Assembly (NCBI RefSeq): GCF_001679925.1
Contig: NZ_LYUZ01000087.1
Span: 1 to 60,954 of the forward strand
Direction of reading: 5' to 3'
Source: Leisingera sp. JC1
GTDB lineage: Bacteria > Pseudomonadota > Alphaproteobacteria > Rhodobacterales > Rhodobacteraceae
Length of the DNA stretch: 60,954 nt
Shown here: positions 1 through 60,954 of the stretch, in pieces
Position numbering within the stretch: the stretch's first letter is position 1
Layout: each line of letters starts with the position of its first letter
Position numbers and translations under genes: made by a program
The notes under the pieces: model-generated
What the model saw: only the letters and a program-made list of their open reading frames with translations
Database searches by the model: none
Told to the model about the DNA's origin: nothing

Positions 1-12
1 CTGCGGTCAGAG

Positions 13-174
13 CTGCGGTCAGAGGCCACGGATTGCCCTTTCGGCCCTCCTGATGGCGCTCCTGGCTCCTGCGGCTGTCTCTGCCGGAGACTGGTCCAGC
101 TCCGGCAGCTTCGACCTGAAAGAGACCACTGAAATCCGCGAAAGTCTGGCCTCGGCTCCGGCTTCCTCCCAGGG
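13..174 (+). repeat. Terminal redundancy: same 162 bp as 60793-60954
   Basis: Exact match over 162 bases to the window end, showing a circular molecule written with overlap. Bases 1-12 repeat bases 13-24 and are absent from the other copy, so they are probably an assembly artefact. Confidence 0.95.
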
Positions 175-841
175 CGGCTGGAACTTCGCCACGAGGGAAA
201 GTGAGTGGGTTGCCCTCGATGCCTTTGAACGCTCGCGGCCGGGAAAGCAGCCCCCTGCCCCGGCCACCTTCCGCCTTCCCTCCGGCTCCAATGTCGAGCA
301 GCTGTTTGCCCTCATCGCATTTGCTGAAGCTCCCGGCGGCCGCTATGACGCGATCCATCACGGCGCCAAGGTGAAGCCCGGCAAGAAACCCTCACAGATG
401 ACGCTTGCGGAAATCTACGCCTGGATCGACCGCACGCCGGGCCAGCCCCATGCCATCGGAAATTTCCAGATCATACCTTCGACATTGCTTAACTTGCAGA
501 AACGTCTGGGCCTGCCTGACGGAACCCGGTTCAGTCGGGAGACACAGAACCGCATGGCCGCGCTTCTGATTTCTGACGCCGGGTATCAGAAGTTCGCGGC
601 TGGCCGGATGTCACGCTCCACCTTCATGGACAACCTGGCGCGCATCTGGGCTGGCTTACCGCTCGCCTCAGGTAAATCCGCTTATCATGGGTATGCCGGG
701 AACCGCGCAACCATCACGCGGGATTTCTACGGTGAGCAGATGGAAAGGATCTTTGGCTCCGGTAAGGCAACGGTGACCACTGCCTCCTCTGCTCCGATCA
801 CAAAGCCATCGGCCGCTGGCTGGACCGGACTTGGGCAATGA
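53..841 (+). CDS. Lysozyme-like lytic transglycosylase of the conjugation system (3' part of a gene crossing the window ends)
   Basis: Predicted secreted peptidoglycan-cleaving enzyme that would open the cell wall for the transfer channel, the role VirB1/Orf169 plays elsewhere. From the ATG shown it is 262 aa and begins in a hydrophobic stretch ending AVSA, a likely signal-peptide cleavage site. The central part (residues 80-230) resembles phage lambda-type endolysins: a Glu in FAEAPGG, then AIGNFQI, then IWAGLP and YHGYAGN. The family match is by eye. Because the window is a circle, the frame continues unbroken upstream through the copy at 60793-60954 to an ATG at 60464, so this ATG is probably not the true start and the full protein may reach 385 aa. 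It lies after the relaxase gene, which supports a transfer role. Confidence 0.75.
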   Translation: MALLAPAAVSAGDWSSSGSFDLKETTEIRESLASAPASSQGGWNFATRESEWVALDAFERSRPGKQPPAPATFRLPSGSNVEQLFALIAFAEAPGGRYDAIHHGAKVKPGKKPSQMTLAEIYAWIDRTPGQPHAIGNFQIIPSTLLNLQKRLGLPDGTRFSRETQNRMAALLISDAGYQKFAAGRMSRSTFMDNLARIWAGLPLASGKSAYHGYAGNRATITRDFYGEQMERIFGSGKATVTTASSAPITKPSAAGWTGLGQ

Positions 842-994
842 TGCAGCAAGTTGGCAGATCCTGCAGCACGAAACAGACAAGCGCCAGGATTTAGGAAATC
901 CACTTTAAGGCGAACTAGGCGACGGAAACAGACCGAGGCAGACCGCCCGAAACAGCTACAGTCCGAGCGCTTGTACGAGGTCTTCAAATGCGAC

Positions 995-1312
995 ATGAAA
1001 GCAGCGGACTATGCTCTGAAGGCGGCAGCTATGATTGTGGTGGCTGGCGCTCTCTCAGGAGGGGCTTACAGCGTGCTCAAGTCTGCCAGCAGCTTCGTGC
1101 ATGTGCTCTTTCCGGTAGCCGGGTTTGCAGGCACCGCCGCCTTGCTGTGGGTTGCCTGTCAGCTCTTGTTTGCCTTTGCTCTTTCCCTGGACAAGTCAGG
1201 CAGACTTCGACGCGCCACGCACCTGGTGCAAGTGGTAGCGGCCATTTTCATCGCCGCTATTATCGGCCAGTTGTTCCCTCTGTTCATGATGATCTGGACC
1301 GCCGGCCTATGA
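995..1312 (+). CDS. Small three-helix membrane protein
   Basis: Unrecognised protein of 105 aa from the ATG at 995. It has three hydrophobic segments at about residues 5-25, 33-58 and 75-102, with charged loops, so it should be an inner-membrane protein. The same frame stays open back to a TTG at 851, adding 48 residues rich in Arg and Lys; I prefer the ATG because the extension looks like random basic sequence. It follows the transglycosylase gene on the same strand and may be the last gene of the transfer operon. Function unknown. Confidence 0.5.
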   Translation: MKAADYALKAAAMIVVAGALSGGAYSVLKSASSFVHVLFPVAGFAGTAALLWVACQLLFAFALSLDKSGRLRRATHLVQVVAAIFIAAIIGQLFPLFMMIWTAGL

Positions 1313-1317
1313 TCCGA

Positions 1318-1659
1318 TCAACCCCGCCTCCACACCCGGTATTCGTCCAGCGTCCGGTAAAACTCACCGGACCTGATCCCGAGCAGGAAGAGAAAGTACA
1401 CGGCAGCAAAAAGCCCTGACCAGACGCCGAAGATCGAGGCCCAGGATACGGTCAGAAAAAAGAGTGCGCAGTGTCCTGTCAGCTGCCTCTCCAACCCTTT
1501 GACTGCCTCGGTCTGAAGCCGGGGCGACTCTGACTGTAACACGTTTCCGGTTAATTTTCTGGGCGACCCTTGCTGCACCGGAACTGGCAGTTGATGTCCC
1601 CGGCTAACCTGCAGGGGTATCCAAAGCATTACGGGCGGCTCGGGCGGTGCAGACTTCAA
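1318..1659 (-). CDS. Possible small two-helix membrane protein
   Basis: Open frame of up to 113 codons converging on the preceding gene. Its last 60 residues contain two clear hydrophobic segments separated by a short loop and end in a charged tail, which looks like a real membrane protein. The first 40 residues look non-coding, so the true start is probably downstream of 1659, perhaps a GTG or TTG near residue 29. No ribosome binding site decides it. It could also be a chance frame. Confidence 0.3.
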   Translation of the reverse strand: MKSAPPEPPVMLWIPLQVSRGHQLPVPVQQGSPRKLTGNVLQSESPRLQTEAVKGLERQLTGHCALFFLTVSWASIFGVWSGLFAAVYFLFLLGIRSGEFYRTLDEYRVWRRG

Positions 1660-1703
1660 GGGTTTTGGGCACTCCGCTCGACAGACCTGGCTCGAAATGA
1701 AAA

Positions 1704-1731
1704 GGCCAAGGTGTTTTTGAACACCTCGGCC
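1704..1731 (-). terminator. Bidirectional hairpin terminator
   Basis: Two 12-base arms (1704-1715 and 1720-1731) pair at 11 of 12 positions around a 4-base loop. On the minus strand the stem is followed by TTTTC, placing a Rho-independent terminator after the H-NS-like gene. The rest of 1660-1780 shows no gene. Confidence 0.65.
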
Positions 1732-1780
1732 TCTGTCTGTCCTCTGGTAGGAGCGGGAAATCTTGAGCCCGGTCAGCTCG

Positions 1781-2092
1781 TCATGTGATTTCCAGGTCTG
1801 TAAGGTCAGCTCCAGCTTGCAGTACCTCGTAGACCCATTTGGGTTTGCGGCCCCTGCCCGTCCAGGTTTGGTCTGGGTTCCCCGGGTTTCTGTATTTTGG
1901 GACCGCTTTCCCTTTCTGTCTTTTCACCGCTGACGGAAAAACGTCCTCCAGGGAAAATCCAAATTCACCTACGGCTTTTTCTGCCGCCAGATGCGCCGAC
2001 CTCAAGTCTTCCTTCTGCCGCGCTTCAATCGCGTTTGCCAGATCAGCCTGCAGCTGCTTCAATTCGGCAGACGACATTGTATTCAAATCCAT
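1781..2092 (-). CDS. H-NS family nucleoid-associated protein
   Basis: Predicted DNA-binding protein of 103 aa that would bind AT-rich or curved DNA and silence or moderate plasmid genes. The N-terminal 45 residues form a coiled-coil-like oligomerisation region (many Leu, Glu, Gln, Ala). The C-terminus carries the H-NS signature KYRNP, then TWTGRGRKPKW, the loop that enters the minor groove. The ATG at 2092 is chosen because AGGA lies 6 bases upstream; the frame also opens 11 codons earlier without such a site. Plasmid-borne H-NS proteins commonly reduce the fitness cost of the plasmid; that role here is inference. Confidence 0.88.
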   Translation of the reverse strand: MDLNTMSSAELKQLQADLANAIEARQKEDLRSAHLAAEKAVGEFGFSLEDVFPSAVKRQKGKAVPKYRNPGNPDQTWTGRGRKPKWVYEVLQAGADLTDLEIT

Positions 2093-2177
2093 TGCCATTC
2101 CTATAACTTTGCCTCTGGTGAGCACTGAATAGTTTAGCGACTAAAAAAAATCCAGAATATCCTTTGCGCGTAGAAAA

Positions 2178-2564
2178 TTACCCGCACCAACTTTGTCTCC
2201 GCCCTCCCCTATATGGGCGCGCTAATCCTTCGGAAATCAGAATACTGCCCAGGTCGTGCCCATGCAGAAAAATACGGGCAAGCCCCCTCCCGTATTTGTC
2301 CCGGCCAGGAAGCACAATGAACTCGACCGTTCCGGCTTCCCTAACCAGTTGACGAGCACGGCGTGTCGCTTCATCGCCAAGGGCTTTTTCATACCGGCAC
2401 CGCGGCTTGTATGTTTCCGGGGTGTCGTAACCCACAAGCCGGAACCGATCGTTTCCAACATCGGCCGTGTCACCGTCGATCAGATATATGTCCCGGCTGC
2501 TTAACGGTGCCGCCTGGGCCACGGCGGCCGAGACTAGAAAGAGTATTGCAGCAAGGAACCTCAT
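2178..2564 (-). CDS. Secreted thermonuclease-like nuclease (SNase family)
   Basis: A 128-aa protein with a signal peptide (about residues 1-18, ending AQAA) followed by one staphylococcal-nuclease fold. The catalytic set is visible: IDGDT (Ca-binding Asp), RLVGYDTPE (Arg, Asp and Glu) and GRGLARI (second Arg). It should cleave DNA or RNA in the periplasm or outside the cell. It is the last gene of a minus-strand run and overlaps the preceding membrane-protein gene by 4 bases (ATGA), implying translational coupling. Related small nucleases are common on mobile elements; what this one does in conjugation is not known. Confidence 0.88.
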   Translation of the reverse strand: MRFLAAILFLVSAAVAQAAPLSSRDIYLIDGDTADVGNDRFRLVGYDTPETYKPRCRYEKALGDEATRRARQLVREAGTVEFIVLPGRDKYGRGLARIFLHGHDLGSILISEGLARPYRGGRRQSWCG

Positions 2565-3220
2565 GCCCGGGCCTCGAAAACACGTTCAGCTTTATTGGCT
2601 GGCAAGCGCTCTCCCCTGTGGTTCAGCGGCCACCCGCTTTGATCAGTATCCATTTCCAGCTCGGGGGCGAGATAGAAACCCGGCGTCCAGCGTTCAGCAC
2701 CGCAAGAGCACCGCTCCAACCGATCTGTCGCTCGCACTATCGGCAGATCGTTCTTGAAGCGCGGCCAGCCAAGCGTTGCAAAGCCGGCGCACCTCATGCT
2801 TCCTTTTCCACCCACTGGCTTGAATTCGCATTCGTGTTCTCTTCCACCGCCAGGAAGAGTTCTGGAGGGCAAGGAAAATCCGGCGCGCACTATTTGCAGA
2901 GGGTTCACGCCGACCAAAACTCCCACCGCAATCAAGGTGATGAAAATAAAAGGGTAGCCGTACTGGAGCATTGGCGCCTCTTGGATCACCACTGAGACGT
3001 CAGCTGCTGCCACTGCGAGCAAGCCAGCTCTGAAAATGTCGAAACAGAAGTATGCGAACGGCGCTGTAAGCATGTTTGCCAGCCCGAAGTCGCCAAGGCG
3101 CATGTTTCGCAGGGCAGCTGCCATACAGAAAATTGCGACACCGCAGAAAAACCAAGCATACCCGATGTAAGGTGCGGCGACTCTGGCCTGGTCGAGGACG
3201 ACCCAAAAATCTTGAAACAT
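2561..3220 (-). CDS. Membrane protein with soluble C-terminal domain, unknown function
   Basis: Unrecognised 219-aa protein. About three or four hydrophobic segments fill residues 15-120, followed by a roughly 100-residue soluble tail with several Cys and Trp (GFATLGWP, CSCGAE). AGG lies 7 bases before the ATG. It overlaps the downstream thermonuclease by 4 bases, so the two are probably made together; it may anchor or export its partner, but nothing in the sequence proves this. Confidence 0.7.
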   Translation of the reverse strand: MFQDFWVVLDQARVAAPYIGYAWFFCGVAIFCMAAALRNMRLGDFGLANMLTAPFAYFCFDIFRAGLLAVAAADVSVVIQEAPMLQYGYPFIFITLIAVGVLVGVNPLQIVRAGFSLPSRTLPGGGREHECEFKPVGGKGSMRCAGFATLGWPRFKNDLPIVRATDRLERCSCGAERWTPGFYLAPELEMDTDQSGWPLNHRGERLPANKAERVFEARA

Positions 3221-3253
3221 TCTGAAACCTATATGCCTATGTGTGATGCCCGG

Positions 3254-3769
3254 TTAGCGAGCTTTGGAAATCACCCCGTCTGTCCGGATCGCCGCGAAGT
3301 CTGAGGCTGTTCGCCTGGACATCTCCACGCCGTCTCCTGACATGATCGCTTCGACGTGATCTGTCACTTTGATCACGGAACCGTCGGCCTCGATGGCTGT
3401 TAGATCTCCATCCCGCGTGTGGGAAACAGAACCATCGGCCTTGATGCGGATCCACGCGCCGTTGACCTGTACAGCTACCTCGTAATCATCGGCCTTGATC
3501 CCTTGCCAACCTTGAGCTGGATCCCGGCGCAGGACTATTTGATCCGGGCGCATTTTAATTTGCACGTCGCCGTTTTCAGTTTGGTCAGACGCTTTGACCA
3601 CCACGAACGCCTCTTGCTCGGCCGGATCCCGGTGAATAGACGCGTTGCCATTTCTGGGCGGCCACAGTTTGGCGGCCTCCCGCTGGTTTCCTGACTGGTC
3701 CCTGTGAAATCCGATGTACATCTGCGCCGAACGCCAGGTCCGGCTCAATCCTTCAGACAACATGTTCAT
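3254..3769 (-). CDS. Hypothetical protein with beta-repeat character
   Basis: Unrecognised protein of 171 aa. The C-terminal half has short repeats of the type IKADGSV / IEADGSVIKV / IRTDGVI, spaced as in small beta-solenoid or phage tail-spike-like proteins. The start at 3769 is favoured by GAGG ten bases upstream; a TTG at 3778 in the same frame has a poorly spaced site. It sits in the minus-strand run between 4842 and 2178. Confidence 0.62.
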   Translation of the reverse strand: MNMLSEGLSRTWRSAQMYIGFHRDQSGNQREAAKLWPPRNGNASIHRDPAEQEAFVVVKASDQTENGDVQIKMRPDQIVLRRDPAQGWQGIKADDYEVAVQVNGAWIRIKADGSVSHTRDGDLTAIEADGSVIKVTDHVEAIMSGDGVEMSRRTASDFAAIRTDGVISKAR

Positions 3770-3833
3770 GATTGCCAATCCTCATATTGCAGGTCAGTGA
3801 CCCTGCGAAACTCTTTGACGCCGCTCACGAATT

Positions 3834-4247
3834 TTAGGAGTACATGTGCTGCGCACGCTTGTCGGACTTGTAAATCGGCCAATCGCGCAACCTTTCTAGT
3901 CCTATCTCGGATTGTCTCTCTCTTGATATTTGAACAAAGAATGACGGTGCTGGCAGGCTACGATGGAGCTGTTCCAATGTTCGTTTCGACCAGGCGCGGG
4001 TTCTGAAAAACTTCCGGACGCTAACAGCACGTTGCTCGACTGTATCCAGAGCCTCCTGAAGGCCGTCACAGAACTCGTCATACTGCCCTTCGAGCGGGCA
4101 TCCTTCCACCTTGTATCCAAGGTTCTCAAGGTTCTTTCGAATGGCCCAATAGCGCACGCCGCGATCCGGTCGTTCCATTATCTCGCGGTCAAATTGCTTC
4201 CAGAATTCTCTATGTGCTCGCATTTCTTTCAGGCTATTCTTTGACAA
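3834..4247 (-). CDS. Hypothetical protein
   Basis: Unrecognised basic protein of 137 aa from a TTG directly abutting the stop of the upstream gene, or 129 aa from an ATG at 4223. No membrane segments or signal peptide. It contains a possible helical repeat around YDEFCDGLQEALDT. The position suggests coupling to the upstream gene, but neither start has a good ribosome binding site. Confidence 0.55.
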   Translation of the reverse strand: MSKNSLKEMRAHREFWKQFDREIMERPDRGVRYWAIRKNLENLGYKVEGCPLEGQYDEFCDGLQEALDTVEQRAVSVRKFFRTRAWSKRTLEQLHRSLPAPSFFVQISRERQSEIGLERLRDWPIYKSDKRAQHMYS

Positions 4248-4424
4248 TCAGGCTACGCGCCGATGCCGTTCCTGGCAGAACATCCCACCGGGGACCGCGG
4301 CCTCCATCGTGAAGCCCAGCTTCATTGCCATTTCATAATCGACACACGGGATTTCCACCCCGTCATACTCGATGTTCCAGACGGTAGAACCGTCACTGAG
4401 GATCAATTCAATCAATCTGATCAT
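4248..4424 (-). CDS. Small hypothetical protein
   Basis: A 58-aa protein starting MIRLIELILSDG. The start is well defined: GGAGG lies 7 bases before the ATG at 4424, while the frame upstream of it overlaps the previous gene. No known motif seen. Member of the 4842-2178 minus-strand run. Confidence 0.6.
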   Translation of the reverse strand: MIRLIELILSDGSTVWNIEYDGVEIPCVDYEMAMKLGFTMEAAVPGGMFCQERHRRVA

Positions 4425-4452
4425 CGTCCTGCCTCCGGGCGTCAGTTGGAAA

Positions 4453-4611
4453 TCAGCGGGTGCCTTCGCGGCGTTCACGCTCATATTCTTCGACGGTCAG
4501 GCCGCGGCGGTAGGCGTCAAGTTCTTCATGAAGTTCATCGAGACCTGTCTGCTCATCAAGGCTGCGTCCCTTCTCCAGTTCTTCGGACCATTCTTCAAAG
4601 CGTTCTGTCAT
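4453..4611 (-). CDS. Very small acidic coiled-coil protein
   Basis: A 52-codon gene with a strong site (GGGAGG, 5 bases before ATG at 4611). The product is rich in Glu and Arg (MTERFEEWSEELEKG ... EYERERREGTR) and should be almost entirely helical. It fits exactly between its neighbours (4630 upstream, 4424 downstream), which supports it as a real gene. Function unknown. Confidence 0.62.
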   Translation of the reverse strand: MTERFEEWSEELEKGRSLDEQTGLDELHEELDAYRRGLTVEEYERERREGTR

Positions 4612-4629
4612 GGCTGCCTCCCTTGGGCG

Positions 4630-4842
4630 TCAGTTGGAAAATTTGGGCTTGATGCTGGGCAATGTGCAGGTCGAGCCAGCTGGAGTCTGGTCAGCGCATT
4701 GTTCCGGTTGGATCGTGTAGTCCCAGTGCATCGGGATAATAAGATCGGAGTCACGAATTGCTTGTCGCGCCTGGCTAATGTCAGAGAACCCGTCCCAGCG
4801 CTGCACCTCTCGGCCGCCATCGGTGAAAACGATTTTGAACAT
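4630..4842 (-). CDS. Small hypothetical protein, first gene of the minus-strand run
   Basis: A 70-aa protein starting MFKIVFTDGGREV, with GAGG about 8 bases upstream. Two Cys near the C-terminus. It is the first gene after the 41-bp palindrome at 4889-4929 and so is probably controlled by whatever binds there. Not recognised. Confidence 0.62.
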   Translation of the reverse strand: MFKIVFTDGGREVQRWDGFSDISQARQAIRDSDLIIPMHWDYTIQPEQCADQTPAGSTCTLPSIKPKFSN

Positions 4843-4888
4843 GGTAGTGCCTCAGGAAAAATCCGGGTTTCGTCTCTTGCATCACTAA

Positions 4889-4929
4889 TATCACACCTAT
4901 ATCATGCTTGCAATGATATAAGTGTGATA
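4889..4929. promoter_or_regulatory. 41-bp palindrome between divergent operons (operator)
   Basis: Two 17-base arms (4889-4905 and 4913-4929) match as an inverted repeat at 16 of 17 positions around a 7-base centre. Each arm contains TATCACA and TATATCAT, two half-sites in tandem. It lies between the divergent starts at 4842 (minus) and 4944 (plus) in an AT-rich gap, as expected for an operator serving both operons. The binding protein is not known; the adjacent resolvase-like protein is a candidate. Confidence 0.7.
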
Positions 4930-4943
4930 CAGATGGGGAAATC

Positions 4944-5519
4944 GTGAAAAGAGGCTTTATCCGCTCTTTCAAATCCGGGCCGACCCTCCGCAGCCAGAAG
5001 GCGGCGCTTCGAGCGGCGGGCCTGGATGTCGATGACCCATTTGGCCCGGTCCATTCCGAGGATAGGGAGGTTGCGATTGCCAGTCTGGAGCCGGGAGATG
5101 TTCTTGTGGTGGCTTCAGCGTCCTGTCTGGGGTTCTCCGCGCGCGATGTTCTCGAAGCTCTCAGTGAAATTGGGAAGCGCGGCAGCTCGGTGCTGGATCT
5201 CGATACATCCGAGACTGTTTCGATTCATCCGGATGCCGTGCCTGCTTTGGAGTTTGCTGCACGCGCTGAGAGTAGCAGCCGGGCTGCGGCTTTGTCTCGC
5301 GCGCGGCAGGCCCGTCGGGAAAGCGGCAACCTAGGCCAAAAACCCTTTGAGTGGTCCGCGGAGAAGATCCACACTATCCTCCAGATGCGCGGTGAGGGGG
5401 CCACAAACGCCCAGATCTCAGAGGCCGTGGGGGCCAGCATCGCTACATTGAACCGAAAAATTCGAGAGCTGCGCGACAACGGCAAGCTCAGTGACACTTC
5501 CAAGAAAGGCGCTGATTGA
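4944..5519 (+). CDS. Resolvase-like protein lacking catalytic residues, probable DNA-binding regulator
   Basis: A 191-aa protein with the outline of a small serine recombinase: an N-terminal domain aligned to the resolvase fold (FIRSFK... RSQKAALRAAG, then DVLVVASASCLGFSARDV) and a C-terminal helix-turn-helix (TNAQISEAVGASIATLNRKI). The catalytic Ser expected in the RVS motif is Phe here, and the Arg residues normally in DRLGRS are replaced (SCLGFS). It should therefore bind DNA without recombining it. The start is GTG with GGGGAA just upstream. It lies next to the 4889-4929 palindrome and ends one base into the next gene. Confidence 0.7.
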   Translation: MKRGFIRSFKSGPTLRSQKAALRAAGLDVDDPFGPVHSEDREVAIASLEPGDVLVVASASCLGFSARDVLEALSEIGKRGSSVLDLDTSETVSIHPDAVPALEFAARAESSSRAAALSRARQARRESGNLGQKPFEWSAEKIHTILQMRGEGATNAQISEAVGASIATLNRKIRELRDNGKLSDTSKKGAD

Positions 5520-5839
5520 TGAATGAAATTACTGAACAGGTGCTTACCGAGCGGATTCAGGATCAAGAGCGGATTATCTCTAATCTGCGGGAGCGGCTTC
5601 AAGCAGCCGAAGAAAACAGCGCAGACTATGTTGTTCGGCGCCTCAGGCTCCACGGTACAATTCTCCTGCACGTAGCTGGCGACATGCAAAAGTACGAAGG
5701 CTCCGTTAGAGCTGAAGGACTGAAACGAGTTGGTGAAGACCTGATCAGCCAAACTTGGGATCTCGACAGCGCTCCGTTGGCAGAGGATGTGAAAGTTGCC
5801 GTGAAATCTGCTTGCAACAACGGTTTGTACCGGTGGTAA
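5519..5839 (+). CDS. Hypothetical coiled-coil protein
   Basis: A 106-aa protein whose first 35 residues (TERIQDQERIISNLRERL) form a clear coiled coil; the rest is soluble and mixed. Its ATG overlaps the stop of the upstream gene by one base (TGATG), so translation is probably coupled, and AAGAAAGG lies about 10 bases before it. Not recognised. Confidence 0.62.
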   Translation: MNEITEQVLTERIQDQERIISNLRERLQAAEENSADYVVRRLRLHGTILLHVAGDMQKYEGSVRAEGLKRVGEDLISQTWDLDSAPLAEDVKVAVKSACNNGLYRW

Positions 5840-5865
5840 TCTACCCTTCTAGGAAAGGTGGATAG

Positions 5866-6087
5866 ATGAGACTTCTGGCGTTTCTCTACCTGATGGCGGC
5901 CGGTGTTTCCGGTGTGATCTTGGGAATCGAACTACATCAGTCATGGAGCCATGGCGCTGTACTTTACAATCCTGGTGGCAAGCTTCTCTTCTTGATGTGG
6001 CCAGTAGTTTTCCTGGTCGGGTCGCACCTTTGCCTGAAGGCCTCCCTGTCCGCCAAGTCAATTTCCAACAGAGGTGCAGAGCGGTGA
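5866..6087 (+). CDS. Small two-helix membrane protein
   Basis: A 73-aa protein with hydrophobic segments at about residues 3-22 and 40-60. A strong site (AGGAAAGG) lies 8 bases before the ATG. Its end overlaps the GTG start of the next gene by 4 bases. Not recognised. Confidence 0.6.
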   Translation: MRLLAFLYLMAAGVSGVILGIELHQSWSHGAVLYNPGGKLLFLMWPVVFLVGSHLCLKASLSAKSISNRGAER

Positions 6088-6494
6088 AAGAATTGGAACG
6101 AAGGCGAACTGTCCTTCAGGCTAGTGGAATTCGCGTCGTCTATTTTGGCGATTTCTACTATCTGGGCCTTCCTGGGGTCCGCATACTTGAGCCAGAGCAA
6201 ACAGATAGTGGTGCATGGGAAGCTTGGACAGCTTTCACCTTAGACGCTGACCAATCAAAAGAAGAAAAGCTCGTGGAGTTGCACACTGACGATGCAGGGA
6301 TGACGCCCGAACTGTTTTTTCATGTTTTGGCTGGAATTGAGGCAGGATTTTCAGCCGGCCTTTCTTGTGGGCGGTCAGAGGTTCAGAATGCAGCGAGCTA
6401 TGCCTTTAAGGCGCTGTCCGGCGAACTGGATGTCGGACCTCTGTGCGAAGTTGCTGCTGATGCCCTAAAAGACTCCAAGAAAGGTGCAGATTAG
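6084..6494 (+). CDS. Hypothetical protein
   Basis: A 136-aa soluble acidic protein. The frame is open further upstream inside the preceding gene, but the GTG at 6084 (GAGG nearby, 4-base overlap with the previous stop) is the natural start. It ends in SKKGAD, the same six residues that end the 4944-5519 product, because the junction DNA is repeated. Not recognised. Confidence 0.6.
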   Translation: MKELERRRTVLQASGIRVVYFGDFYYLGLPGVRILEPEQTDSGAWEAWTAFTLDADQSKEEKLVELHTDDAGMTPELFFHVLAGIEAGFSAGLSCGRSEVQNAASYAFKALSGELDVGPLCEVAADALKDSKKGAD

Positions 6495-7159
6495 TGCTCA
6501 AAGGATGGCGAGACTTAATCTCATCCAAGAAAGTGGATGAAGGCCATGTATGGGACCACGTTAAGCCTGTACTGGAAGCGATAAGAGTATCGCTCCCAGC
6601 GTATCGCGAGCTACCAGTTGTAGATCCCTCAACTCGCCGACCGGCGGTGTTCGAAATTTCGTCTTCTCGTGCTGTATGGGAGATCCCACTGTCAGGAGGT
6701 CGCGCTTGTTTCATGCGTGTTGACCGCACGAACTTTGGCAATGAAAATCAGTTCGTTGTCTTCGTTCGAGCAAGTGACTTTTACGCAATTTGGCGAGCGG
6801 TAGAGTATACTAAGGGTAGAGAAGAGCCAGATCGACCACCTGAGTTATCAAGAATTCCGCTTGATCGTAAGTGGGGCTGGCAAGCGAAATGCTGGGCGGA
6901 GGGCAAGTCGAATCCAGTACCTCTTGCAAATGTCACATATCACCCAGACTACGGAATTGGGTTCAACGACGGCATTACACGAACGCTTTGGCTGCTTCAC
7001 AACAAAGCACCGATTTTCCCGGTTCTTGTGCGCGGGCAGGACAGCGCTTTTGGACTGCACGAGACAGTAGGGGATAGTGACATGGCGTGTGAAAGCCTTG
7101 AACAACTGTTTGTGGATTTCTACCCTCCCCAAAAGAGTGCAACCGAAGGGACACGATGA
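6494..7159 (+). CDS. Hypothetical protein
   Basis: A 221-aa soluble protein starting at a GTG that overlaps the previous stop by one base (TAGTG), with AAGAAAGG upstream. Rich in Trp and Arg; no signal peptide, membrane segment or known catalytic motif seen. It overlaps the next gene by 4 bases. Codon use is slightly more AT-rich than in the transfer genes, hinting at a different origin. Confidence 0.6.
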   Translation: MLKGWRDLISSKKVDEGHVWDHVKPVLEAIRVSLPAYRELPVVDPSTRRPAVFEISSSRAVWEIPLSGGRACFMRVDRTNFGNENQFVVFVRASDFYAIWRAVEYTKGREEPDRPPELSRIPLDRKWGWQAKCWAEGKSNPVPLANVTYHPDYGIGFNDGITRTLWLLHNKAPIFPVLVRGQDSAFGLHETVGDSDMACESLEQLFVDFYPPQKSATEGTR

Positions 7160-7536
7160 TGGCATGGGACGGCGTAAAAATCACTCCGGACGAAGTTGAA
7201 AAGGCAGTTCGAGAACGGCTTGAAATTGAGGTCGTAGATGACCCAGCAGATATTCTGAAGCTCATCGAAGATGAAACCCAGGAGCTTTGGTCAGCCTCAT
7301 ACCGCGATGGAAAAGAAATAAAAGCTGCTGTCGTGCTGGTTCGATGGGATGATGAATGGTGCAATCTGAAGGTGCTCACAGAAGATGAAGGACCGGTGGC
7401 GACCGCTGTGCCGGAAACCATCCTCGACATGCTTACCCCCACAAGTAACCCGTTCGCGCAAGAATGGCGGGATGATTGCCGGAAAATTTCCTCCGGCGTG
7501 TCCGCCGTTATCCGCCCTGGCGGGATGATCCGCTAA
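7156..7536 (+). CDS. Hypothetical acidic protein
   Basis: A 126-aa acidic protein. The ATGATG start overlaps the upstream stop. No motif recognised. It continues the plus-strand run 4944-7749, in which nearly all genes are coupled by short overlaps. Confidence 0.58.
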   Translation: MMAWDGVKITPDEVEKAVRERLEIEVVDDPADILKLIEDETQELWSASYRDGKEIKAAVVLVRWDDEWCNLKVLTEDEGPVATAVPETILDMLTPTSNPFAQEWRDDCRKISSGVSAVIRPGGMIR

Positions 7537-7560
7537 GCAGTTCCAAGAAAGGGCCGGTGA

Positions 7561-7749
7561 ATGACCGCCGATACTCCAGACCAGAGCATTGACACCATCT
7601 CAGATCAGGCGGATCTCTGGGCCTTTTGGAACGGCTTCGGCGATGCTGACGAGCTGAAACAATGGGGTGAAAATGCTGAACGTGAAAGACTGGGTGAACA
7701 AGCTTCCCAATCGGGGCAGATCGCCCAGTCCTCGCAGGGCAATTTCTAA
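7561..7749 (+). CDS. Small hypothetical protein
   Basis: A 62-aa acidic protein, last of the plus-strand run. AAGAAAGG lies 8 bases before the ATG, within the repeated junction motif TCCAAGAAAGG also found before 5519 and 6494. Gln- and Ser-rich tail. Not recognised. Confidence 0.5.
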   Translation: MTADTPDQSIDTISDQADLWAFWNGFGDADELKQWGENAERERLGEQASQSGQIAQSSQGNF

Positions 7750-7771
7750 AGGAGGAGTTGAAGGCAGGGAA

Positions 7772-8059
7772 TTAAACCCCCGCCTCAACTGTCACTTTCA
7801 TACCAAGGGCCTTCATCACACCCAGCACAGTTGAGAGCTTCGGATCGCCCGCCTCGGATAAGCCCTTGTAAAGCGCCTGCCGCGTAACGTCCGCAGCTTT
7901 GGCAATTTCAGTCATGCCACGCGCGCGGGCAACAGTTGCCATGGCGTTCTTGATATATGCCTCGTCGCCAGTTTCGAAAGCCGCAGCCAGATATTCGGCT
8001 TGCGCCTCGATAGTATCCAGGTACTCGGCCGCATCGAAACGTGTTGTCTTGATCGGCAT
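7772..8059 (-). CDS. Antitoxin of a HigBA-like toxin-antitoxin pair
   Basis: A 95-aa protein of the 'addiction module antidote' type. Residues 45-90 form an XRE-like helix-turn-helix (MTEIAKAADVTRQALYKGLS, then PKLSTVLGVMKALGMKV). It should neutralise the upstream-encoded RelE-fold toxin and repress the shared promoter. GGAGG lies 7 bases before the ATG at 8059; the frame also reads a TTG two codons earlier. The toxin stop is only 2 bases before this start, so the genes are cotranscribed, toxin first, which is the HigBA order. Confidence 0.85.
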   Translation of the reverse strand: MPIKTTRFDAAEYLDTIEAQAEYLAAAFETGDEAYIKNAMATVARARGMTEIAKAADVTRQALYKGLSEAGDPKLSTVLGVMKALGMKVTVEAGV

Positions 8060-8061
8060 GT

Positions 8062-8349
8062 TCAAACCTCCTTTGCCATTGACACTGCGCGGGCGATGTC
8101 CCGGCGTTGTGAACTTTTATCTCCACCGCACAACAGGATGATCAGGATGTCCCCGCGCTTAGCAAAGTACACGCGGTAGCCTGGCCCATAGTCGATGCGC
8201 AGCTCCCCTATTCCATCGAAGAACTTCACGTCGCCCAAGCCACCTGCTTCTAGCCGCTCGATCCGCATTGCGATGCGGGCAACAGCACGCCGGTCTTTCA
8301 GCTTACGCATCCAACGCGAAAATTCTTCGGTCTGCTGAACCTCAATCAT
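8062..8349 (-). CDS. RelE/HigB-fold toxin
   Basis: A 95-aa toxin of the RelE/ParE superfamily, subgroup with phage-derived Gp49-like toxins. Motifs: FSRWMRKLKDRRAVARI, then GELRIDYGPGYRVYF and a C-terminal LLCGGDKSSQRRDI, the usual order for mRNA-cleaving HigB-like toxins. The start at 8349 is chosen because a promoter lies immediately upstream. It probably stabilises the plasmid by post-segregational killing. Confidence 0.85.
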   Translation of the reverse strand: MIEVQQTEEFSRWMRKLKDRRAVARIAMRIERLEAGGLGDVKFFDGIGELRIDYGPGYRVYFAKRGDILIILLCGGDKSSQRRDIARAVSMAKEV

Positions 8350-8355
8350 GTGTAA

Positions 8356-8395
8356 ACTATAGGAGACACGCTTGATAAAGTCAACCACAGTTGAC
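8356..8395 (-). promoter_or_regulatory. Toxin-antitoxin promoter with overlapping operator
   Basis: Reading the minus strand, TTGACT (8384-8379) and TATAGT (8361-8356) are separated by 17 bases, a near-consensus promoter. Only 6 bases separate the -10 from the toxin ATG, so the mRNA is probably leaderless. A GTCAAC/GTTGAC inverted repeat (8380-8385, 8390-8395) overlaps the -35, as expected for the antitoxin operator. Confidence 0.72.
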
Positions 8396-8418
8396 AGTTG
8401 TGCCCTCGCTACCCTGTG

Positions 8419-8712
8419 TTAGTGCCGCCAGTTGTCCCGGCCATACTTCCGACCGTTGACAGTTAGACGGTCATGTCCATCTATCGGCACGTCCTCATGA
8501 ACAAGGCGGCCATCTTCCCTGATCCGGTAGATACTGGCAGTCGTGTCATCGAACCCGAAGCCGTAGATCACAAACTGCCAATCCCCCCTGCCCTGCTCCC
8601 TGACCTGGTAGTATCCCCCGAAGTTTCGGCACTGGTATTCCCCGGCCCACCATTGCGCGCCGGGTTTTGCTTTTTCTGTCTCGGTCATTGGAATGAGATC
8701 AAGCTGGCTCAT
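8419..8712 (-). CDS. Hypothetical protein
   Basis: A 97-aa soluble protein with GGGAGG 6 bases before the ATG. Aromatic-rich (WWAGEYQ, GGYYQVREQ); it may be a small beta-barrel. Third gene of the minus-strand trio 9373-8419. Not recognised. Confidence 0.55.
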   Translation of the reverse strand: MSQLDLIPMTETEKAKPGAQWWAGEYQCRNFGGYYQVREQGRGDWQFVIYGFGFDDTTASIYRIREDGRLVHEDVPIDGHDRLTVNGRKYGRDNWRH

Positions 8713-8723
8713 GACTGGCCTCC

Positions 8724-9194
8724 CTAGAATTCAAAGGTCACATCGCCGTTGAGAAGGATTTTCCCGATTGCGTAAGTCAGGCGGCTCCCTTCTTCCTCTG
8801 CCTCGTCCTGCAACCCTTGCCACTGCTCATAGAGGTGCGTTTGACAGTCGGCTTTGCAGCTGACGGGCCGGTCCATGCTGTCGAAAATCTGGTACTTCGG
8901 CTGCGGCGCCTCAGCCAACAGCGTGCGATTGGATGCACAAGACTCCGGAGACCAAACGCGGCCGTTGTAGCTGATGTGCGCGATGTGATGCCCACTGTCG
9001 GTGAACACATCAGCGCTTCCGAATTGCGAATGTCCGAGGCCCGCCTTGTCCCGTGCCTCGATGTAGGCTCGCTGGCAATCGTTCAAGTTTTCCCTCCCCC
9101 GGATCCACTTGGTGCCGGGCACCGCGACCTCGCGCCCGGGATGAATCTCGAACCGCACCGCAAGGGGGCTTCCGTTGCTGCTCTGCCCGCTCAT
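8724..9194 (-). CDS. Hypothetical protein
   Basis: A 156-aa soluble protein, overlapping the upstream gene by 4 bases (ATGA). Contains several Cys and His but no recognised metal-binding spacing. Not recognised. Confidence 0.55.
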   Translation of the reverse strand: MSGQSSNGSPLAVRFEIHPGREVAVPGTKWIRGRENLNDCQRAYIEARDKAGLGHSQFGSADVFTDSGHHIAHISYNGRVWSPESCASNRTLLAEAPQPKYQIFDSMDRPVSCKADCQTHLYEQWQGLQDEAEEEGSRLTYAIGKILLNGDVTFEF

Positions 9195-9373
9195 GCCGCC
9201 AGCTCCCCCGTCTTGATAAAACGCATAGGGTCTCTTTCAACGATCTGACACTGGCCCTCGGTATGGCCTTTGGAAATCGCCTTGGCCCGCATCCCTGCCA
9301 GATTGGCCGGCAGAATAGCCGCGCCCTGAGAGAGCGCGACTGCGTAGGTGTAGATGTCGTGACCTGCAAACAT
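9191..9373 (-). CDS. Small hypothetical protein whose 5' end lies in a repeated element
   Basis: A 60-aa protein starting MFAGHDIYTYAV. The first six codons and the upstream region are duplicated in inverse orientation at 12548-12530, where the copy reads MFAGHD and then stops. The gene start therefore lies within the left end of the mobile element at 9354-12548. First gene of the trio running to 8419. Function unknown. Confidence 0.5.
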   Translation of the reverse strand: MFAGHDIYTYAVALSQGAAILPANLAGMRAKAISKGHTEGQCQIVERDPMRFIKTGELAA

Positions 9374-9517
9374 ATTCGGCTCGACCTGCAATCATCCTGA
9401 TTTTTGGCCCGAATTAGCTGACACTATCGCGGGTCTCAAACCCGGATTGTCTGCGAATGAACCCACATTGGCTGCGTCCAGCTTGCAATCATACAGGCGA
9501 ACCCAGATTATCTGCGA
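9354..9517 (+). repeat. Left inverted end of the element
   Basis: Contains direct copies of a roughly 17-base unit, CCC plus two or three bases, then ATTATCTGCGAA or a variant: at about 9408, 9441, 9470 and 9503. Between them lie two CTTGCAATCAT / CCTGCAATCAT boxes. This is the pattern of repeated transposase-binding sites. From 9518 to 9775 I see no gene except a doubtful 41-codon frame from 9547 and a small GCCCACGC hairpin at about 9736-9755. Confidence 0.65.
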
Positions 9518-9775
9518 ACGGTAGGCCCGGTGGAGAACTTGGCCTATGCAGACTGAACGACAGCAAGCGCAGCAACCGCCGCCGGCAGCACGATTCATGA
9601 ACTGGAAAGATGCCGGACAGACCTGCCGTTTACCGCTTCTGCCATCACTGATGATGCACCAACGGGCTTGACTTGCGGGCAATATGCCCTCATATAGGGG
9701 CTGAGGCGCAAGCTTGTATTGCCCTCTTTCCGAGGCCCACGCGTAAGCGTGGGCTTTCGTGCTTCTGGAGGTATT

Positions 9776-10519
9776 TTGACTTACGTAGTTTACCTAGACG
9801 AATTTGGGCACATTGGTCCCTACATAAGCAGAACAGATCCCCGACACAATGATAGCCCAGTATTTGGCTTGGCAGGGTTTGCCCTACCAATCAATGAAGT
9901 GCGGGGATTCGGCACTTGGTTCTACCAGCGCAAACAAGAACTTCTTGCGTTCGAAATTGACCGCTCCGGTACACATCCCGCCATTTGGGAGAAGAAGGGG
10001 GCAAGCCTCTATACTGTAACCAATGTTACCAAATATCCAGAGCTTCGCCGGTTCACGTTTCGGCTCTTCAACAAGATCGATAGCCTCGGTGGCTTTCTGT
10101 TTTATGTTGGCGGTACAAAACCTCGCCCCCCCGAGGAGCATAATCCGAACCAGCTTTATCGAAGCGTCCTGAGAGAAGCGATCAAACGCCTCAACCAGCA
10201 CTGCGAAGAAGACTGTGATCCGCAGGAGAATTTTTTTCTTACACTTGACGAGCATGATCAACGTGATGCGCTGATCACTGAAGCTGCGATAGCGATGTAT
10301 AAGCCCGCGGAGCCTCGCCGCCATCTCATCGAGCCACCTTTTCAGGTAGAAAGCCATCGGTATCAGACAATGCAAGCGGCAGACTGGATCGCAGGGCTTG
10401 TGGGGCGGTTTGGTGCGGTTTGGAAAGCACCAGCAGAATACCAAGAGAATGAAATTTTCAGGACATACTTCGAAGACCGATTAAATCAGAAATCAATTCG
10501 TAGTGGGATTCGAAGCTAA
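9776..10519 (+). CDS. DUF3800 family protein
   Basis: A 247-aa protein of the DUF3800 family, which has a predicted RNase H-like fold. Seen here: the N-terminal acidic motif VVYLDEFG, a second acidic motif FLTLDEHDQ, and the C-terminal QAADWIAGLVGRFGA helix. The acidic residues would bind a metal, so nuclease activity is plausible. DUF3800 genes often occur on mobile elements and in defence islands; biochemical function is not established to my knowledge. The TTG at 9776 is chosen because GGAGG lies 4 bases before it and the family begins exactly there. Confidence 0.8.
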   Translation: MTYVVYLDEFGHIGPYISRTDPRHNDSPVFGLAGFALPINEVRGFGTWFYQRKQELLAFEIDRSGTHPAIWEKKGASLYTVTNVTKYPELRRFTFRLFNKIDSLGGFLFYVGGTKPRPPEEHNPNQLYRSVLREAIKRLNQHCEEDCDPQENFFLTLDEHDQRDALITEAAIAMYKPAEPRRHLIEPPFQVESHRYQTMQAADWIAGLVGRFGAVWKAPAEYQENEIFRTYFEDRLNQKSIRSGIRS

Positions 10520-10694
10520 GGCTGTCCGATAAATGCAGATACTCTCGTAAATTCTCTGCAACTGCCCGCATTGCAAACTGGGCTTTCAGCTCCCCCGCTG
10601 CGTAGATCACTCATGTCACAGCTCCATTTTCCGAGCCGTGAATCATGCAGTGCGGCGGAAATCAATGCATCCTGACCCCAAGGGAACCACTGTT

Positions 10695-10719
10695 GGCGCC
10701 CCTCTGCTGGGGCGCCTTT
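10695..10719 (+). terminator. Rho-independent terminator
   Basis: GGCGCCCC and GGGGCGCC pair perfectly around a 6-base loop, followed by TTTCCTAATTT. It would end transcripts coming from the DUF3800 gene and lies just past the 3' end of the convergent glycine-rich gene. The rest of 10520-10742 shows no gene. Confidence 0.75.
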
Positions 10720-10742
10720 CCTAATTTGCCATTGTGCACCAT

Positions 10743-11912
10743 TTACGGCCACATGGAGTCAAACTCGGCCTGCGTAAGTAACTCTAAGTAGATGCGGCCC
10801 TGGTGCTCGTTTTTTGCTCCATCGGCTCCGTTCCGAGCCTTGTCACCAATTAGCCCTTTGACGCCGTCGCGCCCTGCGTGCGTGCAGGGCCAATTGACGT
10901 TGCCTTCTGCTCCGTGCCACCCGAAGTTTCCTGGTTTACCCCGGCTACCTCCCGTGCCTGGTTTCCCTGGGGTTGCCAAAAACTGAAACGCCAGCATTTT
11001 CGAGATCCCAGCAGCCGTTGACATCAAAATGAGGTTTCCACCTTGGATCCCGTCCTCAGCATCTCCTCCGCGGCCGGCCCGGCCACCATCACCACCGTCA
11101 CCTCCGCGACCAGGTCCTGCAGCACAATGCAAATCGACAAGCAAATGAGCTTTAGTTACCGATGAACTACCTTGCGCGCCGTTTCCACCATGACCGCCAT
11201 CCCCGCCGTCCCCGCCGTCACGTCCATCTTGACCGTGAGTTTCAAACGTTAACGCTGGGTAATTTTGCTCTGGGTCATTCGGATCGGTAACCTCGATTTC
11301 GTCGAAGGCTATAACAAATTGACGCATTATTCGCGGTTGGTCCGGACGAGAGCTTGTTCCATGTGTTCCGTGTGTTCCATCCGTTCCACTCTCGCCGACC
11401 CCTGTTCCGTTGATACCGTCAGCCGCTTTGGATGGTGTAGAGGGTTTAGGGGCTTTCGGGCCTGGCGAAACAACTATGCCTGCGCCACTTGTCGGGGTCC
11501 GCACTACCACCTTTCGAGCAGCAATGACGACAAGATTCTCACTCGGTAGTAGACCGGCGCTGGTGCCTCCATCGATAGTTAAAACCGCTCCATCTTGAAG
11601 CGCCAGAACGTCGCAGCGGATCACTCGGCTATTCTGGATATGTTCTTGGCCCTCAATAGCCAGAAGGTCATGAACTTCGTCAGCGCTCTGAATGGCTGAC
11701 ATCGTTTCATTCTTATCGAAGTGCCCTTTCTGATGCCCTGAGACGGCCAGTAGTGCTCCGATTGCATGGGCGCCATGCTCAAGTTGAACATTATACTCAA
11801 AATCTGGAAAGCTAATACTAGGAGCTTCTTGGAACAGCCCTCCAAACTTAGGGCCAAAGATAGTTCTCGCTCTTTCCTTGAGTTCACTAATTGATTCACC
11901 CGCGCCACTCAT
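10743..11912 (-). CDS. Collagen-like glycine-rich protein of unknown function
   Basis: A 389-aa protein in two parts. Residues 1-140 are an ordinary soluble or beta-rich domain. After that come at least four Gly-rich tracts with collagen-like triplets (GRDGGDGGDGGHGGNG; GRGGDGGDGGRAGRGG; GKPGTGGSRGKPG), separated by hydrophobic strands. No signal peptide is seen. Such architecture suggests an extended, possibly trimeric fibre. It is convergent with the DUF3800 gene inside the mobile element and is probably a passenger with it. Confidence 0.7.
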   Translation of the reverse strand: MSGAGESISELKERARTIFGPKFGGLFQEAPSISFPDFEYNVQLEHGAHAIGALLAVSGHQKGHFDKNETMSAIQSADEVHDLLAIEGQEHIQNSRVIRCDVLALQDGAVLTIDGGTSAGLLPSENLVVIAARKVVVRTPTSGAGIVVSPGPKAPKPSTPSKAADGINGTGVGESGTDGTHGTHGTSSRPDQPRIMRQFVIAFDEIEVTDPNDPEQNYPALTFETHGQDGRDGGDGGDGGHGGNGAQGSSSVTKAHLLVDLHCAAGPGRGGDGGDGGRAGRGGDAEDGIQGGNLILMSTAAGISKMLAFQFLATPGKPGTGGSRGKPGNFGWHGAEGNVNWPCTHAGRDGVKGLIGDKARNGADGAKNEHQGRIYLELLTQAEFDSMWP

Positions 11913-12040
11913 TACTAAACCTCCTCTGGTTACACTTTATATTCCCCAAGTAGAGCGAACGACGACAAGATCAATCAACCTTAATGCTGCCCATCCTGAG
12001 CCGTTCAAACTGAACTGTTCGCCTGCTTTGTTTAGGGTGC

Positions 12041-12240
12041 CCGTCCGTTGAACCCGACCTGTTCCGGCAGGGCTTGGCCTGTTATGCTGCTTTGGCAGCG
12101 TAACGCCAGGGAAGGAGCTCGTTCAGTTGTGTGATTTGTGGTCTGCGATTTGGGCGAGAACCCATGTTAGCCAAGCCTGAGGCTCGTCAATGTGAGTTTA
12201 GAGCCGATCTTGGAGTGTTTGCCAAACGTGGGTTTCCTAG
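12041..12240 (-). pseudogene. tnpC: Remnant of an IS66-family transposase gene (3' end)
   Basis: Reading the minus strand, the segment encodes pieces typical of the IS66 TnpC C-terminus: DEPQAWLTWVLAQIADHK, then after a frameshift in a run of A, ITQLNELLPWRYAAKAA and a stop at 12082-12084. A second disruption lies upstream. The bases after the stop (GTTCAACGGACG) look like the start of an IS66 right end before the match is lost. The gene is dead. The remaining sequence of 11913-12377 shows no other gene. Confidence 0.75.
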
Positions 12241-12377
12241 ACGCCAGGCCGCCGTCGAAACCCCGCCCAGAGACCTTGAATAATCCTGTCCTGAAATCGC
12301 GTCCGGATATCTACGTTCGGTGAAGCAAGTTGCAGACGGGAAGTCAGACGGGTGCAGGTGTATGAAAACATGTGGTA

Positions 12378-12548
12378 AAACCTATTCGCATTTAATGTGA
12401 GCCAGGGCGGATGATTGCAAGCCCGTCGCAAATAATGTGGGTTCATTCGCAGATAATTCGGGTTTGGGGTGCCGGATAGATGCAAATAGTTCGGGCTGAA
12501 AATCAAGATGATTGCAGGTCGAACCGGTTATGTTTGCAGGTCACGACA
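12378..12548 (-). repeat. Right inverted end of the element
   Basis: Inverse copy of the left end. On the minus strand it shows CCCGAACTATTTGCA, CCCGAATTATCTGCGAA, CCCACATTATTTGCGA and CTCACATTAAATGCGAA, four tandem-like units, plus the two TGCAATCAT boxes. The outermost bases repeat the first codons of the 9191-9373 gene. Confidence 0.65.
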
Positions 12549-12575
12549 TGTAGAGGTGTGTTTCCCAATGGCGCT

Positions 12576-12803
12576 TCATGCCGGCACCTCAGCGCTGAAC
12601 ACTACGGTTTCGCCTTCGACCTTGTAAGGAACAGCCTTGGACAGCAGTTGCTCGATGGCGGCGGCCGGGACGTCGGCAAAGGTCGCACTGACGGTCTGAA
12701 GCATCCGCTGCCGATCTCCCTCAAAGGAATAGGCGTTGATGGCCCACGCGATAACGCCGGGGGTGTGAACTGCAGGAGAAGAACCGAGGCGGTATGTTGT
12801 CAT
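12576..12803 (-). CDS. Small hypothetical protein
   Basis: A 75-aa protein with GGGAG 7 bases before the ATG at 12803. Mixed alpha/beta composition (ending VPYKVEGETVVFSAEVPA). Its 5' flank is the palindrome-rich element at 12843-13079. Not recognised. Confidence 0.6.
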   Translation of the reverse strand: MTTYRLGSSPAVHTPGVIAWAINAYSFEGDRQRMLQTVSATFADVPAAAIEQLLSKAVPYKVEGETVVFSAEVPA

Positions 12804-12842
12804 TTGAGTGCTCCCTATCTGTGGTGCAAGAAAATCAAGGCT

Positions 12843-13079
12843 GGATGCAGGACAGCCGCCGAAGGCGCCTGCCCCTGCATCCCTGCCTCGTGGCGAACAG
12901 CGGTTGGGGGCGAGACAAGCGCGCGAACCGCAGGACGGAGGAAAATTTGTCCCGCGAGGAATGGGCCAAAGGCCCAGGGGAAATTTTCCTTTGGGCGAGG
13001 AACTTGCGCGCTTGTCCGAGGGGGAAGGCAGCGTCTTCCCCCTAACCAGGGGGCGTTCGGCTTGTCCGAATCCCCCCTG
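12843..13079. repeat. Nested palindrome element A
   Basis: A run of strong inverted repeats upstream of the minus-strand gene at 12803. (1) GGATGCAGG 12843-12851 pairs with 12874-12882. (2) GACAAGCGCGC 12913-12923 pairs with 13006-13016, enclosing AGGAAAATTT 12939-12948 / AAATTTTCCT 12981-12990, which encloses GGGCC-aaa-GGCCC. (3) GGGGGAAG / CTTCCCCC at about 13020-13042. (4) CAGGGGG 13047 / CCCCCCTG 13079 around GTTCGG-CCGAA. The inner core is shared with element B and hairpin 4 with element C. From 13080 to 13241 there is only a partial copy of the 305-bp cassette and a GATCAGCG hairpin. Confidence 0.75.
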
Positions 13080-13241
13080 CCCTACCGGTGAGAATGTCTG
13101 GGCCGGGGTGAGCGGGCGCAGCCCGTCGATCCCCTGCCCTGGCTAGATCATCTATGTGATCAGCGGTTTCGCTGATCTCTTGTTCCTGATGCCCATCCTG
13201 TAGCAAACAATTGGGCGGCCGGAGCCGCCCAATTCTGGACT

Positions 13242-13430
13242 TCAGGAGCTGGCATCCTTCTTCGGGAAAGCAACCATGTCCACGTTCGGGAACATATCGT
13301 GTTTGACGGTGATCGCGGTGATGTTGCCCTTCTCGTCGGTGCTGACGAAGGCAACACCGCAGCGGTTCCAGTAAGTCTTGCCGTCTTTTTCGTTTGCCTT
13401 GACGTTAAGGTTCAGAGTTTGAGAAGGCAT
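13242..13430 (-). CDS. Small hypothetical protein, intact copy of an inverted duplicate
   Basis: A 62-aa protein (MPSQTLNLNVKANEKDG...) of probable beta structure. A decayed second copy lies in opposite orientation at 13621-13775, so the gene and its leader form one arm of a 0.5-kb inverted duplication. Function unknown. Confidence 0.62.
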   Translation of the reverse strand: MPSQTLNLNVKANEKDGKTYWNRCGVAFVSTDEKGNITAITVKHDMFPNVDMVAFPKKDASS

Positions 13431-13435
13431 TTTGT

Positions 13436-13617
13436 GATCCTCGCTTTGAGTGTTTCGATGAACATGGAGGAAGCGGGCTCAAAGGGGATGTCAGCTGAAA
13501 ATTTGATCCGCGAGGAATGGGCCTTAAGCCCAGGGGAAATTTTCAGTTGAAGCAAAGCGATCATTCCCGGCTGCCCGCTTAGTGTTCATCTTTGAGAAAC
13601 ACAGATTGGCGAGGATC
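13436..13617. repeat. Nested palindrome element B
   Basis: Concentric inverted repeats centred near 13526: GATCCTCGC 13436-13444 with 13609-13617; GAACA 13460 with TGTTC 13583; AAGCGGGC 13471-13478 with 13573-13580; CAGCTGAAAATTT 13492-13504 with 13537-13549 (one G-U-type mismatch); GGGC 13519 with GCCC 13528. The core between the inner arms (CCGCGAGGAATGGGCC...AGGGG) is nearly the same as in element A although the arms differ in paired fashion. Confidence 0.75.
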
Positions 13618-13620
13618 CTT

Positions 13621-13775
13621 ATGGCTTTGGTCTGAAGTTGCGTCTCGGAGGCTGAAGGCAAGACTTGCTGGAACTGCGGTAGAATTGTGAGAGTCCAGCG
13701 GCGGTGAATAGGGCAACATCACCGCGATCACCTTGAGCGCGCCTTTTTCAACCGTAACCTGGTTGCCTTGCAGAC
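13621..13775 (+). pseudogene. Decayed inverse copy of the 13242-13430 gene
   Basis: From an ATG at 13621 the plus strand repeats parts of the minus-strand gene: GGCAAGACTTnCTGGAAC, then the stretch at 13712-13732 identical to the intact gene over 21 bases, then GGTTGCCTT near the end. Stop codons and small deletions break the frame (a TGA five codons in). Confidence 0.65.
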
Positions 13776-13824
13776 CTAGGGACAGCTGAAAACACGGTCA
13801 GGCAGGTAGCCGCAGGCCAATCAT

Positions 13825-13859
13825 TAACAGGTAACACATAACAGAGAACTGTTATTGGT
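13825..13859 (+). repeat. Heptad cluster 1 (TAACnnn)
   Basis: Contiguous 7-base units TAACAGG, TAACACA, TAACAGA, GAACTGT, TATTGGT. It overlaps a perfect ATAACAG/CTGTTAT inverted repeat (13838-13855). Same motif as the clusters at 14134, 14349 and 15363. Confidence 0.65.
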
Positions 13860-13871
13860 AGCCGTTCTCCA

Positions 13872-14070
13872 GGCTGCTTGCAGCCTGCGCAATGCGATCG
13901 TCACCCGAAGGGCCGATACAGCCGTGTGGAAACGACCATGGCGCAAAACGCGTCAGCTGGCCCTTTGGGACAGATGAGGTGTTATTGCCCCAGGGAGTTC
14001 CACACGGTTGGATCGGTGGAGCGCCGCCTGCGGCGCGGAATAGAGCGCGGTCCCGCGTTCACGCGGGATG
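13872..14070. repeat. Hairpin-rich segment upstream of the partition genes (element H)
   Basis: AGGCTGC-tt-GCAGCCT at about 13872; CCGTGTGGAA 13922-13931 with TTCCACACGG 13998-14007, a perfect 10-base long-range stem; GCGCCGC/GCGGCGC near 14030; TCCCGCGT/ACGCGGGA near 14053-14070. No gene is seen between 13776 and 14410. An AT-rich stretch lies at about 14234-14266. Confidence 0.6.
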
Positions 14071-14133
14071 CGCCCCGAAACCAAGTCGATGCTAAACTAG
14101 TGCCAAATCCGGAAAGGCAGAACCCATACCCCA

Positions 14134-14203
14134 TAACCCTTACCCCTTAACTCCTAACTCTTAACTCTTAACTCTTAACTCTTAACTCTTACCTGTTAAT
14201 TGA
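14134..14203 (+). repeat. Heptad cluster 2: ten tandem 7-bp units, likely partition centromere
   Basis: Ten contiguous heptads: TAACCCT, TACCCCT, TAACTCC, five exact TAACTCT, TACCTGT, TAATTGA. Tandem heptads are how the small ribbon-helix-helix ParB analogues of type Ib partition systems (such as Omega of pSM19035) recognise DNA. The position about 200 bp upstream of parA fits parS. The binding itself is inference. Confidence 0.75.
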
Positions 14204-14348
14204 TCCTTTTCTTTAACTCAAACCCGATCCACAATGTTGCAAAATAATATTTATTTATAGCACATTAAGGAGTGACCTTGCCCAATATCAGCGGTCTCAT
14301 GTGACCACCACGCTATAGTCTCAATGGCACACAGCAGACAACAACGCT

Positions 14349-14383
14349 TAACAGTTTACACATAACTATTAACACCTTATAGG
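14349..14383 (+). promoter_or_regulatory. parA promoter embedded in heptad cluster 3
   Basis: TTTACA (14355-14360), 17 bases, TATAGG (14378-14383) form a good promoter about 28 bases before the parA GTG. The same bases are five heptads: TAACAGT, TTACACA, TAACTAT, TAACACC, TTATAGG. Binding of the downstream-encoded small protein here would autoregulate the operon. A CACCT-tat-AGGTG palindrome (14373-14385) covers the -10. Confidence 0.72.
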
Positions 14384-14410
14384 TGAACAAGGCAAAAAAA
14401 GGATCGAGCA

Positions 14411-15073
14411 GTGACCCAAGTAATCAGCGTTGTTCAAGAGAAAGGCGGGGCAGGGAAGTCTACCCTCCTCATAGCAATTGCATCACTAATGGTAGCGGAT
14501 GGCGCCAAAGTGGCCGTCATCGACACAGACCCACAACATACCCTTTCGGACTGGGCCAAAAAAGAAAGCACCGACGTTGATTGGGCGGTTGAGGAAGACG
14601 ACGAACGGCTAATTCCAACACTTCGCGCTCTCAAGAAGAGCGAGCCGGCTTACGATGCGATTTTTGTGGACACCGCCGGTTTCAAGTCGGCTATGGCTGT
14701 TTATGCAATCAACGCATCCGGCCTGGTCTTGATCCCTTCGAAAGCCACTGAAACCGATGCCAAAGGTGCAATCAAGACATTCAGGCATGTGACCAGTGTG
14801 GCGGACTCGATGGATAAAGACATTCCTGCCTATGTCGTCATGATGGACGTGGATCCGGCAACCAATATCACAGCGGCTACCTTGGAATCCCTGGATGACC
14901 TTAAGATACCCAGGCTAAAAGCCATGTGTGCGCACCGAACAGGCTTCAAGGAAATGATGAGCACAGGCCGAGGACCCGAGGGTTCAGCAAAGAGGTCGGC
15001 ACAAACTGTGTTGGCTGAAATGCAGATGGGTGGTCTGATCGATTTCTACGGAGGTAAAGATGGCAAAGCTTAA
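14411..15073 (+). CDS. parA: ParA-type partition ATPase
   Basis: A 220-aa short ParA without an N-terminal DNA-binding domain, as in type Ib partition systems. Deviant Walker A KGGAGKST at residues 11-18 with both lysines; VIDTDPQ (Walker A') near residue 37; FVDTAG (Walker B) near residue 82. It should form ATP-dependent gradients on the nucleoid that distribute plasmid copies. Start GTG with AAAAGG about 8 bases upstream. It overlaps the next gene by 14 bases and is preceded by heptad arrays that probably serve as centromere and operator. Confidence 0.9.
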   Translation: MTQVISVVQEKGGAGKSTLLIAIASLMVADGAKVAVIDTDPQHTLSDWAKKESTDVDWAVEEDDERLIPTLRALKKSEPAYDAIFVDTAGFKSAMAVYAINASGLVLIPSKATETDAKGAIKTFRHVTSVADSMDKDIPAYVVMMDVDPATNITAATLESLDDLKIPRLKAMCAHRTGFKEMMSTGRGPEGSAKRSAQTVLAEMQMGGLIDFYGGKDGKA

Positions 15074-15365
15074 AGTTGACCTGGGCCTTGATGATACCCA
15101 CGAGGAGAAACCTGACGCGGAGGCGGAAATTCTCCGCCAGCTTTCAGCTTCTTTGCCAAGCCCATCTAAAGCTAAGACCGGATCGCTAAAGACTGCCCCG
15201 CGCGTTCAGTTCGCATTTTCCAACGTCCCTAAGCCGATCAAACAGGCATTCATTGATGCAGCCGAGGCTAAGGGCATGGGTATGAAAGAGTTTTTGTACC
15301 ACTGCTTGCGGGCAGGAGGCGTTGATATCCCTCCAATGGAAGAAATAGACGGTCGCCGCAGGTAA
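15060..15365 (+). CDS. Small ParB-analogue (centromere-binding) protein
   Basis: A 101-aa protein directly downstream of and overlapping parA, the position of the ParB analogue in type Ib systems. N-terminal 50 residues are charged and flexible; residues 55-95 (RVQFAFSNVPKPIKQAFIDAAEAKGMGMKEFLYHCLRAG) have the strand-helix-helix outline of a ribbon-helix-helix DNA-binding fold. It is expected to bind the TAACnnn heptads and to stimulate ParA. Its stop codon lies inside heptad cluster 4. Family assignment rests on context and shape. Confidence 0.75.
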   Translation: MAKLKVDLGLDDTHEEKPDAEAEILRQLSASLPSPSKAKTGSLKTAPRVQFAFSNVPKPIKQAFIDAAEAKGMGMKEFLYHCLRAGGVDIPPMEEIDGRRR

Positions 15366-15400
15366 CAAGACATAACACATAATAGGTAACTGTTAAGAGT
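15363..15400 (+). repeat. Heptad cluster 4 (TAACnnn)
   Basis: TAACAAG, three bases, then TAACACA, TAATAGG, TAACTGT, TAAGAGT. It begins on the stop codon of the small partition protein, so the partition genes are bracketed by the same motif. From 15401 to 15564 there are only short GC-rich hairpins and no gene. Confidence 0.62.
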
Positions 15401-15564
15401 CACCTTTGCAGCCTTCTTTTCGCCGCGCAGCGGCTCAGGCGCCGAAGGCGCCAGTCCAGGAGGGCAGGGCCTTTAGGCCATTCCCTCCTGTGACATCAGA
15501 AACGGCCGGCCTTTTCCTTCAGCCAACCGGCGGTAAAAAAGGTAGCTGTTTCGGAAACTCACCC

Positions 15565-16374
15565 TCAAAAGAGGGTGAGCTGCTGACCGGAAATAGCTGG
15601 ACTGTCGCCCAGAGTAGCAAGCCGGTTTTTCCGTTCGGCCTCGGCTTGTTGCTCTCGCTGGGCTGCTTCAGCTTCAGCTTGCTGTGCCTGTTCTTTCTGT
15701 TTGGCAAACGGATCTCCATTTGCCGCGAAAAACACAGGCGCGGCGGCGGTGTAGGCGCTGGTGAATACCTCAAGCGAAAGGCTATTGCCGCAAATGATCT
15801 TACCAGCCAGGCCACGCGCGGCGCATTGGACATAGCACATATGGAAAGTCGGACGGGACAGCTCCACAGCTTCTACCCAAACAGAAGTTTCCAGCTTATG
15901 ACCCTTGCCCTCGATGACGTCCGCGATCGCCATAAGCATTCCACCTGCGCCTGCAGCTGGTTCCTGAACGGTGATAAATCCCTGTTCGGCAAGCTTCTCG
16001 TCCACATCGGTTAGCGAGATTTCCGCCATCATGCGCGACACTTCGTAGGGCGTAAAAAACTGGCCAAGTTTAGCGTCCAGAACTTCCAGCTCACTGGCCG
16101 CCATGCCCAGAAAATCGCAACCACCATTGCCGATTTCACCAAGGGCGATCCCTACCATTTCCGGCATTTTGCGCACATCGTCCTTGTCTCGGTAACGGGC
16201 AACAACGCTCATATATTGGGCTTCCAGGGCTTCGCGCTGATCAGGAAACGGGCTGGCTTTCTTAGCCAGCGCGCAATAGCTCATTTCGCAGAAGTCAGCG
16301 AAAACCTCTCTTCGATGCTTGGAACGGTCTATATCGTTGAGAAGGCGCACAAATTCTTTTACCGCTGGGTTCAT
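15565..16374 (-). CDS. Methyltransferase-fold protein without the catalytic NPPY motif
   Basis: A 269-aa protein resembling type I (HsdM-like) N6-adenine methyltransferases in its SAM-binding half: GQFFTPYEVSRMM at 104-116 (motif X), EPAAGAGGMLMA at 138-149 (motif I), VEAVELS near 168 (motif II), ICGNSLS near 194. Where motif IV (NPPF/Y) should follow, about residues 200-220, there is VFTSAYTAAAPVFFA and then a Gln/Glu-rich coiled-coil tail. It may therefore bind SAM or DNA without methylating. Coupled by 4 bases to the zinc-finger-like gene upstream. Confidence 0.75.
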   Translation of the reverse strand: MNPAVKEFVRLLNDIDRSKHRREVFADFCEMSYCALAKKASPFPDQREALEAQYMSVVARYRDKDDVRKMPEMVGIALGEIGNGGCDFLGMAASELEVLDAKLGQFFTPYEVSRMMAEISLTDVDEKLAEQGFITVQEPAAGAGGMLMAIADVIEGKGHKLETSVWVEAVELSRPTFHMCYVQCAARGLAGKIICGNSLSLEVFTSAYTAAAPVFFAANGDPFAKQKEQAQQAEAEAAQREQQAEAERKNRLATLGDSPAISGQQLTLF

Positions 16375-16613
16375 TCCGCTGCCTCATCGGCGGCGGCCTG
16401 TTTAAGGTCTTTTTCCAGTTCGGCAGACGGTTCGATGATCGGAAATTCATAGGTTTCTACTTCGTGGCCGCAGTCATCACAAACACGGCTGTCAAAGACT
16501 GCGGACAATTCCCAATCCTGAATTTCATCGACCCATACTGCTGTTGCGTCGGCCTTAATGTTTTGGCCTCCGCATTTTCCGCAGTGAACAGAGACCGGGG
16601 CTTTACACGGCAT
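16371..16613 (-). CDS. Small zinc-ribbon-like protein
   Basis: An 80-aa protein with two CxxC knuckles (HCGKCGGQ near residue 10 and VCDDCGHE near residue 45), a typical zinc-ribbon pair, and an acidic tail. Its stop overlaps the start of the methyltransferase-like gene (ATGA). First gene of this pair after the palindromes at 16742-16989. Confidence 0.65.
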   Translation of the reverse strand: MPCKAPVSVHCGKCGGQNIKADATAVWVDEIQDWELSAVFDSRVCDDCGHEVETYEFPIIEPSAELEKDLKQAAADEAAE

Positions 16614-16741
16614 TTTGTACTTTCCTGTGTGGTGGTCCCATTTCGATCTGGATGCCGAATACTTGGGACAGGGATTGCGGGAAGGACCGCGCAGCGGCCC
16701 TCTCCTGCAAACCCTGCTCCCGGCCGAGGGCAGGAGGGGGA

Positions 16742-16989
16742 CCCGTCAAGCAGAGTGCCGGGCCGGAAGGGGAGGGGGATCACCCATCCTCGCAGCGCGG
16801 CGGAGCCGTGACCGAGGTTGGGGAAACCCCTTCCGGCCCGAATAGCGCTCTGCTTGACGGGGGAACCGGCGGTTCCCGGATCTCCCTGGGGCGTTCGGCT
16901 TAGCCGAATCCCCCAGGGCACTAATGGGAAAGTGCCATGCCGCTGCTGCGGCATGACCGCAGCTCATGTGATCGCCGTGCAAGCACGGG
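16742..16989. repeat. Nested palindrome element C and following hairpins
   Basis: CCCGTCAAGCAGAG 16742-16755 pairs exactly with 16848-16861, and inside it CGGGCCGGAAGGGG 16759-16772 pairs with 16827-16840, leaving a 54-base loop. Then: GGGAACC-ggc-GGTTCCC 16861-16877; CCCTGGGG...CCCCCAGGG 16884-16918 around GTTCGGC/GCCGAA, a variant of the 13047-13079 hairpin; CATGCCGC/GCGGCATG near 16935; CCGTGCAAGCACGG near 16976. No gene is seen in 16614-17061. Confidence 0.72.
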
Positions 16990-17001
16990 GATCTCCGCAA
17001 G

Positions 17002-17028
17002 AAAAAAAACCCCACCACAAGGGCGGGG
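17002..17028 (-). terminator. Rho-independent terminator
   Basis: On the minus strand a CCCCGCCC...GTGGGG stem is followed by eight T. It would end transcripts leaving the gene whose stop is at 17062. Confidence 0.65.
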
Positions 17029-17061
17029 CTAGTTGGTTCCTTCACCACAAAGGAAAAAAGG

Positions 17062-17484
17062 TTAGCCAGGATCGTGAACAGCGCGCCAGTTCGCACCCTG
17101 GGGAATTTCATCGGCTGAACGTCTCAGCATCATCGCTCGGTTCTGCAGGGCCATAATGATCGGCGTTGATGGGTGATCGCCACGCTTGCCTCGCTGGGGT
17201 CGCTGCAATCCGGTTGGGCCTTTCCTGTACAGCCAAAGTGCAATCTCAATGGCTTCAAGATCCTGTTCAATTTTGATCATCTCCAGCGGCATACACATGC
17301 CATGGGTTTCCAGATCGCGGTGGCGTTTTTGAGACAGCCTCCGCCGGCTTAGCTGCCAAGCGCATCTGCTCCATTCTGCAACATCACTCCACCAAAGGGC
17401 AGTTCCGGGCGTCCGATAGGCAAGGCGTTTCGCTACCGAACGCAAGGATTGGCAGGCTTCAGACTTGGCGGTGAAATCAGGCAT
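17062..17484 (-). CDS. Hypothetical plasmid protein
   Basis: A 140-aa basic, helical protein beginning MPDFTAKSEACQSL. The frame is open a further 54 codons upstream, but that part lies inside the previous gene; the ATG at 17484 leaves an 8-base overlap and gives natural sequence. Resembles helper proteins encoded next to plasmid ParB-like genes, function unknown. Confidence 0.58.
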   Translation of the reverse strand: MPDFTAKSEACQSLRSVAKRLAYRTPGTALWWSDVAEWSRCAWQLSRRRLSQKRHRDLETHGMCMPLEMIKIEQDLEAIEIALWLYRKGPTGLQRPQRGKRGDHPSTPIIMALQNRAMMLRRSADEIPQGANWRAVHDPG

Positions 17485-18112
17485 GGATTTCCTCGTCCAG
17501 TTCTCCAAGGCGCAGGAAAAGTCCGGACGCCCGCACTCGGTCCTGCATAGCCTCAGTGCGGTCTTTGTTGCTGGACGCCGCTGCTTGCAGATGATGATAG
17601 GCAGCATGGCGTTCGGCCAAAGGAAACGCATCAGGGTCTTCAGCAATGTCGCGCGCCTTTAGGATCGTCACGAAAAGCTCGGACGTTGCAAAGAGGCTGC
17701 CTTTCCGTGCGCCTGATGCATCCGTGCGTGACAGCGGGAAGGGCGGGCGTTTCAGGTCGATCCGGCCTTGGCTGTAGCTGTGCAGAACGCTTAACAGATA
17801 GGACGGGTCAGCAGGGTAGGGCGCGCAATCCCATGCCCGCCGCACAGCACGGCGCTCGTCGTTTGGCAGTGCGTCGATCAGGCGGCGGGCTTCGCGCCAC
17901 TTCTTGGCACGGCCACTGCGATCCCGCACCTCTTGCGCCTCCCACTGTTCAGCCCGCTCCTTCATTATCTGGTCCTCAGTTGGCTGTTCTTCGGCAATCT
18001 GTTCGGCAAAGAGTGGTAGGTTCTCACGCTCTTGGCGCTGCTTGCGGCGCAGTGCGGCCCGTTTACGTTCCGTGTCGGTGAAAGCGTGGCGCGGCCAAGG
18101 TTTGAATCGCAT
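17477..18112 (-). CDS. Hypothetical plasmid protein
   Basis: A 211-aa protein with a highly charged first half (RKQRQERENLPLF, then Glu/Gln/Arg-rich helices) and an Arg-rich middle. The ATG at 18112 is chosen because GGAG lies 6 bases before it; another ATG four codons upstream has no site. It follows the ParB-like gene by 49 bases and is probably in its operon. Not recognised. Confidence 0.6.
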   Translation of the reverse strand: MRFKPWPRHAFTDTERKRAALRRKQRQERENLPLFAEQIAEEQPTEDQIMKERAEQWEAQEVRDRSGRAKKWREARRLIDALPNDERRAVRRAWDCAPYPADPSYLLSVLHSYSQGRIDLKRPPFPLSRTDASGARKGSLFATSELFVTILKARDIAEDPDAFPLAERHAAYHHLQAAASSNKDRTEAMQDRVRASGLFLRLGELDEEIHA

Positions 18113-18161
18113 GACTATCTCCATAGGTGGGGCAGGGCGCGTTAACGCCCTGCCAGCGGCC

Positions 18162-20012
18162 TTATTCCATGCCCTCGGGCAACCATGCGTCGATCTTCGC
18201 GGACTGCTCGTCGGTGACGTTGTGCGCCTTGCGTGTCTCAGCGCTGGTAAACAGGCTTTCCAGCTTTTCCGCCTTCTCGCCTTTTTTCAGCTTGGCAAAG
18301 CTCGTTGCAGTCGGGTGATCTTCGGCAAGGTCCAGCAGGTCGCGCCAAATCTGGTTCATGTAGGGACCACCCACGCGGCTGAAAAAGTTCTCAGCGGTCG
18401 GCGTCCAGACTTCGCGGATGCTGGGCTTTGTTTCCTTGGCAATCATCGCCGCCAGCTTCGCATCACCGCCCTGATATTGGGCTGCAAGGAAGCGGGTCAG
18501 TTCGCCGCGAATATGCTCTGCGCCTTTCTTGCGGAACGCCCGAAACGATGCGCCAAGGTCTTTGGCATCGTACATATCGCGGGCCGGGTTCGTGGTCAGC
18601 CGCTCGTCCAGTTCATAGCCTGCCGCCTCAGTGCTGGGCCAATTCGGCACATAGCTTTGTGACAGGCCGAACGGGTTGGACCACCGCATTTCATGGCTTA
18701 ACTGATAGGCCAGAAGGTCAATCATCAAGTCCGGATCGCGCAGGATCGCGTGTTGCTGCGCACCCTTTGCAACGCGGTTCAGGTCGTCGCGCAGCGCCTG
18801 AGAAATCGGAGACTTCGGCGTTGCAGGGGCGGCGGAACCGGCTGACGCTTTGAGAACACCCGCTGCAACGGCGTCTTGCTTGTCTTCGGGTCGGACCATT
18901 TCGCCAGAGCGCTCCAACACGCCTTGATGGTTCACATAGATGTAAAGACCGGCATGGGCTTTCTGTGCCTCGGAATATTCCCCGTCGATGATCTTCTGCA
19001 GGTCGGCAAGCTCGGCCTGTCCGTCCTCGTCCAGAACTTCGCCCTCTGCCAGTTCGGCAAGCTCGTCATAGCGCTCCGACTGTTCTTCGCTCAGATCAGC
19101 ACCTTCGCTGTAAATACGTTCGTATTTCTCCAGCCCCATCGTGTAATGGCACAGGTAATGCTCGGTGATGGGTTCGACCCATTTCCAGCCTTCGGCCTGT
19201 GCGATTTCGCGGGCAGTATCTTCGAGCGCAACCTGAAAACAGCCATCCAGAATTTCCGGGCTGTCATACAGCTTTTCCTCGGCAAACAGATCGCCGCCCA
19301 TTTTGCCGCCTGCTTCGGTGTAGGCATCATCGCCCACGAATTTCACACGGCGGTCAGTCGCTTTCACGCTGGCGGGTTTCAGTTGCTTTTTAAGCTGGTG
19401 ATCTGACCAGTTCTCGCCGCGCACCCGGTCCAGTACGGCAAGGGCGTGGGCCTCGTCGTCACAGATCGTGAAACATGCCGCCATGCTCAGATTGATTTCC
19501 TGTGCGGCCAGCGCATCAAGAACTGGCTCCGGCAGATCGGCCAGAGCAAGGCGGCGGTAGACGTGCTTTTCAGTCACGCCGAAATTGGTGGCAATGGCGC
19601 TGACGTCTTTGCCCTCGGCGCGCATTTCGCCAAAGGTGCGGATTTCCAGAGCCGGGGGCAGGTTCTTGCGGACCACGTTTTCCATCTTCGCCCAATCGGC
19701 GGCGGTTTCGCGGTCGGGTGCCAGCATCACCAGCGGGTTTGCCAGTTCGGGCCGTACCTTGGCAAATTCCGGCTTTGTCTCGGCCAGATACTGCAGGGCG
19801 CGCAAACGGGTGCCACCAGCAACAATCTCGACCCCGTCCAAATCCTCGGTATAACCGGAAAGGCACTGGATCATGCCCTTGGCCCAGAGGGTTCCTGCAA
19901 GGTCTTTAATGTCCTGATCCGGTACTTCCTGACGCGGATTCATGGGGGAGAGAGTCAGTTTTTCCAGCGGGAAACGGGCTTCGAGGGGTTTGATGTTCTC
20001 GTGCTTCGACAT
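18162..20012 (-). CDS. ParB/Srx-domain DNA-binding protein (large plasmid form)
   Basis: A 616-aa protein. Residues 12-75 form a ParB/sulfiredoxin-type domain (LSPMNPRQEV, IKDLAGTLWAKGMIQCL, then EIVAGGTRLRAL), and residues 120-170 a KorB/ParB-like helix-turn-helix (VSAIATNFGVTEKHVYRRLALADLPE). The long C-terminal part is unlike chromosomal ParB (about 300 aa). Large proteins of this kind are common on conjugative plasmids, often in leading regions; proposed roles include nuclease, ATPase or regulator. It is not next to parA here, so I do not call it the partition partner. Confidence 0.82.
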   Translation of the reverse strand: MSKHENIKPLEARFPLEKLTLSPMNPRQEVPDQDIKDLAGTLWAKGMIQCLSGYTEDLDGVEIVAGGTRLRALQYLAETKPEFAKVRPELANPLVMLAPDRETAADWAKMENVVRKNLPPALEIRTFGEMRAEGKDVSAIATNFGVTEKHVYRRLALADLPEPVLDALAAQEINLSMAACFTICDDEAHALAVLDRVRGENWSDHQLKKQLKPASVKATDRRVKFVGDDAYTEAGGKMGGDLFAEEKLYDSPEILDGCFQVALEDTAREIAQAEGWKWVEPITEHYLCHYTMGLEKYERIYSEGADLSEEQSERYDELAELAEGEVLDEDGQAELADLQKIIDGEYSEAQKAHAGLYIYVNHQGVLERSGEMVRPEDKQDAVAAGVLKASAGSAAPATPKSPISQALRDDLNRVAKGAQQHAILRDPDLMIDLLAYQLSHEMRWSNPFGLSQSYVPNWPSTEAAGYELDERLTTNPARDMYDAKDLGASFRAFRKKGAEHIRGELTRFLAAQYQGGDAKLAAMIAKETKPSIREVWTPTAENFFSRVGGPYMNQIWRDLLDLAEDHPTATSFAKLKKGEKAEKLESLFTSAETRKAHNVTDEQSAKIDAWLPEGME

Positions 20013-20086
20013 TTGGGCATTCCTTGTAACGTGGTGAATTTTTGTGTTATTGGTGCCCCAGCCCTTTTGGGCTGAGGCGTGGCCGC

Positions 20087-20200
20087 TTAGGCGGCTCCGT
20101 GTGATTTCAGAAAGGCGAGGCCGATCTTGGCGGAGAGACCTCCCTTTCTGATCAGCGCATAGGCTTCACGCTTGCGCAGATTGATCTGTTCAATGCTCAT
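20087..20200 (-). CDS. Very small basic protein
   Basis: A 37-codon gene (MSIEQINLRKREAYALIRKG...) with GGGAGG 7 bases before the ATG at 20200. The product is a basic, amphipathic helix-rich peptide. It lies between the DUF3768 gene and the ParB-like gene on the same strand. A small AGCCC/GGGCT hairpin follows it at 20055-20078. Confidence 0.55.
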   Translation of the reverse strand: MSIEQINLRKREAYALIRKGGLSAKIGLAFLKSHGAA

Positions 20201-20248
20201 GACTTCACCTCCCTCCCGGCGCGGTAGCACCTACGGGCTTTGCCGATT

Positions 20249-20698
20249 TCAGTGTTCGTGGGGCAGGTAGATGGTGAGCACACGCCGCGTATCGTCATCG
20301 TCAAGCGGATCGTCTGCGGCGGCATCGTAAGTTTTGTTGTAGAGGCTGATTGCCCAGAAAACTTCCGTCTCGTTGACGTGGACAACACCAAACGAGTGAT
20401 CACCGCTCGGATCGTTCAATTGGCTAAAGTCCGTGAATTCAGCGACTTCCTTGGTCGCAAGGGAAACAAACAGCATCCCTTTTTCCTCAACGCCACCGCT
20501 GAAAATCACCTGCCCCTCATAGGTCTGATGCCCTTGGAATGGGATTGCAGCGCGGAAAGCATCGTTCGCTTCCGCGATTGCAGCCGCTTGAATGGACATG
20601 TTGACGACGGCACGGGAACCGCAGGCTGAGCAAGAGTCAGGCACCATAGAAGTCAGCGTTTCCGCTGCTCCGCACCCGTTGCATTGATATAAAGCCAT
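20249..20698 (-). CDS. DUF3768 family protein with N-terminal zinc ribbon
   Basis: A 149-aa protein. The C-terminal 90 residues match the DUF3768 pattern I know from alphaproteobacterial plasmids: a GVEEKG stretch, NDPSGDHSFG, VFWAI-Y, and TRRVLTIYL near the end. The first 30 residues carry two CxxC knuckles (CNGCG, CSACG), a rubredoxin-like ribbon. Function of DUF3768 is unknown. It follows element E and heads the operon continuing with the 37-aa gene and the ParB-like gene. Confidence 0.78.
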   Translation of the reverse strand: MALYQCNGCGAAETLTSMVPDSCSACGSRAVVNMSIQAAAIAEANDAFRAAIPFQGHQTYEGQVIFSGGVEEKGMLFVSLATKEVAEFTDFSQLNDPSGDHSFGVVHVNETEVFWAISLYNKTYDAAADDPLDDDDTRRVLTIYLPHEH

Positions 20699-20768
20699 AG
20701 TTGGCCTCCTAAGTGGTGATGCGGTGGCCGATGTTCGCCCGACCTATCCGCGTTCGCTTCGGTTTGTT

Positions 20769-21056
20769 CCAATGGGTCAAGGAAACGACCCATTGGCCCT
20801 GACGCCTGCCACCCGCACCCATCCGCGTTTTTCCCCGGAAGGGAGGGGGGGCGACAAAAGAGGTGTGGCGAGGCTTCAGCTGGTTTCGATCCAGCCGAAA
20901 AACGGAAGGTTCGCCCGCTTGCGGGTGAAAGCCGTTTTTCTGCTTGAAGGCAGGAAACTCAAAATGTGATCCGCGCAGGCGCGGATCTCTTCTGCGCCGT
21001 TCGGAGCCGGCTGAAGCCTCAGAACAACTCGTCGCCCCCCTGACCGCCGGGGAAAA
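20769..21056. repeat. Nested palindrome element E
   Basis: CCAATGGGTC 20769-20778 pairs with 20787-20796. A larger structure follows: TTTCCCCGG near 20830 with CCGGGGAAA near 21047; AGGGGGGGCGAC with GTCGCCCCCCT; GAGGCTTCAGC with GCTGAAGCCTC; GAAAAACGG with CCGTTTTTC; and CGCCCGC-tt-GCGGGTG. A GATCCGCGC/GCGCGGATC hairpin sits near 20970. It lies upstream of the minus-strand DUF3768 operon. No gene is seen in 20699-21625. Confidence 0.7.
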
Positions 21057-21104
21057 GCAGCGCAGCAGACCGCCCATGGCGGGCTGCGATCACGATAAGC
21101 AAAC

Positions 21105-21409
21105 ATGCCGGGGCAGGGAGGAGCGGGCGCAGCCCGTCGATGCCCTGGCACGACCCCAAGTATATGCAATCCGCGCGCCCCGCGCGGATTTCCCCTGTCT
21201 CTTGCACAAGGCGTAGCGAACGACCGTTACCCGAAGGGCGGAGACAGCCTGTCTTGATCGACCATGCGGCCGCGGCGGCAAGCTGGCTCGGAGAGACAGA
21301 TTCCGGCGCACTTGAGCCGCAGGGAGAACGGGGCAGGGTGGCTCCGGCCTGGTGCCGCCTGCCGGCGCCAGGCTAGGGCGCGTTCCTGTGCTTCAGCACG
21401 GGATTTGCC
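21105..21409 (+). repeat. 305-bp direct repeat, copy 1
   Basis: Colinear with 24904-25208 (constant offset 3799, no net insertion or deletion), with scattered substitutions. Contains GAGCGGGCGCAGCCCGTCGA, a CCGCGCG/CGCGCGG hairpin followed by a pyrimidine run, a GGCGGAGAC segment and a GTGCTTnAGCAC hairpin at its end. No open frame is shared, so it is not a gene. Bases 21410-21625 show no gene, only the approach to the next start. Confidence 0.85.
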
Positions 21410-21625
21410 CACTTCGGAATGACATTTCATCAGAGATGCGGCGAATAGTTTTTGCCGACACACGAATAGAGCTTGGTCCCGGACAGGACTGTTCTCTATC
21501 TATCGCATGTTGCTTGAGAAGACCAACTTCTGCCTAAATAACTGTAATGTAACCTAGATTTTCCGATATCCATATCTTAGTTCCCTTCAAGAACCCAGAC
21601 CAGAAGACTTAAAAAGGGAATACCT

Positions 21626-22090
21626 ATGTTCACGGCACGTATCTCTAACAATTCCACTACTGGAAACACGTCGGCTGTATTTTCACTGTTGCAAGACGAA
21701 CGAACCGACCGAGTGACGTTCTTCGCAAGCAAAGACGAACCGACAACAGATTTTCTATTGGGGCATGGCATTGCCGACAATCTGCCGCTCGTGGCGATCT
21801 TGGCTGAGGGCAGAATGTTGGGCCCAGTGAAGATGTTTGTGGTAGGCGACAGCACCAACTTCCTGATGGCCAATCGGATGCAGCGGGCGGGAGAAATTAA
21901 AGAAGTTACAGATGAAGCAGTGAGAAGCGGCAAGGCCCACTTTTCAAGAACCCGCGCACCGTTTACGGCTCATCTTTCGCCTGAAGCTGCTGTGGAGGTG
22001 TTGAGTAAACTCGAAACGGAACTGTTGACCTCGGAAACAGTGAACGATTATCGAGCGATGTTGAACAGGACGAAGGCTGTCTGGAAGTAA
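21626..22090 (+). CDS. Hypothetical protein
   Basis: A 154-aa soluble protein (MFTARISNNSTTGNTS...), the only plus-strand gene between the two 305-bp repeats. Several hydrophobic strands (LPLVAILAEGRMLG, VKMFVVGD) suggest an alpha/beta fold. More AT-rich than its neighbours, which hints at recent arrival. Not recognised. Confidence 0.55.
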   Translation: MFTARISNNSTTGNTSAVFSLLQDERTDRVTFFASKDEPTTDFLLGHGIADNLPLVAILAEGRMLGPVKMFVVGDSTNFLMANRMQRAGEIKEVTDEAVRSGKAHFSRTRAPFTAHLSPEAAVEVLSKLETELLTSETVNDYRAMLNRTKAVWK

Positions 22091-22167
22091 AGCGCCTGGT
22101 GGGAATCCGAGCGCAGGGCAAGTGCATTTACAACAGCTGGGCTTCACTGTCGTGGCCTGTTCGCGGC

Positions 22168-22464
22168 TTAGTGCCCTGCGAGACTGTTTGGAATCTCGGG
22201 CTGTTGGGGCAGTTTCTCCGGCGGGCTGACAGCGTTTTGCGTAAGCCACTCGCGGATCACAACCCATCTGTCTTGATGGGAAGGTGGCCGTCGCCAGTTG
22301 AGGAGTTCAGCCGCTTTTCGTTCCAGCTCCGGAAACCACTGTAACTTGAGCCGCAGTTTGTGTTTCCTGGACCAGGATCGAAATGGTGTCAGCCAATCAT
22401 CTTGGGCATGAATTTCCAAAGCCTCTTTGAGGTCTTGCGGGATGGTATTGGGCCATTCTCTCAT
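22168..22464 (-). CDS. Hypothetical protein
   Basis: A 98-aa protein beginning MREWPNTIPQDLKEAL. Trp- and Arg-rich, probably helical and DNA- or protein-binding. The frame is open upstream to 22665 but that part looks non-coding and crosses a terminator, so the ATG at 22464 is used; its ribosome binding site is weak. Confidence 0.5.
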   Translation of the reverse strand: MREWPNTIPQDLKEALEIHAQDDWLTPFRSWSRKHKLRLKLQWFPELERKAAELLNWRRPPSHQDRWVVIREWLTQNAVSPPEKLPQQPEIPNSLAGH

Positions 22465-22623
22465 AACGGAGCAAATACATTGCTGGCTGGGTAGGGAGCA
22501 AGGACGCAAATTCAGGCGCCCGCTCGGGCCGTAGAAACGGCCCCCCTGCGCGGGCAGCGCCAGTCCTGCAGTATCGGGGCTATTGCCCCGGTGCTGCAGG
22601 GCAACAAGACCCCGGCAAGATAG

Positions 22624-22644
22624 AAAAACCCCGCCGGAGCGGGG
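22624..22644 (-). terminator. Rho-independent terminator
   Basis: On the minus strand CCCCGC-tccg-GCGGGG is followed by TTTTT. It ends the methyltransferase operon whose last stop is at 22681. Confidence 0.85.
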
Positions 22645-22680
22645 TAATCTTCTCAGCCGATCCAAAGAAAAGGCAACGCC

Positions 22681-23286
22681 TCAACCAATCCGGAACCGTA
22701 TTATTTTTGTGTGAACTTTTGCCGTTGAAAAAGTGTCGTTTGGCAGGACTTCCAATTCCTCGGCATCGTCATGGCTGAAGGTGATAGGAACCAAAGCCAC
22801 CAGGGTTGCAGGTTCATCGTGCCCGCCCTGGCCCAGAAGAGAAAGAGCCGCGGCGATGTGCTTCCGGACATCTCGAAAAGGCGGGTTCATTATGATGCGA
22901 GGAAACGCGGCCCGGCCTTTCACCTCGCCCGCGTACTCCAGAAAGCAGCGGTTGATTGTCGGCGCGATGCCGTAAAGCGATGCGGCAAGTTTGGTGTGGC
23001 GCTCGATCAGCGTCAGCTCCTGGGAACTATGCCCCGAAGCGATGAGGGCGCGCGCCAGCTGGCCGGTTCCTGCGCTTGGCTCAAGCGTCAGATAGTCCCC
23101 CACAGGGCCGAGGTATTCCACCATCCGGCGCGCTACGTCGTCGGGGGTAACGTGGCATTCGGTCACTTTGTCCACGGTGATCACCTCGGGGGTCTCGATC
23201 TTCGCCAGGGCTTCGGGTTCCCGTCGCGCCCTGACCGGAATGGTCAGGGGCTTTTGCGGGCGGGTGTAAATGCTCGGGCGGTTCAC
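22681..23286 (-). CDS. N6-adenine-type DNA methyltransferase
   Basis: A 201-aa orphan methyltransferase. SAM-binding motif I EPSAGTGQLA at residues 69-78, acidic motif II (LIERHTKLAA) near 93, and catalytic motif IV IIMNPPFRDV at 131-140. It is complete but compact, lacking an evident target-recognition domain. No restriction gene is adjacent; on conjugative plasmids such enzymes may protect incoming DNA from host restriction. Overlaps the DUF3560 gene by 4 bases. Confidence 0.85.
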   Translation of the reverse strand: MNRPSIYTRPQKPLTIPVRARREPEALAKIETPEVITVDKVTECHVTPDDVARRMVEYLGPVGDYLTLEPSAGTGQLARALIASGHSSQELTLIERHTKLAASLYGIAPTINRCFLEYAGEVKGRAAFPRIIMNPPFRDVRKHIAAALSLLGQGGHDEPATLVALVPITFSHDDAEELEVLPNDTFSTAKVHTKIIRFRIG

Positions 23287-24614
23287 TGTGCCGCCTCCAT
23301 ATCTGCGAAGCTGGCGGGGGCCTCGTGCTGCTTCTGGTCAGTGATCAGGATTGCAGCCCAGCCAGCCGAATAACGCGGCCCCTCGTGTTTCGGGTTTGGA
23401 GCAATCCGAACCCGGAAGTTGCCGCAGATCGAAAGGCGGGTTCCACGCTGCTCGCTGTGGATTTTTGCATATTCCGCCTTGGTCAGCTCGACCTGAGGTA
23501 AAATCATTTCCTCACGGCGATACGGGTTCACCAGAGAAATCTTCCCGCTGGCGGCCTTAAAATTCAGGATCGGCGGCTTTGCCGGTTTTTTGGCCGGGGG
23601 AACGTAACCGCAAGACTGCATCAGGTCACGCCATTCATCGCCCGAAAGCTCAACGCTTGTGCCTTGCGCGATGTGAGCGGGCAGGGGGGCCTTGCATTCG
23701 ACGGTGAAGAGGTCGCTATCCACTTTAGCTCCCTTCGGTTTGTCGGCCCCATGCTCGCGAACGAACATTTGCAGGAGCGTCGGAGTAATCTCACCCTCAA
23801 ATCGCGGCACCTCCCCCAGCATTTCCCGCTCATAGGAAAGGCGGTTAAGGGTGTGGGAGATCCAGCGCGCCAGGTTGTCGCTTTCGATGATCGAGCGCGC
23901 CCCAGCCATGGCCTTCTCCCGTGCGTCCTCCGGGGTGATCTCGCCGCGGTCCACCGAAGACCACAGATTGAAAGAGTGCATATCACTGCGGCCAAGGAAC
24001 AGCTTGATTTGCTCCGGCGTGGTTATCTTCTCCCACAGTTCCAGCGCCTTGTGCGCCGTGTTCAGGTTGCGCTGCAGGTCACGCAGCTCCGCCAGCAGGG
24101 TTTTAATCCGGCGCGCGCGCACTTTAGGGTCGTTCTTATAGTTGGCGTGACGCTCCACACCCTCGGCCCGATACTGCCAATAGCCGATGGCGTTATGAGC
24201 CTTAGCAGCCTTGGACAGGGCGTTATCCATCCGCTCCTTGTCCTTGCGCGCTTTCCGTTCGGAATGGTGACCGATCAGGATAGGCTGGCCGAACTCGAAA
24301 CGCTGGGAAATATCGCGCGCAGCGCGGGAGAAAGCAGAGGCCTGCGCAGCGCGTTTGTCTGCAAGGGCGTCCAACCGCTCGGCCTTCATCTGCGCACGCT
24401 CCGCGAGCGTGGTTCCTTCCGGTTCGATCTCGCCCGCCAATTCAAGGGCCAAGTCCTCACGTTTGCAGGACCACTTGGGAGCGACGAAAAGCTCCTGTTT
24501 CGGCGCCCATCTGAAACCGGCGTCCTTTACCCGCTGAAAAGTTTCATCATCCAGCCGCACGGACGGATAAAGACGGATTTTGTTGTCTTCGGGCGAATAG
24601 GTGGCTGTGATCAT
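23283..24614 (-). CDS. DUF3560 family plasmid protein
   Basis: A 443-aa protein whose first 200 residues match the DUF3560 pattern: ATYSPEDNKIRLYPS, then AGFRWAPKQELFVAP, GQPILIGHHSERKARKD and YWQYRAEGVE. A long helical middle and a beta-rich C-terminus follow. DUF3560 genes are typical of plasmids and often lie beside orphan methyltransferases, as here; biochemical function is not known to me. First gene of the operon downstream of element F. Confidence 0.82.
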   Translation of the reverse strand: MITATYSPEDNKIRLYPSVRLDDETFQRVKDAGFRWAPKQELFVAPKWSCKREDLALELAGEIEPEGTTLAERAQMKAERLDALADKRAAQASAFSRAARDISQRFEFGQPILIGHHSERKARKDKERMDNALSKAAKAHNAIGYWQYRAEGVERHANYKNDPKVRARRIKTLLAELRDLQRNLNTAHKALELWEKITTPEQIKLFLGRSDMHSFNLWSSVDRGEITPEDAREKAMAGARSIIESDNLARWISHTLNRLSYEREMLGEVPRFEGEITPTLLQMFVREHGADKPKGAKVDSDLFTVECKAPLPAHIAQGTSVELSGDEWRDLMQSCGYVPPAKKPAKPPILNFKAASGKISLVNPYRREEMILPQVELTKAEYAKIHSEQRGTRLSICGNFRVRIAPNPKHEGPRYSAGWAAILITDQKQHEAPASFADMEAAQ

Positions 24615-24649
24615 TTATTTTTCCTCTTGTGGTGTGACGGTGGGGCTTG

Positions 24650-24890
24650 ATGTCCACTTTCCGCCGATGGGCGCGGCCTCTCTGCACTGACCGCTGAAAG
24701 ACCCCGTGTCTTTCGGCTGGCAGAGCAGGGAGGGCGCAGCCCTGCCTGCGGCCTGGGACGGGACTGTCACGGGGTTGAAGGGAGGCTGGCGCGGCCCGCA
24801 GGCGCAGCCGAGGACACGGGCCTCCCGGAAACGGCGCGCGCAGCGCGGCGCTTGCCCCTTGACCGGCCCGGCACAGGATGCGGGCGGACC
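24650..24890. repeat. Palindrome-rich element F
   Basis: Upstream of the DUF3560 gene. GAAAGAC-cccgt-GTCTTTC; ACCCCGTG with CACGGGGT; GCAGG-ga-GGGC-gca-GCCC-tg-CCTGC; GGGAGGC with GCCTCCC enclosing GGCTGGCGC/GCGCAGCC. Less regular than elements A, B, C and E. No gene is seen in 24615-25317; the second 305-bp repeat follows at 24904. Confidence 0.55.
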
Positions 24891-24903
24891 AAACAAATGA
24901 ATG

Positions 24904-25208
24904 ATGCCGGGGCAGGGGGGAGCGGGCGCAGCCCGTCGATGCCCTGCCACGACCCCTGAAACATGCAAACCGCGCGCGTCGCGCGGATTTCTCCTATCTC
25001 TTGCAAAAGGCGCAGCGAACGACCGTGACCCGAAGGGCGGAGACCGCGTGACCTGGTCGACCGTGCGGCCGCGGCGGCAAGCTGGCTCGGAGAGACAGAT
25101 TCCGGCGCACCCGGGCCGCAGGGAGAACAGGGCAGGGGGGCTCCGGTCTGGTGCCGCCTGCCGGCGCCAGGCTAGGGCGCGGTCCCGTGCTTAAGCACGG
25201 GATTTGCC
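24904..25208 (+). repeat. 305-bp direct repeat, copy 2
   Basis: Partner of 21105-21409. Differences in the CCGCGCG hairpin and the terminal GTGCTTnAGCAC hairpin leave the pairing intact. Shorter relatives lie near 13098-13175 and 25690-25765. Confidence 0.85.
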
Positions 25209-25317
25209 GAACCGGCTAACTATCGCGTGTTCATCCCTTTCCATCTGCGATCCAAAGTTGATCTGAGGCAGGAAAACGCTAAAGAAGCACCACAAAATCT
25301 GCCAAGAAAGTGAAGTC

Positions 25318-25677
25318 ATGAACCCGATCGACCAGCATGTAGGAAAACGCATTCGGCACCGGCGCTGGATGAAAGGCATGTCACAGCAGGAGCTAGCTGT
25401 ACACTGTGATGTGAGGTTTCAGCAGGTTCAGAAGTATGAGACCGGTGCCAACCGTGTCAGTGCATCAAGGCTTTGGGAGATTGCGGAAGCACTGGACGTT
25501 CAAGTAGCCTATTTCTTCGAAGGTCTTGACGGCGGCACGCCCTCAGGAGGTGATGCCCTCGCCGAAAACAATCAGTTGCTCGCCAAAGAAGCAGTGGATC
25601 TGGTGCGGACCTACTACGGGATTCCGGAGAAAAGCCGTTCACATCTGCTTTCTTTAGCAAAGACACTGGCCGCTTAG
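25318..25677 (+). CDS. XRE-family transcriptional regulator
   Basis: A 119-aa Cro/C1-type repressor. Helix-turn-helix at residues 8-65 (VGKRIRHRRWMKGMSQQELA, then FQQVQKYETGANRVSASRLWEIAEAL), followed by a short C-terminal helical tail. The pattern is close to the common alphaproteobacterial regulators of this length. Its targets are not evident. It is followed by a palindrome (25769-25894) before the porin gene. Confidence 0.88.
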   Translation: MNPIDQHVGKRIRHRRWMKGMSQQELAVHCDVRFQQVQKYETGANRVSASRLWEIAEALDVQVAYFFEGLDGGTPSGGDALAENNQLLAKEAVDLVRTYYGIPEKSRSHLLSLAKTLAA

Positions 25678-25768
25678 CGCGAATAATATTCTGGCACAGC
25701 CAGTCGATGACCTGCCACGGCCTACGGAACATGCGATCCGCGTATCCAGCGCGGATCTCTTCTTCTTC

Positions 25769-25894
25769 GAACGGGCAAAGTTATCCAGCCGCCCAGATCT
25801 TCGAACTTGCGAGAAATCTGAGGCGGCCTCAGCAGCGTCATGGGCGAAGACGCCAGAATCTGAGAACGGACGCTGTGGGTAACTTTGCCCGTTC
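25769..25894. repeat. Nested palindrome element G
   Basis: GAACGGGCAAAGTTA 25769-25783 pairs perfectly with 25880-25894; inside lies CTGAGGC-g-GCCTCAG. Just before it (25690-25765) is a short relative of the 305-bp repeat with a GATCCGCG/CGCGGATC hairpin and TCTTCTTCTTC. Nothing else is seen in 25678-26021. Confidence 0.7.
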
Positions 25895-26021
25895 CACCCC
25901 TGTTCAAAATGCCATGGATGCACGCAGGGATTGATCACACTATCATTCATAATTTATTTGGCCGGCAGGCTGCACAAAGCGGCATGGAAACTCTCGGAAA
26001 ACTGTCAGGCACACATTGCAG

Positions 26022-27116
26022 ATGAATTTGAAGAAAAACGTAACATTGGGGGCAAGCGCTCTCGCTATTTCCGCTACTATGGTTGCGGCTGGGGAAATCG
26101 AACGACGCGGCGATCCTTCGCAAATCTTGTTTCAGAAGGGAAAGAACTACCTCGAATTTTCGGCGGCATTTGTGAATCCGTCGGTATCAGGTGTCGCCTT
26201 GCCGGGCATTCCGGCCGGTCCAACCGGGAACATCACCAACAGCTACAAGTCCTACGCACTTGGCTACAAGCACGAGCTGAACGAGCGTGTCTCACTGGCA
26301 TTCGTCATTGATGAACCGATTGGAGCGTCGGTGTCCTACGCCAGTCCTCTCGCCTTCTTCGGTGGATCGAGCGCAGAGATCTCATCTATCGCCTACACCG
26401 GCCTGGCCAAGTACCAAGTCAATGACAGATTTAGCGTCTATGGCGGCCTGCGGTTCATTGGAGTTGATGGTGCTGTTACCGTTGTCTCTCCGGCGTCTGC
26501 GCCCAGCCCCTACAGTCTCAGCGTGAACAAGGACTATCAGCTGGGCTACCTTGCAGGTGTAGCCTATGAAATTCCGGATATCGCGTTCCGCATCGCTGCG
26601 ACCTACGAGTCAAAAACTGAGCATGATTTCCGCGACAACACGGGTTCACCATTTCAAGTGGAAATTCCGAAGTCTTTCACGCTGCACGCCCAGTCGGGGA
26701 TCTCGGCCAACACCCTGCTTTTTGGTTCGGTCAAATGGCGCGAATGGTCAAAATTCAAGATTCAGCCGGGTGACTTTTTCTCCCTGGTTCCAGGCGTTGG
26801 CGCTGTAAACACTCCGATTGCACGGGGGACCAGCGATATTTGGACCTATGAGGTAGGCATCGCACACAGTTTTAGCGAAAGCTGGAGCGGCGCGGCCACC
26901 ATAGGATACGAAAAAGACTTGGGAGATATCGTTGGCAACTTCTCCGGGCGTGATGGATATGTCAGCTATGGCCTTGCCGCTATTTATGAAGTTGACGGCT
27001 GGAAGGTGACAACCGGCGTCCGCTACATCGACATCGGCGATGCTGACACCTCGGTTTCTTCATTCACGGAAAACGATGCGATTTCAGCTGGCATCAAAGT
27101 CGGCTACACATTCTAA
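26022..27116 (+). CDS. FadL/OmpP1-like outer-membrane transport protein
   Basis: A 364-aa outer-membrane beta-barrel with a signal peptide (residues 1-24, ending VAAG). Alternating-strand pattern through to the C-terminal IKVGYTF, the usual terminal aromatic barrel signature. The GERRGDPS-like N-terminus and FSAAFVNPSVSG fit the long-chain fatty acid porin family FadL. It should let hydrophobic compounds cross the outer membrane. The ATG at 26022 is used rather than the TTG two codons upstream. A metabolic passenger gene rather than a transfer gene. Confidence 0.82.
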   Translation: MNLKKNVTLGASALAISATMVAAGEIERRGDPSQILFQKGKNYLEFSAAFVNPSVSGVALPGIPAGPTGNITNSYKSYALGYKHELNERVSLAFVIDEPIGASVSYASPLAFFGGSSAEISSIAYTGLAKYQVNDRFSVYGGLRFIGVDGAVTVVSPASAPSPYSLSVNKDYQLGYLAGVAYEIPDIAFRIAATYESKTEHDFRDNTGSPFQVEIPKSFTLHAQSGISANTLLFGSVKWREWSKFKIQPGDFFSLVPGVGAVNTPIARGTSDIWTYEVGIAHSFSESWSGAATIGYEKDLGDIVGNFSGRDGYVSYGLAAIYEVDGWKVTTGVRYIDIGDADTSVSSFTENDAISAGIKVGYTF

Positions 27117-27133
27117 GTGAGCCAAATAAATCA

Positions 27134-27180
27134 CCTGACTGCCGCCGAACTGCTACAGCTATCACTCGGCGGTGGTCAGG
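27134..27180 (+). terminator. Strong hairpin between convergent genes
   Basis: Fifteen-base arms (27134-27148 and 27166-27180) pair at 13 positions around a 17-base loop, followed by TCTCTTTC. It should terminate the porin transcript and perhaps the opposite one. Confidence 0.65.
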
Positions 27181-27232
27181 TCTCTTTCGCTGCTAACTGC
27201 CATCTCATTGGAGAAGTGGAGTTGAGCCAGTT

Positions 27233-28189
27233 TTAAGCCACGTTTGCGTCTATGAAAGTCGTTGAGAAAAGATCACAGATTTGGGACAGTATTCTCTCGC
27301 GAGCCTCTGAAGACTCCAAGAACAGCTCGTGCTTGGCGCCGTGTATCAGCTGAAACTGCCCGTCAGGCCAGCGCTCCATGCGATTTTGAATTGCTGAAAT
27401 GCTGACCACTTCATCTTGGTCACCGCAAAAAGCGATGCAAGGAACCGCAGGAGAACGCACCTTTGACAGGCTCTTTGTCTCCTTGAGCGCCTGGAACAAC
27501 CGCCCCATGCTTGGCCCGCCAATTTGCAGGTCGGATTGCGCTTCGGCCTGGTCTACCCAATACTGATACATTTCAGAGTCAGTAGTAAGCCTATTGTTTT
27601 TAAAGTCATTTTTGAGAACGTAGGTTTCACCGGTATAACCTGGGGCATAACTGTGCCCCTTTCCTAGGGCTTGAGCGGCCCAGGTTAGAGGCCAAGCTGC
27701 CATGCGCTCAACTGCGGAGAGATGAATATCGAACATCGGGGCGGTAAACGCACACGCTTCAACAGGCAATCCTTCAGTCAGTGCTCGAAACCCAATGCAT
27801 GCGCCCATCGAATGTCCGACCAAGTTCCATGGCTTCGGCAGATCCAACTCTTCTGCAGCTTGGACCATTGCCGCGACATCCATCTGGAAGTCAGAAAAGC
27901 TGTTCACATGCCCTGTCCGCCGGTCGTCTGTGAACCGCTCAGCAAGTCCCTGGCCCCGCCAATCAATGACGATGGTCGTATAGCCTAACTCATTGAATGC
28001 AGATGCTGTACGACCCCAAATTTCAACATACTCCGCGCGTCCAGGGAACAGAAAAACTGTTCCTTTTCTGGGCTGTTCAGCTCTCCACAATCCAACACGC
28101 AGGCGAACACCGTCTTTCGCATGTACCCAATATGCACTGCCGTTTGCAGGCCCCTCTGCCAGTTCTGGATAAAAGGTTGCTTGTTCCAT
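27233..28189 (-). CDS. Alpha/beta hydrolase (lysophospholipase/lactonase-like)
   Basis: A 318-aa serine hydrolase. Nucleophile elbow GHSMG near residue 127, oxyanion region FLFPGRAEYVEIWGR, acid in CGDQDEV and His in GAKHELF near the C-terminus, so the triad is complete. From memory it resembles plasmid proteins annotated as RcgR, a putative quorum lactone hydrolase found beside RcgA-type proteins; the next gene upstream looks like RcgA, which supports this, but I cannot verify it. Otherwise a monoacylglycerol-lipase-like esterase. ATG at 28189. Confidence 0.8.
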   Translation of the reverse strand: MEQATFYPELAEGPANGSAYWVHAKDGVRLRVGLWRAEQPRKGTVFLFPGRAEYVEIWGRTASAFNELGYTTIVIDWRGQGLAERFTDDRRTGHVNSFSDFQMDVAAMVQAAEELDLPKPWNLVGHSMGACIGFRALTEGLPVEACAFTAPMFDIHLSAVERMAAWPLTWAAQALGKGHSYAPGYTGETYVLKNDFKNNRLTTDSEMYQYWVDQAEAQSDLQIGGPSMGRLFQALKETKSLSKVRSPAVPCIAFCGDQDEVVSISAIQNRMERWPDGQFQLIHGAKHELFLESSEARERILSQICDLFSTTFIDANVA

Positions 28190-28305
28190 CAAACTAAATT
28201 CCTACCAGTCTTCATTTCCTTCGCCCTACCACTGATGCAGGACAGTACGCCAGTCACGGAAGCCATAATACCGCGGAAGCATCTATGATCATCTGCTTGT
28301 CCGGC

Positions 28306-30015
28306 TCAGTTGAGTTCATGCGCTTGTTTCAATTTCTCTTCAGGAGCCCGAGTGCGCCACAAGAGACTGTAGGCAGAAATTACTACACTCCCGAACAATA
28401 GTATCGAAAAACCATAGAATTTCCCAACAACCATAAAATTGACGGCGAGCAAAACAACAACTGAAACCATCTTGAACCACAATGCCTTAACCTGGCTTAC
28501 CAACCTTTGTACTTGCGAGTTCCCTTTCAGGCTTTGCCCTTCCTTTGAAGGAAAGCATCCGTCCAATACCCAATAAATCTGAGCGAAGCAGGCGAAGAAA
28601 ACAAAGCAGGTTATGAATGTTAGAAGAAAACTAGTGAAAAATGGACTTGGGTTTTGCTCAAGCCAAGACCAACCATCGCTGTTGACGCCCAAGGCTGTCA
28701 GTGCATCACCAATCAGCCAGTCTAAGATAGTCTCTCCGTCCGAAATCAAATAAGCTGCATTCACCTTGATGCATGTAGCAAGCAAAATCCCCAAAACCAC
28801 GCAACGGAAAATTCCGGTCATGATCTTGGTTCCGTTTGCACGCATCTTTCTTTGATAGATTTCGTTGGGCTGCAGCTCAGGATTAATGTAGATTCTATAA
28901 AAATCATTTGCCAGAGTATACAGCAATAGCAGACCGATAAAATAGAACCAGTATATCATGCCAGAATACAGAAACGCGAACATTGAAACAAAGATCGCCT
29001 CCGATATTGACATAATCTCAGGGCGAGAGATTGTGACAAGTATCCAGTCAACCATAGGATTTTCGGAGTTACTCTCCAGTAGTGGCCGCAGGTAAATACC
29101 ATACCATTGAATGAAAAATATTCCTAGAAAACATATGATGAAAATCGCCCAATAGGAAAATGAGAACGAACCCACTTTCTGTTCCCAGCTATTGTTCGCC
29201 TCGATGCTGGTTTTAGTCACTGCGAGCGATGGGAGTCGCTCCTCCTTCCAGAATGTTAGCAGCTCCGACACAAGAATTAGGAACAGTGGCAACACAGCCA
29301 TTTCTCCAACCGTCCAGCTGATCGACCAATAAAAACCGACTTCCTTATCCAGCCCTTCAACTGGGTTGTAAGTGACACTGTGGACACCAAAAATGAAAGC
29401 AAGGAACCAGAGCACACCACCAGTCGTCCATATCGCAACCGGCAAATTCAGTGAACTGCGACCGTTGAACAGCGCTTCCGAAGCCCTTGCCAGGTTAAAA
29501 CGCTGCTTTGGCGGTACGTTTTCAGCGTCTGGCGCTTTGGGTGCAGCAGCCTGGTCGAGCTTCGGAGCGTGAGGGACATTCTGTGGCTCGGCGGCTTGGT
29601 TGACATCGAGAGCGGGCTGCTCCCCTAGACCTCCAGCCTTTTCTTTCTGTTTCCTCCGTGCCTTCAGTCGAGACTGAGACGCACTAAGCTCCACCTGCCA
29701 TTCGCTGGTTCCCTCAGGGTCACGGCAGCCAAACACCATGGCCAGCCAACGAATGTTGGTAGGGCCTATTCCCCTTTTGTTGTTCTCAAACCAAAGCTGC
29801 ACTGTCCGCAGATCGACGCCTTTTCGGTTCGCATCAATCTGTGAAATGGCATCCGCTAGCAATTCGGGTGTCCACGGGCCGATGGGATAACCATCTTTGT
29901 TCGCTGGCCGGCCTACGCCTGTAGTTGTTGCATGAATGAACAGCTCCTTGAAAGTTTTTCCGCTTTTTGGCGGAGATTGAAAAAACTTACCGTTCTTTAT
30001 CAATGGCTTAGGCAC
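28306..30015 (-). CDS. Multi-pass membrane protein with N-terminal DNA-binding-like domain (RcgA-like)
   Basis: A 569-aa protein. Residues 20-110 resemble a helix-turn-helix or phage-repressor-like domain (TPELLADAISQIDANRKGV, RTVQLWFENNKRGIGPTNIRWLAMVFG); residues 130-180 are an Ala/Pro linker; residues 190-555 hold about eight hydrophobic segments. It matches my memory of the RcgA family of putative transporters on alphaproteobacterial plasmids. The start is GTG, preceded directly by the TTTCG repeat tract. A membrane-bound regulator that senses a signal, with the adjacent hydrolase, is plausible but unproven. Confidence 0.75.
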   Translation of the reverse strand: MPKPLIKNGKFFQSPPKSGKTFKELFIHATTTGVGRPANKDGYPIGPWTPELLADAISQIDANRKGVDLRTVQLWFENNKRGIGPTNIRWLAMVFGCRDPEGTSEWQVELSASQSRLKARRKQKEKAGGLGEQPALDVNQAAEPQNVPHAPKLDQAAAPKAPDAENVPPKQRFNLARASEALFNGRSSLNLPVAIWTTGGVLWFLAFIFGVHSVTYNPVEGLDKEVGFYWSISWTVGEMAVLPLFLILVSELLTFWKEERLPSLAVTKTSIEANNSWEQKVGSFSFSYWAIFIICFLGIFFIQWYGIYLRPLLESNSENPMVDWILVTISRPEIMSISEAIFVSMFAFLYSGMIYWFYFIGLLLLYTLANDFYRIYINPELQPNEIYQRKMRANGTKIMTGIFRCVVLGILLATCIKVNAAYLISDGETILDWLIGDALTALGVNSDGWSWLEQNPSPFFTSFLLTFITCFVFFACFAQIYWVLDGCFPSKEGQSLKGNSQVQRLVSQVKALWFKMVSVVVLLAVNFMVVGKFYGFSILLFGSVVISAYSLLWRTRAPEEKLKQAHELN

Positions 30016-30020
30016 TTGGT

Positions 30021-30054
30021 TTTCGTTTCGTTTCGTTGCGTTTCGTTCGTTTCG
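30021..30054 (+). repeat. TTTCG pentamer tract upstream of the membrane-protein gene
   Basis: About six imperfect copies of TTTCG (read CGAAA on the other strand) lie directly before the GTG start at 30015, where a ribosome binding site would be expected. It could be a slippage-prone tract or a cluster of binding sites. Confidence 0.6.
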
Positions 30055-30099
30055 TGCGGTTGACGTTGATTAGCGTATCTAGCACCGGGATTCAATTTT

Positions 30100-30357
30100 A
30101 TGGTGTGGGAACCAATGAAAGACGGCATCAAAGAAGTTATCGAAGCCATGGGGGTCCGTTTTGGGGAGCCCCTCCGGGGGTATGAAAAAGCGTCGCAAAC
30201 CTTGGAAACGTGTGAAGGCCAGGCTTCGCCGGAGCAAGCCATTGAGAGAAGTGCTCGAGTGCAGGCTATACCAGTGGCCCAGGTCGAAGACACAAGAGGG
30301 AAGACTGGTGTTGCCTACTTCTGGAACACTGGAGAACTTCAGGTGAGTTGGCAGTGA
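30100..30357 (+). CDS. Small hypothetical protein
   Basis: An 85-aa soluble protein divergent from the membrane-protein gene; GGGATT lies 7 bases before the ATG at 30100 and a second ATG follows at 30115. Contains IKEVIEAMGVRFGEPLRGYEKA. It converges on repC. Not recognised. Confidence 0.5.
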   Translation: MVWEPMKDGIKEVIEAMGVRFGEPLRGYEKASQTLETCEGQASPEQAIERSARVQAIPVAQVEDTRGKTGVAYFWNTGELQVSWQ

Positions 30358-30372
30358 TGCTTCGATCTGAAA

Positions 30373-31650
30373 TTATGCAGTCGTCTCTCGCTTCATTAGT
30401 CCAAACAAGCTTTGCAGGAGGTGAAGGTCTCCATGGGCGTGTCTTCGGGTCATTGCTCGAAGGGCACCACCTGGGCTCAAGACCGGGGTGACTGGGTGGA
30501 AACGGTTTCTGTCGATAAGCAGAACACAAAGCATTGCCTCGATTTCACCCATTTGATCGGTTGCATCCCGGTAGGCGGTGGGGTGAATACCTAACGGTTG
30601 CAGCCGGTCGATAGCCGCATTGATGAAATCACGTTCGTCTAGGTTTGGCCGATCTCCTTGGGAAATCATGATCTGCATTTGCATGTCGTCGGAACAAAGA
30701 TTGAATAGCGTTTTCAGCGTTAAGTGGCTGCCGAACCTATGCACATCGTCCTTGTGAACCCGATCTGGCTTCGCATACTGCTTTTCTGAGCAGTCGGCAC
30801 TGCCGGTAGGCTGTGCCATAGACTTAATCATGTCTGCTCGCTTGCGAGCAGTCCTTATATCCACGGGATCGTTACAAGTTACAATTTTTTCTTGAGTTGT
30901 ATCTTGTATATATTGGCGGACATCTTTGTCCGGTCGAGCGGACTCTTCATTCTTCGTTGACGCAAATGCTTTGAGTTTATCCACAACCGAAACAACCTCA
31001 TCGAGGTGATCCTTTAGCTCTCTTGCGGACACTGACGCATAGAAGCGGGTGGGCCAGCCGACAAATTGTTGTGCCAGCTCTGACAATACCTGGCTGTTTG
31101 GGTGGCGAGGCTGCAGCTCCATCAGCAGGGACTTTACCTGGCGCTTAGCAGCGCTGATTTTTTGTTTCACTACAGAACGATCGATCCTACCGGATGCAAC
31201 GTCCGCCTCCAGGCGAATAAGGCGAGGTATGGCTTCAATCAGCGGGGTGAAAACAATGCCCTGCCGAAACTCCTCTCCATTGGCCCGCCTGTACCGACAG
31301 CGCCGCCCATTCATAGCCACTTCCTTACGGATGAAACCGAAATTCTGTTCAAGGATCTTTTCAACGCGCCGCACGCTGCGCTCGTCCTTGCCAGTTTGGT
31401 AGGCGATGTTTGTTTGCATCGAAAAGCAAACGGGTTCCATCGTTGGGTCTGTCCAGTCCGACGGCCGGGTTTCATCAATCATGGTGAGAACAACGGCCAG
31501 TTGACCATCATTCATACCAATTGCAGGTGCCACTCGCCTCAAAAGACGCTCGACGTCACTGCGCTGCATGTTCCCTGGAAGTACCGGAAACCTATCGGCC
31601 TCATCCTGTGAGGCATGGGCGTAACTGCTCAATTTCTTGCTCCATGTCAT
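30373..31650 (-). CDS. repC: RepC-type replication initiator
   Basis: A 425-aa protein with the features of the RepC initiator of repABC plasmids: N-terminal domain with a winged-helix region (MNDGQLAVVLTMIDETRPSDW, then TGKDERSVRRVEKILEQNFGFI) and the C-terminal signature GGALRAMTRRHAHGDLHL-SLFGLM. No repA or repB precedes it, so this is a stand-alone RepC replicon. In repABC plasmids the origin lies inside repC, and an AT-rich stretch is present here at 30871-30916. The ATG at 31650 gives natural sequence; the frame runs 41 codons further back through an AT-rich leader. Confidence 0.85.
   Translation of the reverse strand: MTWSKKLSSYAHASQDEADRFPVLPGNMQRSDVERLLRRVAPAIGMNDGQLAVVLTMIDETRPSDWTDPTMEPVCFSMQTNIAYQTGKDERSVRRVEKILEQNFGFIRKEVAMNGRRCRYRRANGEEFRQGIVFTPLIEAIPRLIRLEADVASGRIDRSVVKQKISAAKRQVKSLLMELQPRHPNSQVLSELAQQFVGWPTRFYASVSARELKDHLDEVVSVVDKLKAFASTKNEESARPDKDVRQYIQDTTQEKIVTCNDPVDIRTARKRADMIKSMAQPTGSADCSEKQYAKPDRVHKDDVHRFGSHLTLKTLFNLCSDDMQMQIMISQGDRPNLDERDFINAAIDRLQPLGIHPTAYRDATDQMGEIEAMLCVLLIDRNRFHPVTPVLSPGGALRAMTRRHAHGDLHLLQSLFGLMKRETTA
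30871..30916. other. AT-rich stretch in repC, candidate origin of replication
   Basis: A 46-base run rich in A and T within otherwise GC-rich repC, containing ACAATTTTTTC and TTGTATATATTGG. RepC initiators bind an AT-rich site within their own gene, so this is the best oriV candidate. No iterons are seen. Confidence 0.5.
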
Positions 31651-31812
31651 TGAAGCAAGGCGGGAGGCCTTTGTTATACAGCAAAAAAACTTTGTTCGCA
31701 CAAATGCGTTTTTTGCTTGCCTGCTATGTTGGAGATGCGCTAGGAAAGGGGTGAGAAAAGATCCTAGATGCATCCCCCGTTAAGGCCCCGCCTTGCGGGG
31801 GTTTCGCTTTTT
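31651..31812 (+). ncRNA. Candidate antisense RNA over the repC leader
   Basis: On the plus strand TTGAAG (31651) and TTATAC about 18 bases on could form a promoter. A hairpin GCAAAAAA...TTTTTTGC with inner TTTGT/ACAAA follows at 31681-31716, and a perfect terminator ends it at 31786-31812. The RNA, about 110-120 nt, would be antisense to the repC leader, matching the countertranscribed RNAs of repABC plasmids. The promoter is weak and the RNA is inferred. Confidence 0.4.
31785..31812 (+). terminator. Rho-independent terminator
   Basis: CCCCGC-ctt-GCGGGG (31786-31800) is followed by GTTTCGCTTTTT. It would stop plus-strand transcription from the repC leader. From 31813 to 32158 I see no gene. 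Confidence 0.8.
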
Positions 31813-32158
31813 GGTGCCTCGTAAGCTCCCTGTGATTCCTCTTCTTCAGTAGTCGCGACCGTACCACCGGTGGGGTTTTCCCGCAATCGTGAGGCAATAT
31901 CGGGTACTCCATCATACCGGAGCACCCAAAAGTCATCGTGTCTGTGACTACGCACATCCGTCGATCAGCTGTGCCATTCCGTTGCCGGGATATATGTCTT
32001 CCCTTTTGCCGTCGCACATTTCAGTCGTCAACACAAACGAGAAACGCATATCTCAGAAAATGTACAACCAGAGCGGTTGACTTCCTAGCGGTCCGACGGC
32101 TAGAAGAACGTACAACGGCGGATGTATACTTTCTTTCGGTCGTCAAACCACCTATGAA

Positions 32159-32179
32159 ATCGTCTCACTGGGAGACGAT
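32159..32179 (+). promoter_or_regulatory. Hairpin occluding a ribosome binding site
   Basis: ATCGTCTC and GAGACGAT (32159-32166, 32172-32179) pair perfectly over 8 bases around ACTGG, two bases before the ATG at 32182. The only Shine-Dalgarno candidate (GGGAG) is inside the stem. It may act as a translational switch or as a protein operator. Confidence 0.5.
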
Positions 32180-32181
32180 CC

Positions 32182-32562
32182 ATGCCGATAGCGAGACACT
32201 ATTCCTTGGTTACTGTTGCTGGAGTTCGCCTCTGGAGAGAGCAAGGAACTGTATTCCGCTGCCGGTATGACCTTGTAAGAGTTGGTCAGAGAAATGTTTC
32301 TCCGGTCTACAATTGCGTTTATCTGGTCGATGCCGAAGAGAACATCTTGGTTTCGACAGCAACGCGCCCTGATGGATCTGTCGAGGAACGTAAGCTCAAC
32401 CTTTGGCCTGGCTTGCTCGCCCGCCATCACGTCGAATATGGCGATGGGTCAATGCTGGTTTTCAACCCAGAAAACCAAACAATCTCGACATGGTTTTTGT
32501 CGGACGACACAACTGCCAAACTCGGTACAGTTGGCAAAGATTGTTCGGAATCCGAAACTTAA
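32182..32562 (+). CDS. Hypothetical protein upstream of the transfer operon
   Basis: A 126-aa soluble protein (MPIARHYSLVTVAGVRLW...), probably beta-rich. Its leader hairpin covers the ribosome binding site. It precedes traA by 235 bases and might regulate transfer, but no DNA-binding motif is seen. Not recognised. Confidence 0.55.
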   Translation: MPIARHYSLVTVAGVRLWREQGTVFRCRYDLVRVGQRNVSPVYNCVYLVDAEENILVSTATRPDGSVEERKLNLWPGLLARHHVEYGDGSMLVFNPENQTISTWFLSDDTTAKLGTVGKDCSESET

Positions 32563-32653
32563 CCAACTTGCTGCACTGCCGCTAGTTGCGGCAACCAAAA
32601 TCCGGGCTAAGCGCGAACTGGGTGCCGTAACCTCCCTGTCGGTAACGTTTGCG

Positions 32654-32684
32654 CGGCGCATGTTTGTGGCCCAGGCATGCGCCG
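32654..32684. promoter_or_regulatory. Palindrome in the transfer operon leader
   Basis: CGGCGCATG (32654-32662) and CATGCGCCG (32676-32684) pair perfectly around 13 bases, about 115 bases before traA. A second hairpin, CCCGCGG/CCGCGGG, lies near 32733. The transfer operon promoter must lie in 32563-32797; I cannot assign a clear -35/-10. Confidence 0.45.
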
Positions 32685-32797
32685 AATTATCCAATTCCCA
32701 CGAATATTCTGAATTTCGCCTGCAATGGGCGAGATCCCGCGGTGTCGGACCCGCGGGTTATTTCTGTGCATCTAAAACTACGAAAGGAACGAGGGAC

Positions 32798-33163
32798 ATG
32801 CACATTTCGAAGACCCTGAAGAATGGCGCACTGGCTGCGGCAGTGGCTGTGGCAGGCACCGGCGCTATGGCAGCCGGTTCGGACACCGGTGTTGAAGCCG
32901 GTTTCTATGCGCTCGGTCAGGACCTGAACACCATCCTGGCTGGGGCCGGTGGTTACGTCATCATGATCCTGTCTGTGATCATCGGCGGCGTGACCCTGGC
33001 CGTGACCGGCCGCTGGGGTCAGGTCGCTATCGCCGTGGGTGTGGCAATCTTCCTGGGCTACGGCATCCAGACCCTGACCAGCCTCGGCGGTGTGACGGCA
33101 AGCACCGACCTTCTGGAGCTGTCGGCCGTTGAGGCCCCCGTTTCGGAAACCGTCACTCAGTGA
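32798..33163 (+). CDS. traA: Conjugative pilin TraA (propilin)
   Basis: A 121-aa propilin. Signal peptide of about 26 residues (MHISKTLKNGALAAAV ... GAMAA), then two hydrophobic helices: GGYVIMILSVIIGGVTLAV and VAIAVGVAIFLGYGI, joined by a short TGRWGQ basic loop, the usual F-pilin layout. Mature form about 95 residues. It polymerises into the extendable pilus. GAGGGAC precedes the ATG at 32798. First gene of the pilus operon, followed by traL as in F. Confidence 0.88.
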   Translation: MHISKTLKNGALAAAVAVAGTGAMAAGSDTGVEAGFYALGQDLNTILAGAGGYVIMILSVIIGGVTLAVTGRWGQVAIAVGVAIFLGYGIQTLTSLGGVTASTDLLELSAVEAPVSETVTQ

Positions 33164-33220
33164 TCTGGACCTGCTTCCCGCGCCTCCGGGTGCGGGAAGC
33201 AATTCCTGAAAGGAAGAGGC

Positions 33221-33508
33221 ATGAGCAACGTCGTCAAAGTGGAACAGAGGCTGCAAGACCCGCCGCAGTTCTTTTTTCTGCCCGCCGATGAGGCGGTGGC
33301 CGGGCTGTTTCCAGTAGTCATGGGCCTCTTGGGCCGTCAGGCGTTTCTAGGATTTGCCGCCGGTCTTGCTTTTTATTTCATCTGGAAACGTGTGAAAGGC
33401 GAGCGCGGACTGCAGGGCTTGCTGGCGCTTCTCTATTGGATCACTCCGAAAGAGGTCACCCTTTACCGTTCCTTCCCGGATAGCGCTGTCAGCGCCTGGA
33501 GGGCGTGA
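33221..33508 (+). CDS. traL: Pilus assembly protein TraL
   Basis: A 95-aa inner-membrane protein. PPQFFFLPADE near the N-terminus and two hydrophobic segments (residues 28-55), then LYWITPKEVTLYRSFPDSAVSAWRA, match TraL of F-type systems (VirB3-like). It helps build the pilus at the inner membrane. The strong AAGGAAGAGG site lies before the ATG. Its stop overlaps the traE ATG by one base. Confidence 0.9.
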   Translation: MSNVVKVEQRLQDPPQFFFLPADEAVAGLFPVVMGLLGRQAFLGFAAGLAFYFIWKRVKGERGLQGLLALLYWITPKEVTLYRSFPDSAVSAWRA

Positions 33509-34062
33509 TGAACTTTCAAAACATGGGCAGAGCCTTGAGCAGGTCGCGGCGCGCCGTGTTTGCACTGGGCGGCCTCACTGTTGCACTGGTTGCTGCCAAT
33601 CTGATGCTGTCGGCCAAACTTTGGTCTCAGTCCAATCAGGTGGTTCTTGTGCCAACCACCGTCAGCGACGGGATGGTGGCGCGCGGAACAGTGGATAAAG
33701 GCTATGTTGAGGCACTTGCGCTGGATGCAGTCTACGCGATGTACAACAGCTCGCCCCGGACCCTTCATTACGGACGCAGCACGTTGGAACGGCTGAGCGG
33801 CCCGGCTGAACGGGCCAGCATCCTGGATACCTACGACCGGATCTCCAAGGACATCACCGAACGCAAGATCTCGACCGTCTTCTTTCCCCGGAAGATCGAG
33901 CACAATTTTGCCAGCTATGAAGTGGTGGTTGAAGGCGACCTCGCCACTTACCTGGAAACAACTCAAGTCACCCGCGAAGACCGCCGGATTTTGATCCGGT
34001 TCAAGCCGCAGGCCGGTTCAGTCCGGCTCGCCGCTATCGGGAAAATCTCAGCGGAGGAGTGA
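33508..34062 (+). CDS. traE: T4SS protein TraE (VirB5-position/VirB8-like)
   Basis: A 184-aa protein with a single N-terminal membrane anchor (residues 18-40) and a periplasmic domain containing LVPTTVSDGMVARGTVDKGYVEALALDAVYAM, typical of TraE. It is a structural part of the inner-membrane channel base. The ATG at 33508 overlaps the traL stop; a GTG one codon upstream is in the same frame. Confidence 0.88.
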   Translation: MNFQNMGRALSRSRRAVFALGGLTVALVAANLMLSAKLWSQSNQVVLVPTTVSDGMVARGTVDKGYVEALALDAVYAMYNSSPRTLHYGRSTLERLSGPAERASILDTYDRISKDITERKISTVFFPRKIEHNFASYEVVVEGDLATYLETTQVTREDRRILIRFKPQAGSVRLAAIGKISAEE

Positions 34063-34070
34063 AGCTGAAC

Positions 34071-34784
34071 ATGTTGAAGTCTATGAAACTGGCTGCGGTT
34101 TTCGCAGCCGGGCTGGCGGCGGCTTGCCCGGTGAATGCGGCAGATCAGCGGTTCACGATCAATGAAGACGGGTTGGTGCGTTTCAAGGCCTCGGTCACGG
34201 GCATTACCCGCATCAGTATCACTGGCGACCGGATAAAGCGCATTGTCCATGACGAAGACGTGTCCGTCTACCAAGCCAAACACGACGAAAATACCGGCGA
34301 CCTCTTTCTCAAATATGCCGGGCCGGAAGGAATGCCGGAAAAGGAAGGCGGCTATCTGGTCACGGAAAAGGGCCTGACAGTCGCCTATGAAATCCTGCCG
34401 ATCCGGGCCAGCACGCAAACCGCGCTGATCACTGTCAGAAGCAAGAACCCGGAACCGGAGGCGGCTGCAGGCAGCGGCAGCTTTGCGGAAACATCACTTG
34501 GCGGCGGGGACGGACTGGCAGCGCAGCTGACGGCCGCGACCCGCGACACCATCAGGTCGAAGATCCGCAGCCCGCGCCCCAGCGGCGGGCGGCACGGTGC
34601 GCTGGTTTCTTCGCACCGCACCGGTGAGCTGGTTGGCGAGGTTCGTGTGGCCGCGGCCGGAAAGTCGCCTCGGCAGGTTCGGGAACAGGAGTTTTACCGG
34701 TCCGGCGTGCTGTCGGTCTGGGTTCAGAAAAAGAGCCTCGCTGCCGGTGAACGGTCCTGGGTTGTTGTTGTGAGGGGGAAGTGA
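34071..34784 (+). CDS. traK: Outer-membrane core protein TraK
   Basis: A 237-aa secreted protein (signal peptide about residues 1-23). It is the VirB9-like, secretin-related ring component, recognisable by the N-terminal FTINEDGLVRFKASVTGITRI segment and the C-terminal SVWVQKKSLAAGERSWVVVV. With TraB and TraV it forms the outer-membrane core complex. The ATG at 34071 lies 12 bases after GGAGGAG; a GTG at 34059 is an alternative start. Confidence 0.85.
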   Translation: MLKSMKLAAVFAAGLAAACPVNAADQRFTINEDGLVRFKASVTGITRISITGDRIKRIVHDEDVSVYQAKHDENTGDLFLKYAGPEGMPEKEGGYLVTEKGLTVAYEILPIRASTQTALITVRSKNPEPEAAAGSGSFAETSLGGGDGLAAQLTAATRDTIRSKIRSPRPSGGRHGALVSSHRTGELVGEVRVAAAGKSPRQVREQEFYRSGVLSVWVQKKSLAAGERSWVVVVRGK

Positions 34785-36064
34785 TGGCGCAGAAAAACCG
34801 CAAGACGAACCAGCTTATCGCAATTTCCGTAGTCGGGGGCATTGTCGTGGTCGGCTTCATAGGGCTGGGTGCAATGATGAACCGTGGGGCAGGGGGCGCG
34901 GGGCTGCCAAACCGCGCCAACCCAACGGTAGACGAGACCATTATCTCGGACCGCACGGCTGCGGCCTCGCCGGAAATGTCCTGGATCACCTCCGGGCGGC
35001 TCCAAATGGAGCGTCTCCAGAAGGAGCTGCAAGAGCAGCGCAAACTGGTCGAGCAGTCCCGTCGGGAAGCCGAACAACAGGCTGAGGCAATCCGGCAGGA
35101 ATATGATGAGCCTATCCTGCAGCTGATCGAAAAGATTTCGACGCTGGAAACCCAACTGGCAGAAGCCACGAGCCGCCCTGCCGCCAACGGGCCGGAACAG
35201 ACGTTCAATGCAGCGGCGCAATTGCCCGGCAAAGAGCAACTGACCCAAGAGCCTGCAGAAATGGGGCCGGGGAGCGACTTCATCGAGCGCCGTACGCCTT
35301 CACGCACGACGACGCGCCGGGCAGGCCAAACAGCAGGAGAAGGGGAGCAAGCGGCAGCACGCGGCAACTTCGGGCAGACTTTCACCCTTGCCCCAATTGA
35401 GCAACCTGAAAACACAGAGCGCTCCGTCCGCCGCTTGGGCGACTACCTTCCGGCCGGCAGCTATGCACCTGCCGTTGTTCTGTCTGGCGCCGATGCCTCG
35501 ACCAATGTTTCCAACCGTGACAATCCGATTCCGGTTCTGTTCCGGATTACCGGCTCCGCGGTGACCGCGGCGCTTGGAAACAGTCGGCCCGCGCGGGTGA
35601 ACCTGAAGGGTTGCACGGTGCAGGGATCTGCAACCGGCGATCTGTCCTCGGAGCGTGTGAAGGTGCGCCTGATTTCCATGACCTGCGTGAACCAACGTGG
35701 TGAAATTTTGGAAACCAAAGTCGCGGGCTACATGGCCGGGTCCGGCAAGGAAGGCGTGCGCGGGCACGTCGTGAGCCGTGAAGGCGCCAACGTCCGGAAT
35801 GCCGCCATCGCAGGAGCATTGGGCGGCCTGGGCAAAGGGCTGAGCGCCGGGGCTACCGCGTCTCTCAGCCAGGAAAACGCCTCGGTCAGCCAGATCCTTC
35901 AGAGCGCAGGTGCAGGCACGCTGGCAGGCGGAGCTGAAGAAGCCGCCAGCACGCTGGCAGATTACTACATCAAACGGGCCGAACAATATCAGCCGGTGGT
36001 CTCCCTCTATGGCGGAACCAAGGTCGAGCTCGTGTTTCTCGAAGGGGTGGAGCTGGGCCAATGA
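34784..36064 (+). CDS. traB: Core channel protein TraB (VirB10-like)
   Basis: A 426-aa protein: one N-terminal membrane helix (residues 12-33), a coiled coil at about 65-130 (ERLQKELQEQRKLVEQSRRE), a Pro/Gly-rich linker, and a VirB10-type beta-barrel domain from about 220 (GSYAPAVVLSGADASTNV, PVLFRITGSAVT, LKGCTVQGSATGDLSSERVKVRL). It spans both membranes and links the inner complex to the TraK/TraV ring. Overlaps traK by one base and traV by 4. Confidence 0.92.
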   Translation: MAQKNRKTNQLIAISVVGGIVVVGFIGLGAMMNRGAGGAGLPNRANPTVDETIISDRTAAASPEMSWITSGRLQMERLQKELQEQRKLVEQSRREAEQQAEAIRQEYDEPILQLIEKISTLETQLAEATSRPAANGPEQTFNAAAQLPGKEQLTQEPAEMGPGSDFIERRTPSRTTTRRAGQTAGEGEQAAARGNFGQTFTLAPIEQPENTERSVRRLGDYLPAGSYAPAVVLSGADASTNVSNRDNPIPVLFRITGSAVTAALGNSRPARVNLKGCTVQGSATGDLSSERVKVRLISMTCVNQRGEILETKVAGYMAGSGKEGVRGHVVSREGANVRNAAIAGALGGLGKGLSAGATASLSQENASVSQILQSAGAGTLAGGAEEAASTLADYYIKRAEQYQPVVSLYGGTKVELVFLEGVELGQ

Positions 36065-36450
36065 AGAAAATCGCAAGCCTGATTTTGATCGCGCTGGCCG
36101 CTGGCTGTGCCAATCCGAACACGGAAAAAGACTTCCTGTGTGAAGCGCAGCAAGGGTCTCCCTGTACCACTATCGGTGCGGTGGACGGCACTGGAGCCGC
36201 CGCCGTGACCTCTGTTCAGGAACGTCCCGAAGATACTGCGGTGAAGAGCCTCGCGCAGAACCCGCTGTTCTCCGGCAAAGGGGCCTTCACCGGCCTGCCG
36301 GACGGCGGTTTCCCCTACAACGCCGCGGCCTACCGCTCTCCGGAAGTCGTCGGAACGCTTTGGGTGGCACCGATCCTAGATGAAGGCGGGATCATGCATG
36401 AGGCGCGCTTTGTGCATTTCGTGATCCAGGAAGGGCAGTGGCGTCAGTGA
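36061..36450 (+). CDS. traV: Outer-membrane lipoprotein TraV
   Basis: A 129-aa lipoprotein with lipobox LAAGC (Cys at residue 16) and a small periplasmic domain; later segments PYRSPEVVGTLWVAPILDEGG match the end of TraV in F-type systems (VirB7-like role). It anchors the core complex in the outer membrane. ATG overlaps the traB stop by 4 bases. Confidence 0.85.
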   Translation: MKKIASLILIALAAGCANPNTEKDFLCEAQQGSPCTTIGAVDGTGAAAVTSVQERPEDTAVKSLAQNPLFSGKGAFTGLPDGGFPYNAAAYRSPEVVGTLWVAPILDEGGIMHEARFVHFVIQEGQWRQ

Positions 36451-36674
36451 TGAGCACTCCCAGCAAAGAGCAATTGCAACAGAAGGCCGACCGCATGGCC
36501 GAGATCCGGGAGGACCGTCGGGAGGCCGGGTTTACCGAAGTGACGTGCTGGGTCCCGAAAGAACAGGCGCGCAGTTTCAGAGACTACGCATGGGGATTGG
36601 TTGAAGGCGTCGACCGGGCCTTCCCACACCGCGCCCGAGAGGGACAACGCCGCCGCCAAAGGAGCAAAAAATGA
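36450..36674 (+). CDS. Small basic protein between traV and traC
   Basis: A 74-aa basic protein (MSTPSKEQLQQKADRMAEIREDR ... RRRQRSKK) without membrane segments. Contains VTCWVPKEQARSFRDYAW, which resembles short ribbon-helix-helix-like proteins, so DNA binding is possible. Its position resembles the traR slot in F, but the sequence does not show TraR's zinc finger. Overlaps both neighbours. Confidence 0.7.
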   Translation: MSTPSKEQLQQKADRMAEIREDRREAGFTEVTCWVPKEQARSFRDYAWGLVEGVDRAFPHRAREGQRRRQRSKK

Positions 36675-39157
36675 CATTCTTTCGTGATGTGATGGCAGGG
36701 CTGTTCGGTGACGTTCCTTGGACAGAGGACGAGCCGGATCTGATGGAGGGCGATGTGCTCTCTGACATTCTGCCGTGGCGGGCCTATGACCCGGAGCACA
36801 AACTCTATCATTTTACCCATGGCAGCGGCTTCCTGATGGAAGTGGGGGCGTCGATCGGTCAAAACGACCTGGCGGAGAATATCGGCGGAGTCATTGCCGC
36901 AAACCTACCGTCCAGTGCCACATTTCAGGTGCTGAACTGGACCTCCCCCGCCATTGAACCGGTTGCCGGGCGCTGGAAATCGGCGCGTCTTGGCCGGTCG
37001 GCTCTGATTGACGAAATGGTCAATCAGAGGGTGTCTCACCTTCAGAATATGCGGTTCGGCATTGAAGAAGACGGTGCCCGTGCAATCCCCTTCGACAGGC
37101 ACATCTTTGTCGCCGTCTGGCTGGAATCGGAAGAGTTGGGCATCGAGGACGAAAAGCGCCTCAAGTCCATGCGCTCGGCCCTCAGGAATGTGTTCAGCAC
37201 AGCCAGCTGGTCGATGGATGTGGAACCGCCGCGGTTCCTCGCTCTCCTGCGCGAGCTGTTCCACGCGGCTCGCCCGGAAGGCAGCGGAGAGGACTGGGAC
37301 CAGGAAGCCTATGACGACAACATGCCGCTCAACTATCAGCTGCCCGGCGCGTCCCTGCGTGTTGGCAGCCAAGCGCTTCAATTCTCCGGAACACCTGAGC
37401 TGGCGGCTACTGTCTCTTCTGTGAATGCCTATCCGCCGGAATGGGTCTTTGGTCTTGGTATGGCACTCAACGGCGATCCCGCCCGGCTGATGGACCGCCC
37501 GCTTGGTCCGGTTCTGACATCGTTCACGCTGAAGGCGATGCCAGGCCAGAAGGCCGGGGCATTTATCCTGAAGAAACGTGGCATGGCGGAACACGCCGCC
37601 AACAGCTCGTTTGGAAAGTTCGTCCCGAACTTTGGGGAGAAAAAGGCGGAGCTGGACGCGCTGGCAGCAGAAATTCAGGCGGGCGAACGCCTCTTTGAAA
37701 CCCTCTATACCATCGTCGCCTATGCCAGGGGCGGTGCAACAGAGGCGCAGATGGCGGCAGGCGAGGTGGAATCTATCTACCGGCGCCAGCGGATCAAGCT
37801 CTCCAAGGATACTTTCCTGCAGTTGCCCTTGTTCCTTGCCAGCCTGCCGTTTGGCTGCTCGGGCAAAATGATGTCCGACTTCGGGCGGCAGATGCGTATG
37901 CGACTGATGAAGTCGGCCGCCGCGATGGCCTTCCTGCCGGTACACGGGGAGTGGATGGGCAATGCCCGCGGAGCCGGAATGCTGCTGGCCGGACGTCAGG
38001 GGCAGGTGTTCCAGTGGGACAATTTCCGTTCGTCGGGCAACTACAACACCGCCGTGGTAGGCAAGTCCGGAGCCGGTAAATCAGTGCTGATGCAAGAACT
38101 GGCGGTGGGGATCTACACTTCCGGCGGCAACGTCCTGGTGATTGACGACGGCTATTCGTTCAAAACCACGGCGGAAATCCTGGGCGGCAAGCACATTGCT
38201 TTTGACGGCCAGACCCGCAACCGCCTCAATCCGTTTTCCCTGCTCGATGCGGGTGCCATGGGGCAGGACGAATACAAAACCGATGCTATCGAGCTGGTCA
38301 CCCGCGTTGTTGCCTCGATGGCTGACCTCGGCGGCCATACCGGCGGACGGGTTGAGGGGGTTGAAGAGGACTATATCCGCGCGGCCATTGCCCAGGTCTG
38401 GGATGAAAACGGCCGAGACGGTGAAATCTCCGATGTGCGCGACCGGCTGCAGGATGCCGCGGCTGGTGAACCGCGGCTGCCTGATGTGGTGCGCAAACTC
38501 AACCGGTATTCACGCGGTGGTGCTTACGGCCACTACTTTGAAGGTGAGGCCAATATCACACTGGATTCCCCGTTCACGGTGGTGGAGCTGAGTGACATCA
38601 AGGGGCAGGCCGGTCTTGAGGCGACCATCCTGCAGATCGTCATGTTCCTTGGCACCGAACTGATGTTCAAAACCTCCCGTTCCACGCCTACAGCCATCGT
38701 GATTGATGAGGCTTGGGATCTGCTGAAAGGAACCGGCACTGCGGCCTTTATTGAAGGTGTCGTGCGCCGGGCGCGGAAATACACCGGGGCGCTGATCACC
38801 GGCACGCAGTCGATGCAGGACTACAAGGCCAACCCCGCCGCTAGCGTCTGCCTGGAGAACTCTGACTTCCGGATCTTCATGGCCCAGAAACCGGAGAGCA
38901 TCGACGCGCTGCAGAGCATCGACCCGCCGGTGAAAATGCTTTTGAAGTCGCTGACATCGGTTCCGGGCCGGTTTTCCGAACTCGCAATCCAGATGCCTGA
39001 GGGCTTTGCCTACGGGCGTCTGCTGCTCGATCCGTTTTCGCTGGCGGTGTTCTCTTCCAAAGGCTCCACGGTCGAACGGATGAACCACTACAAGGCCCAG
39101 GGCATGAGCACAGTGGAAGCCATCAAAACCCTTGTTGAGCGGGGGGAAGTGGCATGA
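36671..39157 (+). CDS. traC: Pilus assembly ATPase TraC (VirB4-like)
   Basis: An 828-aa cytoplasmic ATPase. Walker A VVGKSGAGKSVLM near residue 463 and Walker B TAIVIDEAWDLL near 674, followed by the VirB4-type GTQSMQDYKANPAA and FRIFMAQKPES segments. It powers pilin handling and pilus assembly at the inner membrane. Length and motifs are complete. Overlaps the small gene before it and trbI after it by 4 bases each. Confidence 0.95.
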   Translation: MTFFRDVMAGLFGDVPWTEDEPDLMEGDVLSDILPWRAYDPEHKLYHFTHGSGFLMEVGASIGQNDLAENIGGVIAANLPSSATFQVLNWTSPAIEPVAGRWKSARLGRSALIDEMVNQRVSHLQNMRFGIEEDGARAIPFDRHIFVAVWLESEELGIEDEKRLKSMRSALRNVFSTASWSMDVEPPRFLALLRELFHAARPEGSGEDWDQEAYDDNMPLNYQLPGASLRVGSQALQFSGTPELAATVSSVNAYPPEWVFGLGMALNGDPARLMDRPLGPVLTSFTLKAMPGQKAGAFILKKRGMAEHAANSSFGKFVPNFGEKKAELDALAAEIQAGERLFETLYTIVAYARGGATEAQMAAGEVESIYRRQRIKLSKDTFLQLPLFLASLPFGCSGKMMSDFGRQMRMRLMKSAAAMAFLPVHGEWMGNARGAGMLLAGRQGQVFQWDNFRSSGNYNTAVVGKSGAGKSVLMQELAVGIYTSGGNVLVIDDGYSFKTTAEILGGKHIAFDGQTRNRLNPFSLLDAGAMGQDEYKTDAIELVTRVVASMADLGGHTGGRVEGVEEDYIRAAIAQVWDENGRDGEISDVRDRLQDAAAGEPRLPDVVRKLNRYSRGGAYGHYFEGEANITLDSPFTVVELSDIKGQAGLEATILQIVMFLGTELMFKTSRSTPTAIVIDEAWDLLKGTGTAAFIEGVVRRARKYTGALITGTQSMQDYKANPAASVCLENSDFRIFMAQKPESIDALQSIDPPVKMLLKSLTSVPGRFSELAIQMPEGFAYGRLLLDPFSLAVFSSKGSTVERMNHYKAQGMSTVEAIKTLVERGEVA

Positions 39158-39507
39158 GCTGGCAGAAGAAGACCCTCATTGCGCTTGGTATTGTGGCTCT
39201 GGCCCAGGCCGCTGTGTTTGTGTTCCTGCTGTTGCCGGATGATGAGCCTCCGGCGGTTGCGGTTTTCGATCCGGAAAAAAGCCTGACCATGTTCGTGGTC
39301 TGGTCGAATGGCCGGGTGCCGGACGAGCAATTCGGGGACACCCTGCCAGCATTCCAGCAGGCCGTTCAGTTGGAGATTGACCGGCTTTCCAGCCAGACCG
39401 GGCAGGTTGTCGTCCGCAAGGGCGCGGTGCTGTCGGCTGCGGGTCTTCAGGCCGCTGACGTCACCGGCGTCATCATGGAAAAGGTGCTGAGTGATGCGGC
39501 GTTCTAA
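39154..39507 (+). CDS. trbI: TrbI family transfer protein (F-type)
   Basis: A 117-aa inner-membrane protein with one N-terminal helix (residues 7-28) and a periplasmic tail containing LTMFVVWSNGRVPDEQF and VVVRKGAVLSAAGLQAADVT. In F, TrbI affects pilus outgrowth and retraction and lies between traC and traW, as here. Confidence 0.78.
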   Translation: MSWQKKTLIALGIVALAQAAVFVFLLLPDDEPPAVAVFDPEKSLTMFVVWSNGRVPDEQFGDTLPAFQQAVQLEIDRLSSQTGQVVVRKGAVLSAAGLQAADVTGVIMEKVLSDAAF

Positions 39508-40006
39508 GCTGGTTTTGATCCTGCCCACCTTGGCTGTGGCAGCTGCCGGTTATTACGGGCTTGCCTGCGGGCGTCTGGTTGTAAATTCAACCAGCAGCCT
39601 GAAAGGCAATGCCTACGCAATGGTGACCTGGCCGCTGATCTTGCGGCCGGGTGCCATCGTCGCGGTCGAAATGCCGGAGGTTCTGGAGGGAAAGTTCGGC
39701 GGGCATGAGCTTTATCTGACCAAGCGGATTGCCGGGGTTGCCGGCGATCCGGTCCGCCGCTCGGGCAATAGCCTCTGCATTAATGGCACCTGTGTCGAGG
39801 GGCAGCTGAAGAACGGTGCACTTGTTGCACCGCTCTGGCAGGGCGATGTGGTGCCGGACGGAATGATTGCCGTGTTCGGAGACAGCCCGGACAGCCTGGA
39901 CAGCCGCTATGCGGTGATCGGCCCGCGGCCGGTGGCGGAAGTCGCCGCCGCAGGATTTGAAATCCCTTTCCCCCATTGGACAGACCTTGCGGAGCGCTGG
40001 AAATGA
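39494..40006 (+). CDS. TraF-type S26 signal peptidase (pilin maturation protease)
   Basis: A 170-aa membrane-anchored serine protease of the S26 family. The likely nucleophile is Ser35 in NSTSSLKGNAY and the general base Lys77 in YLTKRIAGVAGD; a C-terminal FGDSPDSLDSRY box completes the fold. In RP4, TraF of this family cyclises the pilin; in F-type alphaproteobacterial operons it sits at this place. It overlaps trbI by 14 bases. Two Cys near residues 93-98 may form a disulfide. Different from the thioredoxin-like TraF at 45516. Confidence 0.85.
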   Translation: MRRSKLVLILPTLAVAAAGYYGLACGRLVVNSTSSLKGNAYAMVTWPLILRPGAIVAVEMPEVLEGKFGGHELYLTKRIAGVAGDPVRRSGNSLCINGTCVEGQLKNGALVAPLWQGDVVPDGMIAVFGDSPDSLDSRYAVIGPRPVAEVAAAGFEIPFPHWTDLAERWK

Positions 40007-40653
40007 CTCATCACCGCCGCCGTTTTCATGCTGCCCTTCTGGTCCTCGCTGCTGCCGCAGGGCAGGGGGCGGCCAAGGATCTCGGTACCCACGGCCCTTT
40101 GTTCGAGGTGGCTGAACCCTCGCTGCTGGACACGATCAAGAACCGGCTCCTGGAAATGGAAGCGGCTGGCGAGCTGGATCAGATGCGGCAGGAAATGCAG
40201 GACACCACGCGGGCCTATGTGAACCGGCCGCGTCCGGTTCAGGGTCTCGGCAAGGCAGAGGAATATGCGGTTTGGGAGGTCGATATGTCGATCACCCTGA
40301 AAGAGGATCTGGCAGACCATCAAGGCCGGGTCTTCGCCCGCGCTGGCACAGTCGTTAATCCGTTGGCCTATTCCCGCTTTGAAAAGCGCATCGTCCTGCT
40401 TGACGGCGACGATCCCGACCAGGTGGCCTTTGCGCTGGCGGATGGCGGCGAGTTGGACACGCTTCTGGTGCTGGTGAACGGTGATCCGCTGGGCCTGATG
40501 CGCGAGCATGGCCGCCGGTTCTACTTCGACCAGGATGCTGTGCTGGTGAAACGCTTCGGCATCCGCAATGTGCCTGCCGTGGTGCAGCGCGCGGATCCTG
40601 TCATGCAGGTGGAAGAAATCGCGCTCGGAAAGGGCGGGGAGGTTCTGCAATGA
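40003..40653 (+). CDS. traW: Pilus assembly protein TraW
   Basis: A 216-aa secreted periplasmic protein (signal peptide about residues 1-23). Motifs YVNRPRPV, FARAGTVVNPL and GDDPDQVAFALA, then FDQDAVLVKRFGIRNVPAVV, are typical of TraW, which resembles the N-terminal part of the TrbC/TraU module in thioredoxin-like fold. Needed for pilus assembly. ATG overlaps the previous stop by 4 bases. Confidence 0.88.
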   Translation: MTHHRRRFHAALLVLAAAAGQGAAKDLGTHGPLFEVAEPSLLDTIKNRLLEMEAAGELDQMRQEMQDTTRAYVNRPRPVQGLGKAEEYAVWEVDMSITLKEDLADHQGRVFARAGTVVNPLAYSRFEKRIVLLDGDDPDQVAFALADGGELDTLLVLVNGDPLGLMREHGRRFYFDQDAVLVKRFGIRNVPAVVQRADPVMQVEEIALGKGGEVLQ

Positions 40654-41639
40654 ACCTGCGCGCCCTGATCCTCGCCTTTGTCTTCGCCCTTGCAGCGACC
40701 CAAGCGGCAGCAATCTGCAACAAGCGGTTTCTGAACCCCATCACGGAGGTTTGCTGGGACTGCATTTTTCCTATCTCCATCGGCGGCCTTAGCCTGAGCT
40801 TCGGCGCCAGCCGCCCGGATACGAGAAACCAGACCTTCCCGCTCTGCGTTTGCCCCGGCATCCCGCCCCGGCTTGGCCTGTCCATTGGCCTTTGGGAACC
40901 GGCCCGGTTGGTCGATGTAGCGAATGAACCCGGTTGCTTCGTGAACATGGGCTTCGAAATGGATTTCGGGCTTCTGTCTCTGGGCAAATCCTCTGCTACC
41001 CAGCAAAGCGGCGGCAGCACCGGGTCGCGCTGGCAGGCACATTATTACTTCTATCCGCTGATCTCCTGGCTTGGTGTGATCGTTGACGGGCTGTGCATGC
41101 AGAACGCGCAGTTCGACGTCGCCTATATCTCGGAGATTGACCCGCTCTGGCAGGATGCGGAGCTGAACAACCTGATCAACCCGGAGGCAATCCTGTTTGC
41201 CAATCCGATTGCCCAGGCGGCCTGCGCTGCGGATTGCACCAAGGCGTCCTCCGGCAATCTGCCGATGGATGCGCTGTTCTGGTGCACCGGCTGCGGCGGC
41301 TCGATCTACCCCATCCAAGGCGATGTCGCTGCCCATGTTGGCGGGGTGATGGCAAGCCAGGTGGTTGCAACCAAGATGGTGGCCCGGATGCACAGGCTGC
41401 TGATCGCACGGAAAACCGCATCTGAAAGACCGCTTTGCCAGACCCAAGGGCAACCGGTGATCAAGAAAAGCCAGTACCGGATGCAGGTCACGCGCCCGCG
41501 CCCGAAAACCTCGGGCCGGTACGCCTGCGGCCCCATCGGCTTTTCAGCTCAATACGTGGACCGGCTGAGAGAGTTCCCCTTTATGGGGGAATCCTTCGGC
41601 TGGCTGTTCTGGAGGAAGAGAAATTGCTGCGCACTCTGA
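40650..41639 (+). CDS. traU: Transfer protein TraU
   Basis: A 329-aa periplasmic protein with signal peptide (residues 1-21) and many Cys, the TraU hallmark: NPITEVCWDCIFPISIGG, LCVCPGIPPRLGL, AACAADC, FWCTGCGG, and a C-terminal PFMGESFGWLFWRKRNC. TraU takes part in pilus assembly and DNA transfer, and its disulfides are probably made by the thioredoxin-like proteins of this operon. Confidence 0.92.
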   Translation: MNLRALILAFVFALAATQAAAICNKRFLNPITEVCWDCIFPISIGGLSLSFGASRPDTRNQTFPLCVCPGIPPRLGLSIGLWEPARLVDVANEPGCFVNMGFEMDFGLLSLGKSSATQQSGGSTGSRWQAHYYFYPLISWLGVIVDGLCMQNAQFDVAYISEIDPLWQDAELNNLINPEAILFANPIAQAACAADCTKASSGNLPMDALFWCTGCGGSIYPIQGDVAAHVGGVMASQVVATKMVARMHRLLIARKTASERPLCQTQGQPVIKKSQYRMQVTRPRPKTSGRYACGPIGFSAQYVDRLREFPFMGESFGWLFWRKRNCCAL

Positions 41640-42394
41640 CTTTTGCACTGGCGGCTGGGTCCGCATTGGCTGTCACGTCCCTGTCCCTTGGCGCCCAGGA
41701 GGCCGGGGAAGGTGTGACCGAATACGCACCGGGCAGCACCGGGCGGATCACTGCTCCGCTGGCGACCATCGTTGACACCGCCAAACAGCAAGGCGAGGCG
41801 CTGCGGGAGACCCTGCGCCCGCTCGATGAGGCGGAAGGGGCCTTTTCTAACGTCGATTTCGACGGGCTGCGCACCCGCGCTCTGTCGGATCCGCGCGTCC
41901 GGGCCTTGCTCGGCGCGGATGCGGCCGGGGGCGCCGCCAGCGAGGCGGAAGAGGTGCGCTATGACGGTGCCACCATCTTCTTGCTGGCCTCCTTCTCGAT
42001 GCCCAAAGAGTCACTGCGGCAAATGATGGCTGAAGCCCGGAAATTCGGTCTGCCCATCGTGTTCCGCGGGTTCGTAAACAACTCGGTTTATGAGACGCAA
42101 GCCGCCCTGGAGGAGACGTTCGGCTCTCTGGATGATGCCGTGGGCTTCTCCATCGACCCTACAGTGTTCACCCGGTTCCGGGTCACGTCGGTTCCGCAGG
42201 TCATTGCCATGAGTGAGGCGGTCGATGTCTGCGAAACACCTGGTTGCGAAGCGGACCCTGTGCCGCTGCATGACCGGGTGGGCGGCAATGTTCCAGTGGA
42301 ATTTGCCCTGCGCCTGATCGCGGAACAGGGGGAAGCCGGCGCTTCTGAGGCCCGGCGGCTGCTCTCGCAGCAGGAGGCCGCAGATGCTGAATAG
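41624..42394 (+). CDS. trbC: TrbC family transfer protein (thioredoxin-like fold)
   Basis: A 256-aa secreted protein. The C-terminal half carries the TrbC domain: IFLLASFSMPKESLRQMMAEARKFGLPIVFRGF and FRVTSVPQVIAM. The start must be a TTG at 41624, preceded by AGGAAG 5 bases upstream and inside the end of traU, because no ATG or GTG gives a signal peptide. In F, TrbC works with TraW and TraU in pilus assembly. Lacks a CxxC in the usual place. Confidence 0.85.
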   Translation: MLRTLTFALAAGSALAVTSLSLGAQEAGEGVTEYAPGSTGRITAPLATIVDTAKQQGEALRETLRPLDEAEGAFSNVDFDGLRTRALSDPRVRALLGADAAGGAASEAEEVRYDGATIFLLASFSMPKESLRQMMAEARKFGLPIVFRGFVNNSVYETQAALEETFGSLDDAVGFSIDPTVFTRFRVTSVPQVIAMSEAVDVCETPGCEADPVPLHDRVGGNVPVEFALRLIAEQGEAGASEARRLLSQQEAADAE

Positions 42395-43817
42395 ATCTCT
42401 TTCCCTTGCCCTGATGGCCGTCCTGCTTGGAAGCGGTGCCTTTGCGCAATCCTTCATGGATCGCGCGGCGGCGGCAGCTGATGGGGCCGTGAACACGGGC
42501 AGCACCTTCCGGGATGAAACGGTCAACGAGGTGGTGACGCCATTTGAAACCTCCCGGCCGCCAGAGGCGGGCATGAACCACACCACCTTCGAGGACCGCA
42601 TTCTGGAAACCCGCGATGCGGACAATGACCAGGGGCGGGTTCTGCGCGCCACAGAAGATAGTGCGATTGTCCGTCCGGATATCGACATCGACGGGCAAGG
42701 GGAACTGTTCGATGATGCCAATTGGGCGCATGAGAACGCGGAAGATATTGCCGGGCGGTATTTCAGCAGCGAAACCGGCAGTTGCACAACGCCGGAAGTT
42801 CCGGTGTCTGACGAACGCGATGAGTTCTGCGAAAGCCTGCCAGCTCGGGAAGAAAAGACCTGCCGCCTGATCCGTAGGATTTGGGTGGACCGCACCGATA
42901 CCTACCGGTGCGACAGACGGGCCGCAAACTTTGTAAAGGTTTGCGAGAAAACACAAAGCTACTCCTGCCATAGGAATAGCACTGTCGCGGCCTGTATTCG
43001 CAGGAATGTCAGGATTGAAGGCGGCGACGTTTCTTGGGACGGCCGGGTTGCAACCATTAGTTTCCCGGCGCCTGGCCGCAAGCCAAAGTTCGTCCATCCT
43101 TCAGGCGGTTATCCGGGCACCTATAGTTACGCGACCCTTGCGAAACACCAGTTCAATGTGAGGATTTCCGACAGGTTTGCCCCTGATGAAATCGTCTTGA
43201 AGCATGTTAGTGCAGCTGGGCCAGTCCAAATTACAGGGAACGATGGAAAACCGATTACGACTGTCGCGGCCTCCGTCCTGAGCAGCTTTGGCCAATCTCA
43301 ATGGTATTCCAATGTTCCAAAAACACCTGAACAAGGGCTTCTAATCCCTTTCACCAATACCTACGGGTTGGGCGGTTCTTCCCCACTCCACGCAGCCTGG
43401 ATTGCCAAGTACCCTCAGTTCAGGCAGTGCAACTTTAATTCTAACGTGATTTGCGCTTCGGCGATCGACTACAATGCATCGCGGACAGTCTTTCAATCCG
43501 GCTGGGACTCCGATCAGGAAAGCTTTCTCAATAGTGTCGGCTTCGACATACACACGTGGGGCATTAGACCGCCGCACGAATATGCAGAGCTGAGGCAAAA
43601 TTCGCAGGTTCAGCGCAATGTGCTTCGCCTGCTTGAACTGGATCACTTCGCTACCGCCCGACCTGCAGGTGCTAAGCGGTTCAAGTCCAACAACATGACC
43701 ACGCGTGTCGTTTACAACAACGCTACTCAAGGGGGCGGGGCAGCAGCGCTGCGCATTGAATTTAGCGGATCGTGCTGTGATCGGTTCGTGGATACAGGGA
43801 GCGAAACATGCGAGTGA
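42384..43817 (+). CDS. traN: TraN, N-terminal polypeptide with the variable tip domain
   Basis: A 477-aa secreted Cys-rich protein with a signal peptide (residues 1-22). Residues 130-215 resemble the TraN Cys-rich N-terminal base; residues about 215-475 look like the surface-exposed tip that recognises recipient receptors. In F and relatives TraN is one protein; here the Cys-rich remainder is a separate gene with its own signal peptide. From about 42950 to 43800 the DNA is more AT-rich and uses rarer codons (AGG, AAT, ATT), pointing to exchange of the tip. Overlaps the next gene by 10 bases. Confidence 0.75.
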   Translation: MLNRSLSLALMAVLLGSGAFAQSFMDRAAAAADGAVNTGSTFRDETVNEVVTPFETSRPPEAGMNHTTFEDRILETRDADNDQGRVLRATEDSAIVRPDIDIDGQGELFDDANWAHENAEDIAGRYFSSETGSCTTPEVPVSDERDEFCESLPAREEKTCRLIRRIWVDRTDTYRCDRRAANFVKVCEKTQSYSCHRNSTVAACIRRNVRIEGGDVSWDGRVATISFPAPGRKPKFVHPSGGYPGTYSYATLAKHQFNVRISDRFAPDEIVLKHVSAAGPVQITGNDGKPITTVAASVLSSFGQSQWYSNVPKTPEQGLLIPFTNTYGLGGSSPLHAAWIAKYPQFRQCNFNSNVICASAIDYNASRTVFQSGWDSDQESFLNSVGFDIHTWGIRPPHEYAELRQNSQVQRNVLRLLELDHFATARPAGAKRFKSNNMTTRVVYNNATQGGGAAALRIEFSGSCCDRFVDTGSETCE

Positions 43818-45121
43818 TTTGCGCCCTGTTCCTCATTGTGAGCCTGTTTCAAGTCTGGGCCAGCCCTGCCTCTGCAGAGATTTCATGCTCGGACCCGTCA
43901 TATGAATGCCTTGAATGGTCCGATGGCACGACTACCGGCGGCATTAACCTGGGCCGTTACTGTGTGCGCTACGCTGGCACTCAAGACTGTGTGGATTCCG
44001 AGCCGATGGACGAGTGCGCAGCAGTGCGCGCGAGCCTCAACTGCAACCGAACAGAGCGCCGCTGTGTCGATTACCGCAACGGGACATGCCGTCAGTGGCG
44101 GCTGACCTATTCCTGCCTGAACGAAAACGAGGACATGAGCCCCGCGCGGCTTGTGAACACCGAGTTCGGGCCGACGCAGGAGAGGATCATTAACCGCTGT
44201 GGCGCGCTTGCAGGCAACGAAGAGTGCGAACTGACCGGGACTGTCACACTGGAAGGTGCAGAAGTCCGCGACATCAACGGGAAGGAGTTTTCCCGGAGCT
44301 GGTGGAAACGCGAACGTACCTACAGCTGCCTGGCGCCGGGCGAGGGTGACACCACCTGCGGGCCGCTGGAAAGTGATCCGACCTGCGTCCTGCAGGGTGA
44401 CACCTGCCTTGCCGAGACTAATGGCGTCTGTACGAACCGGGAGTATCACTACCGTTGCGGCGTCTCTTCCGGCGATCTGGAAACCAGCTGCGAGCCGATC
44501 AACGTCTGTGTTGGCGAAAACTGCATTGGGGTCGAACAGGAAACCTCTGACGATTTCGGCAGATCTGCAGCCTGGTTGAACGTGCTGGCGCAGATGCAGG
44601 AGGAATACAGGGAACAGGCTGCCACCGACCCGAACGATGTGCGCTTCTTCCAGGGCACCAAAATGACCTGCAGCAAGGCACCCGGCCGGAACTGCTGTTC
44701 GACCGGCGGTCTCTTCGGCGGCACCTGCCCGGAATCCGCGGCGATCCTGCGGGACAAGCGGGAAGCGGGCGCGACCCATTATGTCGGCGTTACCTGCCAG
44801 CAGAAGGTTTTGGGCGCCTGCGTCAAGAAGCGCTACCACTACTGCACCTACAACTCCAAATTCGGCCGTGTCTTCATCGAGGAGTTCAAGAAGCAGGTAA
44901 ATCAAGGGTGGGGCAGCACACTCGCACCGAACTGCGGCTTCGTCACGATTGAAGACTTTGCGAACGTGGACATTGAGGAAATGGATCTGTCGCCTGTCTT
45001 CGGTGACATCATGAGTGATATCCAGGTTCCCGTCGCCGAAGACCTGCAGGACTTCTATGAAGACCGCTTCCCGTCGGCCGACAGCCAGGCGCAGGATGCA
45101 TTCGGGGAGCTGGGCCAATGA
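43808..45121 (+). CDS. traN: TraN, C-terminal Cys-rich polypeptide
   Basis: A 437-aa secreted protein with a separate signal peptide (residues 1-23, ending ASA). More than 35 Cys in repeated modules (YRNGTCRQWRLTYSCLNENE; RSWWKRERTYSCL; NREYHYRCG) and the conserved TraN end: CCSTGGLFGGTCPE, VLGACVKKRYHYCTYNSKFGRVFIEEF. It is the outer-membrane base of the mating-pair stabilisation protein. Presumably assembles with the upstream polypeptide. Confidence 0.82.
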   Translation: MRVICALFLIVSLFQVWASPASAEISCSDPSYECLEWSDGTTTGGINLGRYCVRYAGTQDCVDSEPMDECAAVRASLNCNRTERRCVDYRNGTCRQWRLTYSCLNENEDMSPARLVNTEFGPTQERIINRCGALAGNEECELTGTVTLEGAEVRDINGKEFSRSWWKRERTYSCLAPGEGDTTCGPLESDPTCVLQGDTCLAETNGVCTNREYHYRCGVSSGDLETSCEPINVCVGENCIGVEQETSDDFGRSAAWLNVLAQMQEEYREQAATDPNDVRFFQGTKMTCSKAPGRNCCSTGGLFGGTCPESAAILRDKREAGATHYVGVTCQQKVLGACVKKRYHYCTYNSKFGRVFIEEFKKQVNQGWGSTLAPNCGFVTIEDFANVDIEEMDLSPVFGDIMSDIQVPVAEDLQDFYEDRFPSADSQAQDAFGELGQ

Positions 45122-45516
45122 ACCGGCGCACCTTCCTTCTGTCCAGCCTCACTGCAGCAGCGGCACCGGCCTTGGCCGGTGCTCAGGAAAATCCCGGCGT
45201 TGGTGTGATCTTCATCGGGGCGTCCTGGTGCTCGTTTTGCAAATCCGCCGCGCCGGTGCTGGCGGCCCTGACCCAGCCCGCCGGCATTCCGGTCCTGGTT
45301 GCCTCGCATGACGCGCGGCCGATCCCGCCGTTTGCAGACGTGACCGATGCCAGAACGCACCCGGTTGCCGCGCAGATCTCCGAGTTCCCCACCACTCTGA
45401 TCTACTCGCAGGCTGCCGGGGAAATCACAGGCCAGATTACCGGTTACCGCAATGCGCGCCACTATGCGCAGTCCGTGCGGGCCGCTGTGCTCGCCGCAGC
45501 CGGGAGGACAGGCTGA
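45118..45516 (+). CDS. Periplasmic thioredoxin-like oxidoreductase (TrbB-like)
   Basis: A 132-aa secreted protein with a Tat-type signal (NRRTFLLSS) and a thioredoxin fold. The active site WCSFC holds Cys38 and Cys41, and a cis-Pro follows in SEFPTTL. It probably forms or isomerises disulfides in TraN and TraU, as TrbB does in F. Overlaps both neighbours. Confidence 0.85.
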   Translation: MNRRTFLLSSLTAAAAPALAGAQENPGVGVIFIGASWCSFCKSAAPVLAALTQPAGIPVLVASHDARPIPPFADVTDARTHPVAAQISEFPTTLIYSQAAGEITGQITGYRNARHYAQSVRAAVLAAAGRTG

Positions 45517-46334
45517 TGCTGAAACCGTTGACCCTTGCCGCACTTCTAGCCACTGCAGCCCATCCCGCCAGCGCGGGGCTGGTCTGCAATGGTGAAGAAG
45601 TAGACGGCTGGCATTTCTATTGCGATCCGGAACCTGAGCCGGAGCCGGTCAAACCGGCACCGGAGCCGGAACAGGAAGCCAGGGAAGAACCCCAGGAGCC
45701 GGAAGAACCGAAAGAGCTGACGGCCACCGAGGAGATCGAGGCGTTCCGGGAATACGCCGACGAGCTGAAGCACCGCGCCATTCTCGATCCGACACCGGAA
45801 AACGTGCAGGCGTATATGGAGGTGAACAAGCAGATGGCGCAGCAGGCGGCGCGTTTCGCAGCCGTCTGGCAGCGGGTGCTGTTTGGCTCGCCCCACCTCG
45901 ATGCCAATACCCGCCGTCCGCTGACCCAGATGGGCACCAACATCTATCAGGACCAGCGTAATGCGGCGGAGCAGGCGGCTCTGCGCCGGGCGGCGCAAGA
46001 GGCCGGTCTGATCTTTGTCTATGACAACCCTGCGGACTGCCGCTTGTGCCTCGCGCAGGCGCAGATCCTCGACGGCATCCGCAATGCCTACGGCGTGGAA
46101 ATTCTGGCTGTGTCCACCGATGGCAGCCCCATCGAATTTTTTCCGGACGCGGTTCAGGACGCGGGCCAGCTTGAGGCCCTTCAGCTCGCGGACAAGCCGC
46201 GCCCCTTCATCGCCATTGTCGATGCCGCCAGCGGGGAAACCCAGCTGATCGGGGGCGGATTGCTGACAGAGGATCAAATCCTGGAGCGCGTCTACGTGGT
46301 CCGGGAAGTGCCCATGGGCGAACGGTATCAGTGA
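45516..46334 (+). CDS. traF: Conjugal pilus assembly protein TraF (thioredoxin-like)
   Basis: A 272-aa periplasmic protein with signal peptide (1-20), a Pro/Glu-rich linker (37-68), a helical TraF region (LKHRAILDPTPENVQAYMEVNKQMAQQAARFAAVW shortened in the usual way) and a C-terminal thioredoxin domain. Unlike F TraF it keeps an active-site pair, Cys175 and Cys178 in NPADCRLC. Precedes DUF1173 and traH, matching the F order traF-traH. Confidence 0.9.
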   Translation: MLKPLTLAALLATAAHPASAGLVCNGEEVDGWHFYCDPEPEPEPVKPAPEPEQEAREEPQEPEEPKELTATEEIEAFREYADELKHRAILDPTPENVQAYMEVNKQMAQQAARFAAVWQRVLFGSPHLDANTRRPLTQMGTNIYQDQRNAAEQAALRRAAQEAGLIFVYDNPADCRLCLAQAQILDGIRNAYGVEILAVSTDGSPIEFFPDAVQDAGQLEALQLADKPRPFIAIVDAASGETQLIGGGLLTEDQILERVYVVREVPMGERYQ

Positions 46335-46347
46335 AGGAGCAGGCAGA

Positions 46348-47631
46348 ATGGTGTATTTCATCGGCAATATCCCAGTGGATCCGGCAACTGACGACGGCCA
46401 GAACCTCCTTGGCCGGGCGCATCAGGAACACAGCCGCATCACCTGCGGCTGCCGGAAACCGGCTCCGCAAATGTACGTGGCCTGCGTGAATGGCCGGTTC
46501 ATCCTGAAGCGGATGCCGGGCACCGGCGCGGAACACGCTCCCGGCTGCGAGTCTTTCTTGCCTCCGGAAGAACTCTCGGGCCTCGGACAGGTGCAGGGCA
46601 GCGCGATCAAGGAAGATCTGGACAGCGGAACCACGACGCTGAAGGTCGATTTCCCTTTGACCATGGGCAGCAAACGTCCGGCACCGCCCGCACCTTCGGG
46701 AAAAAAGCCGACAGAGGCCAAGGCCAGCCCGCGCATGCTCGGCCTGTCGAGCCTGCTGCAATACCTGTGGCATGAGGCAGACTTGGTGAAATGGACCCCG
46801 GCTATGCAGGGCAAACGCTGGTGGGGGCCGGTACAGCGTGCGCTGTTGAACGCAGCCGCGGGGAAATCCGCCAAGTCCCGTGACCTGCGGGATATTCTCT
46901 ATGTTCCGGAATACTGGAAGGCGGAGCGGAAGGAAGAGAATGCCGCGCGCCGGGCCAAGCTCCTGCGCGGCCTTCAGGCGCCTGCGCGCGGCACCGCTCC
47001 ATTGGGCCTCGTCGTGGCCGAATACAAAAGCCATGAAGCCACCCGCATGGGTGCGCGCTTCCTGTTCAAACATGCGCCGGACTGCGCCTTTTTCGCGGAA
47101 GAGGACCTGGTGCGGAAATTCGAGAAGGTGTTTGCGGATCAGCTCATGCTCGCGGACGCCTTGGGCGACGTGCATGTGATGGTGATCGCCACTTTCAGCG
47201 TTGCTAAAGCCGGATACCCTGTTCTGCGGGAAATCGGCTTGATGCTGGTCACTGCCAACTGGATCCCGTTTGAATCCGTCCGCGATTATCAGCTGATCCA
47301 GGCGCTGACAGAAGGCAAGCGCGCTTTCCTCAAATCCCAGCGGTTCACCCTCGGCCATGAGACCCCGATTGCCTGCGCGGTCCTGACCGACCTGGAAAGC
47401 CCGGTTTCGCTGTTCGTTGCTGATCCCGCCGCAGACACCAATGCAGTGGCCGCCCTGCGCGAAGTAGCTGCAGAAGGCACCTATTCTGCTTGGCTCTGGC
47501 TGGATGAGGACGCGATGCCGGAACTCCCGGAGCAGGTGAGCCATAGGCCGGACAGCCAAACCAGCATCCCCCAAGCAGCCGCACAAATAGAGGCAGAAAA
47601 CAGCCATCAGCAGAAAAGGGCAGGCCAATGA
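46348..47631 (+). CDS. DUF1173 family protein
   Basis: A 427-aa protein beginning with a short Cys-rich region (RITCGCRKPAPQMYVA, then LKRMPGTGAEHAPGCESF), which is the DUF1173 signature on plasmids. The rest is soluble and contains many Trp and a KSRDLRDILYVPEYW segment. No signal peptide. It is inserted between traF and traH, so a link to transfer is likely, but its role is unknown. Confidence 0.78.
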   Translation: MVYFIGNIPVDPATDDGQNLLGRAHQEHSRITCGCRKPAPQMYVACVNGRFILKRMPGTGAEHAPGCESFLPPEELSGLGQVQGSAIKEDLDSGTTTLKVDFPLTMGSKRPAPPAPSGKKPTEAKASPRMLGLSSLLQYLWHEADLVKWTPAMQGKRWWGPVQRALLNAAAGKSAKSRDLRDILYVPEYWKAERKEENAARRAKLLRGLQAPARGTAPLGLVVAEYKSHEATRMGARFLFKHAPDCAFFAEEDLVRKFEKVFADQLMLADALGDVHVMVIATFSVAKAGYPVLREIGLMLVTANWIPFESVRDYQLIQALTEGKRAFLKSQRFTLGHETPIACAVLTDLESPVSLFVADPAADTNAVAALREVAAEGTYSAWLWLDEDAMPELPEQVSHRPDSQTSIPQAAAQIEAENSHQQKRAGQ

Positions 47632-49016
47632 AACGCAATCTTCTGAGCTTCTTAACCGCGGCCTCGCTGTGTGCTGCTGGCCCTGCCGCTGCCGATGTGG
47701 GCGACGACTTGAAACAGTTTTGGGAACGTACCGGCGGCGGTGTGAACGTCACCAAGCCGACAGCCTACAAGGGGCAGCAGGCGGGCTATGCCACGCTGGG
47801 TTCCCTCTATCTGCGCACCCGACCGCGCAACAGCCAGCTTGCAGCAATCCAGCTGCCCTCTGTTCGTGCAGGGTGCGGCGGCATCGACATCTTTGGCGGC
47901 GCATTTTCCTTCATTTCGGAGGAGGAGCTGATCGCGCTGATGGAAGCGATCATGCAGAACGCTGCCGGGTTCGCCTTTGAGTTGGCGCTGGAGAGCCTGT
48001 CGCCTGCGGTGCAGGAAATCGTCGCCAAACTGCGGGATTTGATCCAGCAAGTGAACGCGGGCAACATCAATTCCTGTGAAGCCGGGCAGATGCTCACCGC
48101 ATCGCTCTGGCCCAAAATGGACGGGGCCTCCCAGCATATCTGCCAAACAATCGGCGGTTATAACGGGATCTTCGCAGACCGTGTGGCCTCCCGTCACGGC
48201 TGCGGCACCGGCGGTCAGCATAATTCGACCATGGGCCGCGCAAGCGGAGCATTGGCTGAGCAGGTGCCAACTGATGTGAACTATGCCTGGCGTGCGGTGA
48301 AGAAGAACAACTTCCTCGCTTCCAGCCCGCGCATCGCTGAATTCTTCATGACCCTCACGGGCACGATCATCACGACGGCCCCGGAAGATGACGACGACAG
48401 TACCACGCACCGGACCATCCCGCCGCGCGCCTTGTCGCCGGATGCGGCCAAGGCGCTCGTAGAGGGCGGTTCTTACAAAAGTTTGCAGTGCGACGAGACG
48501 AACGACTGTTTGAACCCTGTTCTCAGGGACAGAACCCTTACCGCATCAGACGCTCTGTTCGCTGTCACAGCAGATGCAATTCAGGGGCTGTCGGATGCTA
48601 TCAGCAATGACACCGCACCGCCGGATGAATCCATTGCCCTCATCAACCTGACCACCATTCCGGTCTACAAGCACTTGGTCACGGCCAAGAGCTACAAATA
48701 CCAATTTGTCCAGGACGACATCAACTCGATGGCGGAGCTGGTCGCCGTCGATCTGGCGATTGCCTACATCGACGAGGGTATGAACGAGATCCTGAACTCG
48801 GCCGCCAACGTCGATATTGCCGGTGACATCAACCGGGAGTTTCAGGAAACGGTGCGAGAATCCAAGGCCGTCCTTCACGACCTGCGAGCGTCGGCACAAC
48901 GGAAATACGCGGAAGCCCTGCGCAATCTGGAACGCCTGAGCCTTGCCAGGGGTGAGCTGGCCGCATCTTCCAATGCGATTTTCAGCAACATCATCAATCA
49001 GACCGGGGGGCAGTGA
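47628..49016 (+). CDS. traH: Pilus assembly protein TraH
   Basis: A 462-aa secreted protein (signal peptide about 1-22). TraH signatures: GGVNVTKPTAYKGQQAGYATLGSLYLR near the N-terminus, RAGCGGIDIFGGAFSFI, INSCEAGQML, and a coiled-coil C-terminus. It is an outer-membrane-associated partner of TraF and TraU in pilus assembly. Overlaps DUF1173 by 4 bases. Confidence 0.93.
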   Translation: MKRNLLSFLTAASLCAAGPAAADVGDDLKQFWERTGGGVNVTKPTAYKGQQAGYATLGSLYLRTRPRNSQLAAIQLPSVRAGCGGIDIFGGAFSFISEEELIALMEAIMQNAAGFAFELALESLSPAVQEIVAKLRDLIQQVNAGNINSCEAGQMLTASLWPKMDGASQHICQTIGGYNGIFADRVASRHGCGTGGQHNSTMGRASGALAEQVPTDVNYAWRAVKKNNFLASSPRIAEFFMTLTGTIITTAPEDDDDSTTHRTIPPRALSPDAAKALVEGGSYKSLQCDETNDCLNPVLRDRTLTASDALFAVTADAIQGLSDAISNDTAPPDESIALINLTTIPVYKHLVTAKSYKYQFVQDDINSMAELVAVDLAIAYIDEGMNEILNSAANVDIAGDINREFQETVRESKAVLHDLRASAQRKYAEALRNLERLSLARGELAASSNAIFSNIINQTGGQ

Positions 49017-49019
49017 TCT

Positions 49020-52000
49020 ATGCCCGAACTCGAAATCCACACGGTTGGCGGCGGCTACTATCTCTATGACGTCTTCAACTACCTCGCGGCCTTCACCGGC
49101 TCGGGAAACTTTGGAGCACTGATCTATGCCGGCATCGTCGCGGGTGTGCTGGCGGCAGGCCTCCATCTTGCGATCTTCGGCGCGGTGCGGCAGGCAGTGA
49201 CCTATTTTATCGGCGTCATGCTGGTAGTCACTGTCGGCCTCGGCCCCAAGGCGCGGGTGATCATCATGGATTCCACCGTGCCGCTTGGTATCTACGGCAC
49301 TGTAGACAATGTGCCGTGGTCCGTCGCTTGGGTTGGGTCTCTGACATCGAGGGCCAGCGCTTCGCTCACCGATGTGATGGAAACGCTGCTCGCTGCGCCG
49401 GATAACCTGACCTACCAGAAATCTGGAATGCTCTTTGGCTCCACCATCCTGAGCCAAGCGGCCCGCTGGCGCTCGGTCACTCCGGTTGTTCAGGAAACCC
49501 TCGTGAACTTCATGGAAAACTGCATGGTCGATGGCTCGAACATCGGCATTGTCGATGTGGGCGAGCTGGGGCAGGCAGGTAATCTGGTGGCCTACATCGG
49601 CGCTAATGTGCCGCAATCTCTGGCCTATTATGATCCGGTTCTGGAAGAAACCACGACCTGCGCAGACGGCTGGCCGCAGATCACCAACCGTCTCAACAAC
49701 GAAGTGCAAAATGTCCTCTATCACAAGGCCGCTGCAGCGGATCAAAGCCACTTCGCTGCAGATCCCGCGCTCTCCGCGGCCGACATGCGGCGGACACTCA
49801 ACCAGTTTCAGACCTTCATCGGAATGACCTCGGCCGGCGCCCAGGCAACCATCCGTCAAACCATGCTGGTCAATTCACTGGATGGGGCGGTTCAGCGGCT
49901 GATCGCATCCTCTGGCAACAACGCGGCCATGACCGCCTATCAGGCCGCGCGGACAGAGGCCCAGACCACGGCCAGCTACAGCGCCGTGGGGATCTCGGCC
50001 CTGAAATGGGTGCCGCTCCTTAAAATTGTCTTTGAATCGCTCTACTACGCGGCCTTCCCGCTGGCGATGATCATGATGATGACGCCTTTGGTATGGAATG
50101 TCATGAAAGGATACTTCGGGGGCTTCCTCTGGCTGGCCGCCTGGGATCCGCTGTCCGCCATCCTGCATTCCATCGTCATGAAAGCCAGCTCCGGTTATTA
50201 CCGGGAAGCAATGGGCTCCTATAGCACCGGCGCCCTCGACTATTCTTTGACCTTTGCCAACTACCTGGGCGTCCGCGCCGTCGAACAGGACGTTGGCACT
50301 GTCGCGGGCTACCTGATGATGTCGGTGCCCTTCGTTTCCACTGTGATCCTGTTCGGCGCGAGCCGTATGGCTGGCCTTGCGACCTCAATGCTGAACGTGG
50401 GGCAGGGGGCAGCAATTGAATCTGGCCGTGAAGCAGCCACCGGCAATATCTCCCTCTCCAATGCCAGCATGAACAATTTCGCGGCCAACAAGTGGAATAC
50501 CTCCTCGGTCCGGGACGCCGGGGCTGCAACAGTCCGGATGGCAAATGGCGCGATGCGGACTGTCAACGCTGATGGCTCCGCGACCTTTGCCACCGGCACT
50601 GCCCAAACGACCGGAGGCATGTCGGCGCGGGTGGGCCAGACTATCCGGGAAGAGGTTTCCGACCGGAAAGAAGCGGCCATCCGCAACGCAACCTCTCTGC
50701 GCGATGAGTGGAGCACGGCGCTCAATCAGACTGCCGCGAATTATGCAAACTTCGGCCGGTCCCTGACTTCGGGCACGAGCACTGCCAGCGACAGCTCCAC
50801 CTCGCAAAGCCATAGGTGGACAAATGAAGCAAGGGAGGCACATTCGGCTGTGGAGCGCTTTGCCGATGATCACGGGATTTCGCTTGACGCGGCCTACAAG
50901 GTGGCACTCTCGGCGGGGCTTAAGGGTGGCATTGCCGGCATTGAAGGCGGCATTACCGGAACGGGCATGGATACCGATACCTACCGCCGAGTGGCAGAAG
51001 CAGCGCGGGATTCCGGACTGACGGAAACAGTTGCCAAGTACGGCGATGCAGTGAACTCGATCCGGGCCAGCGACCATAGCAGCCTGACCAATACCGAAGA
51101 CGGCGGCAATCGCTGGAGCATCGACAATGTGCAGCGCAAGGGCAACGCCTATGCGGAAGCGCGGGAAGAGGCTCAAACTCTGGCCTCGGCGGAGAGCAAT
51201 CTCTATTCGCATGGCATCAGCTATGATGGTCAACTGACCGACGCTGTGGTTGGCGAATGGCGAGAGGCCGGGTACAGCGAGGAACAGATCTCCGGCTTCC
51301 TCAACCCGAAGTCCACCTCCGGCGTGAAGGCCCAGGAGGCTGCCGTTGAGAAGGTCCTGCCCAGCCTGCTTCAGGAGCTTGGCCTGGATCGACCAAACCC
51401 GGGTTTGGCACAGGCCCACACTCTCTCGCGACCGAAAGATGAAATCACGACCCAACGCCTGCCATCGAGCGGCATGGACCATCATAAAGAGTTTGGCCGG
51501 ATCACGGAGGCCACCGGAAAAGTTCAGGACGCCATCGAAGGTCGCCGGACCGCATTGTCCGAACAGGCCACTGCCAAGGCCACAGAAAACGAACGAGCTG
51601 TGGTCGATGGTCAGGATTTTGGGGTAGTGCCAGGGGCGGTCCATAAGGCGTGGACTACTGTTACAGACATTGCGGACAGTACGATGGATGCAGTGGATGG
51701 TCTGTCATCCGCGATCAGCGGCACACCTCAGCTCTCGAACTATGACCGGGATGTCATGATCCGAACCATTGCCGGAGAGGCTGGGCGGGAAGGCGAAGTA
51801 GGTCAAGCCGCTGTCGCGCATGTGATCATGAACCGTGTTGCAGATGAGCGTTGGGGAGATAATCCTGCCGAGGTCAGCCTTCAGCTCAAACAGTTCTCTG
51901 CCTGGAACAACGGCGTTGGCGGAAACAGCCTGCCAACAAAACTCGAAGAGGGCAGCGCCGAATATGAGCGGATCGGCCGGATTGTCGATGGTGTTGCCGC

Positions 52001-52193
52001 CGGGCAGATCCCGGACGTGACCGGCGGCGCTACTCACTACTATTCGCCCAAAGGCATGGAAGCGCATGTGGCCGCCGGGGAACAAAGCAACGTTGTGCCC
52101 ACTTGGCTTGGCAGAGAGTCACAAGCGCGCGGGCACCAGAATGTTCAGATAGGCGGCCATATCTTCACCGGCCTCAGGAGGGAAAGCGAATGA
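49020..52193 (+). CDS. traG: TraG mating-pair protein fused to a SleB-type cell-wall hydrolase
   Basis: A 1057-aa protein. N-terminal TraG part: LEIHTVGGGYYLYDVFNYLAAF followed by several membrane helices (about 30-80 and 325-445), then a periplasmic region (about 470-900). The last 150 residues match the SleB/CwlJ cell-wall hydrolase pattern: IRTIAGEAGREGE, QAAVAHVIMNRV, QFSAWN, GATHYYSPKG. So one protein may both extend the pilus/stabilise mating and cut peptidoglycan in donor or recipient. In F, TraG's C-terminal domain reaches the recipient and is read by the exclusion protein TraS. Confidence 0.9.
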   Translation: MPELEIHTVGGGYYLYDVFNYLAAFTGSGNFGALIYAGIVAGVLAAGLHLAIFGAVRQAVTYFIGVMLVVTVGLGPKARVIIMDSTVPLGIYGTVDNVPWSVAWVGSLTSRASASLTDVMETLLAAPDNLTYQKSGMLFGSTILSQAARWRSVTPVVQETLVNFMENCMVDGSNIGIVDVGELGQAGNLVAYIGANVPQSLAYYDPVLEETTTCADGWPQITNRLNNEVQNVLYHKAAAADQSHFAADPALSAADMRRTLNQFQTFIGMTSAGAQATIRQTMLVNSLDGAVQRLIASSGNNAAMTAYQAARTEAQTTASYSAVGISALKWVPLLKIVFESLYYAAFPLAMIMMMTPLVWNVMKGYFGGFLWLAAWDPLSAILHSIVMKASSGYYREAMGSYSTGALDYSLTFANYLGVRAVEQDVGTVAGYLMMSVPFVSTVILFGASRMAGLATSMLNVGQGAAIESGREAATGNISLSNASMNNFAANKWNTSSVRDAGAATVRMANGAMRTVNADGSATFATGTAQTTGGMSARVGQTIREEVSDRKEAAIRNATSLRDEWSTALNQTAANYANFGRSLTSGTSTASDSSTSQSHRWTNEAREAHSAVERFADDHGISLDAAYKVALSAGLKGGIAGIEGGITGTGMDTDTYRRVAEAARDSGLTETVAKYGDAVNSIRASDHSSLTNTEDGGNRWSIDNVQRKGNAYAEAREEAQTLASAESNLYSHGISYDGQLTDAVVGEWREAGYSEEQISGFLNPKSTSGVKAQEAAVEKVLPSLLQELGLDRPNPGLAQAHTLSRPKDEITTQRLPSSGMDHHKEFGRITEATGKVQDAIEGRRTALSEQATAKATENERAVVDGQDFGVVPGAVHKAWTTVTDIADSTMDAVDGLSSAISGTPQLSNYDRDVMIRTIAGEAGREGEVGQAAVAHVIMNRVADERWGDNPAEVSLQLKQFSAWNNGVGGNSLPTKLEEGSAEYERIGRIVDGVAAGQIPDVTGGATHYYSPKGMEAHVAAGEQSNVVPTWLGRESQARGHQNVQIGGHIFTGLRRESE

Positions 52194-52195
52194 GT

Positions 52196-52465
52196 TCAGT
52201 GGTGATAGCTCCGCGTCCAATGATCGTTGAGGTAGCGATCTTGGTGCTGGTGCACGCTGTGATCAGAAAGGTCAGTTGCGGTGCGGACCTTGTGATCCGG
52301 ATCACGATTCCGCAGCAGCCAAACGATGAGCCACGCCATGCCTGCACCGGTGTAGAGCATACCAAAGGTTTCGACTTTCAGGCCGGATACCTGGGCGAAG
52401 CCCAGCCCGAACAGGCCCACAAGGTAGGCGATTTCTTTCCAGAATTTCGTCATCAGGCGTCGCAT
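52196..52465 (-). CDS. Small two-helix membrane protein opposite the transfer genes, possible entry-exclusion factor
   Basis: An 89-aa protein on the minus strand with a strong AAGGAG site 7 bases before the ATG at 52465, so it is a real gene. Two hydrophobic segments (about residues 12-28 and 34-51) and a His-rich polar tail. It abuts the 3' end of traG. In F the exclusion gene traS is next to traG and encodes a small inner-membrane protein that recognises TraG. The parallel is positional only; no sequence match to TraS is claimed. Confidence 0.65.
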   Translation of the reverse strand: MRRLMTKFWKEIAYLVGLFGLGFAQVSGLKVETFGMLYTGAGMAWLIVWLLRNRDPDHKVRTATDLSDHSVHQHQDRYLNDHWTRSYHH

Positions 52466-52558
52466 AGGACTTCTCCTTTAGGGCGAACAAGCTTAGCAGA
52501 ACACTCTTAAACAGGCAATGAAACCGCCGCAATTTGAAGAACGGAAAGGAAACGAGCA

Positions 52559-53308
52559 ATGATTTTGAGCAACAAACCATGGCGCAAGGTAGTTTTGGCG
52601 GCAGCAGTGGGTCTCACCATGACCACGGCCCCTGCTGCCGCTGAAACGCCGCAGGCCGATTTCGAGTTTGATCAACGCGTGCGTGACGCACTTCTTCGCA
52701 ATCCGGACATCATCCTGGAAGTGTTCGCTCTGCTTGAAGCAAAGGAAGAAGCCGCCAAAGCCGTGAAAGATCAGGAACTTATCGCCAAGGTGGCTGACGA
52801 GATGTTTCAAGGGCTCGATCCGGAAAAGCCGATCCTGGTGGAATTTCAGGACTACAACTGCGGGTATTGCCGCCGGGCGCATCCCGTTGTCGCCTCTCTG
52901 AAGGAAACCATGCCTGACCTGCAGCTGGTGATCATGGAAACCCCTGTCCTGGGCAAGGAATCGGAGTTTACCGCCAAGGTGGCGCTGGCGTTGAAAGCGC
53001 TGAAGGGCATGGACGCCTACCGCGAATTCTCCGATGCCATGATGTCGGTGCAGGGAAAAGCGAGCGCAGCAACCACCATCCGCACGCTCGCGGAGCTGGG
53101 GCATGACCCGGAGGAAATCACCGCTGCGGTGAATGAAGGCATCGGCACGGATGATCTGGAAAGGGCCAAGCGCCTGGCCGCTGCACTTGGCGCAACCGGC
53201 ACCCCGTACTTTGTGGGGCCCGGCGGCATCATCCGCGGCGCGGCTCCGGCCGACCGGCTGCAGGCAATCACAACTACGCCGGCAACCGGTGTCTCCACTG
53301 CAAACTGA
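52559..53308 (+). CDS. DsbA-like periplasmic disulfide oxidoreductase
   Basis: A 249-aa secreted protein (signal peptide about 1-28) of the DsbA/Com1 family. Active site YNCGYC with Cys101 and Cys104, insertion of helices, and cis-Pro in GTPYFVG. It probably oxidises the many Cys of TraN and TraU. AAAGGAAA precedes the ATG. Starts the second half of the transfer region, divergent from the small minus-strand gene. Confidence 0.9.
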   Translation: MILSNKPWRKVVLAAAVGLTMTTAPAAAETPQADFEFDQRVRDALLRNPDIILEVFALLEAKEEAAKAVKDQELIAKVADEMFQGLDPEKPILVEFQDYNCGYCRRAHPVVASLKETMPDLQLVIMETPVLGKESEFTAKVALALKALKGMDAYREFSDAMMSVQGKASAATTIRTLAELGHDPEEITAAVNEGIGTDDLERAKRLAAALGATGTPYFVGPGGIIRGAAPADRLQAITTTPATGVSTAN

Positions 53309-53457
53309 GAAAGGTGTCGCGGCGGGCCATGGCAGCAATACCTCTGCAAAGGATGAGGCCCACAGCCGGGCATAGCAAAGCCCACCGCTGAAAAACTAGT
53401 TACGCAAAAAGGCCCATGAGTAAAGGCGGGCCGCACAATTCGAAAAGGGATTTTCCA

Positions 53458-53946
53458 GTGAAAACGATCAAGCGAGCAGTTGCAGTTGCGGGCCTGATGG
53501 GCCTGGCCGGTTGCATGGGAAACACCTCCCAGACCTCGGCCAATATCATGGGGCTGCAATCCATGGCAGGCGTCCAGCGCGCGGCCCAGGCCCAGCCTTC
53601 GGAAAAGGATCTCGCCATGAGCTGCAGCGAGGTTCAGGAAGAGTTGGACACGCTCTACGCGCGCAGCGAGGCCATCAACAAGGCAGAACGGAAACGGGAG
53701 CGCAAAGCTAACCTGACCGGCGGCCTCATGGAGGCGGGCCTGTCTGTCCTCGGCGCCGGTGCCATCGCCAACGCGGGATCAGCCCAGTCAATTTCCAACG
53801 TGGGCACAGCCACCGCTGTGGCCGGCACCGCGGCCAGCGGTGTGCGCGGATCCGGCGGCCCTGACGCCCAAACCTACAATACGGCGCTGGCGATCGCAGA
53901 ACGCAGCGCGCTCCTGGAGCGCGTCAAACTCGCCAACGGCTGCTGA
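53458..53946 (+). CDS. Lipoprotein of the transfer region
   Basis: A 162-aa lipoprotein. The GTG at 53458 gives a lipobox LAGC within MKTIKRAVAVAGLMGLAGC; AAGGG lies 9 bases upstream. A 14-codon longer form from ATG 53416 would hide the signal. A coiled-coil region (VQEELDTLYARSEAINKAERKRERK shortened) and a Gly-rich hydrophobic stretch follow. Perhaps an outer-membrane accessory; not recognised. Confidence 0.65.
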   Translation: MKTIKRAVAVAGLMGLAGCMGNTSQTSANIMGLQSMAGVQRAAQAQPSEKDLAMSCSEVQEELDTLYARSEAINKAERKRERKANLTGGLMEAGLSVLGAGAIANAGSAQSISNVGTATAVAGTAASGVRGSGGPDAQTYNTALAIAERSALLERVKLANGC

Positions 53947-53987
53947 AGCCCGCGCAACAGTCTCCCGGAAATGAGGAAACCACGAGC

Positions 53988-54422
53988 ATGAAACTCAAGC
54001 ACTTTATCCCCGCCATCTTCGCCGCAACGGCACTTTCAGGCTGCCTGAATGACGGCTCCGTGCCGGACAAACACGCAATCACCTTCGAGCAACCTGTTCC
54101 GGCTGGCGGCCCGTCCAAGTCCCAGAGCATGGCAGCCTTGCGGCAGTGGCTGGTCGCAAATGTTCCTGAAGGCGACACTGCCAAGGATGTGAGCGTGGGG
54201 CCTGTCCGCTATGCGGCCGTCCTCTTTCCGTTCCCGGAAAAAGATTTCTTCGTCTGCGCCCGGTTCACCGCCAAGAACCGCTTCGGAACATACGAGCCGC
54301 CGCGCAACGCTCTCATGACCATGCGTGTCTATGATCCTGCGAAAGGCTGGGAACCGGCCCTGATAAAAGGCGAGGAAGCCGCTGCGTACCGGCAATACTG
54401 CATCAGTCAGCCGCACGCTTAG
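53988..54422 (+). CDS. Small lipoprotein
   Basis: A 144-aa lipoprotein with lipobox LSGC (Cys at residue 19) and a compact periplasmic domain with one disulfide-capable Cys pair (FVCARF, QYCISQ). GAGGAAA precedes the ATG. Not recognised; surface exclusion or core-complex support are possible roles. Confidence 0.65.
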   Translation: MKLKHFIPAIFAATALSGCLNDGSVPDKHAITFEQPVPAGGPSKSQSMAALRQWLVANVPEGDTAKDVSVGPVRYAAVLFPFPEKDFFVCARFTAKNRFGTYEPPRNALMTMRVYDPAKGWEPALIKGEEAAAYRQYCISQPHA

Positions 54423-54430
54423 CAGGCGCA

Positions 54431-54623
54431 ATTTAGGTCAGATAGACTGACTTATTTAACATAAGCGGACTTATAGCGCAGAGCGCTCGCAGCGCGGCCC
54501 AGGGGACATCTGGGCCGCGGCACCCCGGCTATTGCCGTTCGAAAACAACAATTTGCGAAGTGCCGCGGGTGTCCCGAGCTGTTGTCGGACTGCTCGCGTT
54601 GCAAAAGGAACGAGGGATTCGTC
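54431..54623. promoter_or_regulatory. Regulatory gap before traD: operator-like repeats and a strong hairpin
   Basis: GTCAG-ataga-CTGAC, then ACTTAT-TTAAC-ATAAG and a second GACTTAT at about 54437-54474, suggest a repressor or promoter site. A perfect 10-base stem CGCGGCCCAG / CTGGGCCGCG (54493-54502, 54510-54519) follows; it has no T run, so it is more likely attenuation or RNA processing than a terminator. The only long gap inside the transfer region. Confidence 0.5.
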
Positions 54624-56969
54624 ATGCGCAACAAAGGACATACCCAGCTTGTCAGAGGCGGCCAGACGACACAACACTGGACCCGCATGGCAACACAGGT
54701 GCTCAAGTACAGCATCTCGATGGCCGCCGCTGCCTTCACCATCAGTTTTCTGATTCTAGTCGCTCAGAATTACGAAATGGATAAGGTGCGCCTCACCGGC
54801 ATCTACTGGATTGCAGAGTTCAATGTCGAACAGCGCGGCACTGAACTGCGGGAACTGCATTACATGGATCTCGACGGAAAGCGTGTGACACGCACCGCAG
54901 GCCAGATCTATGCAGACCCCGGCTTGCGCGAGATCTACGATCTTTATGCCGCCAATGCCTGGCGCTTCCTCTATTTCTCGCTTCTGCCCGCCGCAGCGGC
55001 CTTCGCCTTCGTTTTCGCCATCTTCGGTATGGTCGGCCGGTCCTTGAAAGAGGAGGAACATATCCGGGGCGCGCGCCTGGTCACCGCCAAGGAACTGAAA
55101 GCCTGGTCTAAGCGGAAATGGCGCGAATATGAGAAACGCTTTGGCAAGGGCTCCAAGAAAGGCCCCCGCTACACGCTGGCCGGGATCGAATTCCCTCCCA
55201 ATGCTGTAGAAGCGCAGATCGGCATCACCGGCACCGTCGGCGTCGGCAAGACCAATGCCATGCACGAGCTGCTGAACACCATCCGGGCGGTTGACGGTCG
55301 GGCCATCATCTATGACCGCATGGGCGGCCTACTGCGGGACCACTACGACCCGGAAAAAGACATCATCCTCAACCCTTTCGATGAGCGTTCTGTGGGCTGG
55401 TCTCCCTTCAACGAGGTGGTTTCGCCTGAAGGCTTCGCGCAGATCGCCGAGGTGATGATCCCGGATCAGCAAGGTTCCATGGACAGTTTCTGGACCCAAT
55501 CCGCGCGGCTTGTCTTCCAGTACGCCGCCCGTGAGCTGGCAAAGGCCGGAAAGACCACCAACGCAGATCTTCGCAAGGCTATCATGAACATCCCGTCCGA
55601 GGAGCTGGGCAAATTGGTGGCATCGACCCCCGGCGCGCATTTCTTCGGGGAACATGTTGCCAAAACTTCCGGCTCGATCCGCGCCAACATGATCACCGAA
55701 CTGCGGTTCCTCGAATACCTGCGCGACGATGCCGAACCCTTCTCGATCCGCGATTGGGTTGTAAATGACCGGCCCGGCTTTGTGTTCCTGACCGGCAACG
55801 CGGAACAGTCGGCCGCGGTGCGCAACATCGTCTCCACCGTCTTTGAAGTGGCCGCAAACGCGCTGATGACGACAGAGGAAAGCCGCGACCCCAAGGTTTG
55901 GTTCTTCCTGGATGAAGTTCCGACCCTCAATAAGATGCCCTTCCTTCCCAAGAGCCTTGCGGAAATCCGGCAGTTCGGCGGCGCCTTCGTCGTCGGCTAC
56001 CAGGTGTTCTCCCAGCTGGAGGACATCTACGGCGACAAGGCGGCGGAGACGATTTCCGGCGTTCTGAACAACCGGGTTGTCTTCAACACCCCTGATTACA
56101 ATACCGCGCAGCGCTCCTCGCGCTCTCTTGGCGAGGAGGATGTGATTGAGCAGCAAGAAAACATCACCCTCGGCGCGCATGACACCCGCGATGGCGTGGG
56201 CATTGTCGGCCGCCGCACCCAGCGCGCGATTGTCACCCCGGCGGAAATTCAGTCTTTGCCGCAGTTTGTGGCCTATTTCCGCCCGGCCTATGACGCACCG
56301 ACCGCCAGGGTGCGCTTTGAGCCGGTGCCGACCACGGCCACCGCGGAAAAGTTCATCCCCTACAAGGGCAACGGCTTCGACGCTGGCGGAATGCAGGTCG
56401 CAGCCGTGAATGTGGAAATCCAGGAGGGCGAGACTGCAGAGGAAGGCTTTGCCGCCCTGAAGCCCGAAGATCAGAAGGCTGAATTTTTCCGCTTCCTGGA
56501 CCGTGTGCGCCCAGAAGGTGCGTCGCAGATCGAGGATCCCGCCAACACCTCGGAACGGGACTGGTACTGGCAGCACTTTGCCACCGCGCGGGTGCGCGGC
56601 CTCAGTGTGAAAGAGATCGGCCCTCCGGACCCTTATGCAGGCTTCGCAGGCAACGGCACCGCCAAGGCCCGCGAAACCGCCGCGCTCCCCTACCCTGGCA
56701 CCGCGCCGGCACAGCCTGAACCCGCAGTTGCATCAGCAGAGCCAGAGATTGAACTGGCATCGGAAGCACAACCGCCCGAGGCGACGGATACGGCGGCCGA
56801 AACCGTCAGTCCGGCCCTGCCCCTCTCTGTTCGCGCCCATCCTGCAGTTGGTCAGATCCAGCCTGACAGGAGAACACCGAAACGGCCGGATCGCCCTCAA
56901 GCGGAACCTGCTGGTGATGCCGCAACAGCCTTTCTGAATCTTGAAACTGCCTTCGCGGAGGATTCCTGA
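54624..56969 (+). CDS. traD: Type IV coupling protein TraD
   Basis: A 781-aa inner-membrane ATPase. Two N-terminal membrane helices (about 30-50 and 112-135), Walker A GTVGVGKTNAM near residue 200, Walker B VWFFLDEVPTL near 425, then the TraD-type QVFSQLEDIYGDKAAETISGVL shortened motif and a long Pro/Ala/Glu-rich C-terminal tail. It brings the relaxosome to the channel and pumps DNA. The ATG at 54624 is used; the frame runs 14 codons further back. It ends one base before the relaxase ATG. Confidence 0.95.
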   Translation: MRNKGHTQLVRGGQTTQHWTRMATQVLKYSISMAAAAFTISFLILVAQNYEMDKVRLTGIYWIAEFNVEQRGTELRELHYMDLDGKRVTRTAGQIYADPGLREIYDLYAANAWRFLYFSLLPAAAAFAFVFAIFGMVGRSLKEEEHIRGARLVTAKELKAWSKRKWREYEKRFGKGSKKGPRYTLAGIEFPPNAVEAQIGITGTVGVGKTNAMHELLNTIRAVDGRAIIYDRMGGLLRDHYDPEKDIILNPFDERSVGWSPFNEVVSPEGFAQIAEVMIPDQQGSMDSFWTQSARLVFQYAARELAKAGKTTNADLRKAIMNIPSEELGKLVASTPGAHFFGEHVAKTSGSIRANMITELRFLEYLRDDAEPFSIRDWVVNDRPGFVFLTGNAEQSAAVRNIVSTVFEVAANALMTTEESRDPKVWFFLDEVPTLNKMPFLPKSLAEIRQFGGAFVVGYQVFSQLEDIYGDKAAETISGVLNNRVVFNTPDYNTAQRSSRSLGEEDVIEQQENITLGAHDTRDGVGIVGRRTQRAIVTPAEIQSLPQFVAYFRPAYDAPTARVRFEPVPTTATAEKFIPYKGNGFDAGGMQVAAVNVEIQEGETAEEGFAALKPEDQKAEFFRFLDRVRPEGASQIEDPANTSERDWYWQHFATARVRGLSVKEIGPPDPYAGFAGNGTAKARETAALPYPGTAPAQPEPAVASAEPEIELASEAQPPEATDTAAETVSPALPLSVRAHPAVGQIQPDRRTPKRPDRPQAEPAGDAATAFLNLETAFAEDS

Positions 56970-56970
56970 C

Positions 56971-59900
56971 ATGATGTCGATTTCAAACGTCTCGGCCGGA
57001 GCGGCCGCAAGCGGCTACTACAAGCAGGAAGGCTATTACAAAGCGGGAACCGAAGAAGGCGAAAGAGCCGCCACCTGGTTCGGCAAGGCGGCGGAAGAAA
57101 ACGGTCTGACCGGCTATGTCGATGACAGGCACTTTGCGCAGCTGCTCGATGGTGAAGCACCTGACGGAAAGCTGATGGGCCGCTACGTGGACGGCGAGCG
57201 CCAGCACCGCCCCGGTCTCGACCTCACTTTTTCCGCGTCCAAATCGGCTTCAGTTGCCGCTCTGGTGATTGGGGACAAGCGCATTATTGAAGCCCATGAC
57301 GCTGCGGTGCGCGCGGCTATGACAGTGGTGGAGGAACGGTTTATTAAAACGCGCTTCCAGCAAGACGGGGAAATAGTCACTAAAACGGGAGAGGGCATTA
57401 TTGCCGGGATTTATCGTCACGACACTTCCCGCGCGCTTGATCCAAATTTGCACAGCCACGCCGTCATTGCCAATATGGTAAAAAATGAAAACGACGGATA
57501 CTCTGCTATCCGGAATGAAGCCATATACAAAAATCAAAAACTGATCACGGAAATCTACCGCTCCGACTTTGAAAACAGAATGGCGGATCTTGGCATTGCC
57601 ACAGAGCGAGGAAAGTACGGGGAGGTGAATATCTCCGGAATTTCTCAGGAGGTGACCGAAGCTTTTTCAAAGCGGCGGCAAGAAATTCTGAATGCGCTCG
57701 ACAATAAGGGTATGGATGTTTCTCCGCAGACAGCGGACAAGGCCGCATTAGCCACTCGCGCGGCCAAGCACCAAAATCTTGATCGGGACGCATTGCGGGA
57801 AACCTGGCGCGCAGATGCGCTGGCAGCCGGTCTTGGCCGGGATCAGCTGGACCTTGGCAGGATGGGTCACGCCGCCCCGCAGCCTGTGGTGCCACTCGAT
57901 CAGCAGCGCCCGATCGACCCCCTCGCAGAACCCGGCCAGCCGTCGGGGGTGTTCGAGAAGGCCAAGGCCATGCTGTCCAGTGCTGCAGCCGTGGCACGCG
58001 TGGAGACTGACCCCAGGCAGGCCGTAAACCGCGCGGTAGAGCACATCAGCGAACGGGAATCCGCTTACAGCCGGGCTGATCTCACGGTGGCGGCTATGCA
58101 CTTCGCCTACCGTTCTGACTTCAAGGCGGTAGATGCGGAAATCAACCGGCAGATCAAGGCAGGCAGGCTGTTTGAAAGCGGTGAGGACGGTCAGATTTTG
58201 ACCGACAAGGCATCTGTAGATCTGGAACGCTCTATTCTGGCCACTTGGCGGAAGGCGGAGAAGACCGGCGGCCTCGAACTCCCATCAGAACAAGGGCGCA
58301 CCGGTGACAGCCTTTTGGCCCGAAGACTGAGCGTTGTCCGTTCCTTGACCGACGGCCAGCGCGCCTCCATCGAAACCTCCCTGACCGGGAAAGGCCGCTA
58401 CGTCGGAATCCAGGGCTATGCAGGTACCGGTAAGACCTTCATGCTGGAAAGCACAAAGGAAGCCCTTACCCGCATGACACACTATGCTGGTCAGAACGGG
58501 TATGAGGTCAAGGGTTATGCTCCGAGCCACCAGGCGGTGAATGAGCTGACCAAGGTTCTGGGGAGCGCCGAGACCTTGGCAAAGGTGGTCACGGCCGAGC
58601 GCCACCACCCGCAGGACGTGGACAATAGCAAGACCATCCTGGTTGTCGATGAAGCCTCTATGGTGTCCGCCCAGGACATGCGCAGCTTCATGGACTACGC
58701 GGAGCGCACCGGCGCCCCGCGTGTCGTCTTTGTAGGGGATGTCCAGCAGCTTGATGCGGTTGCCGCCGGTCAGCCCTTCGCACAGATGCAGAAAGCAGGC
58801 ATGCGCACCGCGGTCATGGATGAGATCCGCCGCCAGCGGAACGATGATCTGAAGGCAGCGGTCTACCACTCGATCCGTGGAGAAATCACATCTGCCTTTG
58901 GTCGGCTGGAGGACAATGTGCTCAAGGTCGATGATCCCCGCCAGGAAGCTGCAGAAAGGTTCCTCGCTCTCACCCCGGCCGAGCGGCAGGGCACCCGGAT
59001 CCTCACCCTCACCAACGCGGCCCGCGCGGAAATCAATGAGGCAGTGCGCGAAGGCCTCCGGCAGGAAGGCCGCATCGCCTCCGATGAGGTCAAAGTGAAC
59101 GGCCTGCTGAACCGCCAGCTCACCGAGGCAATGCTTGCCGACGCCCGCAGCTACGCCCCTGGCGATGTCGTCATGTCCGTGGCGACAAGCAAGGAATACG
59201 GCCTCAAGAAGAACGGCCTCTATGTGGTCCGGGAAGCGGATCACAGGGGCAACAGGCTGACCGTTGAGCATGAAGAAACCGGTGTCCGGACCACCCTGCC
59301 CCTGGCTGCGAAATTCAATCAGCGGGAGCTTGGAAAGGCGCTGGTGGCCTATGAGCGCGAGGCCCGCGGCATGGCGGAAGGCGACCAGGTGCGGTTCCGG
59401 ATCACAGACCCGGAAAGCGGCATCAAGAACGGTTTGCGGGCAGAAATCAAATCAACTAAAGGGGGAGTAATCGAGGCCGAAACGCTGGAAGGATCGCGCA
59501 TCGCCATTCCCGCTGACAGCCTCGCAGCCCGCGGCCTGGAACACGACTACGCCGCCACCGCGCACGCGGTTCAGGGGGAGTCTGTGGATCGCGTAATCGT
59601 GGCTATGCGCTCCACCGAACGGCTCGCAACCCAGAAGAGTTTCTACGTGGAAATCAGCCGGGCGCGCGATGAAGCAATGCTGCTGACAGAGGATCCGGAA
59701 CGGCTTTCCAAGACCATCGAGAAGGAGACCGGCATCCGCCAGACCGCTCTTGATGCCTGGCTAGATGGCCGCCTCGCAGGCGCACGCTCCCTGCAGCCGG
59801 AGGAGGCAAAAACCCGCGAAGAACCACAAGAGAAGCCTGAGGCAGTGAAGGAAAAAGAAACCAAGGACAAAGAGCCGGAGACCCCTACCCTGCCCGGTCT

Positions 59901-59976
59901 CTTCGACGAGAAAATTAAAGAAGTTGAAAAGCAGGCAGAAATCCTCCTGCAGCGAGACAAGGAAATTGAACGATGA
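56971..59976 (+). CDS. traI: TrwC/TraI-type conjugative relaxase-helicase
   Basis: A 1001-aa MOB-F relaxase. Relaxase domain in residues 1-300: catalytic Tyr candidates in SGYYKQEGYY near residue 17 and the metal-binding His set RHDTSRALDPNLHSHAV at 147-163. Helicase domain: Walker A GYAGTGKTFML near 482, DEAS box near 558, and HAVQGESVDRVIV near the C-terminus (RecD-like motif VI region). It nicks oriT, stays bound to the 5' end and unwinds the plasmid. GGAGGA lies before the ATG. Shorter than F TraI, close to R388 TrwC. Confidence 0.95.
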   Translation: MMSISNVSAGAAASGYYKQEGYYKAGTEEGERAATWFGKAAEENGLTGYVDDRHFAQLLDGEAPDGKLMGRYVDGERQHRPGLDLTFSASKSASVAALVIGDKRIIEAHDAAVRAAMTVVEERFIKTRFQQDGEIVTKTGEGIIAGIYRHDTSRALDPNLHSHAVIANMVKNENDGYSAIRNEAIYKNQKLITEIYRSDFENRMADLGIATERGKYGEVNISGISQEVTEAFSKRRQEILNALDNKGMDVSPQTADKAALATRAAKHQNLDRDALRETWRADALAAGLGRDQLDLGRMGHAAPQPVVPLDQQRPIDPLAEPGQPSGVFEKAKAMLSSAAAVARVETDPRQAVNRAVEHISERESAYSRADLTVAAMHFAYRSDFKAVDAEINRQIKAGRLFESGEDGQILTDKASVDLERSILATWRKAEKTGGLELPSEQGRTGDSLLARRLSVVRSLTDGQRASIETSLTGKGRYVGIQGYAGTGKTFMLESTKEALTRMTHYAGQNGYEVKGYAPSHQAVNELTKVLGSAETLAKVVTAERHHPQDVDNSKTILVVDEASMVSAQDMRSFMDYAERTGAPRVVFVGDVQQLDAVAAGQPFAQMQKAGMRTAVMDEIRRQRNDDLKAAVYHSIRGEITSAFGRLEDNVLKVDDPRQEAAERFLALTPAERQGTRILTLTNAARAEINEAVREGLRQEGRIASDEVKVNGLLNRQLTEAMLADARSYAPGDVVMSVATSKEYGLKKNGLYVVREADHRGNRLTVEHEETGVRTTLPLAAKFNQRELGKALVAYEREARGMAEGDQVRFRITDPESGIKNGLRAEIKSTKGGVIEAETLEGSRIAIPADSLAARGLEHDYAATAHAVQGESVDRVIVAMRSTERLATQKSFYVEISRARDEAMLLTEDPERLSKTIEKETGIRQTALDAWLDGRLAGARSLQPEEAKTREEPQEKPEAVKEKETKDKEPETPTLPGLFDEKIKEVEKQAEILLQRDKEIER

Positions 59977-60467
59977 GCGAGACACAGCCACAGAACCTTC
60001 GTGTACGGCTTGGCCCGGTTGCCAGCGCCCTGATTGAAGGCAGCACTGACAACCGGCAAGAGGCTCTGGACCAAGCTATTTTGGACCTTCAGGAACGGGC
60101 CACCAGGGGTGCCAAGGACGGCGCTGGTCAATCCCTATACGCGGAACAACTACAGGGCCTGGAAAGCCGGATAGAGGATCAGGGTGCACTCCTCTCTGCG
60201 CTGCGGTTCTCTGTTATGAAGGAGATGCAGATGATCCGCTTGCTCATCGCCTCCCTCATGTCGAAGTCCGACACCAGCCAGCAACAGCTCCTCGCATTTG
60301 CTACCGAAGCGGTGGAGACGTTGCGGCGTGACACCAGCCTAGTCCTGGAAAAAGAGCACGCAAACCTTGCCAGTCAGGAGGCCGCATTTCAGGATGCGAT
60401 CCGGCGCGATATGCAGCACGGCAGCGACGGCTTGGAGCGCGAGGCAGAGGTGGAGATCGAGCGATGA
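59973..60467 (+). CDS. Hypothetical protein downstream of the relaxase, possible relaxosome accessory
   Basis: A 164-aa mostly helical, acidic protein. N-terminus (NLRVRLGPVASALIEGST, NRQEALDQAILDL) is compatible with a short ribbon-helix-helix, and the rest is coiled coil. Coupled to traI by a 4-base overlap and to the transglycosylase frame by ATGA. Role unknown. Confidence 0.65.
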   Translation: MSETQPQNLRVRLGPVASALIEGSTDNRQEALDQAILDLQERATRGAKDGAGQSLYAEQLQGLESRIEDQGALLSALRFSVMKEMQMIRLLIASLMSKSDTSQQQLLAFATEAVETLRRDTSLVLEKEHANLASQEAAFQDAIRRDMQHGSDGLEREAEVEIER

Positions 60468-60954
60468 ACGAGGGACGGACAACCCCGATTTTGCCGGGCC
60501 AGAGCTGGCCCGCAGCCTGGGCCACGCTGGGCCAGAGCCGGTCCACAGCTGGGCCAGAGGCAATTTCGGCCCAAGAAAATAGGGCGCCACAAGGTGCTGC
60601 CACCTCCAAATTGACAAAATGCAAATTTTGGCAATTAAATCAGCGCCTTGCGCTGATTGCAGCTTTGCTGCGTGGGGTGTGGACCTTCTATGAGGACCGA
60701 AGGGCCGAATTGGGCGTTGCTGGCCCGAACCATCAGGGAGGGCTGAGCCAAAAGCCCGCCAACGAGGCGGCGCAAAGCGCCTCGATTTCCCTCTGCGGTC
60801 AGAGGCCACGGATTGCCCTTTCGGCCCTCCTGATGGCGCTCCTGGCTCCTGCGGCTGTCTCTGCCGGAGACTGGTCCAGCTCCGGCAGCTTCGACCTGAA
60901 AGAGACCACTGAAATCCGCGAAAGTCTGGCCTCGGCTCCGGCTTCCTCCCAGGG
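60464..60954 (+). CDS. 5' part of the lytic transglycosylase gene (continues at window base 13)
   Basis: Open frame from an ATG overlapping the previous stop (ATGA) to the window end, in frame with the gene at 53-841 once the circle is closed. The first 115 codons are Pro/Gln/Ala-rich, then weakly hydrophobic (WQLNQRLALIAALLRGVW), then charged, and only after that comes the signal peptide RIALSALLMALLAPAAVSA. Either the protein has a long cytoplasmic leader or translation begins nearer the signal peptide. Confidence 0.55.
   Translation, partial: MNEGRTTPILPGQSWPAAWATLGQSRSTAGPEAISAQENRAPQGAATSKLTKCKFWQLNQRLALIAALLRGVWTFYEDRRAELGVAGPNHQGGLSQKPANEAAQSASISLCGQRPRIALSALLMALLAPAAVSAGDWSSSGSFDLKETTEIRESLASAPASSQ
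60496..60660. repeat. GGGCCAGAG repeats and an AT-rich inverted repeat
   Basis: GGGCCAGAG at 60496, 60529 and 60551 (spacings 33 and 22, multiples of 11), with a partial copy at 60519. Then AATTGACAAAA / TTTTGGCAATT with 10 of 11 pairs around TGCAAA at about 60610-60637, and CAGCGC-ctt-GCGCTG directly after. The AT-rich inverted repeat stands out in a GC-rich setting. Candidate regulatory site or oriT. Confidence 0.5.

Follow-up and report, generated by a model that had tools for sequence, protein, structure and literature searches.

A candidate new class of Frpo-like leaders on the transferred strand of a Leisingera MOBF plasmid

Single-strand promoters have been characterised in F and IncI1 plasmids. 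A 60,954-nucleotide contig of the marine alphaproteobacterium Leisingera sp. JC1 (NZ_LYUZ01000087.1, hereafter the window) carries a block of minus-strand genes whose operons are preceded by strongly structured DNA, raising the question of whether this DNA serves as a start signal while the plasmid is single-stranded. The earlier note on this sequence had proposed as much for the palindromes ahead of five operons (elements A, B, C, E and F). The best reading of our data is that the leaders form a new, Frpo-like class on the transferred strand, and they appear to be hitherto unrecognised relatives of the enterobacterial single-strand promoters. The strong strand-specific signal, however, sits in a conserved element that we term Y and not in the gene-near palindromes to which the earlier note had pointed.

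The window is a MOBF plasmid, a closed circle of ~60.8 kb. Its relaxase gene (56941–59976, plus strand; Pfam TrwC, E 2e-76) is followed on the same strand by a candidate oriT at 60496–60710, a block conserved across six aligned sequences, the window counted, with hairpins immediately 5′ of the site and a 13-mer, GCGTGGGGTGTGG, that is identical in F. The arrangement is that of an F-type MOBF oriT, a hairpin and then GTGGGGTGT^GG with a MOBF relaxase close by; presumably, going by the cleavage point of F, nic lies at 60680/60681 (GCGTGGGGTGT^GG). Read from this candidate site, the plus strand would be the transferred strand (T-strand), and transfer of the minus strand, named in the earlier note as grounds for refutation, did not materialise. 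Because the plus strand would be the one transferred, the minus-strand genes would be templated by the T-strand, as in F. Going along the plus strand, the leaders lie ~12.9–25.3 kb from the candidate nic (60.68 kb), with a gap of ~13 kb before the first. Other locations for oriT were considered and set aside. Upstream of the coupling protein gene, an R388-like TTATAGCGCAGAG near 54470 lies before 54490, where the sequence that pP14_b and Tritonibacter have in common with the window begins, although homology to L. methylohalidivorans extends to 54405, past this sequence. In the same place, GGGTGT near 54566 resembles F less well than the 60670 site does, and a conserved noncoding stretch at ~1516–1562 displayed, by eye, neither hairpin nor nic pattern.

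The minus-strand run from 24614 down to 12576 was confirmed, the exceptions being a parA-like gene (14411–15073), a parB-like gene (15060–15365) and a 154-aa ORF (21626–22090), all on the plus strand. The gene types given in the earlier note also held up. Pfam recovered the DUF3768 (20249–20698, E 9e-19), DUF3560 (23283–24614, E 3e-25) and N6 DNA methylase (15565–16374, E 2e-10) genes, all on the minus strand; the 616-aa ParB-like protein (18162–20012, minus strand) fell narrowly below the Pfam cut-off (25.3 against 26.3 bits) and was assigned by an alignment, spanning the greater part of its sequence at 26% identity (E 8e-29), with the ParB-like protein encoded in the leading region of F. The methyltransferase-type gene (22681–23286, minus strand) was without a match in the Pfam search and matches, at the DNA level, a ‘methyltransferase type 11’ gene of pP14_b.

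Structured DNA does lie upstream of five minus-strand operons, and since elements A–F came without coordinates, their assignment to the five leaders is our own. The leaders are modular: each has a gene-near palindrome or structured region, most have small M2/M1 hairpins, and Y stands at the upstream end of three of the five. Leader 1 (12815–13185, plus strand), 5′ of the gene at 12576–12803 (minus strand), combines palindromes with M2/M1 hairpins and contains repeat D3; its fold z on the plus strand is −5.9 (12815–13092). The gene-near palindrome of leader 2 (13431–13600, plus strand; z −3.9), 5′ of the gene at 13242–13430 (minus strand), has 14-nt arms at 13491–13504 and 13537–13550. Leader 3 (16614–17000, plus strand) precedes the gene at 16371–16613 (minus strand) and the N6 methylase gene, and comprises a nested palindrome (16742–16861, arms of 17 and 14 nt; z −8.9 for 16614–16960) and, by eye, an M1-like hairpin. 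The nested palindrome of leader 4 (20830–21056, plus strand; z −7.2), within a structured region at 20699–21100, has arms at 20860–20889/21001–21030 and 20830–20855/21031–21056, and its M2/M1 hairpins (21105–21217, plus strand) belong to a 300-nt repeat shared with 24904. Leader 5 departs from the pattern, as its region 5′ of the DUF3560 gene (24615–24903, plus strand) folds strongly (dG −86.4 on the plus strand versus −66.2 on the minus strand) but contains no inverted repeat of at least 9 nt; M2/M1 hairpins follow at 24904–25016 (plus strand) as direct repeat D1. An additional M2/M1 copy lies at 25680–25900 (plus strand; repeat D2), where inverted repeat I5 forms a hairpin with 19-nt arms (25769–25894).

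The fold z values of the five gene-near regions on the plus strand, −3.9 to −8.9, are beyond chance. In 240-nt steps, a GC-corrected z below −2.5 was reached by 8 of the 106 steps starting within 12576–25300 versus 4 of 399 outside, and of these four, two share sequence with the candidate oriT, while another is the further hairpin at 25681. The strand preference of the gene-near palindromes is weak, however: it appears in 16 of 24 homologous Y-less leaders, and within the window one of the five leans to the opposite strand. A search for −35/−10 boxes within the hairpins reached at best 8 of 12 matches, in one element on its minus strand; the F Frpo control scored only 7 of 12, so the scan decides nothing. 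A plain sigma-70 scan of 12500–25900 returned 2 sites versus 4.4 in shuffles.

Element Y, which the earlier note did not list, is a conserved element of ~165 nt found upstream of the palindromes in leaders 2, 4 and 5. Its three copies, all on the plus strand, lie at 13896–14052 (copy A; 119.9 bits with model R1; dG −62.0 on the plus versus −53.6 on the minus strand), 21222–21385 (copy B; 161.7 bits; −67.3 versus −44.4) and 25021–25184 (copy C; 148.7 bits; −69.5 versus −49.4). Across 18 copies, the plus-strand fold is the more stable in every one, with zdiff below −1 in 16, and the RNAalifold consensus reaches −36.0 on the plus strand and −18.3 on the minus strand. Covariation is pronounced: two-sided changes occur in 27 of 33 pairs, 92.8% of 2272 cells are paired, the covariation score is 0.518 (0.135 when shuffled), and G·T pairs outnumber A·C pairs 59 to 16 among 49 dereplicated rows. 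The hairpin carries conserved sequence blocks and, by eye, an A·G mismatch close to either end. Since the fold belongs to the plus strand, the idea that Y acts within the minus-strand mRNAs, as their RNA leader, is disfavoured. In the window, Y also stands about 410–525 nt away from where the genes start, which is far for a promoter.

These properties bear on the proposal that the leaders are regulatory repeats acting in duplex DNA, in the manner of the CUP elements of the IncN plasmids pKM101/R46, with palindromes to which a repressor of the plasmid binds as operators, so that genes switched on at entry would reflect plain zygotic induction. The IncN plasmid R46 does carry repeated leaders 5′ of its leading-region genes, as the window does, and the available portion of PMC6289460 describes the CUP sequences of IncN plasmids as ArdK binding sites in duplex DNA. 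A double-stranded operator would not be expected to show the strand-specific fold energy, the covariation and the G·T excess of Y, and we consider this explanation improbable, although it may still apply to the gene-near palindromes, on which the evidence from Y says little. R46 further differs in that the Y motif is absent; its best R1 matches score 17.0 bits (E 0.058), at a site away from the repeats, and 14.5 bits (E 0.19), inside a repeat.

Y was found in 66 of 390 Rhodobacterales genomes, and wherever a contig held several copies, all lay on one strand (22 of 22 contigs; the accompanying Fisher test treated shuffle means as counts and is rough). In eight of the nine plasmids for which both Y and a nic-like site could be located, the strand on which Y folds is the nicked strand (the window, pP14_b, L. 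caerulea, M658 unnamed5, CP081057, pSMR1-3, pP75_g and R388). Tritonibacter CP136707 conflicts, with Y on the strand opposite its MOBF site. CP136707 also has two MOBP relaxases; pP14_b, among the agreeing plasmids, is likewise typed MOBF plus MOBP.

A structured non-coding RNA, encoded on the plus strand with an antisense or regulatory role and only secondarily close to leading genes, would be equally expected to produce covariation with G-U type pairs on that strand. Such a gene would leave unexplained why the strand of Y follows nic in all but one of these plasmids and why it runs opposite to the neighbouring genes; by eye, the window copies have no long T-run past the last hairpin, and Rfam returned no match in the window at the gathering threshold. 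At a lax threshold, the best Rfam match within 12400–26020 was a microRNA family at the 16.7-kb palindrome (E 0.027, far below the cut-off). We regard an RNA gene as very improbable.

The position of Y relative to genes was examined at 55 loci by tblastn with 30 query proteins, which replaced a crude nearest-ORF count with a mixed outcome (on the 5′ side, minus at 38 loci, plus at 16 and absent at 1; on the 3′ side, minus at 32, plus at 21 and absent at 2) because that count was too noisy in GC-rich noncoding DNA. For 36 of these loci, the 5′ side of Y holds one or more recognised leading-type genes on the strand opposite Y and lacks any on the strand of Y itself; plus-strand matches on this side comprised 5 ParA and nothing else. 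At the other 19, a recognised leading-type gene is absent on the 5′ side. This test is biased, as many of the queries are genes adjoining Y. At 12 annotated plasmid loci, the nearest 5′-side gene is on the opposite strand in nine (exceptions L023, L027 and L031).

This gene placement matters for a further explanation, namely that Y is a single-strand initiation site at which primase or a primosome loads to start the complementary strand at multiple points, early expression then being ordinary transcription from the first duplex. Such a site would be just as strand-specific, could recur within a plasmid and could take the form of a hairpin with conserved blocks and A·G mismatches; moreover, the accessible text of PMC7736820 describes Frpo/ssi of F and ColIb in a dual role in priming and transcription. 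Yet priming does not require leaders, and the frequent position of Y upstream of the same kinds of opposite-strand gene is left unexplained. We judge a purely priming role unlikely.

We return to the reading we prefer: the block probably belongs to a MOBF plasmid's leading region, with leaders that fold on the entering plus strand and so give early gene expression. After cleavage at the candidate site, the plus strand would enter the recipient 5′ end first, from oriT at ~60.68 kb. The leaders 5′ of the minus-strand operons would fold once single-stranded, and the folds may imitate local double-stranded DNA, thereby recruiting the transcription machinery of the recipient, its RNA polymerase included, or priming RNA. 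The DUF3768/ParB-like, DUF3560, N6 methylase and small unknown genes would then be expressed ahead of the second strand and fall silent afterwards.

A wider reading, which we put forward tentatively and at somewhat less than even likelihood, is that Y is a recognition module of leading-region leaders far beyond Frpo, read by one conserved factor, and that plasmids lacking Frpo have their own start signal. The module might consist of hairpin ends GAG-A-C/G-G-CTC and a foot CCCG-GGGC, recurring in alphaproteobacterial MOBF, MOBP and MOBQ plasmids and in R388 and reduced in F. If true, RNA polymerase, primase or a plasmid protein would be the factor recognising Y, and H-NS-bearing and other supposedly Frpo-less plasmids would own a single-strand start signal. 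Published genome searches for single-strand promoters have proceeded mainly by BLAST from known sequences; PMC11541004 added candidates from promoter consensus and fold in a few islands. PMC12826799, in its available sections, drew on these sets and, among H-NS plasmids, detected Frpo in no more than seven, which was read as depletion of the leading region. An H-NS gene is present in both the window and R388; because these two have T-strand-folding leaders of another class, the depletion described in that portion of PMC12826799 may reflect the search set.

Among known systems, F offers a close parallel in organisation. Its Frpo1 and Frpo2 also fold on the T-strand, and its leading genes are also templated by it; in F as in the window, a leader of ~600 nt runs from the gene through a long imperfect hairpin and small hairpins to a distal hairpin, and similar leader copies recur (two in F, 5.4 kb apart). 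The F leaders, analysed as a control, give the more stable structure on the T-strand (zdiff −1.6 and −2.9), and the accessible part of PMC9849209 reports that Frpo1/2 are required for early expression of the leading genes. Like Frpo, the window leaders occupy a leading-region position behind a candidate oriT, with a stable T-strand fold 5′ of T-strand-templated genes. The earlier description of these elements as Frpo-like is supported for the plus strand, the gene types and T-strand folds like those of F and R388, but does not extend to sequence kinship: overall similarity is absent, and R1 gave the two leaders in F scores of 10.6 and 9.4 bits (E about 1–2). Only a short motif is shared, CCCG..GGGCGGAGAC, which lies on the T-strand of both F leaders and was defined after seeing F. 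ColIb-P9, with ssi2/ssi3, lacks the motif across the 81.4 kb scanned and gave no R1 match below E 0.3. The hosts differ as well, the elements described here belonging to Alphaproteobacteria and IncW plasmids, unlike F and ColIb-P9.

The IncW plasmid R388 carries two 661-nt repeats, 95% identical, each with a Y-class match (28.6 bits, E 2.6e-4) on the plus strand. This is the strand bearing TGTCTATAGC at 16169, which we take to be nic; a second TGTCTATAG occurs at 19617. One repeat precedes a gene for a zincin-like metallopeptidase, presumed to be ardC, and the other a gene ending at 19554; both repeat regions fold better on the T-strand, as computed without shuffles. R388 differs from the window in that its Y is short, the long arm being missing, and in that its relaxase and leading genes share a strand, whereas in the window they lie on different strands. 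As in the window, a DUF3560 gene is annotated near the Y-class elements of R388, and these elements open the question to testing in common laboratory strains of E. coli.

The two contig ends of the window share an exact overlap of 162 nt, so that the contig closes as a circle of about 60.78 kb. The plasmid codes for a MOBF relaxase, a TrwB/TraD-type coupling protein and a RepC-type initiator; the plasmid collection contains two near relatives, Phaeobacter piscinae pP14_b, to whose annotated F-type transfer genes positions 32152-52198 give an 89% DNA match, and one Leisingera caerulea plasmid. Also present are a gene of the plasmid fertility inhibition factor family (PFIN, E 5e-19; 6494-7159), a putative transporter of the RcgA family (NCBIfam NF047336, E 3e-154; 28306-30015), and ~45 noncoding nt (1516-1562) that are almost invariant across three plasmids.

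The minus-strand block is as the earlier note described it, down to its two exceptions and its gene families, and by fold analysis the leaders, the DNA ahead of five of its operons, are strongly structured. The block is enriched in strongly structured segments, with a GC-corrected z below -2.5 in 8/106 sliding windows versus 4/399 elsewhere; two of these four led us to a candidate origin of transfer (oriT). This noncoding stretch, conserved and structured, lies downstream of the relaxase operon (60455-60800). In an alignment of six sequences (window, pP14_b, L. caerulea, Tritonibacter, Pukyongiella and L. methylohalidivorans), all six carry GCTGCGTnnnGTGTGG, with hairpins of the AATCAGCGC/GCGCTGATT and GCAGC/GCTGC types 5' of it; those of Pukyongiella are imperfect. 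The window word GCGTGGGGTGTGG is identical to F oriT on the transferred strand (T-strand) of F, and the cleavage point was placed by what we take to be that of F. Since the oriT-like site is on the plus strand, plus would be the T-strand, transferred rightwards from ~60681 through position 0. The earlier note, which proposed Frpo-like single-strand promoters, depended on the minus strand not being the one transferred; the candidate nic indeed lies on plus, with the leaders about 12.9 to 25.3 kb behind it. A separate inverted repeat, CCGCGGCAC/GTGCCGCGG (54490-54600), stands upstream of the coupling protein gene and is common to pP14_b and, altered, to Tritonibacter and L. methylohalidivorans; the pP14_b and Tritonibacter homology around it begins at 54490.

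Two leaders share a 300-nt repeat (90% identity), the upstream 165-200 nt of which are related to 13880-14085 (68%). By blastn the repeat recurs, whole or in part, in 43 plasmid records, each bearing the name of an alphaproteobacterium, and its best places fall outside annotated features, save three under a hypothetical protein. Element Y, a conserved fold of ~165 nt, occurs on plus in three leaders (13896-14052, 21222-21385 and 25021-25184). A covariance model built from 18 copies returned 74 matches, 70 distinct, from 67 sources, in which 92.8% of cells are paired and 27/33 pairs show two-sided change; because the model guided the alignment of the rows, these counts lean towards it, with shuffle and slide controls far below (34-47% pairing when partners were slid by 1-3 columns). 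By eye, the two ends of the long hairpin each set GAG-A-C against G-G-CTC around an A.G mismatch. Folding is strand-specific: all 18 copies are more stable on plus, and 16 beat the shuffled strand difference by >1 sd, Tritonibacter and pSMR1-3 being weak. G.T pairs exceed A.C pairs 59 to 16 in 49 dereplicated rows, versus 124 to 86 in column shuffles (rough Fisher p 0.003). The strand signal resides in Y; the palindromes closest to the genes prefer a strand weakly (16/24 homologous leaders that lack Y).

Y is present in 66 of 390 Rhodobacterales genomes (31/139 genera; 113 places listed, on 83 contigs), and its copies share a strand on all 22 contigs with at least two; in the phylum it was found in 8/398 sampled genomes, the window's own included. 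A single copy sits on a 4.3-Mb chromosome-sized contig, perhaps in an integrated element. Sixty regions were fetched and five short ones dropped, leaving 55 loci, some near-copies of one another. At 36 of these, the 5' side of Y holds one or more recognised leading-type genes on the strand opposite to Y and none on Y's own strand; among the 55, plus-strand matches on that side number five, all ParA. A Pfam scan of 20 ORFs taken from the other loci placed DUF736 (three loci), a CoiA-like gene, and BREX BrxC/D with TerB on the opposite strand; several loci held apparent cargo (transposase, LysR, NmrA-like) or lacked a Pfam match. A crude nearest-ORF count over the 55 pointed both ways (38 minus, 16 plus, no ORF at 1); of 12 annotated plasmid loci, 9 have their nearest 5' gene on the strand opposite to Y. 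At one locus (L107:1491-5319), TerB-domain and BREX BrxC/D-like genes stand immediately behind Y, and defence-related genes may therefore follow such leaders. On the L. caerulea plasmid (L020:22914-23885), a minus-strand reverse transcriptase family gene lies past the leading-type genes.

The Y strand is that of the nic-like site in 8/9 plasmids. Among MOBF plasmids, the window, pP14_b and L. caerulea agree. The MOBP plasmids M658 unnamed5, CP081057 and pSMR1-3 carry an identical TGGCGCTTAGCCTATCCTGCATTAG upstream of a mobC-like gene, on the Y-fold strand in all three; M658 unnamed5 has four copies of YATCCTGY itself, of which three lie elsewhere on the other strand. MOBQ pP75_g has a single AAGTGCGCCCT, presumably an RSF1010-type nic, on the Y strand, and in R388 both the Y-class matches and TGTCTATAGC (16169), which we take to be its nic, are on plus. 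The exception is Tritonibacter CP136707, where Y is opposite to the MOBF site. This plasmid additionally carries two MOBP relaxases, a weak excuse because the agreeing pP14_b is also MOBF plus MOBP. For NJS204 and Yoonia CP021433, agreement comes from the relaxase strand alone.

Most likely, leader folding leads to transcription of the minus-strand genes on the T-strand. The T-strand would arrive 5' end first, and the leaders would then fold; the folded strand would start transcription, perhaps also priming, toward its 5' side, which is into the minus-strand genes, and the fold would be lost on conversion to duplex. The same logic has been published for Frpo (PMC9849209 and PMC11541004). We found no description of Y in the literature searched on Frpo, leading regions (Roseobacter ones included), ssDNA promoters, R388 repeats and CUP elements, though one may exist elsewhere. 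PMC12826799 gives Frpo in only seven H-NS plasmids, from BLAST with known and candidate sequences.

An H-NS gene is present in both the window (1781-2125) and R388, and the R388 annotation includes FiwA, to be set beside the PFIN gene of the window. R388 holds two Y-class matches (each 28.6 bits, E 2.6e-4) in 661-nt repeats that are 95% identical (L131:19565-20213 and 23561-24219), one preceding a metallopeptidase gene taken to be ardC; its leading region holds its maintenance and establishment modules, according to PMC7213743. The R388 element matched 30 records by blastn, including Shinella, Rhizobium and Methylobacterium plasmids. In the F stretch searched, the top two model matches are its two Frpo leaders, on the T-strand, at scores short of significance (10.6 and 9.4 bits). 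The motif CCCGn1-4GGGC[CG]GA[AG]AC, which we defined once F had been inspected, has two occurrences in 19.5 kb of F, both within those Frpo leaders on the T-strand, and none in 40 Markov resamplings; it is absent from the ColIb-P9 and R46 stretches searched, and its letters had no match in the literature searched. The gene-near palindromes of the window occupy the place of F's long hairpin. Unlike in F and R388, the window's relaxase and transfer genes read in the T-strand sense, because the candidate oriT comes after the MOBF relaxase operon.
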